Shown here piece after piece: positions 1 through 64,000 of a stretch of DNA of 64,000 bases. The stretch's first letter is position 1. Each line of letters starts with the position of its first letter. The position numbers and the translations under genes were made by a program. The stretch comes from Sporopachydermia quercuum (Eukaryota > Ascomycota > Sporopachydermiomycetes > Sporopachydermiales > Sporopachydermiaceae), in contig BCGN01000001.1 of NCBI GenBank assembly GCA_001599295.1, forward strand, positions 2,294,001 to 2,358,000, written 5' to 3'. The notes below the pieces were generated by a model, which was not told the origin of the DNA, made no database searches, and worked only from the letters and a program-made list of their open reading frames with translations.

Positions 1-1001
1 TATTCTTCAATCTGTTTTTCGTATTCACGATGGCAGGTACTGCTAGTAATTATACAGCTTTGATTACTGACTCTACTAAGATCGCTTACCTTCTGGCTGC
101 AGCTATTAAGAATCTGGCATTGTTTTATGTAGATCTTATATTATTACAGGGCATTGGTTTGATGCCTCTAAGGCTTTTGCAGATTGGTGATACTTTCATC
201 GTGTCCTTTTGTAAGATATTCTGCTATACAGCAAGAGACTATTATGATTTGTTTTTTACTGCACCAGTGTTCAACTTTGGGTTAATTTTGCCGCAGCATA
301 TCCTGATACTGATAATTACTGTCATCTACTCAGTGCTTTCGACAAAAGTTGTGTGCTCCGGGTTGGCATATTTTGCTCTTGGCTACTTTGTATATAAATA
401 TCAATTGGTATATTCTATGCAAAATCCTCAGCATTCAACAGGACAAGCCTGGCCATTGATATTTCGACGGGTTTGTATTGGCTTAATTTTGTTTCAATTA
501 GCAATGGCTGGAACGTTTGCTTTAAGGAAAGCTTTTGTTTTATCCTTTTTAATGATTCCTTTACTATGGATGACAGGTATCACCATGTATAGATTCGAAA
601 AGGATTATCTTCCTCTATCATATTTCATTGCTCTGAGATCTATAAGAAATGACCCTTGGTCCAATATGGAAATTCCTTCAATCTATAGTGCTGGACTAGC
701 GGATAACGATGAAGATGATGCTATGATGAATTGGATAGAATTTCCCCCTCCTGAAAGTTCTAGTGGTATAAGAAAAAGGAAGAGAAAGATGACATTGGAT
801 GAGACGCGAGAACAGTTTCAACGTTATAAATACCCATATCTAACAAAATCTTTAGATGGTCCTTGGGTCGGCTTTGATGGCCAAGATATACTTATGATGG
901 AAATGGAGGATCTTCACGGTGATCCTGATGCGACTTTAACTTCGGTCGCTTCTTCAGGTAGGTTGGTTCGCCGGACTGTTAACAGTTTGGATAATTGGTA
1001 A
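1..1001 (+). CDS. CSC1/RSN1-type membrane channel, C-terminal part
   Basis: The 3' portion of a multi-pass membrane protein of the CSC1/OSCA (DUF221) family of stress-gated cation channels, which includes yeast Rsn1, Csc1 and Phm7. The frame is open to the left edge of the window, so the ATG at position 30 is an internal methionine and the true start lies upstream. Visible signs are several hydrophobic helices, the block FNFGLILPQHILI followed by YSVLS, the membrane-proximal YFVYKYQLVYSMQNPQHSTG, a further helix pair, and RFEKDYLPLSYFIALRSI. The tail is hydrophilic and basic/acidic (IRKRKRKM) and probably cytosolic. The KDYLPLS...LRSI ending looks most like Rsn1, but I would not fix the paralogue. 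The next gene, HAM1, is on the same strand 595 bases downstream. Confidence 0.85.
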   Translation, partial: FFNLFFVFTMAGTASNYTALITDSTKIAYLLAAAIKNLALFYVDLILLQGIGLMPLRLLQIGDTFIVSFCKIFCYTARDYYDLFFTAPVFNFGLILPQHILILIITVIYSVLSTKVVCSGLAYFALGYFVYKYQLVYSMQNPQHSTGQAWPLIFRRVCIGLILFQLAMAGTFALRKAFVLSFLMIPLLWMTGITMYRFEKDYLPLSYFIALRSIRNDPWSNMEIPSIYSAGLADNDEDDAMMNWIEFPPPESSSGIRKRKRKMTLDETREQFQRYKYPYLTKSLDGPWVGFDGQDILMMEMEDLHGDPDATLTSVASSGRLVRRTVNSLDNW

Positions 1002-1596
1002 ATGATAAGTAATATGAGTTTATTAAATAATTACATTAGTAATATATATGTTTTATTGGATGCGAGCCATCGTTGTAAAGTAAGGTACTAGTGGTAGGTT
1101 GGTGATCAGTTGCTTCATGCGCCCCTATGCACAATGGTCTCTTATGCATGGTGATGCTTCATCCAAGGGTGTTAAGGATGTTCATTAGATATATATATGT
1201 ATATTGCTTATTTGCAGCAATCCGAGTTCAAAGCTACCAATCAGAAGTTTTGTTAGATATTTATTATACAAGCACTTCTCATTTGTCATTTTAATCACAA
1301 AGTTAGCACTGTTCGATGGTAACTATTATTAGTATGTAACATAAGGTAAATTTCTATGCATACTTCTTGATCATGCATGAATCTTGAATCTTAATCTACT
1401 TTTCCAATTATTCCTCATTACATGAAGTTCTTAGAGACTCTTTTTTATCTATCTCAGTCTATGCCATTATAACTTCAATGAAATCTATAATAAAACTGAA
1501 TTAAATGTATTCATTGACTTCAGTACTTCATATGGTTGTTACTATCAACAGAATACATTGCACCCTCTTTACTAGTTGATCTCTCCATTATTCAAG
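1002..1596. other. intergenic, RSN1-like to HAM1
   Basis: A tandem spacer holding the 3' UTR of the channel gene and the HAM1 promoter. I see no ORF or RNA gene in it. Confidence 0.6.
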
Positions 1597-2618
1597 ATGA
1601 GCACAATTACTTTCGTTACTGGTATGTGAGCGCCTTGATTATTAATAGTAAATTGAGCTCTAAGATCTACATCTGTGATCAATTCTTGTTGATACCACCA
1701 TAAGGATCATTGAGCATGAAAATTTTCCTACTGACACATTTTTAAACGAATAGGAAACAAAAATAAGCTGAAAGAAGTTGTAGCTATCCTCGCCCAAGGT
1801 CAGGGAGCCTCACAAGTTGGAAGTCATACAATTGTTAATCGAAGTTTGGATCTTGAAGAACTTCAAGGCACTGTAGAGGAAGTAACCATTAAGAAGGCTC
1901 AGACAGCTGCTCGTTTAGTAAGTATAATTTTATGATTTCTCTGCGGTATACAGAAGTTTTATTATTTACTGATTTGATCACTAATTATTTATTAGATCCA
2001 TGGTCCAGTTCTCGTTGAGGATACTTGCTTAGTATTCAATGCTTATAACGGTCTTCCAGGTCCATATATGTAAGTAGAAATCTGCAGATTTTTGATTCTT
2101 TTATTTTTATTAATCTGAAGATAAAGCGAGTTTTTACTAATGCTTTTGTTTCAGCAAATGGTTTTTGGAGTCTGTTGGTCTTGAAGGTCTTAACAAGATG
2201 CTTGCTGGGTTTGAGGATAAAAGTGCTGAAGCCATATGTACCTTCGGATACTGTGAAGGGCCTGATAGGGAAGTCAAGCTGTTCCAAGGAATAACTGAAG
2301 TATGTATAAAATAGAGATTATTGAAGTGAACAACATTATACATATTGATGCTTAATGCGTGGATTATAACTAATATGGTTTTAGGGCTCGATTGTTCCAC
2401 CTAGAGGATCACTTGATTTTGGTTGGGATCCTGTTTTCCAACCAAGGGGATATGATTTGACGTGAGTAATTGGAAGAATTTTCTTATCCACTGATAAGTA
2501 CCTTCATAAGAACTAACAAATATTCAGATACGGAGAGATGGATAAAGAACTGAAAAATACAATGAGTCATAGATATAGAGCACTTGACAAATTGAGGTCT
2601 TATCTATTGGAAAACTAA
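1597..2618 (+). CDS. HAM1: Inosine/xanthosine triphosphate pyrophosphatase, six exons
   Basis: A house-cleaning nucleotidase that hydrolyses ITP, dITP and XTP to the monophosphates, keeping deaminated purines out of DNA and RNA. The gene is split: exons 1597-1621, 1754-1917, 1996-2069, 2155-2299, 2385-2461 and 2528-2618, joined in frame to give 191 residues, the usual family length. All five introns (132, 78, 85, 85 and 66 nt) start GTATGT, GTAAGT or GTGAGT, end in TAG or CAG, and carry a CTAAC/CTAAT- or CTGAC-like branch site. Family motifs appear in order across the junctions: N-terminal [11 protein letters not shown], then [47 protein letters not shown] and [10 protein letters not shown]. 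The Leu in NKLKEV is encoded by CTG. It is convergent with FAP7, with 115 bases between the stops. Confidence 0.95.
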
Positions 2619-2733
2619 TAGACATGGAAAGAAACCATCAAAGAATATTATTCTGTAATTATTATACATATCTAGAAGTCTAAAGAATAAATATCATTAA
2701 AATACATCCGACAAACGGAATAAACATAAACGT

Positions 2734-3336
2734 TTAACTGTCATTATTGTCTCCTTCGCCGTCTTCATCCTGATTATTGTTTTCTATTCTAGCATCTATA
2801 ACTCCTTCTGGATGATCTTCTTTCCATTGATTATACCACTGGGTAATTCTTTCAACGTTTGATTCCATCTCGTCAGCATTGTTGCTCTCTAGCTCAACAA
2901 CAATTTGAGGAGCATATGAATCTCTTGCTTCTTGGGCAATAACTTCCATGATCTCAACATCAAGATTCTCTTGGATTTTAGACTCTGGATACTCCCTTTT
3001 CTTCAATCTATCATATAGAATAGAGTTATCTACTCGAAGAACCACGACTAGATCGATTAATCGTTCAGGAAATATTTCGCTTACATGCCAATCAATAATT
3101 ACTCCACCTTGATCCAAATCTTCTTCGATAGCGTCCAATAGTTTATCTTCATCTACTATATGGCATTGCCTCACTTCATCATAGCCGTCAAAACATTTTC
3201 TTTCTCTAGCAACGTCGCTGATGGAGAAAACTCTCATTCCTGGTATGCTGTCAGTTACAAGTTGTGAATGGCTTGATTTTCCTGATCCCGGTGTACCAGT
3301 TATGATGATATTCGGTAGATTTCTTGCAATTCCCAT
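2734..3336 (-). CDS. FAP7: Adenylate kinase 6 / ribosome assembly factor FAP7
   Basis: A small nuclear and cytoplasmic NTPase of the AK6/hCINAP family. In yeast Fap7 binds Rps14 and is needed for cleavage of 20S pre-rRNA to 18S rRNA. The 200-residue protein has the Walker A loop GTPGSGKS at residues 14-21 right after a hydrophobic strand (NIIIT), the AK6 block VIIDWHVSEIFPERLIDLVVVLR, and the LKKREYPESKIQENLDVEIMEV lid region. The last 30 residues are acidic and Asn-rich, a variable tail. The start is the only ATG before the P-loop and gives the normal short N-terminus. No intron is needed. Confidence 0.95.
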   Translation of the reverse strand: MGIARNLPNIIITGTPGSGKSSHSQLVTDSIPGMRVFSISDVARERKCFDGYDEVRQCHIVDEDKLLDAIEEDLDQGGVIIDWHVSEIFPERLIDLVVVLRVDNSILYDRLKKREYPESKIQENLDVEIMEVIAQEARDSYAPQIVVELESNNADEMESNVERITQWYNQWKEDHPEGVIDARIENNNQDEDGEGDNNDS

Positions 3337-4430
3337 TGTATTTGATGTTATAGATGATATATGATATGATATGTGTATATATGATCTTTGATATTTGATA
3401 CTTGTATACTAAGGGTATGATCTGATAGTAGTGACCTATGGTTCTTCCAGAATTAAACCCTATCAAAAGGCTACCGCTTATTCTAATAACCCTGAATAGT
3501 CAATAAAGAGCGTTACTATATTTTATTGTTATAATACAAACATAAGCTCATGACACTCTGCTCTTCTACTCATTAGCATAGCATATTTTTATGTAAGATC
3601 AATAGTACAATATCAACCAAGCAAGCCTTTTCGCACTAACTAAAAATTTTGTTCATCGCAATTGAAGTGAGACTTGATAAATCTTGTCCGGTCTTACGGT
3701 AACCCTTACTTACTACACTCAACCAAACAGTGCAATATCTTGTGCTTACAATGCTACACACATTTTATAGTTTCCACTATCACTCACTCAGGTTGTCCGG
3801 TCTCCTAGTAATTAATCCGTAGTCTTTAGAAGAACCCTCACAGAGAAAACAACCTCCGACCAAAAGTCTCTCTTATGCCCCCAATAATAAAAGGGAAAAA
3901 AAAAATACCGGGTAACTTTTTGTATGGTACATGACTTAGTATCACCAGCTTAACTAGGTACAAGTTTTGAGGATTTTGTTCTGTGTCCTTGATGATAGAA
4001 AGATAGAGGGTAAATACTGGAAGAAGGTGAACGTAATAAACATATTTGAAAATATTATAAGCTCAAGAGCATTGTGTATGTTTGAGTTAAGGTAAGTTGG
4101 AAAAGATTACGAATTGGGGTTTGTTTGAACTGTTCGTATGTAGATAATGGAAGGTAAGGAATAGTGGTGATGATGGTATTGATAAAAAGTGAAAAATGAT
4201 GAATGGATGACTGTTTGAGAGTTGCACTTACTGTTGAATAGTCTGAACGAGCAGATGGATGAGTTTTATAAGCTGTATGATAACTGATTATAAAGAACAA
4301 ACCACTATAAGAGATAAAATGGAATTATTGGAGATATCACCGCAATGGTTTAAGAGAATACTGTGCGGTTCTGGAGCACTCATCATTATACACTAAGAAT
4401 AGCATTTTTTGATAGGAATGAAGAAAAGTT

Positions 4431-4460
4431 AACAACAACAACAACAACAACAACAGCAAC
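4431..4460. repeat. AAC trinucleotide microsatellite
   Basis: Eight uninterrupted AAC units followed by AGCAAC, in the CDC36 upstream region. It is not in an accepted reading frame. Confidence 0.85.
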
Positions 4461-4690
4461 TGAAAAATAAGCAATATGTTATAACAAGAGAGAAAAGAAT
4501 TATTCCCTTGAAAAGTTGAACTGAATTGAATTGAATTGAATAGACTATCATTTCCGGCATGTGTAACTCAAATTGCTATACATTATAAATTATTCAATGC
4601 AATGCCTTCATTCGTCACTAGCAGCTTTCCTTTCAAACATTGTAACACGAGCAACTTTTTTCATAGCTAAACTGCAGAATACTTCAAATC

Positions 4691-4696
4691 CACGTG
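4691..4696. promoter_or_regulatory. CACGTG E-box upstream of CDC36
   Basis: A perfect CACGTG palindrome 94 bases before the CDC36 start codon. In yeasts this core is bound by Cbf1 or Pho4-type bHLH factors. That it functions here is inference from position and sequence only. Confidence 0.4.
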
Positions 4697-4789
4697 AAAC
4701 TAACAATCAATTCTTTCTCTTAGGATTGAATTTGACTACCTCATTTTTAATTCATCATTCAACCATTGCACTTTTGGTAGTAATACAAC

Positions 4790-5822
4790 ATGCATTCTGG
4801 TCAGATAAACCCAATAAATAAGCCAGGGGCTTCATTTGCTCAAGTGGCAGCTTCTACAGGTAGTAGAAATAGTTCTGGAGCTCATATTGGCAACAAGATA
4901 TCAAGCTTGGACAGTTCTGATTTCCCAGCTTTAGGTCGAACCTATAGTCAGAGTGGGTACAACAATGTATGTTATAGCGAGCTATATAATTAAGCAATCA
5001 AACAAATCGGATCGGAACAAGTTAATTCAAAGCAAAGTAAAAAAATACATATTAACAATATTTAGTCACCACGGATATTACCACCAGGACTAGCTAGTGA
5101 GCAAAAACCTGATTTCACCCAAGATGCCTTTCCTGCTCTACAAAGCAAAGTAAGTAAAATTAAGGGAGATGAACGAAATGATTTCATAGGTGTTGATCCA
5201 CGCAATTTACATATTCTAACAAGTGTTTGCATAGAAGTCTCAAAAAGCCAACAACACACAACCATCAAGTCATCAACCGCAACAGAACAGCAGTAGTAAC
5301 CAAAGCAACACCGATTTAGACCGATTTGGATTGCAAGGACTAATGGGGATGGTGCGTATGGACCAAAACAATGAAAATGCCTTTGCTATAGGGAACGATC
5401 TAAGCAAAATTGGCTTAAACATGCAACCTACGCAAGCACCATTATCTCGAGCGTTCACATCGCCATGGGTAGAAACTGATGCGGGAGATGTAGCTCCAAG
5501 ATTTAGAGTACCAGCATGCTACGAAGTTCCAAACGTAGTTCCAGCATCCGAAGCCCGAATGAATGTATTCAGTGACGAAACGTTGTTTTACATCTTCTAT
5601 ACAATGCCAAGAGATCTACTACAAGAGTTAGCAGCCAGGGAGCTAGTGACTCGAAATTGGAGATTCCATAAAGAGTTCAAACTATGGCTTACCAAAGATG
5701 TTAATAATGAACCTATACAACAATCGCCTCAGAGTGAAAGAGGAGTGTATATTTTCTTTGATCCACATAAATGGGAACATGTGAAGAGGGAGATTGTTTT
5801 GTTCTATCAGGCAATTGTTTGA
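4790..5822 (+). CDS. CDC36: CCR4-NOT subunit NOT2 (CDC36), three exons
   Basis: Core scaffold subunit of the CCR4-NOT deadenylation and transcription complex. Exons 4790-4966, 5066-5149 and 5235-5822 join in phase 0 to give 282 residues, longer than S. cerevisiae Cdc36 (191) because of the N-terminal part. The introns are 99 and 85 nt with GTATGT/GTAAGT donors, CTAAC-like branch sites and TAG acceptors. The N-terminal segment carries two SDFPALG/DAFPALQ blocks typical of NOT2. The C-terminal NOT box runs from VETDAGDVAPRFRVPACYEV through ETLFYIFYTMPRDLLQELAA and ELVTRNWRFHKEFKLWLTKD to GVYIFFDPHKWEHVKRE. The first and second exon boundaries are inferred from splice signals and from the FPAL motifs staying in frame. 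Confidence 0.93.
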
Positions 5823-6681
5823 GAAGACTGTATTGTATAATTAGCTGATGATGTCAACAAAATGATACTATAGTATGATTATTACTCTTACTCTTTTCTC
5901 TTTGTCAAATATAGCATTGAGGGTGCTGTTGATTCATGGTTAAACTGTTTTTTATGCATTATAGCAATCCAGATCATCAATTCTTTTATCGGCTTTATTC
6001 GAAAAACTTCCTAGATGTCTTCCATCTACCATATGTTTTTATTTTGTTGATTTCAATGATGCAATACAGTTCCCCAAATGGATTCTCTATTGTCATGATC
6101 TCTAAGCTATTGACCGTCGTTTCAGTGTTTAATAGCTGATTATGGATTAATGTATATAGTGTTGATGGTTAAAAGATAATAGTACTACTCCTTGTATTTC
6201 TACAGAATGTGGTTACATCGCGGTCGTAGTGTCTGAAGAAAAGTGTGATAATGAAAGAACAGTTTTCGGCACACCATAATGAATAGGAGTAACGTATAAG
6301 ATCAACACAATACCAGGTAATACTAGGTAATTCTGAAAGCCGGCTTAGCAAAAGATGTCTTCACTGATTAATATGATTCTGGGAAACCTCTAGCTCTTCT
6401 TGTATACATAAACATAAACATCAATTAGACAACAGAACGATAAATTAACGAATAATTAGGTGTACCTATAACTACTTCACATACATTTCCAATCTATAAA
6501 AAGAGACATCGGACTCTTTAAGTGGAATAACTAACCAGCTATTACACTGAATCATTTTAAAGGTTTATTTCACTAGACCTTATTCTACTAATAGCAGAGT
6601 AAACCCGTACTGATGTTAAATAATATAATGTCAGTCAAGACAAAGATTGCTTCTCATCATTGAACTAGCTTTATTAAGTTG

Positions 6682-6720
6682 GTCAAAAACGGTTTCGCAT
6701 AAGCGAAGCCGTTGTTTGAT
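6682..6720. other. strong hairpin (16 bp with one bulge)
   Basis: Left arm TCAAA-AACGGTTTCGC and right arm GCGAAGCCGTT-G-TTTGA pair around an ATAA loop. There is one G-U wobble and one bulged G. Nothing in the surrounding sequence is coding. Confidence 0.6.
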
Positions 6721-7251
6721 TGAATAGGGAAGATTCTCCAATATTCAGTCAAATAAAAGCAAGTCGAAGAGTTAATCAATCGGTAATCATGAGCTTAGTT
6801 TTAATTCGTAGCTATGAAACGGTGAAGTAAAAGGATGAGATGTTAACAAAAAGACATGATGAGATTTATAATATATAAAGTTTACTTGCCAAATAGAGAT
6901 TAATGAGGTCCCCACAAACTTAAGTTCAAAACTAAATCTGTTTTACACACTACTCTCTAGCGTAAAACTGGTTTTGATTAATATTCAGGCCAACCATTGA
7001 CAGCGCATTGTATTTACCTATCTTCTCTAAAATCGTCCCGCAGTTTACAGGTATGTTTAGTCCATTCTATGAAGTTCTATGAAGGAAACATTTGCATGGG
7101 GTTTACTTTTCGAAACTTTGGTCTGATCTGACTGCTGGGAAAACATGACTTTTGATGGTTTCAACTCTAAAAGTAACGGTACCTGAATAGTTGAATGCAT
7201 GCACTAAAGCCAAACAAAATTGGTGCTATTTTACCTTTGTTGAAGCATTAT

Positions 7252-7320
7252 GAAAAAAAATTAAAATTTTAGAATTAAAATAAGTAAAATAAAATAAATT
7301 AAAAATTAAAAATTAAAAGA
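7252..7320. repeat. A/T-only low-complexity tract
   Basis: An A-rich tract built of AAATT and AAAAT units with almost no G or C. Confidence 0.7.
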
Positions 7321-7746
7321 AGAATGCATCTATATGGATCATATTTCAATATCTCAAGCATTGGCAGCAGAGTGATATCTTCAACTGATGAGCTGAATCT
7401 ATGCTGTGCCTACAACAACAGCGCTGATTCTATCAAGAATACTAACTACTGGGAATTTCAAACTCTATTTAAAGGATTTTGGAAGAAACACTAATGGCAT
7501 CTGAACATGTTTTCGGTTCAACGTTCAAAGAGATTCGATCTTGCTCAACAGTATATTGATCTGACTAACAAGCAAATCTCTATAATATGTAAATCACTTC
7601 AACGCTTGTAAGCTAAAAGCTCTGCCCCCATCAATAAGCAAGCAATCTTTTACTTGTATTTGCTCTAACAAATGCTGCTCTTCTCTAATCCTAAATATTA
7701 AGCCTTACAATAGTGAGGTCTATAGCAATAAAATAGCAATCAATGC

Positions 7747-7800
7747 ATTGAACGGAACATACCCCGAGATCTTACTCAATCTGAAGTAGTTCCGTTCGGT
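7747..7800. other. inverted repeat, 9 bp perfect plus inner 3 bp
   Basis: GAACGGAAC (7750-7758) and GTTCCGTTC (7789-7797) are exact reverse complements. Just inside, TAC and GTA also pair past a single bulged A, and two G-U pairs plus an A-T pair extend the outside. No ORF covers it convincingly. Confidence 0.5.
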
Positions 7801-8635
7801 TATTTCGTATACAAACCACTGTGAATCACCGCGAATATCGCATACTATTGGAAGAAACTTTACCCCAGATTTTGTCCATTATCGACTTCCATAGGTTAAA
7901 AAGGCCTACATGTTCACCTGTTCTTCGTCTATAAGAATTACTTTGATCTCCATCTCAACTCTAATCAAAGGCAACAAACAGCCTACTAAATAGGTAGTTG
8001 AGTTCCCCATACAATTTCGGCACAAATTTGAGAGTGCGGGACAATTATTGTGTACGGAGATAACTTTATTTTATTGTTGGTTTGAATGGCGTACTAGGAT
8101 GAAAGTTGGGAGTTTTTTGAGAGTATGAAAAAAGGAATGCGCTTGATGAATTGGATTGTGAAATAATATAAACCTCAGTTTTTGTTTGTTATATCATGTT
8201 ATGAGATTCCTCAAAGAAATTGTTATTTAATAGTTCCATTGTCAAGTAACTGCTTGAATGAACGCTGAAGAAAGGAAGAAGTTTAAGTTATAGTACTGGT
8301 AACTTTACTTATAATACAACCTTAAGTTTATACGAAGAGGATTTCATCCTCTTTTCAAAGAAACTATCATCATTTTAGTAAACAACATGTTTTCTTTATT
8401 CGACTTGCACGCTATTTCTTAAACTCTAACAATTACTGATATTTAAATGATACTAAAATATTAGAATAGAGGATAAGAAATGATTTAGGTTTACTATTTT
8501 CGTATGTTTGTGTATTTATTACAAGGCAGCTTTGATGGGGAAACAAAATTCCTCTACCATCAGCAAGCTGATGACCAATTCAGTTACAATCGGGGTTGAC
8601 AGTTTATGAAATGCAAGAATATGACAGGTCCCTCT

Positions 8636-8643
8636 TATATAAA
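8636..8643 (+). promoter_or_regulatory. TATA element of the FAD monooxygenase
   Basis: TATATAAA, 162 bases before the ATG at 8805, a usual spacing for a yeast TATA box plus a short leader. Its function is inferred. Confidence 0.45.
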
Positions 8644-8804
8644 TTGAGAAGAATCTCTTCGTTTTCATCAGTCTTCTTTGTTGATTCTTCATTCAAGTAC
8701 CATTGTGTCGAAGCACTGACTATTAGTTTTCAATAATCACTATCTTATTCAACTAGGGAAACCAATACTATACTTTTAACATATCATAGAATTAGTCATT
8801 GACA

Positions 8805-10076
8805 ATGCCTACTGCTTATGAAAGAGTACCAGAATTCAAAACTGCTGAGTTCCTCAGAAAGAGGATCATCATTGTGGGTGCAGGACCCACTGGTTTGTTC
8901 CTTGCTTACAAGCTTCTTAGAGAAGGAGTTGATGTTCTCGTTCTTGAGGCTGAACAAGAAATCGCTAAATCACCAAGAGCCATTGTTTATATGCCAATTG
9001 TTCTTAATGAAATGAACAAGGTTGGTTTACTCGAACCTTTAAGAAAAATCTCTGCTACCAACAACACTGGTTTTATTTTCAGAACTCCATATGCTGACGG
9101 TGATACGATCTTAGCCAATCTAAAAGAACTTCTTCTTCCCAAGAATGAAGTCAAGTTTGGATGCGTGGGCTTACACACTGGTCAAGACAAACTAGCTGAA
9201 TTAATTCTTGAACATGCTCAAACGTATTCTAACTTTGAATTGAGATATGGAGAAAGAGTTGCTGGTGTTAGAAACGCTGATGATGGTACTGTTGAACTTG
9301 TTACTACCACTAAGAGAGGCGAAGTGTTCTATAAAGCTGATTACGTTGTTGGAGCTGACGGAGCCGGTTCTGGTGTCAGAAAATCACTGGTGATTCCATT
9401 TGAAGGCTTCACATGGGGTGATTTCAGATTTGTTGCTACAAACGTGATTTATCCTTTTGCTGAACATGGTTACGGACCTATCAATATGATTGTTCACGAA
9501 AACGATTGGGCTGTAATTGCTAGAACTTCAGTTGAAGAAGAAAACATTTGGAGAATTGCATATGGTGTACCAACTGATATTCCTGATGATGAAATTATTA
9601 ACACAGTTCAAGCCAAATACGAGAGATTGTTGCCAGGACCAAGACCTTTACCTGAGTACAAGTTGCTCTCTTGCCAACCTTACTGGGCTCATCAACGATG
9701 TGCTAAGACTTATAAACAGGGTAATGTAGTATTATGTGGCGATGCTGCTCACTCAAATAATCCAATTGGTGGTTTAGGATTAACAACTGGTTTGCTAGAT
9801 GCTGCCGCCCTTGGTAACTGTTTCATCAGAATATTTACAAAGAATGAACCAAACCCAGATAAACTCTTAGAAGAGTATGCTGCTGTTCGACGCGAAGCTT
9901 GGTTGTCTTATACTTGTCCATCTAGTATTGAAAACAAACTGAGACTTCATGGTCAAGACGAGGAATCTACTAAGAAGAGAAACGAATTTTTCCAGGCTCT
10001 AAATAATAATCAAGAATTTGCTTTACAAGTCGCAAGAGAGATGAATCAAGTATTGATTGAGAACTTCGAAGCTTGA
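8805..10076 (+). CDS. Class A FAD monooxygenase (PheA/TfdB/MhpA-like)
   Basis: A 423-residue flavoprotein of the FAD_binding_3 family, which hydroxylates aromatic rings with NAD(P)H and O2. Three hallmarks are seen: the dinucleotide-binding VGAGPTGL (residues 24-31) ending with acidic E48 in LVLEAE, the DG motif VGADGAGSGVRKS (around 182-194), and the GD motif CGDAAHSNNPIGGLG (around 311-325). The protein is shorter than phenol 2-monooxygenases (600 or more) and lacks their C-terminal thioredoxin-like domain. It ends in a helical Glu/Asn-rich tail. The ATG at 8805 is the start; the frame runs two codons upstream only through a TTG. It has no intron. Well-studied yeasts lack close relatives, so retention from filamentous ancestors or horizontal gain are both open. 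The substrate cannot be read from sequence. Confidence 0.88.
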   Translation: MPTAYERVPEFKTAEFLRKRIIIVGAGPTGLFLAYKLLREGVDVLVLEAEQEIAKSPRAIVYMPIVLNEMNKVGLLEPLRKISATNNTGFIFRTPYADGDTILANLKELLLPKNEVKFGCVGLHTGQDKLAELILEHAQTYSNFELRYGERVAGVRNADDGTVELVTTTKRGEVFYKADYVVGADGAGSGVRKSLVIPFEGFTWGDFRFVATNVIYPFAEHGYGPINMIVHENDWAVIARTSVEEENIWRIAYGVPTDIPDDEIINTVQAKYERLLPGPRPLPEYKLLSCQPYWAHQRCAKTYKQGNVVLCGDAAHSNNPIGGLGLTTGLLDAAALGNCFIRIFTKNEPNPDKLLEEYAAVRREAWLSYTCPSSIENKLRLHGQDEESTKKRNEFFQALNNNQEFALQVAREMNQVLIENFEA

Positions 10077-11033
10077 TTTATGGAAATGAAAGAAATGTCG
10101 AGACAAGATAAACAAGATTTATGATTGTCATCTGCACTGAGCTTTATTTTTTAGTATGAATTGTTAGAAGATATTGTATAAATGATACATTATTCATGAT
10201 TGTCGAATTCACAAGAACTCGTAGATGTATGACACTGATAACTACGCGTAACAACGACAATACTCCCTAATAGAACCAGCCTAGTCTGCAAGTCTTAGCA
10301 GAGATTGGGTTAATTTGATTGAAAAACTAAAGTGCAGGTTGATATATAGCTTATTTATAATAGTTTTCAGCTAGAAATAATCATCAGCAAGAAAGACCAA
10401 GTAACAATAGCTTTATGTATGGAGATAAAGATAGATACGGAGACCCTTTTTTCTGTTTCTCGAGCGAGACCCTCCCTATATTTACTTATAATATGTATTA
10501 CGATCACGTAATAATTGAATGATAGGCTTTATTGCAAGCGATCGCCTTGCATGATCATGCATCAAATGCATTGAATAAATATTCAAGTGTTCTTTGAGGT
10601 ATGATTATGTAATCTGGAGCTTGTGAACTCTTTTTCCGGGTAACCATTTCTGAAATTTTTGTCAGACGAAGTATTGGACCTTCGAAGAAGACTAATATAA
10701 TATACAATGATGATAATACTATAGGATACGAAAAGGTATAAAATATATATCGTCAGATCAGTCTTATAAGTTGAAAACTGTGTAACTGTCCTTGTCACTA
10801 GAAATCAGTGTTTTGGCGTTGTTCGATAGCCAAAATTTCCACTGGTTTGGTTTGAAGTTTGAGGTAGTCAATTCATTCTTGGTGTTATTGAGGATTGCAT
10901 GATTTAGGAATTAGTTTACTATTGAAGGAGTGAAGGTGAATTAATCATAGAAGTCTACAAATTTGATAACTGGGTTATCCCAACTTCCCTGAAGTAGTAT
11001 AGACTAGCGTGCAACTAAAAAATCGAAACCATA
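10077..11033. other. intergenic, monooxygenase to COX24
   Basis: A tandem spacer of 957 bases with the monooxygenase 3' region and the COX24 promoter. The reverse 71-codon ORF at 10583-10798 looks like chance. I see no RNA gene. Confidence 0.5.
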
Positions 11034-11393
11034 ATGAGTGCAATTCGTATATCAGAGGCTTTAACGAGAAGCTTCACTAGACTAAGCATTCATGTAGGTG
11101 GAAAACCAACAGCTAGTAGTCTCGTGAAGTCAAGTACTCTGCTATCAAGAAAGTATGCAACTACAGTAAATAAGATTGGACAAGATCTGAGTTGTTTTGG
11201 AGCTTTCCCTGTAGTTGGAATGTTCAATAATGGAAAGAAATATTCTGCAGAGTCGACAATGGTGGAACCTGAATCAAATCTGAAATATGAACTTGACAGT
11301 GTACTAAGAAAAAGAAGAAAGAAGATGAAGAAGCATAAGCTAAAAAAGAGAAGAAAGGCACAGAAAGCACTTAGAAGAAAGCTGAATAAATGA
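11034..11393 (+). CDS. COX24: Mitochondrial small ribosomal subunit protein mS38 (COX24)
   Basis: A 119-residue mitochondrial protein. S. cerevisiae Cox24 (about 111 residues, human AURKAIP1) is the mS38 subunit and is linked to COX1 mRNA processing and translation. The diagnostic part is the C-terminal DUF1713 block after residue 88, a very basic helix with LRKRRKKMKKHKLKKRRKAQ followed by KALRRKLNK. The first 45 residues are rich in Ser, Thr and Arg with few acids, as expected of a mitochondrial presequence, and include RSFTRLSIHV and SRKYAT, a possible cleavage area. The middle is poorly conserved. It is convergent with PPN1. Confidence 0.9.
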   Translation: MSAIRISEALTRSFTRLSIHVGGKPTASSLVKSSTLLSRKYATTVNKIGQDLSCFGAFPVVGMFNNGKKYSAESTMVEPESNLKYELDSVLRKRRKKMKKHKLKKRRKAQKALRRKLNK

Positions 11394-12402
11394 TTGATTT
11401 ATGGGAAATTGAATATATTGCTTTGGCTTTATTAATGGAGGGAACTTTTGGGTTATGTACATTCAAATCCAGAGAGTTGTGGCATATGTTTGAAACTTGT
11501 ATATATGATTCCTTTTCTTCATATTAAAATTTATACAGCATTAAGAAATATTGATGATTTATGGATGAATATTGATCATGAGATTGCAGAATTTGTTGCT
11601 GCGCGATTGTAGGGTGTAACCTGGTGTATATTAATAAGGTATTAATAATATAGGTCAACTAATATACTAACAAACACTGAAAAGGATGATCATGAGGATA
11701 TGCAAATTCTTCTGATATGGATAAGATCATGCAGATTCCGGGTGAAAATTTAGGGATATTGTTATTTAGATTCCGTTTCTTTTACTATTCCTAGATGGTT
11801 GCTTAGTTCATTCTCGTTAAACATGGATACAGCAATTGGATAAATCACATAGAGAATTACGTTGTTGTATTATCCTATGAATTGCTCATAAAACTGAAAG
11901 TATGTATACCGAGATCCTTTGGACCTACTATCATGTCATTTTAATATTAATGAATAAATAAATAATTTTTATTATATAATTATATTTCGGAGTTAAATAC
12001 ATTCAAGACATAAGTATATATCGCAAATATACGGTATCATACATACATTATAATATACAAGATCCTCAAAATTAAACCGTAAGGGTTCATAATTTATAAA
12101 ACCCAAAACTTTGTGAGAAGAAGATAGTATGTTTTTTTTGCTGTTTATTGATGTAAGTCGCGACTTTTTATATATATCAATGTCCATCCGGAAACCTGAA
12201 AACCACCCAATACACCATGTATCGTTGATATCAACTACCTTCTCCCCGCTAACTAAATTTGTTTCCACTTCTATCAGTAGCAGAACGGCTCCTGGAACCA
12301 TCTTTCTATGAATGTTATGATGAGTTACTATGTTCTTCTCCATTTCATATAGTGGTGCTTTTTTTTGTGAGTTCCTAGTCTTTTCCCTTCATGTTGATGT
12401 AT
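11394..12402. other. intergenic, COX24/PPN1 convergent
   Basis: About 1 kb between two 3' ends, AT-rich. It holds one 116-codon reverse ORF (11993-12343) with no recognisable domain; I treat that ORF as unproven. Confidence 0.45.
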
Positions 12403-14628
12403 TTATATATACCCATCTTCTAATCCAGAGCTAATAAAAGACCGCTTTATAAATAATCTCCATAATCGCTTTAGTTTCTCAATTACTTCGAGCTCAGCAT
12501 TGCCGAATCTGATAGTTTCATGATCAGCTGCTTCTAATTTCTTTATTATCTCTGAGTCCTTTGATGTAATCTCGAAATCTTCTAATGATGTTCCTTCTGG
12601 AAGATCACCAATCTTTATAGGATCAATTCCCAGCTCTTTTAGTTTGGCCTCTAGTTTCAAAGGTAATGATAGACGATTAGCAAACTCTATATAGCTTTTC
12701 ACCGTCAGGTCTGGTAAGGTATAAGGAGCATCATCCGAATTGTACTCAACCTCGTATCTAAATTCAGATTCTCCAGAGTTTACCACAGTGAGATTGCATA
12801 CGTACTGTATGTATTTAGTAGGAGTGAAAGTTTGAGGAACAAAAGCAGGTCCTAGTTTGGTTCCATTAGGCATAATCGTTGGCCAAGATTTATCCTCACC
12901 ACCTCCATTAATGGAACCATCAGAAGAATGAACCAATCCAATTTGAAATGTTTCATCATCAATCAAGTCATCATTAGCATGTTCCTGGGCGTAGAACTCT
13001 TCAAATTCTTCAAAAATGGACTCCCAATCCTTATCATACACGGAAGCCTCTACGGGCTCATTCAATTCGTTCACAAGCATTCTCTCCCATTTGCCAGATT
13101 CGGTATTCTGTCTTCTTGAAATTTTTAGTCCATCTAATCCAGTTGTGTTGTACTCATATATTCTAAATCCAGGTAAATATGTAGGTAAAATACTACTTCC
13201 GACGTTGGAAATAGAATATCTCTCGCCTAGCTTGTCAGACTTTCTTAACTTCATTTTACTATAATAGCTCTTTCTAACATTATTCATATAAGTCAGTTTT
13301 CCAGGCACCTTCTGGGTTGAAACTTCACCATCTTCAGTTTCATAATCGTTGTCAAGATTGTGAAAACCCCCAAAATATTTCAATTTCCTATACTCTTCCT
13401 CATATTCTTGAAAAATGGAGTCTAAATCGATACCATTTTTCATATCATTAATTTCAGGATGATCTTCAAACTCGTTATAAACATATTCTCTGATTTGATC
13501 AGCAGTGTTTTGGTTACCTTCAACTTCTAGTTGTTTGATCAAACTTCTGTAGGCTTTTACAGCGTCTAAAGGAGCAAAGTAATCTGTATTCTGGTGACCA
13601 AATAAGCTGCCAATGACCACGTCCCGATACTCGTATTCCCAAACAGCGAATTTTCGGACACAAGAATAATCATACGTCATTGTCAACGGAACTACATGAC
13701 CAGCCAGCCAGACTTTCATTCCTCTTGCTCTCATTATGTTCAACATTGATCCTAGCCATTCAAACAATTTATATCCTGATGACTTTCTAGAATCACAGTT
13801 ATCAACTAATGGATTAGATTTAAACAAATACAAGGTGTTAACTGAGATCACAGCAAGTTTGTTAGGTATTATAACATTGAAATAACTCACACCTCTTTGA
13901 AAGATATGGAGTTGTTCTTCAGGAATAAAATGTCTCCATATGCGATAAAACTCTCTCGTTTGCAATGTGGGACCTTCTGAGAAGACATTATGAGGAAATA
14001 CATCATTGTTACCGATAGCAGGCACAATAGGTAATTCTAATTCGAAATTATAAGGATCATCGACTCTAAACTGATCAATCAATCTGTTGGCCATAATTTC
14101 GTTCATGTCAAAGATTTTCATCTCTGTTCTAGGATATCGACGATCATTATCATGTCTAATATTATCACCTGTCCAGACAATGAAGTCTATGCTATCTCCG
14201 AGGACATCATGTATCCACTTTATAGTGTTGTCGACAAGTTGAAAAGGTGAATCACAGTCTGACAAAGCAGTACCAAACTTGCCTGCTTCTCCTGATCCGG
14301 AATGGCACTCCTCATCTGGTGATGTCCCTTTCTTGTAGTAAGGGTCAGGATGGAAATCAGTTACATGAAGGAACCTGCCATAAATAGGACGAGGATGTTC
14401 AATTGTTGAGCTGACTACCCTCTTTCTCGATGGTATAAAGGGAGGTGGATTCGAATCTGAGTATTCACGTTCTTCCTCAACCAATTGACTCAATTCAAGT
14501 ATCTTGACTTCGCTTATCCCGAACCAAGACTGCAGAGTAGGATACCCTGGAATTTCAAATCCAGCAACAGTAAAACATAGGAAACAAAAACCGAACAAAT
14601 AATAAATTTTGTTGATTTTATAACTCAT
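12403..14628 (-). CDS. PPN1: Vacuolar endopolyphosphatase
   Basis: Cleaves long inorganic polyphosphate chains inside the vacuole. The protein has 741 residues against 674 in S. cerevisiae. A hydrophobic segment at about residues 8-23 (YYLFGFCFLCFTVAGFEI) is the signal anchor of this type II membrane protein. The calcineurin-like metallophosphatase domain follows, with DFHPDPYY (D91, H93), WTGDNIRHD (GDN 154-156), AIGNNDVFPHN (206-209), LAGHVVPL and FGHQNTD, supplying the usual metal ligands. A long acidic C-terminal region comes after. The start is the ATG just before the anchor helix. No intron is needed. Confidence 0.95.
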   Translation of the reverse strand: MSYKINKIYYLFGFCFLCFTVAGFEIPGYPTLQSWFGISEVKILELSQLVEEEREYSDSNPPPFIPSRKRVVSSTIEHPRPIYGRFLHVTDFHPDPYYKKGTSPDEECHSGSGEAGKFGTALSDCDSPFQLVDNTIKWIHDVLGDSIDFIVWTGDNIRHDNDRRYPRTEMKIFDMNEIMANRLIDQFRVDDPYNFELELPIVPAIGNNDVFPHNVFSEGPTLQTREFYRIWRHFIPEEQLHIFQRGVSYFNVIIPNKLAVISVNTLYLFKSNPLVDNCDSRKSSGYKLFEWLGSMLNIMRARGMKVWLAGHVVPLTMTYDYSCVRKFAVWEYEYRDVVIGSLFGHQNTDYFAPLDAVKAYRSLIKQLEVEGNQNTADQIREYVYNEFEDHPEINDMKNGIDLDSIFQEYEEEYRKLKYFGGFHNLDNDYETEDGEVSTQKVPGKLTYMNNVRKSYYSKMKLRKSDKLGERYSISNVGSSILPTYLPGFRIYEYNTTGLDGLKISRRQNTESGKWERMLVNELNEPVEASVYDKDWESIFEEFEEFYAQEHANDDLIDDETFQIGLVHSSDGSINGGGEDKSWPTIMPNGTKLGPAFVPQTFTPTKYIQYVCNLTVVNSGESEFRYEVEYNSDDAPYTLPDLTVKSYIEFANRLSLPLKLEAKLKELGIDPIKIGDLPEGTSLEDFEITSKDSEIIKKLEAADHETIRFGNAELEVIEKLKRLWRLFIKRSFISSGLEDGYI

Positions 14629-17600
14629 TTCTGAGAGCTGAAATGTATAATCTTTCGGGGTTCTCTATAACCATGTATTTCACAAGACCTAATAGTATGT
14701 ATCTTAACCCTCTTGTACCTATTTGCTTCTCCTATGAATGAACTAAATCAGTCTTCAATTTGTTATTATTAGCTTCCTACTTCCGCTATGATAAAGAACC
14801 CTTTTCAATTACAATTAAATCTATTACTTAGACTCCTGGTATGCTATATTCCATTCAATTTTTCTATAGGCTTGTTATTGGCTTGTGGTGCGCAACAATA
14901 TCAGTAGAAAAGGAGGCTCGATGTTTGATTTGTACCGCCTTTGGCAATCGTAGGGACTAAGGGAGATAACGCTCTCATCATCTTTTCCGGATTTGATCCA
15001 GTAGAGTTTAAATTTTAATGATTAGCTGGAATTGTGTAGCATAAAATATATTAAAGTTGTATGTACATAAAGCTTTTTATGCAGAGTGCTGTGTCTCCGA
15101 GAAACTAGGTGAGAAGTTTAACCTTCGAAATGGAGATAAGAACAGGAGTAAATCATAAAGTAGCTATATACAAGGAATTATTTGATATATGAATGAGTGG
15201 AAGCTAGAAATTAAAATATCAAGAGGTGTGAAAACTTACGAGAAAGTACTGACAGTAGAGCAGTAAAGGATTTCTATGGCTCTCTGCTAAGAATTATTGA
15301 GTGTGAAGTAAAATATTAGTTAACTGTCTAGTGAATAAGCTCTAGCCCAGCAAATCTAGCTTCTAGGTAGTTTAGATGATGCAAACTATTATCATTGTAC
15401 CGTAACCAAAAGAAACATCGAACTTATCCTTGGATTCTTTATGTTGTCAGCAAAATAATGAAAATACTAAGTATGAAAATGAAATAAAATTCATTAGGTG
15501 AAACAGAGATTCAATACCCCTTTTATCTCAATTCTTACTTGCTCTGTCTCAGTTATAGTAAAGCACTTTATTTACATTTAATAAGAAAGCATAATTCTTT
15601 CACATGCCTTTCTGCCCACAAAATTACAGAATTTTAGCGTTATATATGCAACTTATATATACAAGTTAAATAGACAAGTTACTGTATAAAATTATTTTTA
15701 AATCTAACCTCCTGAAGAAAATCACAGTAATCGAACATTTGGAGAAGGAATTTAGACTATTTATCCTCATTCAGTTTCTTGATGAACATCGCTTTAAACT
15801 TTGACCTCGATCTAATTTAGCTCTAAGTTTGTCTGCAAATCGATGCATATGAAGCTTATATGCATAAAAAGGATTCAACTTCCAAATCTTAAAGTCATCG
15901 TTTCTCAAGAGAAATCAGTGAAATGTTAAGAGCATATGTATTTATATACGTAGTGTTTGTTTGAAATACAGAAATAAAATAATCATACACAACTAGGAAA
16001 AATATACACTAGACCCTGGAACAAGGCCTCACTCAGTATTGATTCAACCCATCGGTAGGGAACGGGCCTTACAAACGAAAGTTTCAGTTCATAACCTTGA
16101 GTTTCACAGCATTGACTAGACAACCCATTTGAAATATTCATTATGATCCGAATCAACAGTTTTTGATCTGGACCTTCCAGGTCTGATTATGTTTTTCCTA
16201 GAATTCGGTCAACTACATTACAATCGCTCATTATTTGTCAAAACTTGACTCCTAAAACTCGTTTGCTTAATTACTCACAGACTTCTTTTCTTGATAATGT
16301 ATATACTCAATTTAAATCAATCAAGCAAATTAATTCAAAACCATCCCAATGCGACGGTCTAGTTCAAATAAAATGGAACTTCTTGAGTCATTGCTTTCTT
16401 TTATCTAGAACAGCAGAGCCTGCGCATCTAATGCACTCAATGATTTCGTAAATGCTATCGTTAAAGTGTTATTCTTGTACAATAATGAGTCTCATTGATT
16501 CATCAATTTATTTATTAGATTTCAAAGACATTGCAAAATCCTTTTAACCCATTATCGGTATCTGATTCATTAAGAATCCGAAATCCTAGAAGTGAACTTG
16601 TACAAAGGTAATGATCTTTTGCAAATGTGGACAAGCGCTTTTCCCCAAAGTATCAAAGAAGACCTTCTTTTTACAAACAAACCATAAATTCGGTAATCTT
16701 TTTAGTCCTCACCAGTGGGAACTAAAATAGAGTATCGTGATCCACAACATCTTATTAAGGTTAGTTGAAAGCTTCATTTTCAGAAAGTTTGAAACCTTAA
16801 GTGGCACAAATGAATGGAAGGACTGACGCAAGTGGAAGTTTACTCTGTGGAGCAATTGGAAGATAGGGAGCGAGTGAATGATATCGCTTTCAATCTAATA
16901 GTAAGAATATTATAGCATTATATATAACTATTCGATTTTGGAAGCAAGAGCCAAAATAAATTGTCAGAATAGCACAGTGTGTCAACTTCAGCTCGATAAG
17001 CCAAGATTGATTGGTAAAGTGTAGATGTTGCTGTTGTAAATAATATGGTACGGTACGGGCGTAGAGGAAGACGCCGTACGAAATAGTAACAAGAGTGGTC
17101 CGAAACTTCTATATAATAATTTACTGTGAGCGTTTGCTTGCAGAATTATGAAAATCGAAAGAAATTCAAACAATCAGAATTAATTCATTCTGCATTGGTG
17201 GATGAAACTTCCACAACTTAAAAGCTCAGAATACTCGAAAAGATCGGTATAGAACCAAGTTTGGAATTTTGCGATTGAATAGTTCAATTGTCAGACCAAC
17301 TCTCGAGGTGATCACCGCTTTATTGTAGCCGTGAGAACATTAGGCTTTGATCAGAGTATCTGTAGGTACGTACTACAGCAATTTGGGTAATCGAAATCCG
17401 AACCAATCAACAAATCAACCCCTGCCACTGATCCAAATTTCCTGTTCACAATTGAAAATCATGAAGAAAGAAGTAACCCTGAAAAGGACTAAATTACCTA
17501 CTTCGTATCAGTGTACTGAAAACTTTAACTTTCTTCATCATCCACTATTTCAGTAAGTACTCCAGTAATGATGAACTATGAGAGTGGTTAATGCATTTGT

Positions 17601-20600
17601 AATGTAAAACCCAATCCACCAAGAGCCAGTTGCATTGGTCCAGCTACATACCAACCCAAGATTCTGAGCCATTATTTTTATCTATTTGATCCCAAAACTT
17701 CACATGTAAGACATTAGATGTGGTCTAGGTTTTTTTTAAGACATAGATAGCTTCTTTCAAAATTTACGGCTTGACTACTTCAGAAAGCAGAATGTAGGTT
17801 ATATGCAGCCTAATATATAATTGGAAGGAGAAAACATTATAATTTCAAATTGAATCAAGAAGTAACACACAAAATCCCAACTTAAAAGTAAGCTTTCAAA
17901 GTTAAACTTAACTAATTACTTAAAACAGAGGTTCAATATGCATTGTAATGTTCCATAAGAGAACAAAAGTGGAAATCGATTGATGTAATTGTATCTGATA
18001 TGCAATTGGTGCTTATTCGTTTTTATGGAAGAGTTTGATGTCACCAGATATAATTCGAAGGATTTGAATGTAGTCATTCCTCGTCATTTCGGCTAGATAA
18101 TTACGGAAATGATGACTTCTTGAGCTGCAGTTCCGTATAAAATCTGATGTATTAATTTGTTATTTTCATCAATATGCTGAAAGATTACAGATGGGTGTAA
18201 CAATTGTAATAAAGTTTCTATCTCGAATTTTAATAATAATATGTTAAGTTCATACCTTATGTAGGATGAACAGGAAACTACATGAAGTTACATATTATCA
18301 GGATGATGTTATCAGATAATATATGCAATATTAGGTTAAGGTTGAATCTACGTGCATGAAAAGTTATAAAGTCTAAATGATGGAATAAAGATACACCCAA
18401 ATGTGTTGAAGATATGATTATCATTCATTATATAACAAGAAAGAAGAAAGATGATAACACAAAAGTAGTATCTGTGGCTAGAGAAAGATCTATAGTATTC
18501 TATTGATCATGTTAGTCCAGACAAGAAAGTATTCAAATAGGAGGAAGTGGTTGTAAAGCGATTGAAAGGACTCTAAATTTTATATAGCTAAAAGACTAAT
18601 ACAGAAACTAAGGCTTTATTTTATATTTGTATACAAATTATTAAACTTAGAATTATTAAGGACAACGTCTCCTCAGTAGTACAATGGGATTGATTCATTA
18701 ATGAAAGATGCTTGCTGCTATAATACGAGATAGCATTCCAATAGTATCCTTGCTTTTTTTTTTTATTTTTATGCACCTTTTGTTTCATAATCCAAGGTGG
18801 TTATTTTATCCTAATTTCTCCTGATCGCGTTGTTTTCTCTTCCGTTGAGGAGAAAAAAACGCAAAGGAAAAAAACAGTAACAACTTTATATGTACACTGT
18901 TTGCTTACTTCAGCGGATTATGCAAGTGAATTATGTAAAACCACTGCTTTGATTGCACCTTCTTTCGTTTTCCAGGAAAAGAATGCACTTGAAGCCTAAT
19001 GAGCCAACAACAAAATACTAAACGTTTTGTAGGGAACCTCAAATTCAAGCATCGAGCCAGGTTTCTGGTGGTAACCATTGATTGATAGTCGCACGCTCTG
19101 ATGAATATTTTCCTCATCCTACTTTTGGATTTGCGGAATACCCATCCTATTGTTTTGTTGACGATATCTTATGCCCATATGTTTTAACGTGAGTCAATGA
19201 AGTTTAAGTCCTATGCGAACTAAAACAGATAATCCAAGAATGGAAGGAAGGGTATCAATCATAGAGATAGGTGTTCAACAGTTAAGAACTTGAGACTAAT
19301 TAAATCGTGTAACACTGGTTTACTACACGCAATACAAGATAACGAGGGAGGTAGCTGGAGAAAGGAGCGAAAACCCCTCAGAATTTCAAGGGGTAATTAC
19401 TCCTGCGGATAGTAAAAACAAAGAACAAACAAACAGAAGCAGGAGAGATGGAAACGTAATCCACTACAAAAAGAAATAGCAAGGGGGTCCTGCTAAGTTT
19501 GAAAGCAAACTTATATACATTGATGGAAATGTTAGCATTAACAGAGAATCTATTTACTAAGAAAAAGAGGTACTTTTTTGAGAAAGAAGAATGTGAACAA
19601 GAAGAACTCTCCAAAATAATTCCCCACGGTTTTATTCTACCATCATCAGATCTTTTTCTCATTGTAGATTAATTTATTCAATTTCAATTTGATCTCACCT
19701 GTCTGAAATGGTATGCTCAAAGGTACCAAAATCATTTATCATGCGAATACTATCATAAATAATGTACATAACCATATACGAAACTCTGTTTCGATCCATA
19801 ATGCATCCCAGAGATTTGACTCTATCATCATCAGTGATTTACATTTGTTTTCCACTTAGTTCATGCATGCCTCTGTGCATAGAAGAAAATGACAAAAGTT
19901 TAAACAGTCGAGAAAAATGATGAAATCCCAAACAATCCAATCCAAACAATAGTCTGGTTTCTCATCTTCTGTTCTCCTGCTTTGAAAAAAAGAAAAAAGT
20001 TATTGAAGTTGATTGTAGGAGACCTTATCATCATCAATCGTCAATAATCATTAATCAATGTTTTAATCATATTTCTACAAGAGTGATAACCGAATAATAG
20101 GTACTTCGTTCTTGTCTCGTCATGATATGATGAACATCATGCATGTTTCAACAGGCCAACCGTTGTTTATTTATATGTGCGTATTTTCTTTCGTAAGCCT
20201 TAGTTTTTAAGACTTCCCCTTCTCACGCGTGCTTTATGCGTCTTCTAAGTTGACAATGGTTTATAACTAACAGCAATTTACTTCTTGGAAAACAAGCGAA
20301 TGCAAGACTAATAAGAAAATTAATAATAACATACAAGAATCGCAAGATTGAAGTTAAAACTAACTTTGTTAGGAAAGATATCGTATACAATATCAGCATT
20401 TGGACTCGCAAGGGGTCTGACTTTAATGCCATTCTTGTTCATTCTCGTTCGCGTCAAGAACTGCCGTATACGTCAAGCATACGTCAATCAAACATTTTGC
20501 TAACTATACCAACATGTCACTAGATTACTTGGACTGGCTTACTTTAGAACTCATCCCTTTAGACAAGTTAAAATGGGAATCTAGCGAACAAGAAATTTAT

Positions 20601-21771
20601 ACGATATAAGACATCACATTACCTAATACTTAAAAGAGTTGAGGAAAACGATCAAATTATTTATTGAGATCAGAAATTGTATATTTTGATAATACAGCTG
20701 ACTTCTTGCTACTAAAGAATGTAAGCCATCCAAGTTTATTATCGTCTCACTCTACTGTGGATTCTTTCGCTTTGCTATTCTTTCTACCCAGATTTAAAAC
20801 TGGCTTTGAAATAGGTCCTAAGTGGGTTTGATATTTTAGTATAATGAAATATATTTGAAGTTCAAACAGAAGTTTAATTATTACCCAAAATTCATTCTAC
20901 TCTTAATAAAGTTACTGCTGTACGGAGAACGTTATTTTATATTTTAACCTGAAACTTATCAATCTAACTCTATTCATCCTTCAACATTTAGCACTGTTTT
21001 GCATGGTAGTCAATTCAACCAAAACCACCACTTTCAACCTACGACAGATCAATGTAATGACATTCTTGTTAAGGAATAAGATAAGCCCCTTGAGTTTATA
21101 CTTAGTAAAATATTATATCGTCTCGTACATAGTAACTATAATTGATTTTTTTGTTTTACGTACAGCCTTCTATTTATTTGTATTGCGAACAGTAGTAGAA
21201 TTACTGTTTACCTTTACGTCAAGAGGTAAAGAAGAGAGTCTAAGAGAGTTGGGGATATCTCATCTTTTCATCTACACCAAGGAAGAACCCTTTTCTTTTT
21301 CTACGTTTGATTTTCCTTTCTTCTTTTTCGTTTTCCGTTTTTCGTTTTCCATCAAGACTTTATCGAAACTTAGAGAGTTTATCGAGCTTTTATATACGCC
21401 AAAGAGCAGCTATTTTGCTTTATGTTTATGAAGTTCCATGATCTACTTCATCATTCAGAGATAACTATCATTAGTTGAGAAAAGGAAAAAACATAGAACT
21501 CACTATACCAGCGTAAAGTCATAGAAATTGCATAGTTAGAAAATTGACAACCAACAATCAACGAAAAACTTCTGAACACTTCATTTCTACCATTTATATA
21601 TTCAGCCAAAGATTCAAATGATAATAGGAAAGAAACTTTTAAACTCTACGTTAGACAGTTACAAATGTTATGCCGTTGTCCTATCTATTCGTGCTAGAAC
21701 TATATTTTAATAATTAGTTTAATAGGCATTGCTATCAAGTCAGATATAGAGACGTTCTGCATACTCTCAAA
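14629..21771. other. 7.1-kb gene-free region upstream of the velvet gene
   Basis: The longest gap in the window, between the 5' ends of PPN1 and the velvet gene. All ORFs are short and compositionally random. The largest (21003-21431, 142 codons, rich in F, L and S) lies just upstream of the velvet gene in a pyrimidine-rich stretch and may be part of its leader. Also seen are a hairpin at 17053-17079, two facing STRE-like CCCCT/AGGGG sites near 19374-19396, and a cluster of CGTCAA sites at 20452-20487. Long upstream regions are common for morphology regulators in yeasts, which fits but does not prove a large regulatory region. Confidence 0.5.
20452..20487 (+). promoter_or_regulatory. three CGTCAA sites in 36 bases
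   Basis: CGTCAA occurs at 20452, 20471 and 20482; the last two sit within the repeated phrase ATACGTCAA. The cluster lies 1.3 kb before the velvet start codon. Binding by a transcription factor is only a guess. Confidence 0.25.
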
Positions 21772-22276
21772 ATGGACGAGAGAAACAACCTAACCAGCAA
21801 TATCTCTGACATTCATATCAATGAATCAAACCATCCTACCTTAACCCTGCCATCACTATCAATGGCCCTCAATGGGTCACCATCAACAGTACAAATGTAT
21901 TCACCTAGAGATCCTTTCCCCACAGCTTCTGGAACTACGACAGCTAATGACCCAGGGATAAGAAGAATAAATCTTGGGCCAGCTCCTCTAAACAATCCAC
22001 AACTCTCACTGCCTGTACCTATATCACCACAGATAACATCTATGCATCAATCACCCACATCAGCTCTGCCAGATTTGAACAATTCCAGCATAACTCAACC
22101 ACCTACTATGCCGATTCATCTGACGTTTATTCCACGAGATAATCCTCTGATCCAACAATCTGTTATTCCCCTGCCTCCGTTTCATGTGAACGCTAGTTTA
22201 GCAGGACGAGGAATTTTCGGCAACACTGTCCCTCTACTTCGCGAGAATCATTCAATAAATCCACAGCAACAACAGC

Positions 22277-22326
<50 letters not shown>

Positions 22327-23601
22327 ATGTATCAAATAAAGCTAGGAGAAAATGAATCAAAACCGGAACCCCAAGGGAGGAATAAAAAAAAAAAAGTCAG
22401 TCACGAGGCAGAATCATCTAACGCGGACTCTTCTAACGTCATAACTAACCGCGATGAGATACCAATTTTCAAGTCTGCACAAGAAATAAGAAAACATCTG
22501 CAAAGCCATTATTTTGGATTGGAAGTAATACAACAGCCCAAACAATGCAAAATAACGTCCGCGGTTGATAAAGGTGGACTATCCGGTCGACGGACCATTG
22601 CTCCTCCACCAGTAGTGAAACTAGTTTTAACTAGGAGTACAGGAGAATCAGAAAACGTTTGGAAAGAAGTAAAATCTTTACCAAACTGGGTTTTGATGAG
22701 TGAATTTATAGTCACAGCAAAATACAGGAAAGCCGATCCAGATGGGCTCAAATCAACCACAGCTCACCGAGAATCGAATGGCAAAGGTGCTAGTGCGAAC
22801 AGAAAACATCAATCTGATCCTGCTATCAATTCCTGCCATTCTGATGTGAGCTCTTTGATAGGAGTTAGAGTATCTTCTTGCTACAAGATTCAGCGAAATG
22901 GAAATTTGGAATTAATTTTTGTATTTGGAGATTTAAGTATGTTAAGCTTGGGGTCTTTCCAACTTGAATTTGACTTAATTGAAATTCGCAATAATCAAGC
23001 AAGAAGAAGAGCTGCTACATTATCTCAACCATTTCAAGTTTACGCTGCTAAACGCTATCCCGGATCATTACCATCGACATCCTTAATTCGTCTTATCAGT
23101 AACCAAGGAGTGAGAGTTCGATTGAGAAAAGAAACCCCGAGGAAATCCAATAATGCAAATCTCTCAGATGGAATTGCTTCTCCTCCTCCTTCAGTAACTG
23201 AAAGTGCAAAGGATCAAAAATCGCAACTGAATCATCCAGTTGATAGACGTGTGAAAGAAAGATTTCAAGATGTTACCGTGAATCCTAATATCTCTCCATC
23301 TTGCGGCTGCACAGCATCTCAGATTTCTACGACTCCCCAGCATCTACCTACGGACAGATCATATATTTTAGGAACAAAAGATATTTCCCATAATCGTATG
23401 GCAGAAATTAGGGCAAATTCAGTTGGAACAAATTTATTGAATGTTCAGTATCAACAACATCAACTCCCAACACAGAATCCATTAATTCTCCCACCACTTC
23501 ATGAAGTGACTTCAGGTAGTGATCCACGCAATCACCAGAACTTTGCTCCAATCAACAATTACTCTTATCCGCTTAAAAGTTCTGATTACACAACGAAGTG
23601 A
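21772..23601 (+). CDS. Velvet-domain transcriptional regulator with polyglutamine tract
   Basis: A 609-residue protein. Residues about 245-457 form a velvet domain, the NF-kB-like DNA-binding and dimerisation fold of VeA, VelB, VosA and VelC, which link development and secondary metabolism in filamentous fungi. Matching blocks, in order, are QQPKQCKITSA, RRTIAPPPVVKLVL, IGVRVSSCYKI, FVFGDLSMLSLGSFQLEFDL, PFQVYAAKRYPG and QGVRVRLRKE. An insert of roughly 35 residues (about 320-355) splits the domain, a position where VelB also carries an insertion. The N-terminal half is Pro/Ser/Asn-rich with 21 glutamines (165-185) and a basic NKKKKVSH cluster (around 204) that could be a nuclear signal. A long N-terminus before the domain is more VelC-like than VosA-like; the subtype is not settled. 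There is no intron, and the start is the first ATG of the open frame. Confidence 0.85.
22264..22326 (+). repeat. CAA/CAG repeat coding for 21 glutamines
   Basis: An in-frame run of 21 Gln codons, mostly CAA with a few CAG at the 5' end, inside the velvet gene just before the basic cluster. Length variation between strains would be expected. Confidence 0.9.
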
Positions 23602-24596
23602 AAGAATAATTAATGACAAATGATTTCACGTTACTTTTACTATTGTTTTTTGGTTGTACTGACTGTGCGTTTACTTACCGTATTATATACTACGCTGTTA
23701 ATGGTCGTGATCCCTCTACCATCGCTTTTGTTACTTGCTTACTCCTTGCAAATTTGAAGTTCAATTATTCTTTTATTCTCATAAATATATATTATATATT
23801 TTCATCAGCTTAATCTGGTACCACCATTAAATGATTTATAGCGGGTATATTCGTATCACAAGACTCGTAATTGATCCATCTGTCGATTTAATTTTTCATT
23901 GCTTTGATGAGTGAAGATTTTACCAAATAAAACAAAAATAATTATCCTGTCCGCTTATCATTATCGGAGACTGTCCGGTCGAGTTCTAGACCAGACCAAA
24001 AACAAAAGCCAATAAGACACCACCTATGATCGCCAGTATGATATTTACCCTCTGGGAAAGCGAAAATCAATCAATTGAAGAGAAATTTAGCAGGATAGAT
24101 ATAATAATATAGCACGTAGCCTCATACCAGTTGAAAAATTGTGACAATTGTGGTAAGAGGAAGAGTGATTACTCACCAGAATGAGCTCTCAGGATATGAA
24201 AACGAAAAGCCGATAGGTTTATTTTGGGAATCAATGAAAAAGGGCACCTATTGAAAAATTTGTAAGCCTATATTTATTTTTATCAAATGGTAAAAGTGCG
24301 ATGGGAAAAATAATATCAATATGTTGATAGAGTATTTCTGTTGAGAATGCCCTTAATGAGGGCCATATGGAGCACTTCTGACAGTCTCAAGTAACCTATC
24401 GAACACTTACTTTAGCAGCAGGAAACCTTTTGCAGTTCTCAAAGTAGGAAAAGCTACTTTTGGCAACTACAAACTTGCCGAAACCAAAATAGCTTTTTTA
24501 TTGGAGTTTATCCTTCAAATCGCTCCTTTGATGGACCAGAAGTGCGTTTATCGTTAAATGGGTATTATTAAATGAAAATTTCCTATAAGGGTATAG

Positions 24597-24863
24597 TTAT
24601 TGAGTTTCCGGATAGGCTAATTTAAACCACTTTCGGACAGATATTAGTGGATTCAACTTTTTTCCTTCTTTTTCTGAAGATGCCATGAATGTCACGTAAA
24701 CAGTGCAATTATTGGGAGCAAAAAAAACATACCAAAGCAATGGTATAAGAAATAAGGTCAACCATGTAATCCCAGTTTTGAAAAGATTACTGTCAATTGA
24801 TTCCCGTTCAATTCTTTGATATATTATCTTTCTCCAAACTTTTTTGAAGTATCTATGTTTCAT
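24597..24863 (-). CDS. hypothetical single-helix membrane protein
   Basis: An 88-residue ORF with a basic N-terminus (MKHRYFKKVWRKIIYQR), one hydrophobic segment at about residues 30-50 (GITWLTLFLIPLLWYVFFAP) and a hydrophilic tail. I recognise no family, and such ORFs can arise by chance in AT-rich DNA. It sits between two genes on the other strand. It may be an exon of something larger, or nothing. Confidence 0.2.
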   Translation of the reverse strand: MKHRYFKKVWRKIIYQRIERESIDSNLFKTGITWLTLFLIPLLWYVFFAPNNCTVYVTFMASSEKEGKKLNPLISVRKWFKLAYPETQ

Positions 24864-24953
24864 AATGCATGATTAACTCATGAAAAGATTTTATACTTTG
24901 AAACTATATGATAATCGGGACAATTTGGCAATATGCATATAAATGTCCGGTTA

Positions 24954-25172
24954 TTCAGATCTGAAAGTATTTTCACATGGAATAGTCAAATGTCAACATA
25001 GTTTCAGAGATAAATTGTATGGTGCAACTCATATTATTATGAATGCATTTCATTCATTCAAGAGAATGAATGAAATACGTTTGCATATTTGTTGTGTTTT
25101 TACCTACTGGACAACAAATATGAAAATGTGTTCGTTACCGGGACAGAAATCAACAATGGATCCTGATCCATT
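24954..25172. repeat. cluster of perfect palindromes and hairpins
   Basis: Four exact inverted repeats in 219 bases: the 12-base palindrome TTCAGATCTGAA (24954-24965); a 13-bp stem (25047-25059 with 25064-25076, loop AAGA); a 12-bp stem CATATTTGTTGT (25084-25095 with 25111-25122, 15-base loop); and AATGGATC/GATCCATT (25155-25172, loop CT). An imperfect outer pair, TGTCCGGT near 24944 and ACCGGGACA near 25137, brackets most of them. Confidence 0.7.
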
Positions 25173-25669
25173 TCTATGATGAATTTAAGTATCTTATTTA
25201 CTCCTACATAACTCTTCTTTTCCTTTTATTTCTGTTGAAGTTATTCAAATCTGGCTTTTTATTCGTTTCTTCTAATGAAATAATTACAAATAAATCATTG
25301 TTTGACATTCTTTTATGCAACACTTTCTATCAGATATTATCCGACCCATTTAGTTGTTTGGTCTGTCTCTCATTTGTCTGATTTGCAAGGATTTCATAAC
25401 ACTTGATTTACCAACTTCTGTCTCTCCTTACTTTTTCAAATCAAGTCAAATCAACCGAAAATAAAAGTTCTTAGAATAATTGAACTTTTGTTTAACTCAG
25501 TCATTCATTTATATACCAATTCAAAGTAAGTACTTTTGACTGTGTGATATAATCTCTACCAACTAGAAAGCTTGATTGTTAGATGGCTAGTTTGAGTTCG
25601 GTCTTGTGATTTCTGGAACATGGTGTGTGAAAACATTGAAATTGTTTTGAAGATTTGCTATAGGTTATC

Positions 25670-25677
25670 TATATAAA
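25670..25677 (+). promoter_or_regulatory. TATA element of the SUN gene
   Basis: TATATAAA, 254 bases before the SUN start codon. The leader between them holds a two-codon upstream ORF (ATG ACG TAA near 25806). Confidence 0.4.
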
Positions 25678-25923
25678 TTGACTATCTACTGGTGAATATC
25701 ATGGTTTGTGGTATAGTAAAGTCTTCTCAAACCAGCAAAATCGACATTAGGACAAGCTTGTACTTATCGTCGCCAACAATTCCATTATCAAACACTCAAT
25801 TCAAGATGACGTAATCTTAAATTTCCTTCTGATTAGCATAATATAATCATAAAAATATGAACATTAAGTTCTACTAGTTGAGTAAATACAATTTCTCACA
25901 AGCAATACTAACAAACTGAATAG

Positions 25924-26994
25924 ATGCAAATTCATAAATTGGCTTTGGCTTTCTTGTCACTAGGTGTCACTAGTGTCCTTGCTGAAGAACCTCATCATGT
26001 CCATCATGCTCATCGTGAAAAAAGAGCTGTTGTGACAGTTACTGTTTATGCTGATGGTTCTACTTCCCCTGAGGAAACCTCGGCCCCCGTTGCTTCTGCA
26101 ACTGCTACTGCTCCCGTTGCCTCTGCTAGTGCTGCAACTAAGTCTGCAGTCAAGTCATCCGATACCTCAGCCACCTCTTCTTCTGGTTTTTTATCTCCTT
26201 TTCAATCTCCTTCTGAGAAATTCGCTGATGGAACTATCCCTTGTTCTGAATTTCCTTCTGGACAGGGCGTTATTCCTATTGACTGGGTTGGACTAGGTGG
26301 ATGGTCTTCCATTCTCGGTCCTGATGCTAATGGCGGCTATTCAACTTGTTCCGAAGGTGCTTACTGCTCTTATGCTTGTCAGCCTGGTATGTCTAAGACC
26401 CAATGGCCTTCTACTCAACCCGGTTCTGGCGCTTCCTTGGGTGGACTTGTCTGTAAAGATGGTTTCTTATACAGAACAAATACTGATACTGACTACTTAT
26501 GCGAATGGGGCGTTGAAGCTGCTACTGTTGAATCTGAAATTGATGATGTTGTTGCCATTTGCCGAACCGATTACCCAGGTGATGAAAATATGGATATTCC
26601 AACTGTTGTTGAAGGAGGCACTTCAAACATTATTACTGTTGTTGATAGTGACAACTATTTCAAATGGCAAGGAAAATTGACATCAGCTCAATACTATGTC
26701 AACAATGCCGGTATTGGAGCGTCTGAAGGCTGTGTGTGGGGATCTGCTGATTCTAAGGTCGGTAACTGGGCCCCAATCATCTTTGGAGCTGGTCACACCA
26801 ATGGTTTGACCTACTTATCTTTGAGTCCTAACCCTAATAACCTTTCTCCTTGTAATTACAACATCAAGATTGTCGCTGATGGTGATGGTGTTATCAATGG
26901 TGATTGCAAGTATGAAAACGGTGAATATTCTGGTGGTGCCAATGGTTGCACTGTTACTGTTACCTCGGGTAAAGGTAAATTTGTTCTTTACTAG
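25924..26994 (+). CDS. Secreted SUN-family cell-wall protein
   Basis: A 356-residue secreted protein of the SUN group (Sim1, Uth1, Nca3, Sun4), which act in septation and cell-wall remodelling and have been linked to beta-glucan binding or cleavage. A signal peptide covers residues 1-20 ([14 protein letters not shown]), followed by a His-rich stretch and a Kex2-type KR site at 33-34. An Ala/Ser/Thr-rich linker runs to about 95. The SUN domain fills the rest. Its defining cysteine spacing C-x5-C-x3-C-x24-C is exact (C142, C148, C152, C177). The start ATG is directly preceded by an in-frame TAG. Highly biased codons suggest strong expression. I cannot assign a specific paralogue. Confidence 0.93.
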
Positions 26995-27343
26995 ATCAAC
27001 ATTTAAATGATTATTCAAATGCTTTTTGTTATCAAATATATCATAAATTGGGCTGGTTTAGTTTTTTATTTCGTTTCGAGTTGATCTCGGCTTGCTTTAC
27101 TTTGGATTCCCTGGATTTAGTTTTCTCAAACTTTCATGATTAGTTATTATACTGTTTACTTATATCCCTTAACTAAGATCTCTATATTTTTACCCTTGGA
27201 TTGGTTCTCATACATTCTATACCATTGATTAAGAGTTTTTACAAACTTTCGATGTATCAGAAATCATACATATACTATTATAAATTTTATTAAACAATAT
27301 GTTACATATACTTTCCGTCTATCTAAAATGCAGTCTACAATGA
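26995..27343. other. intergenic, SUN/ASF1 convergent
   Basis: 349 bases of AT-rich sequence holding the two 3' ends. Nothing else seen. Confidence 0.6.
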
Positions 27344-28600
27344 TTATGCGGTAGAATCCGTTTTCCTCCTTTTGTTCTGTTGCATTTCCCCTTGCTCTTG
27401 TGAATTCTCTTGGGGTTCTGCAACTTGAAGATGGTTTTCTCCTTCGTTTTCACCTTCCTCTTCGTCAGCTTCATCATCCCTATTACCATCGTCATCATCG
27501 TCGTCGTCGTCGTCAGCTTCATCGTCATCATCATCGTCATCATCATCGTCGTCATCTTCCCCCTCAATATCTATTTCTTCATCCTCTTCAATGTCTATTT
27601 CTTCGTCCTCCACTTGGGCTGCTTTTTTTGTCGCTTCTGGTTGGGCTTCATTTTTCTCGTCCGTCGTTTTTGTTTTCTCGCTCTCCGTCGTTTTTGGTTT
27701 CTCCTTAGGGTTTGCAGACTTTGGTTTCAGCACATCTTCTGTATTTTCATTTTCATTTTCATTTTCATTTTCATTTTCATTTTCATTTTCATTCTCATTC
27801 AAATTAACATTTTCACCTTCATCTTCGCCTTCGACATCATCATCTTCATCGTCAGCTTCGTCGTCCTCTTCATCTTTGCCATATTCATCTTCATCTTCTT
27901 CCTCCTCGTCCACTTCCGGTTGTTCTGGTGGGTACTCATCAGCTGGTTCGTTATCCCATGCTATATTGAATCGAGTGACTCGAGGTTTCTCAGCGAGGAT
28001 GCTTCGAACAACATGTTCTACTTGTACTTTTGCCGGTGGCTTTTCCCGTAATTCTTCTGAATCATATTCATTATTTACATAGTAACCAACTCTAACAAAC
28101 TCTCGACCAGAGTATGCACAAGAAAGGAGAATTACCGTTACTGATACTAATTCTGAAGCTGGAATGAGTTCCGGTGATGGTGGATCAGCTGTAAATAGGA
28201 ACTTATTGACACCTACCGGCACAGGTCCAACTAATATGGAGTCTAATTCTTGATCGTGATCAAATCTATTAGATAGAGATATTTGTTAGCACAGATTTCC
28301 GAAATCGTATTCAGACTTTGTTCTCAAAATCTTTGTCGTAACTTACGATGTAGACGACCCCACGTAAACCAATTTCCATTCGAGATCTATGGACTGTTAG
28401 TAGATGATACCAACAAATGAAATAAGCAGTAAATCCAACAAGTTAAGGATCAATTTTTCTTCAATAGAGCAATAGTTTAATATTTTCATACCATCTTGAA
28501 GAGGCTCCAGGCATTCAAATGTGATTTCGAATTCATATGGATCAGTAAATTTTGCTGGATTATTGAGGACCTTTATCCCTAGTAAAGAAACGATGGACAT
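27344..28600 (-). CDS. ASF1: Histone H3-H4 chaperone ASF1, three exons
   Basis: Nuclear chaperone that hands H3-H4 to CAF-1 and HIR and supports H3K56 acetylation. Exons on the minus strand are 28600-28492, 28386-28347 and 28265-27344, giving 356 residues; S. cerevisiae Asf1 has 279. The introns are 105 and 81 nt, with TACTAAC and GCTAAC branch sites and TAG acceptors. The first 155 residues are near-identical to other yeasts: [68 protein letters not shown] and [13 protein letters not shown]. The Leu of FECLE is a CTG codon. The extra length is an acidic tail with Asp/Glu runs and an Asn-Glu dipeptide repeat. The ORF-only start at 28222 would miss the two 5' exons. Confidence 0.96.
27743..27796 (-). 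repeat. hexanucleotide repeat coding Glu-Asn in ASF1
   Basis: Eight ATTTTC units plus one ATTCTC on the + strand, read as GAAAAT on the coding strand, make an alternating Glu-Asn run in the ASF1 tail. Confidence 0.9.
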
Positions 28601-28766
28601 TTCAATGAGAGTGTATTTACGAGTAACAATATGTGAAAAGAAGAACAATGGTTTTATAGGATGCCAAATAGTACTAGGATCAAAACAGAAGATGATACAT
28701 TCCTATTCAATGGATCAATGATTTTTGATTTGTGCTTTGAGTGGATTGATTGTTATAAAATAATTG

Positions 28767-28772
28767 ACGCGT
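28767..28772. promoter_or_regulatory. MluI cell-cycle box (ACGCGT) upstream of ASF1
   Basis: A perfect ACGCGT 167 bases before the ASF1 start. MBF (Mbp1-Swi6) binds this core at G1/S in yeasts, and ASF1 is an S-phase gene in S. cerevisiae. The link here is inferred. Confidence 0.5.
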
Positions 28773-28818
28773 TGATCACAGAGCTTTTATTAACTTTACA
28801 ATTGATTGTCCGATATCT

Positions 28819-28826
28819 GCGCCAAA
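28819..28826 (-). promoter_or_regulatory. E2F-like TTTGGCGC site upstream of ASF1
   Basis: TTTGGCGC on the ASF1 strand, 219 bases before the start, fits the E2F consensus TTTSSCGC. It lies between two copies of TGTCCGATAT. Confidence 0.4.
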
Positions 28827-29542
28827 ATGTCCGATATTTGCCAAGTGTATGTTCAACACTATACTATCACGGACACCTTTTGGACAACAGCGCTTTAGAG
28901 CACAGACGAGACTCAATGTTGACAACGACAGTTTAGTAAGACTAATCAGTCTACCAAGTAAGAGCAACAAATAGTCAAATAATATAAAAAATGGTTTTAA
29001 TTCGAAAAAGCTTTGGTTGAACTTTGTTCTAAGGATTGGAATCTAATATTGAGTTTGAAAGAATATCAGGAGCAGATGAAATAACTTAATATATCGGATG
29101 ATAGAGAATACCTTTGGTGAAATCATAGTTACGTTCGAAGACTAGAATTGAATAACATTCAAAGGAACTTAGAAAGGCCATGATAAGTAAATCTTATCAT
29201 TTGGTGCAATAAAATTAGATTAATGGATTCCAGACTTATGTAAAGAACATGGTTAGTGTCATAAGGTTTAGATTTGTCGAGTTACTCAACCTGAGACTGA
29301 AGTCTAGAGTTCTTAATCGGAGATTATTTAGTGAACCAGGGTAAAATTTAACATAATACTCAAAAGCCAAACCTTTTAGTTTGAGTCCAATTCCCTTAAA
29401 TTGATAACTCTATGATCAAAACCTTTTATTTAAGGAGAAGTTCTCAAAGATGGAACCTCTAGATGAGCTAATGCTCCCGACTTGAACCAACTTTCAGTTG
29501 TTATGCAATTTGCTTCAATAATACATAGTAACCAACATAATG

Positions 29543-29605
29543 TTTTATCTTTTTTCTATTTTTCTATTTTTCTATTTTTTTCCTATTTTATTTATTTATT
29601 TTTTG
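29543..29605. repeat. T-rich TTTTTCTA tandem tract
   Basis: Units of TTTTTCTA repeat about four times and then break into a TTTATT-rich run. Confidence 0.7.
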
Positions 29606-32342
29606 GGTTTGAGAAGCCATCAGAGGAATGGATTACACATTGAATATAGGAGTATGCTCGAATAAAGCGAGCAAGAATAATAATTAAAGTTGAAGTTTGA
29701 GAGATACCTCATTCTGAAGGACATTAAATTAAAGTTACAATTCTAAAAGGGAAAGTGAATTTAGGTACTAAACGAGACATTTAAATCATCAATCTATCTA
29801 TTTATTAATGGCCGTTCCATAAAAATAAATCCCTTTTTTGCAGCATGGTACGAATCAAATCAATAATTCGGCCCTACAAAGAATGATTAAAAGAGAACCC
29901 ATTAAAAAAGACTGCAGTTTTACTACGAGACACACCATCTGAGAATTCAATTCTCCCATTGAACTTGGAGCTATGAGATAATAACTTTTGAAAAGGACTC
30001 AAACAGAAACTATGATAAGAGTAGTATTTGTTCTAAATTGCTTGGAGACCTATGTTTTCTTCCTTAACAACCTAACGCTCGGATAAAGTCAATAAGCAAT
30101 TGGTTTTCCTGGGTTCATCCGTTTCAAAAATTTGGAAGTCAAACAAGCTATTCCATTATCTTCAAATAACTTCTTTACCAACAATACAAATCACTAGATA
30201 TTGCCCTACTGAATAGGCTATGAGAAAAAAGTTCAGGATATGGGAATAAGTTGCCCACCAAACAAAAATATAATTGAAACAATATGCACTAATGGTACTC
30301 AAATTAATCAGATGATATAGCTTTTGCTCTAATAAGTGATAAGATTTGTAAAAGATAGTAATTATTCCGCTCAAAACTTTTGCTAATTTATGTACGTATT
30401 TCAGACTAAGATATATAATCATTCTTCGACTTTTNATGTGACCTCATAATCCTTTACAATCTAAACTTTGTCTACTCAAAGTTTGCCGTTTCGCAACTCA
30501 TAAATAAGCTGAATATACTTTAGCACACGTTATTGAGTAGTTTAACTGTTATTGACTATATTGACTATTTCGAGCGGATGATTGGAACTTAGTATTAGCC
30601 ACTTCACTAGACAATCAAATGCCTTTTGCTTTTAAAATTGACAATGTCAATACCTGGGGAACTTATCAATTCAATTCACAACGAAAAGTGAAGAAACTGA
30701 TTCTAGATTCTTGACTGTAAAGAAGTCAAGCGCCTAAGTGATATCAGAAATGAATCACTTAAGTTTTCAACAGTACAGGTTCTCATAAAGCAAAAACTTC
30801 AGAAATACCAAGAGATGGCATTCACGAGGGTTTTCTCTGTCACATATTATTCTGCTATATTAATATGATAGTTTATTTTCAAGTAACCTTTGGTTGATGT
30901 TCTCAAAGTTACCGTTTATTCGTCTTCAGGCATACCAATCACTCTGAAGCTTGATGCTCATCGAAGTTTATTAATTTAGGGCTCAGGCATAAAACTAGTA
31001 GGGCTATTCATTTTTAATATTGGTTCTTGATTACGTTAATATAAACTAGTTCTAATTGACTAACTTTAAACAAATTTGCTTAGGATCTTATCACTAGCTT
31101 ACTGTTATTCTCTTGTTCGATTAGATTGCTCTTATCTTTCAGTACCGAAGTCGAAAGCATCTTCTTACTACGTTCAAATTCTAATGAAAGTCCCCACTTG
31201 CAACTGTCGAAATCACATTCTTCTATTTTATTTCACTTTTCAAATGAAAAACCTTTCTGCAATTTTTTCCAGTAGTAAGTAAATATTTATTCTTGTTTTA
31301 ACATTTCCAAACGAACAGAATGCTAGAATCTTACATGTGACTTAGTTAAAGTCAACAATTAAGGTTTATAGTGATATTTTAGCTGAAAGCCACAAAGTGT
31401 GTCGAACTTTATATTATAATTTAAGCGAAGTTTCTTTCATCTTCACAAGCATTAAATTGTTAAGAACGTTATTTATTTACGAGTTAACACAAACCTAATC
31501 TCAACAAGCATATCTCAATATTTTCTTTGAATATATTCTCTCATCCAGAGAGGCTAACTTGTTTAGCTTTTTATTATTAAAGCCACAGCAAATCCTCATA
31601 AAAAATTTACTTCAGTTGTTTCAACATTTAGTCAAATAATGAATAAAAGAATTGGTCGTTTTTGAATGTCTCGTAGATAGCTACGACCAAGTTTACTCCA
31701 ACTGCCTCCCTCCCTAAATTAATATTGTCACTATCTCATCACAATCATCATAACCATTCCACAAATTTACCATTGTTCTCTTTTCAAGTATTTTTTATTG
31801 TCTTACTAATCTTGCAACTTCTATTTTTTGCTTCTCCATTGTTTATTCATGTATATGAGAAGAGGTTGGTTAGTATAGTCACACACCAAATACTTNATCT
31901 TCAAGCTGCAACAGTTTTCAGAAATTCCAACAGCAGTTTCTCTCCTCTATTGACATAATCATAAAAAACTTTCAGCTTCTCATCTAATATCAGTTGATTA
32001 CCAAGGATTAGGCTTTGTTTCCGGCACAATTCAGNATTACAATTTCTTGCAATAGGTATTATTTCGATAAAACCTTTATCAAAAATTTTAAATAACCGTT
32101 GAGCTCTTTATTGTTCTTTCATAGATTTTGTTCTGGAGAATGGTAAAGAATGCAAAGGTTTCTGGAGTGAATTGTTTTTTGTTTGTAACAAGAGTTTGTA
32201 ACTCTCAAATTTCTTATAACAAGAGAGTTCTGCTATTTTCCCTTTTGCTGTTTCCTCTGAATCTTATAAGTTTTGGTATTATTTCTATTTCCTTTTTTCT
32301 CTCTTTTTTCTCCTTTCGTTTTTTTCTCTTTCTTTTTGTACT

Positions 32343-34727
32343 ATGATGAAAGACCTAATATACTTTTATACAGCTTTTGACAAGTTTGAAATATATTTCT
32401 CAAGTATGGATTTGCTAGGGAACCAAGAAGTTTATTACGGTTCCTCTGGATGTGCTAATTCAGAGTATACTAGTAATGGCCTTGCTATTGAAGAAGATGT
32501 TGGATTGCAAGATGAAATTAGCAGATGTGAAGAAAATAGTAACCACAATGGATTCAAAGAATACGGATCAGAAAATGAAGTTGGAGGAAGAAATATGACC
32601 GGAAATCCCATGGGAAATTCTGTGGAGATTTCAATGGAAATTGATGGTTCCTCACCAAATGCAGTACCTTTTCTAGATGCAATCCACTATCAAACAGAGT
32701 CTGGAAATATCACTGAGATACACAACAATGTTTCAATCACCAGAAACGATGAAGTTTTAAACTATTCTCTTGGTTATAGTTCACATATGGATGGCCAAAA
32801 TTTCAATTCAAATGATACAACTAGAAATGTCTATGAAACACATCAGAACGTGTTTAGAACTTCCTCCTTAGAAGATAGTTTATACATGAGAGCAACAAAT
32901 ACCAACTATATAAATCCTCAAGAAGCTGAGTCGTATCAACAAAACCAAGAAATGTCTACCAATATCCAGAGTTTTCAAGAACGGTATTCTCCCACGTCAA
33001 ACATTAGAAATGAGTTTAACAATATCCAGGGTTCAGAAAACCAATTTGCAGACCGCCAACCAAACAATGTCAATGGTTATGGTTTATCTATTGATCAAAG
33101 TGCCTTCTTGAATTCCTNTCCTGGATATGATGCAAATACTCATTATAATTTAGAAGATCTTAGTATGGAAGAAAACAATCTAAGAAGTCATACTATACAA
33201 GAAGCAGAATCACATACTGGTTATGTAACTCCGAGAATTGGAAGCTCTCAAGATACAATACTCGAAATTGATACATTCTCACCTGAAGTAACCAGGAAAA
33301 CAAACTTTCAAAATGTACTGAGAACGCAAGAGTTTCAACAGAGTTATAATAACCAACGGAAGCATAAGGTAATTGCNTTTGCAAACAGAGACCAATATAT
33401 AAACAATCATAGTACACGCTCAACTAGAATGCAAATTGGAAAATTGCTACCAATATCAAGAAGAACAATCAGTCCTAACAGTAACAAAAGTTCAACAGCA
33501 TCTCCTGATATAACGAGAGATATTAGACTTGGAAGTTTTGATTCAAGCAATCTTTCGGAAGATTCATTGTCGACTGAGAATATTATTGAATTGGGAAAAA
33601 CAATTAATAACAGCTATCAACGAAATCTTCAAGCTCTTGCAAGCAGTTCTATGAATCAAGTATCAAGTCAGAAACGCAGTAACAGTGACAGTTGTGTTAT
33701 CGTAAATAGAGTTAGAAGTGGTGCAACAATTGTTGAATTAAATGAGACAAAAGAAGAAAAAGGAGAGACGGCTGGTAGAGATTCCAGAACACTATCCGCA
33801 GCAAATCAACAAATTGAAACTGTGGATCCGGCAGTATCATTCGAGACAAAAAGCTTGAGTGAACAAAGTAACCATGAAATGATGAAGCTAAGACAAGAAG
33901 AACGAAAGAATGGCCTATTCATTGGAAGTGGAATTCTATTCGAAGTTTGTCACGATGATTGGTTCAACTTTGCATTGCAACCCACTGATATTGATAAATT
34001 GGCAGAAGCTTTAGAAGATGAGTCTGAAGTAGCACAGCCACTTACATGCATATGCGGAAGACATTTTTGTAAAATAAAGAAAGAGACTGTCAAGGGTTCC
34101 CCATGTTTTAATAATGGAATTTGTCAATGCCAACATGCTGAACATCAAAACCTTGCAAATGAACTCAACATTAAAAAAAAGACGGAAGAAAGAAGAGCAA
34201 AAAAGTCTTCCTCTCCAGAAAGTAGAAAATCAAAAGTGAATAAATTGGAAAAGAACATCTCAGCTAAAAAGAATAAACAGATATGCGTTAAAGGCTGTCC
34301 AGCCTGTGAAAAGAAACGTCTTACATTCTTAAAAAGAGGTCATGGTTTGGTTAGCGTTGTGTATGATCATGAGATATATCTTGGTGAGGATTATAGAGAA
34401 AAACCACTGCCAATAGTTAAGCTTGGATATGTATTTGGTTCAACAAATTGTCGAAATAAGTTAGCTTGGACAAGAAGGTCCACCGAAGAAGTCAAGAAAG
34501 AACGATTAAGAAAAGAAAAAAAAGCCACAATGGGGAGAGACGAATCAAAAGACTTAGAAACTTCCGCAAAGAATGACATAGCTGGAAAAATGTCCAAATG
34601 CCCAACAAATTCAGAGATTGCTAGATTTTCAGAAATTTCAGAACATTTCGAAGATTGGGGAACCATAGAAGTCGACCAAAGTTTGGATGAATTTACCGGA
34701 ATTCATAAATCCAAGAACAAAATATGA
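32343..34727 (+). CDS. uncharacterised protein with Cys/His cluster
   Basis: A 794-codon frame; an internal ATG at 32406 (MDLLGNQEVYYG, giving 773 residues) is an equally likely start, because the first 21 codons lie right behind a pyrimidine tract. I do not recognise the protein. The first 500 residues are Asn/Ser/Gln-rich and probably disordered. After residue 510 it looks folded: FIGSGILFEVCHDDWFNFAL, then a cysteine/histidine group CICGRHFC (569-576), C-x5-C-x-C with nearby HAEH, and CVKGCPAC (648-655), spacing that suggests zinc binding. Between them is a Lys/Glu-rich linker. The block YDHEIYLGEDYREKPLP and a basic EEVKKERLRKEKK helix follow. Two codons contain N. A nuclear or RNA/DNA-binding role is conceivable but not shown. 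Confidence 0.75.
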   Translation: MMKDLIYFYTAFDKFEIYFSSMDLLGNQEVYYGSSGCANSEYTSNGLAIEEDVGLQDEISRCEENSNHNGFKEYGSENEVGGRNMTGNPMGNSVEISMEIDGSSPNAVPFLDAIHYQTESGNITEIHNNVSITRNDEVLNYSLGYSSHMDGQNFNSNDTTRNVYETHQNVFRTSSLEDSLYMRATNTNYINPQEAESYQQNQEMSTNIQSFQERYSPTSNIRNEFNNIQGSENQFADRQPNNVNGYGLSIDQSAFLNSXPGYDANTHYNLEDLSMEENNLRSHTIQEAESHTGYVTPRIGSSQDTILEIDTFSPEVTRKTNFQNVLRTQEFQQSYNNQRKHKVIXFANRDQYINNHSTRSTRMQIGKLLPISRRTISPNSNKSSTASPDITRDIRLGSFDSSNLSEDSLSTENIIELGKTINNSYQRNLQALASSSMNQVSSQKRSNSDSCVIVNRVRSGATIVELNETKEEKGETAGRDSRTLSAANQQIETVDPAVSFETKSLSEQSNHEMMKLRQEERKNGLFIGSGILFEVCHDDWFNFALQPTDIDKLAEALEDESEVAQPLTCICGRHFCKIKKETVKGSPCFNNGICQCQHAEHQNLANELNIKKKTEERRAKKSSSPESRKSKVNKLEKNISAKKNKQICVKGCPACEKKRLTFLKRGHGLVSVVYDHEIYLGEDYREKPLPIVKLGYVFGSTNCRNKLAWTRRSTEEVKKERLRKEKKATMGRDESKDLETSAKNDIAGKMSKCPTNSEIARFSEISEHFEDWGTIEVDQSLDEFTGIHKSKNKI

Positions 34728-37700
34728 TATAGGCAAGAAAGAAGAAGAAAGAGAAAATAAGGGTTTTCTGACCCAAGCCATAGCAACTCATGAGAATTAG
34801 TAACATTTCTTCAGTTGTCTTTTCTGAAATGCAATCAAGATTGTACTCGTTGTNTTACTTATTCTACAACAAATGCCTTTTATTTATTTATTATCTTATT
34901 GTTATTTATACTAGAATTATCTTCAAAAATATTGTTTCAGTTCTTCTTTATTTAGAATTTTTTTTTTCATATTTTCTGTCTTTGAAAGGTTTATGAGTTT
35001 TTTTTCCACTGGTTTTACTTACTTAGTTTTAATTGGCAAGCTCCCCAGCTGTTCTGCCAACTATTTGTTTTTAGTTCATAGTTTCAATGGTTAGACTATT
35101 TTCATCGCATTGTATGCCCAATGTAAAATATTTAATTGTCTTCCGTCCACTGATGGCTGATAAGTGAAAGACATGTTGGGTAGAACGCTCCTGTAGTTGG
35201 TATCAATCAATGAAGATACCGTTATGTGGAGCGAGTTTCTTTTACTTGGAGAAACCAAGTGCACTGAAGTGCTGACACAATTGCATGAATTGCGAGAAAC
35301 ATATGAAATACGCAACTGGCACATATATGGAAAAAGAAAAGGGAAAAAAAACTGCTATATCCTATATTAAACACCAGCGTAGGAGTATATGTCTAACCGT
35401 TTGATCGTTATTATACAGGAAGCAAACGTAGGTCGTGAAAGGCCCATGAAAAATTCCCAATGTAGAACAATAAGATTTCAATAAGATTAAGGTTAAGAAG
35501 TCAGAGGTCCAAACTTAAATTTATAACAGTTTTAACCTTATTGTTTGAATCAGGAAATCATAGTGGAAATTTCCTTATTGGGATAGAAGTTTACCGAATG
35601 TGGATTTACATGACTATAGTCGTGGAAAAGGTGATTTAATATAGAGAAAAGGGTGCTCAAAGCTATGAAAGCTACACAAGAGAGGTAAGCTATCGTTGGT
35701 AGTGGCAGATTTGCAAAGCCTGGGTATAGCATAATGTATGAGAGGCCTTATTATGGGACACAACAACATAATGTTTTGTGGAAAAAGCTTGTACAGATAA
35801 ACTCAAGGCAGCTAGCTGGATAGGCAGTGACAGAACACGCAACAAGTAAATTTCAAATTTACAGAGAATAGAAAGCAATTACTTATTGGAAATGGGCTTA
35901 TGTTGACTGGAAAGATATAGACAGTTATTATTCTAGAAACATCACATGTCACATAACATCCAGTGTAGTCTCCAAGCACCTCTGTTCGAAGCTGAACCTT
36001 TTTGTATTGTTCTTATCTTCAACCGATACCCTTTTTTTTTTTTGAAATCCAGAGATCTCAGGCAGTAATTCTTGGCTCCGACTCTTTAGTTTGACAGTAA
36101 CCAAGNGTTAGGATATCTTTTTCAGTATTGCGAGGAAAGCATCTTACATTCTCGTAATTAATCGGCTGCCATATCCTCACACAACCATTCATTCCAATCT
36201 CCAGTTCAATGATGAGGTAATCCTTAATGACCATAGAGTGTTCCATGTATAGCAACTTTAATCTCAATATAAACCTTAATTGCTTGGGTATATTGTACTA
36301 ANAAATATACGAATGCTATGTCTCCAATGAACATTACAATACAACCTTCAACAAGTTGATTGGATTGAATACTCATATGAAGAGACCAATCTATCCTTCT
36401 ATTCCAACGGTCCCTCTACCGTTTTTGCTCTTCATATATACTTATAAGGAAGGTGTGTACCTGATTTGAAGATTTGAGATTAGGATTCCAGAGATTTGAG
36501 TAGTTTATGTGCTACCATCCATAACTGCAATATAGCGAGAGTGCTTTTTACCATGACGTTTACATCACACTATTTTTTATATACTTGGTTGAACAACTAC
36601 ATGCCTTTTCTTCTTCCAGCTGGTACTGGCATGGGAAACTGAACCCTGGCTTATGCACGTTCATTAAAATACTCAACAATTGCGAATTCAATTTACAAAG
36701 CCTAAAAGTGGTATAGCTTACAGAGGAATTATGTAATTTTTCAATTTGCGCAATGCATGCATAGAATGAAAGCTTAGTCACTTTGAGTAAAAGATCCCCG
36801 GGAACTGACTCTATTGAAGTAGAGCNAATGTCACCATCATTGAATTACTCTTGTCAGCTCTTCCTGCGAAAAAATATTGAGTAAATTTGGCCTTGTATAT
36901 TTCGAGTCTAATTTCGGTTCCAAAGCAAGCAACTATTTTCCCACATTTCATTCTTTTCCTTCATGCAATTGGAAATCAACTGATTGATTTTCGCATTTCA
37001 TTCATATTCATATAAGGAAACGTATTTGATGTTTTCTGAGGCCAGATCCCTCCCTATCAGGAATAAGGTTAACGTTGCAACTTTAAAGTTTAAGGTACAT
37101 GTAGATGCATACTGGAAGTGGTTGTTCAGGAACGAAGAACCGAATTACCTGTACAATAACAAATCGTGAGTTATATGGTACTGGTTTAGCGATTTCGCTG
37201 GANGATTTGGGGAAAAATAGGAGGATATTGCAAGATACGCATTGTGATGCTTTGTTGATCTCTTAATTTTTGCTTGCTCTTGGAGATTGAAGAGTTGGAT
37301 TCTTAGTTCTCGCTGTGATCCAATAGAATGAAACTTTAATGCAGAAGGCATGAGTCGTCGTTGTTCATAAGAATCAACTGGAAGCTTTGAATATAGTTCA
37401 GAAATATAGAAGAAGAGTTTTGACCTCTCCTATTTGTAATCAAAAATAATTTATGTAAAGTAGGCACACATCCTAGAGTCAACTGACTTACACTAGAAGG
37501 AGTTTCATCGAAGATCTGATACCCGCAGTTCTGAAAGATCTTAACCAAATTGTGCCTACTAGAAGATTATAAAGATCAATCAAATAGTGGTACCACTACT
37601 AATTTTACACATGCAATTTTCATTCAATAGAAATATGACATTCTCCATATTGCATTGCCAATTTAACAATCAAGGTCATCTTAAGTATTCAGTATTCACT

Positions 37701-39160
37701 TTACAACTAAGAACATCAAGTCTACCCATTCACTTCCAACATTCTTTGTTTCAGTGCTTTTCTTTCACACCCAGTGAAGTCCCTAACTCACTAAACCCAA
37801 CATGAACCTTCTTTGTTCTCATAGTTTCTCAGTTTCTGCTTCTGTTTGTTTTAATATCACTACGCTTGTCTTTCTTACTCATCTCATCTCAACCCGCTTA
37901 CCATTACAACCATTAATCGCATTAATCAATTGATCTCTCAACCTTCCCATCCAATCTCAAATAACGTTCATTACCTAAACCTTAGTTTTCACACTGTGTC
38001 TAAAAATAATTTTTAACTTCTTCCGTACACCTTAATTTATTGTCAGAAGTTCACAAACATAACTTTTTATTTGAAGGGGAAAAAATTCCAACTGGTTGTC
38101 TTTTCATCTAATTAATGAATCATCCAAACAGCCTAGCCTAGCCTCAACATTCAAACATCTAAACTGACGAGTTAATTCATTTACTGTTGAAGATTCAATC
38201 AAGGTAACTACGAGAATCAATTATTTAATACGCTTTGTATTATTCGACTGCAACACTAATTAGTTGTTTTGTATAGCAAAGCAATTGTCAGCTACCGTCT
38301 TTTTCTCCTTTCTCGCGGGTACTCCGACGGCGCAAATCCATTGCCTGAGAACACAAGCGAAGATCAAACTTGTTGGCCGTTTTTCAACTACCATTAAGAG
38401 CCGCGAATCGACTGAAAATCGAATCAACATCATAGAATATTCATTGGAAAGGACTTTGGATTTATTATATAGGGAGATACGATATAGAGAGATATACAAC
38501 TCCTTACTGTATTTGCGGTTGCGAACAAAAGATAGCTACGCAATTACTCGAGAACGTCAAATAAGAACTGAAGAGGAAGTCAGCTTGATAGTAATATCGC
38601 TTTTAGCTAAGAAACAGGATATCTAANCGTTGTTATTAAATATAAATAATTTCAACCATTTGGAGAAGCAACTTGAAGGCTTTCAATAGTAAAGTTAAAC
38701 TGAGATTTTCTACCAAATCAACGAGTTTCTACGAGTACTAGTCTTCAACTGTTTTGTGTTGTCGTTGTAAATTATCGAACATTAAATAGTCGAGTCTTGC
38801 AGTGCATTCACCAACAAGTTCTATAAAAGATTCATACTGTAGTTCATATTATATTACACCTTTCTTCATTACCAATCAGAACAATGAGCTTATATTCAGA
38901 AAAGTTTCAAGCTCTCAAGTTCTAATCAGTTACTGCCATCAACCTATTCAAATACATGGACACATCAAATCAAACTGACCTAATCGCAGTATAATTTCAC
39001 AGGATCTACTGACACTGCGAGACTAATCTCACATAAACAACCATCACCCTGTGAATATTCCATAGATATTCATTCTACATCTTGGTCTCACCAATAAACC
39101 ATCATTGAAAGCTTGAAGTCGACATGCATATATAAGAGGAGAAGCGCGATTTTACTCCGG
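34728..39160. other. intergenic, 4.4 kb
   Basis: A tandem spacer with many short random ORFs and several N. The 120-codon frame at 38264-38626 begins only at TTG and shows no family; I reject it as a gene. The last 1 kb is probably promoter and leader of the next gene. A run of about 13 T ends near 36044, but no RNA gene is evident before it. Confidence 0.45.
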
Positions 39161-40699
39161 ATGAACCAAAATAAGATGACCAGTTATCAGCTTCCTAGTG
39201 CAGGAGGAGGAAGAAGAGAAAGTGAACAAGAGCGGGAGCGGGAGCGAGAACAAGAAAGACCTAAAGAAGTAGAAAGGGAATCACCACCAGGAATTGGAAG
39301 TTCAGACAGAATACCGTCAGATATAGCATCACTATTAGGGCGTGATGTAGTCACTTGGCCATATTCGGAAGCTGCATTTCGAGATGCCTTGAAATTAAAA
39401 ACAGAGCAAGAACGAACAAAACAGGAATATTACCGTCTAGAGCTTAGAATGAAGTCTTTAGAGCTATTACGATTGGCAATCAGCTATTCTATTCCACACG
39501 AGATGATTCCTACCATATTTGGTGAAGCAGCGAATAATATCGATCGGACTGTTATCAACGAACTGCTAAGGACGCAACCAATAAAAACAGCCACCGAAGT
39601 TGCAGCTGCATATAATTCAGCTACCTCAACTGCTCCAGCCTCAGGTCTAGCTCCAGGTCTAGGTCCCGCTTCAGTTCCAGTAGCCTCAGGCTCAACTCTA
39701 GGGACACCTGGCAATATACCTTTCATACCGCCAAGAGATACTAGTGCTCTAACATCAACTGCAACACAACCTTCCAGCCCAAGTAAATCATCAACAATAC
39801 CCAGCCAGTCGTACTCAACTCCACGAAATTTTGTCTACCCTCAACCAAGCTTGACCCCTGCTGGTCCTTCAGCTGAAACGCCAATACCAATACCAATACC
39901 AATTACTAGCCCAAGACAATCTCGCTTATCAGTATCGTCTCAGCAAGGCTCACCACATATTACACCACAAAGAATTCCATCGCCAACACGTCAATTACCG
40001 TTGTCACATTCAAATATCGGTTTGTCGACCACTCAGGAGAGTTATTCTTCGCCAATTGCCAAGCATTCTCGCAAACGAAGCTATGATCCCAGCATGGATA
40101 GAAATGTTGGATTATCAAGCGAAAGATTGCAGAAGGCCACCCAATCGCCGGGAAAACTTCCAACTGCATCAGAAAGAACACCAACAAGCAGCACGTCCTC
40201 TTTGACAGGTAGTGCACCGCCGCCACCATCGTCAATGATAAATCTACCCAACTCCTTACAACATATAATTCAGTTCCATCATTGGCAACCCGAAAGCCCT
40301 GAAAGTAGTGCAACATCCACAGCCAGCACTAACATCAATGGTAGTATAGGAAGCTCTTCTGGCATTTCCGAACCACAATATGGCCATAAGAGGCGCAGAT
40401 CTCTAATGGCTACTGCTTCCAGTACTAGTTTGACTATGGCACCCAGTTCTAATACCGATAATTCATCTAAGAAAGGCCATGCTAGACATTATTCTGAGAT
40501 CTCCGTAAGGAGGAACAAGTCACCAGAACGTGAGAAAGATAGAGATACACGAAGCAACAGGAGTGCATTTCATGTTCTTGCAGATGCGGCTGCTCAGGCT
40601 TTTTCTCGTAAAGAAAAAGAGAAAGGAAAATCAAAAGGTAAGGATAAAAGTAAGGACAAGGATAAAGAAGAGTCTAAACCAACAAGCGAACCACAATAA
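39161..40699 (+). CDS. Ser/Pro-rich low-complexity protein with conserved helical block
   Basis: 512 residues from the ATG at 39161; the frame runs 16 codons further up but only from a TTG. Residues about 20-35 are a Glu/Arg run. Residues about 55-120 form the one folded-looking part: LLGRDVVTWPYSEAAFRDAL, then KTEQERTKQEYYRLELRMKS and LELLRLAISYSIPHEMIPTIF. I believe similar QEYYRLE...IP..MIP blocks occur in uncharacterised yeast proteins, but I cannot name a family with certainty. The rest is Ser/Thr/Pro-rich, with kinase-type basic-Ser sites (KRRRSL, RHYSEIS, SPTR). It ends in a Lys/Glu/Asp repeat built on KGKSKGKDKSKDKDK. A regulatory, nuclear or signalling protein is a guess from composition. 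Confidence 0.8.
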   Translation: MNQNKMTSYQLPSAGGGRRESEQEREREREQERPKEVERESPPGIGSSDRIPSDIASLLGRDVVTWPYSEAAFRDALKLKTEQERTKQEYYRLELRMKSLELLRLAISYSIPHEMIPTIFGEAANNIDRTVINELLRTQPIKTATEVAAAYNSATSTAPASGLAPGLGPASVPVASGSTLGTPGNIPFIPPRDTSALTSTATQPSSPSKSSTIPSQSYSTPRNFVYPQPSLTPAGPSAETPIPIPIPITSPRQSRLSVSSQQGSPHITPQRIPSPTRQLPLSHSNIGLSTTQESYSSPIAKHSRKRSYDPSMDRNVGLSSERLQKATQSPGKLPTASERTPTSSTSSLTGSAPPPPSSMINLPNSLQHIIQFHHWQPESPESSATSTASTNINGSIGSSSGISEPQYGHKRRRSLMATASSTSLTMAPSSNTDNSSKKGHARHYSEISVRRNKSPEREKDRDTRSNRSAFHVLADAAAQAFSRKEKEKGKSKGKDKSKDKDKEESKPTSEPQ

Positions 40700-41500
40700 G
40701 GTACTGAAAAATAAATAATAAAGCCAGAAGATAATGATTCAGAGAGTACTACTTGGTAGGTAGCGAAATAGACTTATCGTTATTATATCATAAATTTTAT
40801 TAACTATTGAAGTCCAATGTCGAAATATAAACAAGAGTACAATCCATAATCAAACGAGACACTGTTAATATCTTTAATGTATGTGATAGTCTGTAGTACT
40901 GTAAGTTGTCTGATCGACACCATGAACAAATTAGGATACACTAGCTATAGATATGCTGGATAGAATGTCTTTACGGAGAGAGAGAAATAAAGAGATTTAA
41001 TATCTGAGACAACAATGAATTGATAGCCAAATTTCTACTGTGACTGAGCTTCTATAAGTGTAATTGTATTATTTGGTAAGTAACATATTTCCAATAGGCC
41101 ATTATGTTACTATGGTGTCATATTTGGTACCAATGCATGAGGAATCCATGTTCCACATCATGGAACTTAGTGCAGATCTCCAAGTGGTAAAATGATATCG
41201 ACTGTATTAGATGGAGAATACAGCATGAATATAGGCTTGTATTTCGAAACAATACAAACGTTCATACAAGTAAAGCTATTGAAAATGATATAAATCATCT
41301 TCATTCAACAGCTCTTAACGCCTACGTTCAAAATACATCCATTATTAATTGTTTTCTTACATCATGAAGCCCAAGCAGAACTTGTCATCGTCATATTCTT
41401 TATATAGTACATAATATTATTTCGTGCCATTATATATGATCAAATATATCTACCTCAAAATAAGAAACATAAGCGTCAGCTACTTCACATTTTCCTTCTT
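40700..41500. other. intergenic, convergent with SHQ1
   Basis: About 800 bases with two 3' ends. A 6-bp hairpin (GTTCCA/TGGAAC, 41150-41166) is the only structure noted. Confidence 0.5.
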
Positions 41501-42814
41501 TCAAGTCTCATTCATGTTGTTCCTAGCCATCTCTTTCAGTCTTGAGAAATTAATCACATCTCCTTCAGGATCGAGCAAATCAATCTCACTACTATCTAAA
41601 GTGAATTTACCCAACTCTTGTGCTAAACTCAATAAAACAATGCTACTAGCCGATTGAAGCCAAACACACATTTCATCGAAAAAGATTTTGCAGTAAACAT
41701 AATATACATCGTGAGTTCTAAACAATTCCCTCACGTCAAGAAAAATCTTCAGAATCTCAGTTTTACCACCTTGAAGCATCTTCTGAACATCTTGTATGCA
41801 TAGCTCACCAATGGCTTCATTTCTGTACAAAGGAAAGACAAGCATCCTTCTAAAAAATGATAATACAACATGTTTCACTGTTTTCTCGGCAACAGAATTG
41901 TCTAAAGAGCTTATTTGAGGAATCAGTTTACCAATAGTCCATGCAGATTCAACAGTATGTTCACCTAGATTAGTTCTTATATCGTAGGCAGAAGCAAGTA
42001 GAACTGATAGTACCGAAAGATAAACACGTTTATGATCGTCCACTAATGCTTCCTTCAATGGCAGAGTTAGCATTCGCTGTTTCTCTTCCTCAGAAAAAGA
42101 AGAACTAGGACTAGTAGAATATTGCCATTTCAAAATATCCTGAATGGGGTCATCAACAGTCATAGAGCTTATAAAATCTCCAATATAATATAGTGGGTCA
42201 AACTTTTCATTTTCCAGTTTAGTTCTTGCTTCGAATCTGGCATATGCCGACATTCCTTCTACTAGATTTTCATCACATATATCATTACCATTCATTAAAG
42301 AAACACCAATTATGTCACTGTGACCGTTTTCAAAACCATATTTTGCATCTAAGGGAACATTTATATTGGATTCCGGGGCATACAGTAAAGGTTCTGTTTC
42401 CCAATCGAAGGAAATATCCTCTGGTGCAGTGTCTGTAACAGTGATAGCATTATCCGTTATATCCTGGATCAAAGGGCCTCTTGGGGGAAGCTTCGGTTGG
42501 GTTAAAAGCTTCGTTGGCAGGTCTAAATCAGGAAACTCTTCTCCAGGTGTTAGCTTTGGTATCTTCACTGTTAGCACTTGATTATCTGGATTGTACGATG
42601 AGGCATAAGTAGGAGCATCTACATCAGTTTCGTCTTCTGTCTTCAAGGCACCGGGAATCTGAAGCCTTAAGTAATAAGGAGAAGCTGATAGAATAAACAC
42701 ATTATAGTCAATGTGTATCTGTAGGTTCTGCTGCGAGAATCTTATGTGAGGTAATTTGATTTCGAATGTTACGTTATCATGATCCTGGTGAATTTCGAAT
42801 CTCGGGGTAAGCAT
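41501..42814 (-). CDS. SHQ1: H/ACA snoRNP assembly chaperone SHQ1
   Basis: Shq1 holds free Cbf5 (dyskerin) as an RNA mimic until it enters H/ACA snoRNPs. The protein has 437 residues (507 in S. cerevisiae). Residues 1-95 are a CS/Hsp20-like domain starting MLTPRFEIHQDHDNVTFEI and including SASPYYLRLQIPG. The Shq1-specific helical domain fills about 170-430, with YGFENGHSDIIGVSL, a QRMLTLPLKEALVDDHKR block, LLASAYDIRTNLGEHTVESA and a C-terminal LDPEGDVINFSRL. It is short because the acidic C-terminal tail of some homologues is missing. It is divergent from DPH1 across 939 bases. No intron. Confidence 0.94.
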   Translation of the reverse strand: MLTPRFEIHQDHDNVTFEIKLPHIRFSQQNLQIHIDYNVFILSASPYYLRLQIPGALKTEDETDVDAPTYASSYNPDNQVLTVKIPKLTPGEEFPDLDLPTKLLTQPKLPPRGPLIQDITDNAITVTDTAPEDISFDWETEPLLYAPESNINVPLDAKYGFENGHSDIIGVSLMNGNDICDENLVEGMSAYARFEARTKLENEKFDPLYYIGDFISSMTVDDPIQDILKWQYSTSPSSSFSEEEKQRMLTLPLKEALVDDHKRVYLSVLSVLLASAYDIRTNLGEHTVESAWTIGKLIPQISSLDNSVAEKTVKHVVLSFFRRMLVFPLYRNEAIGELCIQDVQKMLQGGKTEILKIFLDVRELFRTHDVYYVYCKIFFDEMCVWLQSASSIVLLSLAQELGKFTLDSSEIDLLDPEGDVINFSRLKEMARNNMNET

Positions 42815-43753
42815 TGCAAGGTACAGTTAACCAAATTGGCTCAGTTTTTGACAGGGGTGCTGTCTCCCAATACAAGTTTTATATATTGTGAGTTTTGGAG
42901 CCTGCTGGTATAAATCACTTAGAGTGTTGATTCAATAGTGTATTCACTTGTATTTGTTTGCGAAAGACTTTTCACTTGTGCTGTCAGAGTGAATTAGATA
43001 CGAAAAGCTTATCAAAATCTAACCGGATGCTTCATTTGTTTCTAGATATTCATCTCTTTGGATTATATACCCGTTAAGTATCATATATATTAGAGCTTTC
43101 AAAATATATATTTACAGACATATATCATCGATGATAAGGAGATGATAATGTATATTATACCTGCTGTTCTTGTGCTTTGGAGAGAATGCGTATTAGACCA
43201 CGTGATGAAATACAGAAAGAAATATTACTATGAGTTCAAAGAACCCAATATTGCTGTTATCCGAACTCCTAATTCTGTACCAAGTCACATGATCTGCAAC
43301 AGGAGTTTTCTCAGTTTCCCTTTACTCTCTCATCAACGTATCATCATACAAGACACTAACTATATCTTTGTTTGACATCTTATCATATATATCTATTTTT
43401 TTTCCTTTTCGCAGAGCCTGAGAATTATTCAGAACAACTAGCTTTCACAAACATCAATAGTCTGCAGCTCTTAGAATACCTTCGTGTCATTCATCTTCAT
43501 CACCACACACCTCAAGTATCCTTACCCGAAAGGAAATCTTCTGCAGACCTCTAGAAAAGATTTCTCCATACAAAAAATTTAATTTTCATTTCTCCTCTGC
43601 ACCGATTTGACGATAAGAGAAACACACAGGAAAACATTACTATATCAGTATCTACAACTGAATTTTATAATTCACAAGTATAGATGGGCTTCAATATTTG
43701 GTTCTGATAAAATAGAAGCTTGTGGGTCATTTTACTAGCTGCTATCTACCAAT
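42815..43753. other. SHQ1/DPH1 divergent promoter region
   Basis: A 939-base shared upstream region with one CACGTG box (43199-43204). The 77-codon and 60-codon ORFs inside it look like chance. Confidence 0.5.
43199..43204. promoter_or_regulatory. CACGTG E-box between SHQ1 and DPH1
   Basis: A perfect CACGTG about 385 bases from the SHQ1 start and 550 from the DPH1 start. A Cbf1-type site is inferred. Confidence 0.35.
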
Positions 43754-45348
43754 ATGAGCACACAAACAACGACCAAGGAACCACGAAGAAGATTTGTTGG
43801 AAGAAAGACCAACAACGATGGGATTCAAACCGAATCACTAGTTCATGGTATGTTTGAACATAGAGATGGCTAATAGCTTATTGGGCTTAGCGGATATATA
43901 GCCAGCTTCAAGCAGTATACTAACGTTCACTTTCTTTGACCATAGCTGGTAGAAGAAGAACTACTAGAGTACTAAATCAAATACCTGATGAAATTCTGCA
44001 GAATGAAGAATTGAACGAAGCAATCAAGCTTTTACCGTCAAACTACAATTTTGAGATACATAAAACAGTTTGGAATATAAAGAAAGCCAATGCGAAAAGA
44101 GGTATGTTTACTACGATGCGAAGAAAAGCTCATGCAGGAAGGCTTGTGAGCAACAGAGCTGTGTAGTATTATTTATTGTGTGGCCTCAGTTCATTCATTC
44201 TGTCATATTAACATTTCAACAGTTGCTCTACAGATGCCTGAAGGTCTTCTGATCTATTCGTTGATAATCACAGATATTCTTGAACAGTAAGTATTTTTCC
44301 TTCAAGAATATTGCGAAATATTTGGAAATAAAACGTACAGTCTTTTTTACTAACATCTAATAGATTCTGTAAAGTGGAAACTATTGTGATGGGAGATGTC
44401 ACTTATGGTGCCTGTTGTGTTGATGATTTCACTGCAAGAGCTTTAGACTGCGATTTTCTTATCCATTATGCTCATTCTTGCTTAGTCCCTATAACAGTAA
44501 CAGAAATGAAAGTTTTATACATTTTTGTTACTATAAGGATTGACGAAACACATTTAATAAAAACACTTCAACGTAATTTCCCAAATAATAGTCGTATAGC
44601 TATGTTTGGTACTATTCAATTCAACCCAAGTATTCATTCAGTCAGAGCAAAGTTTCAAGAGAAAGACAAAGGAAGCCTTGTAATGGATAATTCTGAATAT
44701 GCAGATACATTGTTCATATCAGCACCACAAGCTATGCCCTTATCAAAAGGTGAAGTTCTTGGTTGTACATCGGCCAAACTCGACCGTAAAGATATAGATG
44801 CTATGGTTTATCTTGGCGATGGCAGGTTTCATTTGGAGTCTGCTATGATACATAATCCTTTTATTCCTGCTTATAGATATGATCCGTATTCAAGGAAATT
44901 TACCAGAGAGTACTATGATCAAAAGGAGTTGGAAACAGTTAGGAAAGATGCTATTTTAACTGCTAGGCAAGGAGGTAAGAACATTGGGTTAATTCTGGGA
45001 ACATTAGGAAGACAAGGCAACAGCATAACATTAGATAATCTGAAGAAAACATTACAAGGCAAAGGATTCAATGTGGTGACGATATTGCTATCAGAGATAT
45101 TCCCATCGAAGCTTGCAACGTTCGAAGATATTGATGTATTTGTTCAAGTAGCATGCCCAAGACTGTCAATTGATTGGGGCTATGCTTTCAATAAGCCTTT
45201 GCTGACACCCTATGAAGCAATGGTGATGGTTCAAGAGGATGAGATGTTTGATGAGAATTGTTATCCTATGGACTATTATTCTACTAATGGCTATGGCAGA
45301 GGAAGAGTGCCTGATCATCATAGTATGAAAATTAAAGCAGAGACATAA
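43754..45348 (+). CDS. DPH1: Diphthamide synthesis subunit DPH1, four exons
   Basis: With Dph2, a radical-SAM-type [4Fe-4S] enzyme that transfers the aminocarboxypropyl group of S-adenosylmethionine to the target histidine of translation factor eEF2. Exons 43754-43847, 43946-44101, 44223-44286 and 44364-45348 join to 432 residues (425 in S. cerevisiae). The introns are 98, 121 and 77 nt; two have a perfect TACTAAC branch site. The product follows the yeast protein closely: [98 protein letters not shown] and [20 protein letters not shown]. Cysteines of the cluster sites in GACCVDD, GCTS and VACPRL are present. It is convergent with COG6. Confidence 0.97.
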
Positions 45349-45731
45349 ACAGGAAAAGCAAGAGAGGTTGGTAATAATCGGATGGGATGAGTTATTTTAT
45401 TATGTATGAGTAAAGGAAGGTTATGATAAGGAAAATATAAGGTAAACGATAGAAAAAAGCAAAGCGATGAATAAAATGGTAAAGTCATAGTATAGAAGAT
45501 AATCGTAATAACTCTAGCTATAGTGCATAACCATAGTAATAAAGATAGTATGATAGTGAATTAAACATTATCTACTTCTATTGATATTCATGAATGATCG
45601 AATAATAGAGACAAGGATATTTAATACCATTATACTACAACAAACCAACAACAGAATATAATTCAACGGCACTATGCAATACGCCATCTTTACTATATGC
45701 CGAGACTATTAGAATGCTTATTACGCCATTT
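45349..45731. other. intergenic, DPH1/COG6 convergent
   Basis: 383 AT-rich bases with the two 3' ends. Nothing else seen. Confidence 0.6.
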
Positions 45732-48215
45732 TTAAGCTGATTCCAATCCTAACAATACACGGACCTCTATCTCTGTTCTTGGGAAGAAATGAGTGAATGC
45801 CAGTTGTACGTCCTGATAACCATCTGGATCATCAGCAGGATTCCATGTTTTGCTGAACCATTGGAACAAGTCAGCTCTAAAGGAAACAAAAGATAAATAG
45901 AAGTTATTACATGCCNCACGAGTCAGCTCATCAGCTAGCTTTGGTAGTGACAACTGGAATAAATAATTCTGAGCATGTAATAAGGCATTGGGAAGGAATT
46001 CATTTAAAGATTCAAGTAAATTAGATACCAATTCTTGAGGTATAACGGTAGAATGATCGTTGATGTCATTATACTGCTGAATAGATTCTTGGAGACCAGA
46101 ATAATCCATCATCAAACTGGTGAGACCCGATAGAAGTATCTTTCGATAACCTTCAATTGCTGTTTGCAGTTCTTCTACTTTGAAGGCAGTAAAAGAGTAT
46201 AGTTGAATTTTGCTCTTGATGGTATCAAAGCAGTTGCATAGAAATATTTCTTTATCATGGTTATAAAGACTTTCTTCGTTGTGTAGATAAGACTGCAAGT
46301 TACTACGGCTTGTTTCATCCTTATCAGCTTTCTTGCTGGAACTTTCAGCCGGTTTATCCTGTTTGTTTATATTTGTTGCAGCTGCAGGTGTTGATTTCTT
46401 GACTATCTGTTCAAGCTTATCGCCTAGTTCTACACATAGCTGAATGTAATTATCTAATAGTAGATTAACGAATGACTTTTTATCCTCAGTAGGAACATCA
46501 GGAAAAGATACCGATTGTGAGTATGTGGTTAGAATAGACTTCACTGTTGATAGATGATCAATCAAAAAGTCAGGTGGGACATCAATGCCTTGTGTGATAA
46601 GAAGATCTGACAGAGTAGTTTGGGTTGCGGTGTCAAAGTAATTGGAATAGGAATCTTTCTCAATTTTTGTTTTCTCTTTCAAGAGGTCAGTGAATTTATC
46701 AAATGCGTCATTTCTTAACTCTTCAATGGTTTTGAGAACAGAAAATGTGAATTCTTTTGGCCCATCCTTATCAGTACTNCTATTAACACTACCATCACCA
46801 GATGCAGTGCTATTGATATTAGAGTTACTTTTGCTATAATTGTAGTTTTTATCATTACCAACATTTCCTTCCAATTGTTGACCTCTTGTTAGGTGTTTGC
46901 CAATCATTGATTTGTAGAAATCAAGCAAATTATATACTTGAAACAATGTTGATAATTTTGAATAGTCATTACTATCAAAGGACATAATAACTTGTTCAAC
47001 TCTGCTTTTAAATGGTTTGATTATGCTGGACAAGATTTTGTCAAGGATTTCATGCAATGCTTGCTTTTCATCAAATACAATTATTCCCTCAGTATCGAGT
47101 TCAGCATCATCTTTAAAGCTATCATCAAGGAAAATAGCTTCAATGCTTTCTTTCTCATTAGCAACAGCAGAATGAATCCATGCAAGCATATCGCCAATAT
47201 ATCTCAAAGAATCATATGAGTATAAATCAATGGGACTGGCACCTTCTTTGCTTTCTTCAGTCAAAGNTGAGATAAAATCAAGATATATCTGATGCGATCT
47301 TACTTTTGAGATTTTTTCAAGAGCTCTGTTGAAATATGTTGGGTTCTCTGATAAGATTGAGAGGTTTCTTCGTATTAGCTTGGAGGTTTCAGGCGTTGCT
47401 ACACCATTGGCCATTGAGTCAAGACCTCTTTGAATAGAGGCTACTAGTTTATCAAATGAAAGATCAATGTAATTATTAACTTCAGAGATTGTTTCTAGAG
47501 CAAATGTAGGATTGTCTAATGATAAGAGTACTTGACAGTTCCCTCTTATTTCTTTTGCCTTTTTGAAAACATCTAGGAACTCTTCATAAGAGGTTTCGTT
47601 GTTATATGCCGCATCATGGATACTAGTAGTACCAGTNTCTGAAAGTATTAGAACTTGTTTATCATGATCACTCAAGGTAAATTTTGTTTTGAAAGCTTGG
47701 AATAGGGCATTTTTCACTATTATCAGATCTCTCTGTTGATTTAGTTTCTTGCTTTTCTCAACCAAAGGTTTTAATAGTTCATGCGATTGACTGATGTCCT
47801 CCTTCATTNTTATATAATCANCATTAATAGCTTGCACTTGATCACCCAGAGTCTCCAGCTTCTCGACAATACCATGGAAACCTTTGATAGTCTCACCGTT
47901 TTGATCCAGTACCTCTTTTTCAATTTTGGAGCGTAAAGTTCTCCTTGCGACCGGGGTGTTTGAATCAATTCTCTCATCAACTGCTTCTAACGTTCTTCTT
48001 ATGCTTGCATCCATATAAGTGTTGACTAAAACATTGGTGATTTTAGTCTGCATAATTTGAGAGGACAATCGCGTTGCTGTACCAGTAAATGTTATGTCTA
48101 TTTGGTTAGATGTGTTAGTATTGGATCTTGTGGCAGGCTCATTTGGTTCCACCAAAGTCATGGCATCCAATGGCACTGATGCCAGATCAGTATAGCCTCC
48201 AGTTTCTGTAGTCAT
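45732..48215 (-). CDS. COG6: Conserved oligomeric Golgi complex subunit 6
   Basis: Lobe B subunit of the COG tethering complex, which works in retrograde traffic within the Golgi. 827 residues, close to the 839 of S. cerevisiae. The N-terminal block is typical: ATRLSSQIMQTKITNVLVNT, then RRTLRSKIEKEVLDQNGETIK, GFHGIVEKLETLGDQVQAIN and the coiled-coil-like ELLKPLVEKSKKLNQQRDLI. The C-terminal half includes SYDSLRYIGDMLAWIHSAVANEKE, a low-complexity Asn/Ser linker (about 475-500), and LLSGLTSLMMDYSGLQESIQ. Six codons contain N, so a few residues are unknown, but the frame is unbroken. The start is the ATG at 48215, with an Asn/Thr-rich leader of some 40 residues before the conserved part. Confidence 0.94.
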   Translation of the reverse strand: MTTETGGYTDLASVPLDAMTLVEPNEPATRSNTNTSNQIDITFTGTATRLSSQIMQTKITNVLVNTYMDASIRRTLEAVDERIDSNTPVARRTLRSKIEKEVLDQNGETIKGFHGIVEKLETLGDQVQAINXDYIXMKEDISQSHELLKPLVEKSKKLNQQRDLIIVKNALFQAFKTKFTLSDHDKQVLILSXTGTTSIHDAAYNNETSYEEFLDVFKKAKEIRGNCQVLLSLDNPTFALETISEVNNYIDLSFDKLVASIQRGLDSMANGVATPETSKLIRRNLSILSENPTYFNRALEKISKVRSHQIYLDFISXLTEESKEGASPIDLYSYDSLRYIGDMLAWIHSAVANEKESIEAIFLDDSFKDDAELDTEGIIVFDEKQALHEILDKILSSIIKPFKSRVEQVIMSFDSNDYSKLSTLFQVYNLLDFYKSMIGKHLTRGQQLEGNVGNDKNYNYSKSNSNINSTASGDGSVNXSTDKDGPKEFTFSVLKTIEELRNDAFDKFTDLLKEKTKIEKDSYSNYFDTATQTTLSDLLITQGIDVPPDFLIDHLSTVKSILTTYSQSVSFPDVPTEDKKSFVNLLLDNYIQLCVELGDKLEQIVKKSTPAAATNINKQDKPAESSSKKADKDETSRSNLQSYLHNEESLYNHDKEIFLCNCFDTIKSKIQLYSFTAFKVEELQTAIEGYRKILLSGLTSLMMDYSGLQESIQQYNDINDHSTVIPQELVSNLLESLNEFLPNALLHAQNYLFQLSLPKLADELTRXACNNFYLSFVSFRADLFQWFSKTWNPADDPDGYQDVQLAFTHFFPRTEIEVRVLLGLESA

Positions 48216-49374
48216 TTTACGAACTATTCCATAGGAGCACTACAGAAACCAACCCAAAAAAGTGAAATAGAGAAAAGAGGTGGGATATCACAATTAATTA
48301 GAATTTCAGGTGAAGTACAATTATTATAATTGATGGTTAAGAAGTAGAATAGTGTAAGCNATCGTGGTATATTTACACTTTTTCCGTGTTGAATGATAGT
48401 TTATGCATAAGTTTGGTGAGCCTGTGGTTAAGCTTTAATGTAGGTACAGGAATATGCGTTAAACATGCATTGAAAACATAATAAAAGGATGTGAAAGGAT
48501 ATCTGGAACGTAATGATGATAGATCTAGTGTATTAAAAAAGCGAAGAGAGAAACTAGTGTGAAATTGCGATAATATAGACAAGTACGTTTACGGCTGTTT
48601 TTTGTATGATTTCATATAGGGATGTTGTCTCATTATGTTTTATCTGAATACTATACCCTTTTGTTAAGTTCGCTTACAGGAACTATACAGGTACCAGTTA
48701 ACTCTATTACGCTGGCGTGGGATTTTAATGGGAAAAGTGCTGACAAACTATATAACGTATAGTTTCGCTGAATAGCATTAGATGAGAAAACCATACGCGT
48801 AAATAAGCTTATAGTTGATTATCAGTGCTATTAAGATATAGAGCGATACCTTCAAAAGTTTGTTGTTCATCTCTTATCAAATAACCAAAATGAATTACAG
48901 AATGGAATACCCGACTTAAGTTCATTTGCCTGTTAAAGTGCCAGTAGTTCATGCACCTCTTATGCAGATGTGTTTACATGTACAANATAGTAGTTTGAAC
49001 CAGAACACTGTAACTATATACTGAATTATCTTTTAATCTCCTGTGAATATACAAATACCTTCAGTAGAACGACAATAAATAAGCTATAATAAATAATATC
49101 TAAATAAGCTGATCAACTATATCCAAAGTCCAGCATTTAGCATAATCATACGATAACACACACTTAACTATCTACCTGCCTATAGACACCACCATATAAT
49201 GCAGAGAGTTTTAATCGGTGATAAATTTAACAAGTACTCAAGATAAGAGTCAATAAAAGAAATGAGATAGCCGAACATACGCCATTTAGAAATAATAAAT
49301 AATTGGAAAGGCACATAATATAGTAGACTTTAGTAAATAGATCAACCAATCACTGATGAATCTGATTGATATAC
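48216..49374. other. intergenic, IDH1 to COG6
   Basis: A tandem spacer on the minus strand: the COG6 promoter and the IDH1 3' region. A few N. I see no gene or RNA. Confidence 0.5.
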
Positions 49375-51122
49375 TTACAACTTTTCTAATTCATCCAAAA
49401 TAGCCTTGGTGAATTGTTGAGTAGAGGAGCTACCACCCAAATCAGGGGTTCTGACTTTACCATCAGCAATTACCTTGTAAACGGACTTAGAGAGTCTATC
49501 AGCATATTCGTCAAGACCCAAGTGACGCAACATCATAGAAGAAGATAAAATCATAGCAGTAGGGTTAGCACTACCTTTACCTTCAATGTCCAAACCAACG
49601 TGTCTGCAACCAGGTTCGAAAACAGCGTGTTCACGTCCAATGTTTACACCAGGAACTAAACCAGGTCCACCAACTAAACCAGCACCAATGTTAGATAAAA
49701 TAGTACCGTACAAGTTAGGTGTAACTAAAACGTCAAATTGTTGAGGCCATGAGACAGCTTGCATAGAAGCGTTATCAACAATCATATCATTAACATCGAT
49801 ACCGGGATAGTCTTGACCAACTTCCTTAATGGTAGATCTGAATAAACCATCAGCTAACTTCATAATGTTGGCCTTGTGAATGGCAGTAACCTTCTTTCTG
49901 TTGTTCTTTAAAGCAAAATCAAAGGCAAACTTGGCAATTCTTTCAGACTTGTACTTAGTGATGATCTTTAATGATTCAACAACACCTTTGACTGATTGAT
50001 GTTCTAAACCGGAGTATTCACCTTCAGTGTTTTCTCTGATCAAAACCATATCAATATCGTTCAAACGAGTCTTGACACCAGGAATGTTCTTAATTAAAAC
50101 CAATGAGGCAAAGATGTCCAATTGCTTTCTCAAAGCAACGTTGAATGAAACATGGCCGGCTTTTTCCACAGGGGTATGTAAAATACCCTTTAAACCAACC
50201 TTGTTTCTCTTTAATGACAAGATAGCGTTGTTAATCTTTTCGACGTCCTCTTCGAAACCGGAAACGTCGTGTTGTTCAAAATCAATTGGAATATTTTCAG
50301 CTTTGAATAAAGTCTTGACGGAATCAGTAATTTCAGCACCAATACCATCACCAGGAATCAAAGTAACAGTGTATCTGCCACCATACTTTTTTGGTTCGAA
50401 AACATCAGTANCAGTGGCAGTGGCCATTGATCTTCTAGCCAAAGGGAAAGATCTAACAGAGGTCTATGGGATTATGTTAGTAAAATTTAACATGAGCATC
50501 AATTAAATATTCTAAATAGTTTGCAGCTTCAAGACTTGATTGCAAGGTTCAATGAGTTTCTACAAATAGGATTCAGAAATCTGTTGATAACATGACACAG
50601 CAGAGAACGATGACAGTATTGAATTTCAATAAGTTTTCATTGATCCATCAACAATTGATTGAAAATTACGTTGTGCAAAACGCTTGAGTGTTTAGTTGAT
50701 TGTTTCTGATCGACTCCTCCTGTTTGATCGGAAAATTCGGAAACAACGATCAATCCTTGATAATAGGGTAGGTATCAAACAGATCACAGTTGATCCAATC
50801 ATTAATCAATTAAATACACATCACTCGCATATCCAGTACTTTATTAATACCACATCTATAACCAATAGCAATGATTGAGCCTCGAGATCAAGAAATTTTA
50901 TAGTTTTCTAAATCGTAGTCTCCTTAACATTTGATCCCCCTTAACATTCTGATACAAATTCATCCCGACTCTTATTTTGTGTTCCTCCAATCAAAATCAT
51001 ATCAACCTCAACCTCATCTGCCACTCTGATTTCCAAGTTGAAATCGAATTCATTTTCGCCGAGCGTCCATCATAATCAACACTTCTTTTCATACATACCT
51101 TAGTCAAAACAGTTCTCAACAT
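49375..51122 (-). CDS. IDH1: NAD-isocitrate dehydrogenase subunit 1, two exons
   Basis: Regulatory subunit of the mitochondrial NAD-dependent isocitrate dehydrogenase of the TCA cycle, partner of Idh2. Exon 1 is 51122-51099 (MLRTVLTK). After a 635-nt intron, exon 2 is 50463-49375, beginning TSVRSFPLARRSMATAT. Together these give a convincing Arg/Ser mitochondrial presequence and 370 residues (360 in yeast). The branch site TTTACTAAC lies 12 bases before the TAG acceptor, and the donor is GTATGT. Motifs include KKYGGRYTVTLIPGDGIGAEI, LKRNKVGLKG, IRENTEGEYSGLEH, VTAIHKANIMKLADGLF, IVDNASMQAV, LYGTILSNIGAGLVGGPGLV and LGGSSSTQQFT. It sorts with Idh1 rather than Idh2 by overall match. One codon near residue 26 has an N. 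The spliced start is inferred from signals. Confidence 0.94.
50464..51098 (-). other. 635-nt intron of IDH1
   Basis: By far the longest intron placed in the window; the other twelve are 66-132 nt. It interrupts the presequence after codon 8. A 60-codon frame inside it on the + strand looks like chance. I looked for C/D-box snoRNA signals and found none I would defend. Confidence 0.8.
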
Positions 51123-54100
51123 AGTATCAATTATATCAACTGGGACAACGAAATGTCTTGTATATAATCAGAATCAAAGGTATTCGACGATATCAATACA
51201 AGCTACAAGGATTCACTATACTTAGTAAGCAAATTCCAAACAATTCATCNAGAGATATACTTCAATATATTTTTTTTCTTGTAGTCTTTCATCTTTGTTT
51301 TTCCCCTATCTCGAGTTATAAAGAGAAAGAACTGTTTGTAAAGGAGAATGAAACCTCATAGTTGAGGGAAAACATCCATTACAAGACGGACAACCAATTG
51401 AGGATGTCACGGGAATAAAGTTTCGAGGTATGATAAACTTAATTGGTGTATATAGGTTCCGTACTGTCCGATGAAAAGGGGGTAGTATAAAGACATTTGG
51501 TGATGAGTTCTATTGCAAGTAAGAGGGAGAATACCATGTGCAAGAACAAACGAGGTTGAGAATGTATACGAAATGCAAGTTTAGATGAAGATGCAGATGG
51601 ACTAGGGATGGGTGAGTAAATTTCTGACTTGAGTGAATAATGGAAAAGCTATGAAATATATTTGGAAGTGAGGATAATAGATGGTTAAACGTTCTCGTAG
51701 ACAGAAAACGGNTGAAATTAGATATTTGGGGTGAAGTTTGTGATTAATATGTTATTACAATAATCAATGGCATAACAATAGATGAAGAAGTGATAGTAGA
51801 CTAAATATCGCTGTATGCGTATGCAGTACAGTGCAATATTCATGTATACAGTTGAAATCAGGTGAATAAAGGGTATTTCCGNTGCCCGGTTACCGGATAT
51901 ATTGGGGCTTTATGAATGATTGAGTAAGATAATAAGACAGAAAATGAACATAATACGGCAAGCATAGCATGCAAAACAGGTGTTAGTTTAATGTACTGTT
52001 ATGTCAGAAAGGAATGGCAACTAGCGTAGCTATCTATGTATGTAGTATCGAGACTCCGTGATCACCTGGTGAATCTATCTCTGTAGAGTAGATCATAAGC
52101 TCANTAATAAAAACCTTTCAATTCATTATGAGTCTCGGAAAAACAATTTGAGATTCAATANAAAAGTAAAAACCGTTGCTGATAGCTATTATAGTTTTCA
52201 GAAGAGTTAAATCTCAACGCGAATAAAACTAGAAGTAACTCCTTGAACTTTGGCTGGTTCTATAGTTTACATACTTACACGTTACCATGGCCGACACCGG
52301 CTTAAGGATACAAGTAAGTGTATTGATGGACAGTGAAGGAAATTCAATTGATTATTGAAGATAATGAAGAAGATAAATAAATGAATAATTGAAAAATAAC
52401 TTAAACTAGTTCTTCGGTCTTTATCAGCAACTGGAGCGAAACATATCTCCATCATTCTCAATTGATCTTTATTTTTTTCTGTTGATTGTCATGTTCCACA
52501 ACTGTATGTACATTTGTTCCTTCCATGCTCATCCTAAGCTACTAATGCAGGTTTTATCACTCAATTTTTATACAGTTGGTATAGTTTTTGAAATGCCTTT
52601 TCTTCTTTATTCTCCTATCGCCCCTCTTCACTCTTACTTACCTGTGCTTGAGCTATTATTATATGTCTCATTCATGATCCGAACAATCCACTGAAATCCC
52701 GGAGATCGGAAATTATGAATTACTACAGGACCTCAATTTCAAGATCGAAGTCATAATGCGATTACGGTAAATTTTTAGTCCCATATCGGGAGAGCCAATA
52801 CAATACCTTTAAAGTTTTCTCGAAGCGAAACTTCAAAGTTGGAGAATTCAAATTAAGGAGACTGAAGTGAGATTTATTGTTTTTCATAGTCATTTANAAT
52901 CTGCGCTTTTGGCTATCTGAATATTGAAAATGAAAGATGGAGAGTGCATAAATAGATCAGTCAGCTGTAAACTGTGGTTAAGTTGTCTTGTGAGGGTAAA
53001 GTTGTCATTTGATTTTGATATTCAAAGGCCTATCATATCGAGTTAACAAGTCATTAATTATTAATTTACTCTTATTCCCAAGCAATTCATAATGAAGCAG
53101 CCAAAATGATAGTTCAAGAGGGATTCTAGTAACTCTGGCCAACTACGAGGATAACTCATATTGAAACAATATTTACAACAGAAGTTAATATGTTGATATA
53201 CCAGAACGCAATTCACTTAGAGGGTCACCAACTGCAACATGTTTACTTCAAACAATTAGTTCCTTGTTCTGGTAAATTCAGGTATCATAAATTCCCGAAA
53301 GACTGTATTAGCAAGGTCTACGTCCCCTAACAACATTCAATGCTTTTGAGAGAGGGAGGCTATCTGAAACATAGCAGAAGTGATTAGAAGGAAATATTCA
53401 ACTGCTTGGTTTTGATCTGATTATAAATTCAAATGATGGATCTATAGTATTGGCTTCGAGAAGCTTCGCAATAAATAGTTTAGTTTTCTTTTTTTACTTC
53501 TTTCTTTTCTATCCAGCTCTTGCCANNAGTAATAGATGAGTTTGGGCATTAGTTCATAATAACAAGCTAGGCAGATTCTAAGCTCTAGGAGTTAATTTTA
53601 AGCGAGTTGTTTCAACTAGTTGAATTATCGCCCCTAAACTATTTCAAGCGCCATTTAAGCTCTCTCAAACCTTTCATCAGTGAAGCCTTTCAGTGTTTGA
53701 TGTTTATGCTGTGCATGGGAGTGGAGGTGTTTTGCAATAGTGTTTTCGTAAGTGNCGACAAAACTGTTTGCAGGATAGCTTTTCAACTCCAAGTNACGTA
53801 TGGCTCAATTGCGATAAAGCTTAGAATAATTGCTTACTATATGATACACTATTTTAAAGAAGATTTATAGCGCAAGAAAAAGTTTAGTTGATCCTTAATC
53901 TTAAAAGCTTTTGGTTCAAAAACTCTCGAACATTTGTTACCTTAAATACTTCCACCTTTTTGCTTTCAATGGCGAATGGCTTCTGTTTATGTGATGATTT
54001 TTTTGATCTCAATTTCAATAGACTTTCACAAATTAAATTGATCATCTAACCCTTGGCAAAAGCTCGTCTAGTTTTTTTTGGCAAGAATTTGTATTCTTTC

Positions 54101-56562
54101 TTGGAAAACATAGTAGCCCATTTACCTTTCTGAAATTCCCTTTCAAGTATTGGACAGAATATCGATCTTTCTCAGTCAAAGCCAAAATGTAGTCTCTTTA
54201 ACAAACTTGTTCATCTAATTTTGAATCGTAGTTGTTTACAGAATACAAACCACTATGCATTCTTTGCTCTATTGACGATACTTGAAAATAAGATCTGTCA
54301 ATTGAGTTCGCACTCTGTTTTCTCATGTCGTTCGAAGTCTTTGGGGAAATTCAAACTCAAAAATGAGACGTTAAGAAATATATCAATCCATTCGTACGTA
54401 TGTATATACACAGCAAAGCAACTCACATCTGTAGAATTATCCATTGTTGGGAAAACTAATATCGAACGTTTCTGTTTTCACTTATGCATTCTGCTGAATT
54501 GAGAGTTTAATAATCTGACATTGAGCAGCTTTTCCTAATAATAAATAATTCTACAAGTTATCATGAACTTACAGTTTCTCAAAAGGTTTTTTGTAGAGAG
54601 CATCGGCTGAATGTCGATCATTGACATTACTATAATAGTTGTCCACCAATTATAATCCCTCCAGTTAGACTTCAAAATATTTAAAGTTTGCGAGATAATA
54701 TGTAATTAACCAAAACTAAAACCTTATTTGCCTTCTATGTATAGAACCGTTGAAAACTGTAATGTACAGAAGAGAGAGCGAGATTAGCAGAGTGTCCGTC
54801 AAATGAATTGTTAGCAGGTTTTTGAAGTAAATGAACAAAGGATTGAATGAGAACCCGAATGTTCTCAAGAATCAAAAACAAGAAACTCAAAAGTATTTGT
54901 GAGTGTTTTCAGCTAAGATTAAAGTGCTGATCTGAAAGTATGAGTTTTTCCAATTATCCAGTTAATAATCGCTGATGAATGGCAATTCAATCCGAGGATT
55001 ATAGATTTGACTGAGTTGAGACTGAATCTCAAATGACGAAGATACTATTTGACAGTTTAAATAAAAGGATAGTTTAGATTAACAGCCCATTTAGCCTCAG
55101 GTCGTAGAGTCTATTGCTGCTAAATTATTATATGAATTGCCATGTAAGGATCGAACCAATATTACATGTATCTATCTATATGGTCTCAGATCTATAGAAT
55201 CAATTGATATAATAATATAATTCATAGATACAGTTATATTTAACTAACTAATAATAGAAATAATAATTTATTATATAGTATCATAAAATGATTTTAATAA
55301 TAATAATCTCGTCAGTTCCCAATAGGAATCGAACCAGAATAGTTCATGGTCAGTGGAATTTGATAGTTAAAATGTATATTTACAGTATTAATTGCCTATG
55401 TAAGTTCGAATCAAAAATCAATCCCCATCCATGTAAATCTTCACAACAAGTTAATCAACTGGCTGTGAAGAAAATAACTACTAGAATAGCTGATAATTGT
55501 TTATCATTTACCTGAGACTATCGAAACCTCAAAATGAAAACCCAATTCCAACCTGCCAGCAAAATAAATAACCGCAAATGAAAAAGGAATTGTCAAGTCA
55601 TTCCTCAGTTATTACTATCAGCAAAATATGACACCAAAACAACTACTCAGTAACTGGTCTAACTCCATTCTTTCTGAATTGGGCAGATAAATAATAATTT
55701 CGTGATATCAAAATTACCAAAGTATCATATCAGTTTTATGAAACATTCATAGCCTGTGGCTTGTTATGAGGATACTATTGGTTCACTAATAAAATTAAAT
55801 AACTCTTTCACTATATTTTTGGGCATGAACTCAGTATTGACGTCTGTTTGTAGAAACCAATTCGAAGCCATTAGCTTTCTTCGATTTAAGTGACTCGAGG
55901 CTATTAGTGCCAACTTTGATGGGATTGAAAGAACTTCTAAGTATGGTAAGGATGAATTCAAGGAAATTTAATGGAGCAAAGAAAGGACGGAAAGAACGAC
56001 AATGAAGTTACTATCCCTCTCTGAGTGATGGCCATTAAGCGTTCGCAATACTCGTTATGGACATCACATCTCTTCTGTAAGGTTCCTAATCTTGTTAGAG
56101 TACTATAATTGAGAATCGCAAAAAGAATTCTACGGTGCTTTTCTTATTATCTTACGGAAAAATACGTTGACTAAACTAATAAGCACTAAACAATCATTTA
56201 TAGATTCTTATCAGATCTCTTAGCAACTTCTTCTATTCGTGATTATGGTCTGTACTCCTACATCGGCATCTATAATACTCTTTGCAAACCTGATCAGTGA
56301 TAATGAACTCACCGATAGAAGTTTCAAGATTATATAATCAGGAAGTTAGCTTATGTCATCTCACACCTTCACACCCGTTGGTCACGTGTGTGTAACAAGC
56401 TCAAAATAGAAAGCCGAGCTAATGAAATAAAAATATTATGTTAAGTTGAATATAGTCAAAAGAAAGAACTCATTAAATAGGAGAAGCTATTGATAGATAC
56501 TAAGATATAGAAAGCCATAGTTTATAGTTTCTGGTACTCAAAATAAATAATCAAGTAGCAAG
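51123..56562. other. intergenic, IDH1 to FMC1, 5.4 kb
   Basis: A long divergent gap with several N and only short random ORFs (longest 93 codons). The part at 55180-55300 is extremely AT-rich. Three sequences resembling a tRNA B box lie at about 55150, 55333 and 55403, none with a foldable T arm. A CACGTG box sits before FMC1. Confidence 0.45.
56393..56398. promoter_or_regulatory. CACGTG E-box upstream of FMC1
   Basis: Sequence GTCACGTGTG, 165 bases before the FMC1 start; TCACGTG is the preferred Cbf1 form. Regulation of this mitochondrial gene by Cbf1 is inference. Confidence 0.45.
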
Positions 56563-56967
56563 ATGAGTCTGGCTCATAAGCAGTATCGAGCACTAGTTCG
56601 AGAGCTGTATCGAGACTTTGCTCGCGCTTCTAAAGAACATGGCAGCCAAGATAACAAGCGTCTACAAGCACTGACGAAATATAAAGCAATGCAAGCGCAG
56701 GTAGGCAATGGGAAAAGTGGAATTGATTTTGCAAGCTTAATGAAGCAAGATAAGGAGAAAAAACGGTACGACACCAGTATATTGAAAGCTTTATTCCAAG
56801 AAGGAAAAGTTGACAGCAAACATGGGGATGAGATTATTCAGTTTCTAAAACATCAAAGAAGATATCAAGTTTTATTAGAACGATATAATCCAGGAGCTAG
56901 ATATGATCAAAAGGAAAATATCAGATTAACAGCAAAAAGAGTTGGTCTAGAGGTTCCTGAAGATTAA
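56563..56967 (+). CDS. FMC1: ATP synthase F1 assembly factor FMC1 (LYR-type)
   Basis: 134 residues. In yeast, Fmc1 is a mitochondrial matrix protein needed with Atp12 for assembly of the F1 part of ATP synthase at high temperature. The N-terminal YRALVRELYRDF is LYR-like, and the C-terminal hallmark is QVLLERYNPG followed by RLTAKRVGLEVP, as in fungal FMC1 proteins. The middle (LKALFQEGKVDSKHGDEIIQ) is helical. There is no obvious cleavable presequence. The start is the first ATG, preceded by AAG. It is convergent with the glucoamylase gene. Confidence 0.85.
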   Translation: MSLAHKQYRALVRELYRDFARASKEHGSQDNKRLQALTKYKAMQAQVGNGKSGIDFASLMKQDKEKKRYDTSILKALFQEGKVDSKHGDEIIQFLKHQRRYQVLLERYNPGARYDQKENIRLTAKRVGLEVPED

Positions 56968-57312
56968 GGTATAAAAGACTATGAGCATATCATTAACATC
57001 TTTCATTCTTGTATATACAATTAGTACAGTTCAACAACCAACGAAGTGAACCGAAAACGATTGGCAGCCACTATAAATAGCGATCAAGATGCTTCTTGAG
57101 TCCTTAGAAACCGGGTAAACTGGAAAATTACGTGTTATAGATAAAGCTCTGGCAAATTTCATTGTTACTTCAATCTCTAAACTATGGTATATGATATAGT
57201 ATATATAATTAAGTTCTATGAATTAATATAAAAGAAAAAATACTGTAATATGAAATTGGCCAGTAAGGTATCGTAAGGGTCATAAAATCATCTCATTAAC
57301 TCATTAAAAGAG
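56968..57312. other. intergenic, FMC1/glucoamylase convergent
   Basis: 345 AT-rich bases with both 3' ends. Nothing else seen. Confidence 0.6.
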
Positions 57313-59052
57313 TTAGTAACGTCTGGAATTCAATCTTGCTAAAACTAATTCTCTTTGTCTAACAGCTCCCCAGAATGAACCGTAACTCCAGGTTAGATCT
57401 CGAGCACCTCTCATAAAGCCATCATTACGATCAAACTGTTCACTCATTCTTCCTTCGCCGTCTTTATGTTCACGGATCACATCTAAGAATGAGTCCGCAA
57501 AATCGATGATTGCCTTGATTGTGGTTTGAAACAATGGCGAATTGGCAGGTATTGAAATATAAGAGCCAGAAGGAGAAGTGCTACCAGACTGCTCAAGTAA
57601 GTCCAAATCTAACACTAAGTTGAAAAACGGTTGAATGAGACTGTCAATTTCCAACATATAGTCATCTGGTCTAGTAAGATAGTAATCTGCCAAGAGATAT
57701 AAATTATGTGCGACAGTAGATGTACATAAAAACCAAGGATTTCCCAAAGAAGTACCATAACCATTATAAACATCTTCAGGGTATCGTCCAAGGCCCCATC
57801 CTACGGCACTAGGTCTAACTGGAGAAGGAGTAGGCGGTTGGATAGGAAGTCGTTTTTGAAACTCTTCAATTCTTTTAACATTAATTGGGTACCGGAATTT
57901 CATAGCTGTAAGATAGTGATACAACGACGAAATAATTTCAGGTGAATATGGTCTATAACTGATCATTTTATCTTTATCANCTTCTTTATTCCAAGTAAAC
58001 AAGTCTGTGGTGTGAATAGTTGCAAGGAAAATTGCACTGTCTAAACCACTTCTTGAACTGTATTCCGGTGTTTCAACAATATGCTGCTTCTCACTACTCC
58101 AATATTTATTATCAATAAAGTCTTTCAACTCATTGACTTGCACGCGATACCAATCGGCAGCATAAACGTCATCCATCTCATTAGCCAAGTCAACCCCGTA
58201 CAATAAAGCTTTTAGTTGAACCATGGAAGTGAAAAAATGTAATCCATCAAGCTCCTCCCACAAATCAAATCCATTGTATCTCCAATACCTAGCAGTGTAT
58301 TCTAAATCTGGTTTTATTACTGAATAATATAAATCAGAATAATCTAGATATTTGGTCTTTCTATGTTTGACAAGAGAGTTGACGTAAGAAATGGCTGTAA
58401 TTGCTCTAAGTGGAGGACCATCCCTTTGAGGTCTACCCCAATTACCAGTGAAAGCTGTACCATTAACATGAAACTTCGGTTCTCCAAGTCCTGATAAATA
58501 ATCACTAAATGAACCAGATGGATTATCTTCCCGTTGAATAGTTTTGGATGCATTTAAGTAGCTCTCGATTATAGATTCTAATGTTTTGTTCTGAGCTTTT
58601 CCGTCATCAAATCTGAGAACTATCGATTCCATAGTGATAGCAGCGTCCCTAACCCATTGGTAGTAGTAATCAGGGTATTTTCTGGAAGGAGAAGCAATAA
58701 CAGTACCAGGAATTCCATCAGGGGCATTGGGACCATAACCTGCAATATTTTCAATGATCCGTTCAAATGACAAATTGGCTTGTGAATTGATCCACCTCTC
58801 ATATTCAGGCAAAGGGATCAATGATGCAAATGTTCCGACTTCATCTTCATCTGTTGTTTTGGTTTTTGAAAGAACCTGCTGCACCGTTGAGGAATCTGAT
58901 AAAGAAGGTAAAAAGCTATCTAACGACCTACCCACTGCGTTCTTAAAATTAGTTATCACAGATATGGGGACAGGTGAAGCTAAAGAACCTATCGAAGACG
59001 GCTCTAATGATAAAAACAGGACTGTCGTAAATAACAGTTGAGATAGTCGCAT
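57313..59052 (-). CDS. Secreted GH15 glucoamylase
   Basis: Glucan 1,4-alpha-glucosidase, releasing glucose from the ends of starch or glycogen. 579 residues from the ATG at 59052; the longer frame to 59115 begins at TTG and would bury the signal peptide (MRLSQLLFTTVLFLSLEPSS). The GH15 (alpha/alpha)6 barrel fills about 80-575. Seen are the subsite motif YYYQWVRDAA (130-138), the general acid region GFDLWEELDG (E266), SAVGWGLGRYPEDVYNG, NPWFLCT, and the catalytic base in SEQFDRNDG followed by ARDLTWSYGS. Several N-x-S/T sites fit secretion. There is no starch-binding domain, as in S. cerevisiae Sga1 and Saccharomycopsis Glu1. One codon has an N. No intron. A vacuolar or sporulation role, as for Sga1, is the alternative. 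Confidence 0.94.
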   Translation of the reverse strand: MRLSQLLFTTVLFLSLEPSSIGSLASPVPISVITNFKNAVGRSLDSFLPSLSDSSTVQQVLSKTKTTDEDEVGTFASLIPLPEYERWINSQANLSFERIIENIAGYGPNAPDGIPGTVIASPSRKYPDYYYQWVRDAAITMESIVLRFDDGKAQNKTLESIIESYLNASKTIQREDNPSGSFSDYLSGLGEPKFHVNGTAFTGNWGRPQRDGPPLRAITAISYVNSLVKHRKTKYLDYSDLYYSVIKPDLEYTARYWRYNGFDLWEELDGLHFFTSMVQLKALLYGVDLANEMDDVYAADWYRVQVNELKDFIDNKYWSSEKQHIVETPEYSSRSGLDSAIFLATIHTTDLFTWNKEXDKDKMISYRPYSPEIISSLYHYLTAMKFRYPINVKRIEEFQKRLPIQPPTPSPVRPSAVGWGLGRYPEDVYNGYGTSLGNPWFLCTSTVAHNLYLLADYYLTRPDDYMLEIDSLIQPFFNLVLDLDLLEQSGSTSPSGSYISIPANSPLFQTTIKAIIDFADSFLDVIREHKDGEGRMSEQFDRNDGFMRGARDLTWSYGSFWGAVRQRELVLARLNSRRY

Positions 59053-62000
59053 TTTATGTAATAAATTATTCCAATTCAAACCAGTTTTGATGTTATCAAT
59101 GTAACGTGTTCTCAAAAGGTGAGTTATCGATATGGTCTATGTAGTCGGGAATGTCTAATGCAGTGATGAGTCTATTGCAAAAATGATTCTCAATAGAATT
59201 TTGCTTTGAACTTTTGATTAGTTTATATTCTGAAATGAACGAGCAAATAAGACTTCTAGACTTAAAGAAGCTATTGCGATAATGATCTATATTTATATTC
59301 TTGTATGTCTTTTCTATCTGATCAAGATGATCTTTGATTTATGGTGATCAAATGTGAGATCACAGATATTTTTCTAGTTTGTGAGTCAGACTCAAGCAGT
59401 ATTTTCAGGTTGCTAACAAGCTAGCATTATATATATAAGTCTTTTACCTATATTTCATGAACTTCTGTTCTTTGGAGATAACAGTAAGTCATCAATGTTG
59501 ATTTAACAGGAAGGATCAACCTTTATACTGAGGTCAAGTTTGTCACTGGAGAAGAATTTTCTCCCCTGTTTTCCACCGATGATTCTGTTTTTGTTTCCTA
59601 TGTATTGACACAAACTTTAACTTATGTAAAGTTCCATCTGCATGAAATTTGAGCATATCTCCAAAACCTTAAAATATCTAGTAAAAATTTTCATGTGTCA
59701 ACAGATTTTATGGAAAGTAGCCAGTTTCTGATAACAACGATAGATAATTGAAAGCTTAGAAAGGATCATTAGAATGATTTTACTTTTAATCATATTCATT
59801 TTAAGTGCTAAGCAGGTAATTGACGGTCAATTATTTATTATATAAAGTACGTATCTTTAATTTCTATATCCCATCGAATAGAGAAGAAGCAGTTAAACTT
59901 ATTGCTAGAAGTTTACTGGGCGAGTCCTTCCTTATCTGAAGAGCAGTAATCTGTTTATGTAATTCTTAATGTCAACACTAGTTCGGATAGCGTAATTTTA
60001 GGCGGAGTTCGTTGAGTGTTGAGTCATAAGAAATTCGAAATTATCTTCATTCACTGGTGAGTACTACTAAGAATTTTAAGCCGTTCTTTCAAACAACCAG
60101 CATTTGATAAATGTCAGCTTTTTAGAACGTTAATGTTTAATATTTTGCCAATATATAAAGAGAAAAACACAATGTTATCTGCCTTGGTGAGTTATGATAC
60201 TCGGATTAATCCTTTTTACTTTCTTTTTCCTGATTTATCCGTTGGTAGTGAAGTCATTATTTAAAATGTGGCTTGTAGGCTCGTCTAGCTCCTGTTTCAA
60301 GAAATCTGGGGTTTTAGTAAGAAACATAAGGTTTCGTGGATTTAAGTTTAGCCCTCAAGTCACGAGTGAAGAGAAAAAAGAGTAAGTTTTTCTCATTTTA
60401 AAGTTCGCTGAGTTCCTACCAAATAAAGTTTAGAGCATCATTTTTCAGATTAAGGTGGTAGATAAGGTTTGATGGTGGTCCAGATGTTTGAGAACTCCAC
60501 CAAAAAAGGAAAACAGAAAAGTGAGAAAAGGAATAGCCCAATAATCCTTGAATCTTTCAATGACTTAAAAACATTGTCAAAAAGGGTGTCGCTGATCATC
60601 TTCAGAAAAAAAAAGAGATCATCTTGGATACACATCAGAGAATTTTTAGTAACACAATGATTTGATTACCTCGTAGCCTATCTATCCTGATGATAGTTGA
60701 TGTTGGTTGGCTAAGTAGGAGAGTTCCAATCATCGGGACTCCACAAAGAATGCAATATCAGCAAGCCAGTATTCAGAATGGAATGCCATATTTGATCTGT
60801 CACCGATTTAGATTTGTTTACTTTTAATTTTCACACTCCATGTCTAGCGAGGACCCCGAACAGGGTTTAACAAGATTGCATCAATTGTGCTAGGGAGAAA
60901 TCAAAACAATACCCAAGTCAATTGAATCATGGAGATGAAATGTCATTGAGGTTCATTCGATGAATTAAATATTCCAAATGGACCCGCACTCTTTTGTAGG
61001 ATGAGTGACTCCAAGAATGCGGGGTAAAGCAATATAGAAGAATCCCATTGTCCATATTGTAAGTTTGTTCTCTCAAATGAGTAAGGTTCAATGATGCTAG
61101 CTGTTTGCTTACTTTTCCAGTGGTGGCTCTGGACTAGCCTAAATAAGCTTGATTAAGTAGGTTCAATATTATGTATTTGAGAAACAAATATTTTACTCCC
61201 TTTAGGTGAAAACAAAATATACACTCCATTGATTAGGTTTCTAAGAGTCCCTGATAATGCGAAGCTTTTCCATACGCGATTTCAGAAACAAAGGAGTTAT
61301 TACAAATACCATTGATGATCAACTGGGGTATTCTCTTTATGGCATGTCTAGATTATGGTTATCAAAACTACTTGATGGCTTCAACTCTTTAGGTTTTGTT
61401 GCATCTTGAGTCTCAAATCAAATTTTGGCCAGAACCACATTTTTCTGTCTCTGATACTTTGAATGTCCGAAAAGCGTGAAAGTTGAATATATTAAAGGGA
61501 CTGCAAACACCTAATCATTGGTGGGGCAACTGTTTCTTATCAGAAGAACGATTATTACGGTTATTCGCGATTCAGAATACAAGTGAGATAGAGTACTGAA
61601 TCGCGTTTTGCTTATAGTCTTCCTCTAGTATTTATCTTATAACGCTTTGACTCTTGCATGCATTAAAATATGAGGAAGTACCGTTTTTCCTTCTTTCCTT
61701 TCATCGAATAACCACGTGACATATACGAAATCATAACTTCGTAATAAAACCACGAACCGCGAGATTTAATTACACTTTCATCTAATGATTTTGGGGCATC
61801 AATTACGATGAAATGCCGATGGAGAAGGCAAGTTGATTAAAAGGCACTTTCTGTTGAACTTAAATTGAAATACAGGGGAACGAATGGAATATTCAAATGC
61901 CGAGCACTCACCAATTTGATGGAAAGAATCCTTCAACCACCAACAGCACTTACATACATCTGAAAGAAATACTTAGAAATGAACAATCTACTGTCAAAAC

Positions 62001-63408
62001 TTACTCTGTTTATTCAGTATGTCAACAATAATTCTCGTAATTCCAAGTGCTCATGATTTTACTATTATAATTTGTTGAGCACATATCATGTGATGAGCTA
62101 ATTAAATAAACAAGCTCGAAGGAATTTGAAGGAAGTATAGTCTACCGTTTTGGCAACTTCTTAATCTTCCAATAAGGGCTTTATTCCGAAATTTCATCTA
62201 GTATTGACTCATATTTCAGAAATCACATTTTCTAGATCAATCTGATCTACCAACGCTCGAATTTTTCTATTTCATTCCTCGATCTTACTGTATTCTTCCG
62301 CTTTCTGTAAGTTTTTTTCAAATTAAAAATTTAAGGTCTTCTATTAATTAAACTTTGATATCGGCATTCAGCCCAAAGGCCGAGTACCAACAAACTAGGT
62401 AGGATGTACCTAGGTTTACGATTATGTTGCATATTTACCATATAAATTGCACATATGAATGCATAGAAATTACTCAACACTCGACTTGTCGTAACAAGTG
62501 CAAAACCTTATTTGCTGAAGAAAAGAAAGAAAAAAGCAGCAAAAAGACTATCGGCAATTAGAATATTTTGTAGTGAAAGGCAACATATAAATAACTTTTC
62601 TTCTTCCTTCTCTGTAATAGTTTGTATTTATTTCTATGACTTCAGAGAAACAACGAATGTTCTATTGAATTGATCAAGAAACTACAGCAAGGGTGTGCTT
62701 TAATTAATAATACTTGATAAGAACATACGAAGATAGTTTCCTACACTGTTTTATTCGGAGAAATTGTTCTTCACAAGTGTTCGCCCAATAGCTAGCTATT
62801 TGCAGTGGTTATCATCTGGTTATTCATCAGTTGAAAAGTATTGACACAACGGATTATGTGGTTTTGGCTGTTTATCAGAAATATCTGTAACAGCTCTACC
62901 TTATTGCATCATTATTGAATTTCTGCGACACCAATATTGATACTTATCTGGCTTCCTTCAGTGTTCTTTAAAGTGGAAACTGGACACAAAAGATTGATGA
63001 AAACAACGCAAACCTCAATTCCTACTTTATACAGAACATTTAGTTATCCTGAAAATTATTACGCATATTTTCAAGATATTGAGTCAGTTTTATGTCAGTT
63101 TTAGTCGCCTTCCTTTGATCACCAGCAATCAAGGATTCGATTTTTTGCATGTACTAATTAGACCACGTTGAAACAACCCTCACTACTTTCGGCATTTGAA
63201 TTTACTGGTGGAAATCGAAAGTGGGATTCGTAAAAATTGGCGGACATCTCCAAATATATTCAAGTTGAAGTCAATTAATACTGGGTTGAATAGCTGTCGT
63301 AAGGTTGCCTTCACTAGAGTGTTTTCAAGTAAATCGATTACCCTGTCTGCTATTCCACTGCTACCTACGCCGAATCGTGTGAAAAGAAACCGTGAGAATC
63401 TGAATAAT
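59053..63408. other. intergenic, glucoamylase to NCE103, 4.4 kb
   Basis: A divergent gap. It includes a TATA-like palindrome near 59428-59438 in the glucoamylase upstream region, short ORFs near 60194-60660 that I could not splice into a gene, a CACGTG at 61713-61718, and a 10-bp perfect inverted repeat at 61566-61605. The last 237 bases are an open frame joined to NCE103 without an ATG. Confidence 0.45.
61566..61605. other. 10-bp perfect inverted repeat
   Basis: CGCGATTCAG (61566-61575) and CTGAATCGCG (61596-61605) are exact reverse complements with a 20-base spacer. They stand out by GC content in AT-rich non-coding DNA. Confidence 0.55.
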
Positions 63409-64000
63409 ATGACTGTGAGCACACCTAACGGCAAAATGACACCGGAATATCCATTTCATCTGGATAAACATTGTAGCATTACAGATCTACTAGCTCGCAA
63501 TGCTGCTTGGGCAGAACAAATGAGAATTGAGTATCCAACGTTATTTCCTACGAATGGCCGGGGACAGTCTCCTCATACATTATGGCTAGGATGCTCGGAT
63601 TCGAGAGCCGGTGAGACGATTGTGGATGTCAATCCTGGTGAGATTTTTGTTCATAGGAATATTGCAAACTTAGCGCCGTTCGGAGATCTCTCTTCGCTGT
63701 CAGTTATACAATTTGCGGTTGAAGTTTTAGGCGTGTCAAAGATTGTCGTATGTGGCCATTTAGATTGTGGTGGTGTATGGGCATCATTAGCTACAAGAAG
63801 AGTTGGTGGTGTGTTAGATCACTGGTTAAGAAACGTTCGTGATGTGAAAGCAAGAAATAAGAAGATATTAGACGCTATAGAAGATCCAAAAGAGAAGGCT
63901 GATAAGCTTGTCGAATTAAACGTGATTGCACAAGTGCATAACATTCGTCGACATGAATCAGTAGTTGAAGCACTCTCAAGAGGGCAAGTAGAAGTACATG
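63409..64000 (+). CDS. NCE103: Beta-carbonic anhydrase, 5' part (cut by window edge)
   Basis: Zinc enzyme interconverting CO2 and bicarbonate; in yeasts it supplies bicarbonate for carboxylation reactions at ambient CO2. The frame runs off the right edge. Zinc-site motifs are intact: LGCSDSRAGE and CGHLDCGGVW, with GEIFVHRNIAN and VIQFAVEVLGVSKIVVC between them. These HRN and CSDSR forms resemble plant-type and filamentous-fungal enzymes more than S. cerevisiae Nce103. I chose the ATG at 63409; a second ATG at 63436 (MTPEYPFHLD) is possible. The frame continues upstream to 63172 without an ATG and reads like a mitochondrial presequence, so the real protein may be longer. Confidence 0.9.
   Translation, partial: MTVSTPNGKMTPEYPFHLDKHCSITDLLARNAAWAEQMRIEYPTLFPTNGRGQSPHTLWLGCSDSRAGETIVDVNPGEIFVHRNIANLAPFGDLSSLSVIQFAVEVLGVSKIVVCGHLDCGGVWASLATRRVGGVLDHWLRNVRDVKARNKKILDAIEDPKEKADKLVELNVIAQVHNIRRHESVVEALSRGQVEVH

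Follow-up and report, generated by a model that had tools for sequence, protein, structure and literature searches.

A velvet-family gene on a budding-yeast-like scaffold, probably a retained ancestral regulator

Introduction

Velvet proteins are missing from familiar yeasts, and the question raised by the present locus is what a reading frame with ordered velvet blocks represents when it lies among genes of budding-yeast type. The locus belongs to a window of 64 kb, the term used here for the whole stretch of DNA that was analysed, and all positions are counted within it. Velvet proteins form dimers and bind DNA through an NF-kappaB-like domain (PMC3876986). An earlier, sequence-only reading of the window noted that the family is generally described as absent from S. 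cerevisiae, C. albicans, and relatives; a general absence from yeasts is at odds with reports of velvet genes in some Saccharomycotina (PMC10845976, PMC5106798). In particular, four Saccharomycotina velvet clades were described in 2024, with 31 Sac-VeA and 32 Sac-Tap-VelB proteins in Table 2 of that report, and the authors concluded that velvet genes were present in the Saccharomycotina ancestor and have since disappeared from most lineages (PMC10845976). A clear counter-example is useful since a 2026 review still describes Saccharomycotina as lacking the family (PMC13006574), although the correction has already been printed (PMC10845976, PMC5106798).

The gene described here adds modestly to the known yeast velvet genes and is not a surprise; it provides a data point on the timing of velvet loss, and a yeast that keeps velvet offers an uncomplicated setting for studying the role of the family prior to its loss from most yeasts. 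We consider it quite probable that the gene encodes a native Saccharomycotina velvet transcription factor, inherited from an ancestor that the yeast shares with filamentous ascomycetes, most likely of the VelC or VosA type and acting as a nuclear DNA-binding dimer.

Family membership

The gene lies at positions 21772 to 23601 of the forward strand and consists of 609 codons and a stop, without an intron. In the ORF map, its frame is open from 21718, directly after a stop, and the ATG is found at 21772. The four blocks by which the protein had first been assigned to the family, PPPVVKL, FVFGDLS, PFQVYAAKRYPG, and QGVRVRLRKE, are all present in the translation in the same order, and the profile search proposed at that time gave a nearly end-to-end match. 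The Pfam family PF11754 (Velvet) was matched by residues 250-454 with E=1.2e-31 and 111 bits, compared to a cut-off of 25 bits, over profile positions 3-236 of 237; a match of this strength is not due to chance. A search of PDB sequences at E<=0.1 returned three distinct sequences, every one of them velvet, for which the phmmer scores are 49.1 bits (VosA), 44.1 bits (VelB), and 31.9 bits (VeA). On sequence evidence, the product is confirmed as a genuine member of the velvet family.

The sole further Pfam match of the protein at E<=0.01 was to TFIIA (residues 69-231). It was rejected at 24.9 bits, below the cut-off of 36.2, and was taken as compositional because it overlaps a region rich in Q, P, and S. 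Fold models built from the single sequence, without relatives, reached pLDDT values of 35 and 53. When the second of these low-confidence models was compared with the PDB by Foldseek, none of 828 matches (E<=10) reached E<=0.001, and velvet chains were absent among the best 50. No velvet relative was confirmed in viral contigs, bacterial and archaeal genome contigs, or plasmids. Likewise, PF11754 was found in none of 14 control genomes, a count that does not show absence. None of these collections is known to include fungal genomes, and such negative results are therefore uninformative about fungi.

Architecture of the protein

The velvet domain is preceded by an N-terminal extension of residues 1-249 (21772-22518, forward strand as for all parts of the gene), which is of low complexity and rich in Q, P, S, and N; the six residues P, Q, S, T, G, and N make up 55% of positions 1-235. 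It contains a run of 21 glutamines at residues 165-185 (22264-22326), encoded by CAG and CAA codons, and a basic KKKK cluster at residues 205-208 (22384-22395). The extension may be a disordered regulatory or activation region, and the KKKK cluster is a putative nuclear localisation signal.

Alignment to VosA, VelB, and VeA places the DNA-binding region at residues 250-286 (22519-22629), in which QQP, RR, and PPP are retained. Mutational analysis identified three arginines of A. nidulans VelB, R71, R80, and R81, as essential (PMC13389560), and they are aligned with K260, R273, and R274, respectively. The arginine at the position of R71 is thus not kept, which is a conservative change at a site where arginine is usual rather than universal, being present in 85% of 4,999 sequences (PMC13389560). 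In the DNA-binding loop, VosA residues K39, R41, and K42 are opposite K, R, and R, while VosA K37 is opposite V; single alanine mutants of these four loop-A residues of VosA bind DNA poorly (PMC3876986). The loop exceeds those of VosA and VelB by 4 residues, and it has TS where CG is found in VelB.

The DNA-binding region is followed by a variable region of 75 residues, 287-361 (22630-22854), in which P, Q, G, Y, and S account for 28% and the commonest residues are S, K, and A. This stretch had been described as a domain insert that fits no single Aspergillus subtype exactly. The stretch itself is real, but it corresponds to a known variable region between the DNA-binding and dimerisation parts of velvet domains, which ranges from 0 to over 400 residues and measures 40-60 residues in 47% of 4,999 velvet proteins analysed (PMC12077163). 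The spacer is longer than these 40-60 residues but well within the known range, and it therefore needs no special explanation. The dimerisation region, also delimited by alignment, covers residues 362-454 (22855-23133). Here, G364 and L438 are opposite VelB G240 and L331, both of which are critical to dimerisation (PMC12077163), and both residues are kept. The protein ends with a low-complexity tail of 155 residues, 455-609 (23134-23598), with P, Q, S, T, G, and N forming 50% of positions 459-609.

Subtype of the velvet protein

Over the velvet domain, the protein shows 30% identity to A. nidulans VosA (PDB 4n6q), 31% to VelB (PDB 4n6r), and 29% to VeA (PDB 9i2s), and the subtype is unproven at such level values. 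Block identities are rough figures, as the reference sequences used for VelB and VeA are incomplete and were assembled from fragments: VelB is slightly nearest in block 1, the DNA-binding one (14 identical of 36 aligned positions, with 13/39 for VeA and 11/36 for VosA), VosA is slightly nearest in block 2 (18/49, with 14/49 for VelB and 14/48 for VeA), and block 3 is called level (19/44 for both VosA and VelB, 15/33 for VeA). In most of the block comparisons, each of the three references is nearer to the other two than to the present protein.

Among the four Aspergillus types, VelC is the best guess on the basis of layout. A. nidulans VelC, together with the published Sac-VelC clade, counts among the closest known counterparts. 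No VelC sequence was found in the PDB, viral, plasmid, or bacterial and archaeal collections, and the likeness is one to the published layout. The A. nidulans protein has 524 residues, with the domain at 252-501 and motifs 1 and 2 about 100 residues apart, and it shares with the present protein a long N-terminus and a domain start near residue 250 (PMC3938535). A long N-terminus had been thought to fit no single Aspergillus subtype exactly; the 249 residues before the domain are real, but the published VelC layout is alike (PMC3938535). There are also differences from VelC, since the spacer between motifs 1 and 2 is shorter (75 compared to about 100 residues) and the domain is followed by 155 residues instead of a short tail of 23 (PMC3938535).

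VosA gave the best phmmer score of the three references, whereas its layout is different: its domain is N-terminal (crystallised residues 1-190) and has a shorter spacer. The mean length of the Pez-VosA velvet domain is 166 residues (PMC10845976), compared to 205 residues here, and the midpoint of the domain is at 58% of the protein, in contrast to a short N-terminal domain of the VosA type. VeA has its domain match from residue 26-32 of the crystallised chain, whereas the match begins at residue 250 in the present protein, which does not have the VeA-type arrangement of an N-terminal domain with a long C-terminal part. VelB also carries an extra stretch between its DNA-binding and dimerisation parts, but it differs in that its domain starts near residue 57 of the PDB chain and its insert, 99 residues long, has a high content of P, Q, G, Y, and S (PMC3876986).

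These comparisons bear on the strongest of the alternatives, in which the protein is a diverged member of the VelB or VeA clade that has gained an N-terminal extension, and its spacer is the counterpart of the disordered insert of VelB. VelB and VeA are described as the dominant velvet clades in Saccharomycotina (PMC10845976), the DNA-binding block is slightly nearest to VelB, and VelB is described as unique among the velvet proteins of A. nidulans in having a disordered domain within its velvet domain (PMC12614781). On the other hand, the domain is located mid-protein, block 2 is slightly nearest to VosA, and P, Q, G, Y, and S form 28% of a spacer whose VelB equivalent is described as rich in them (PMC3876986). 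We regard membership of the VelB or VeA clade as unlikely, though with a real chance of being right, and a VelC- or VosA-type protein is taken as the preferred assignment.

Proposed function

As a VelC- or VosA-type regulator, the protein would enter the nucleus, would dimerise through the C-terminal half of its velvet domain, and would bind promoter DNA by a basic loop of the N-terminal half. Both the N-terminus, with its many glutamines, and the C-terminal tail could have a part in regulation or activation. The protein may, by analogy with the family, adjust decisions in development, for example on hyphal growth, sporulation, or stress tolerance. Since the residues for binding and dimerisation are mostly kept, the protein is likely to be a working transcription factor; its nuclear action, dimerisation, DNA binding, targets, and phenotype, like its VelC-like subtype, are inferred. 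VosA-type sites, TGGCCGCGG or TGGnCCGCGG, were not found in the 64-kb window, in which the sole CCGCGG is located at 22559, inside the velvet coding region.

A more specific proposal concerns a divergent and intronless velvet gene in a budding yeast that has been little studied. The protein might act as a stand-alone homodimer without VeA, VelB, and LaeA partners, with a DNA specificity altered by the lysine in place of a key arginine and by the longer loop, and with the polyglutamine segment as an activation arm, forming the minimal circuit left after yeasts lost the rest. This proposal is speculative and rather improbable. It is still less probable that the protein is degenerate and does not bind DNA, being only a dimer partner or non-functional. 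The lysine at the VelB R71 position, the valine at the VosA K37 position, and the TS in place of the CG of the VelB loop could be cited for such a loss, but the frame of 609 codons is open, and the equivalents of R80, R81, PPP, G240, and L331 are kept.

Host lineage and origin of the gene

A Pfam scan of 20 ORFs in the window matched 16 to a family, namely the velvet gene and 15 neighbours: an RSN1-type channel, an FAD monooxygenase, SUN, DUF2722, SHQ1, COG6, GH15, carbonic anhydrase, isocitrate dehydrogenase, ASF1, NOT2/3/5, AAA_18, COX24, diphthamide synthesis, and an LYR-like protein. The remaining four ORFs (12406-14628, 32343-34724, 20910-21428, and 11996-12388) were without a Pfam match. 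The first of these resembles, as we presume, the endopolyphosphatase Ppn1.

Seven introns were placed by eye from conserved protein sequence and splice signals, two in ASF1, three in DPH1, and two in NOT2, and another is likely to precede the reading frame of IDH1. All seven have GT...AG ends and an nnnTAAC branch site close to the AG, which is exactly TACTAAC in three; however, the splice signals helped the placement, and seven of seven is therefore not an independent count. For ASF1 (27344-28600, minus strand), about 4 kb downstream of the velvet gene, the splicing is borne out by alignment of the spliced product with its best match, PDB 1wg3 (166 residues, one one-residue gap, 320.8 bits). 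Scores of 302-321 bits were obtained with the best 15 of 32 PDB chains listed, and 1wg3 and the other top-scoring chains are presumably from S. cerevisiae. Lower scores were given by 7xay_C (250.5), 5zba_B (249.5), which we take to be an Aspergillus fumigatus chain, S. pombe Cia1 (224.2), and ASF1A/ASF1B chains (near 200).

Two other neighbours were less informative. For IDH1, the highest score came from the 3blw/3blv chains (507 bits, compared to 370 for the next), but an IDH of a filamentous fungus was not seen among the matches listed, and IDH1 therefore does not separate yeast from filamentous fungus. Carbonic anhydrase was set aside as a lineage marker because its best PDB chain was 1ddz, which we take to be a red alga enzyme.

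The SHQ1 ORF and the last DPH1 exon contain 7 and 4 CTG codons, respectively. Nine of these 11 could be aligned; three are paired with L, three with I, and one each with V, M, and K, and none is paired with serine or alanine. Saccharomycopsis belongs to a CTG-serine group. S. fibuligera, for which 12 velvet genes were reported in 2016 (PMC5106798), resembles the present host as a budding yeast with velvet genes and differs from it in the number reported and in the code, CTG being leucine in the present window. The GC content is even, at 0.325-0.375 in 4-kb steps without a break around the velvet gene, and the GC3 of the velvet gene (0.286) is inside the range of its 15 neighbours (0.264-0.364).

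Collectively, the ASF1 scores, branch sites, CTG codons, and even composition support the earlier view of budding-yeast-like neighbours, and the scaffold is best read, with good support, as that of a budding yeast with the standard code and comparatively many introns. The description of the host as early-diverging is plausible and agrees with CTG being read as leucine and with genes that contain several introns. That the gene is a retained ancestral regulator, as first suggested, agrees with the published view of descent from a velvet-bearing Saccharomycotina ancestor (PMC10845976).

A recent horizontal transfer from a filamentous fungus into the yeast genome could be considered, as the family is missing from most Saccharomycotina genomes and its presence is patchy (PMC10845976). 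Nevertheless, the GC3 value fits the neighbours, and the 29-31% identity to Aspergillus proteins speaks against transfer, although it excludes only a recent one from Aspergillus. Vertical descent is the simpler explanation because Saccharomycotina velvet clades have been published, and we find transfer very improbable. Least credible of all is that the scaffold comes from a filamentous fungus, or is a contaminant or chimaera, and is not that of a yeast: the sparse genes with more than one intron each and a GH15 glucoamylase, which filamentous yeasts may also have, would fit this, and against it are the ASF1 scores of 302-321 bits with presumed S. cerevisiae chains compared to 249.5 with the presumed Aspergillus one, yeast-type branch sites, and a composition unbroken around the velvet gene.

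Upstream region and other features of the window

Between the divergent upstream gene and the velvet gene, the ORF map shows a 7.1-kb stretch without a recognised gene (14629-21771). The longest ORF within it (20910-21428) matched no Pfam family, and searches for tRNA and Rfam families gave no match anywhere in the window. The stretch is possibly a long promoter. Judged from the ORF map, no other stretch of the window without a recognised gene is as long, but there are some of about 6 and 4 kb, and 7.1 kb is therefore weak evidence for a complex promoter. Beside IDH1 (50500-56550), no gene was recognised over a comparable distance of about 6 kb, and this stretch may contain the first IDH1 exon.

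The ASF1 gene, with its two introns, encodes a conserved core of about 155 residues followed by a C-terminal tail that is very long and acidic and in which NE and D/E runs occur; the DNA of this tail is a cluster of short tandem repeats. The ORF at 32343-34724 (794 aa, without a Pfam match at E<=0.01) includes, within its last third, a stretch with cysteines (CICGRHFC, CFNNGICQC, CVKGCPAC). There are 31 N bases in the window (29 isolated and one adjacent pair), all between 30435 and 57980, which may be masked ambiguous positions in the assembly of a heterozygous strain. The gene density of the window is low for a yeast. Finally, Pfam assigns a glucoamylase-type GH15 gene at 57316-59115, which suggests that the host uses starch or glycogen.
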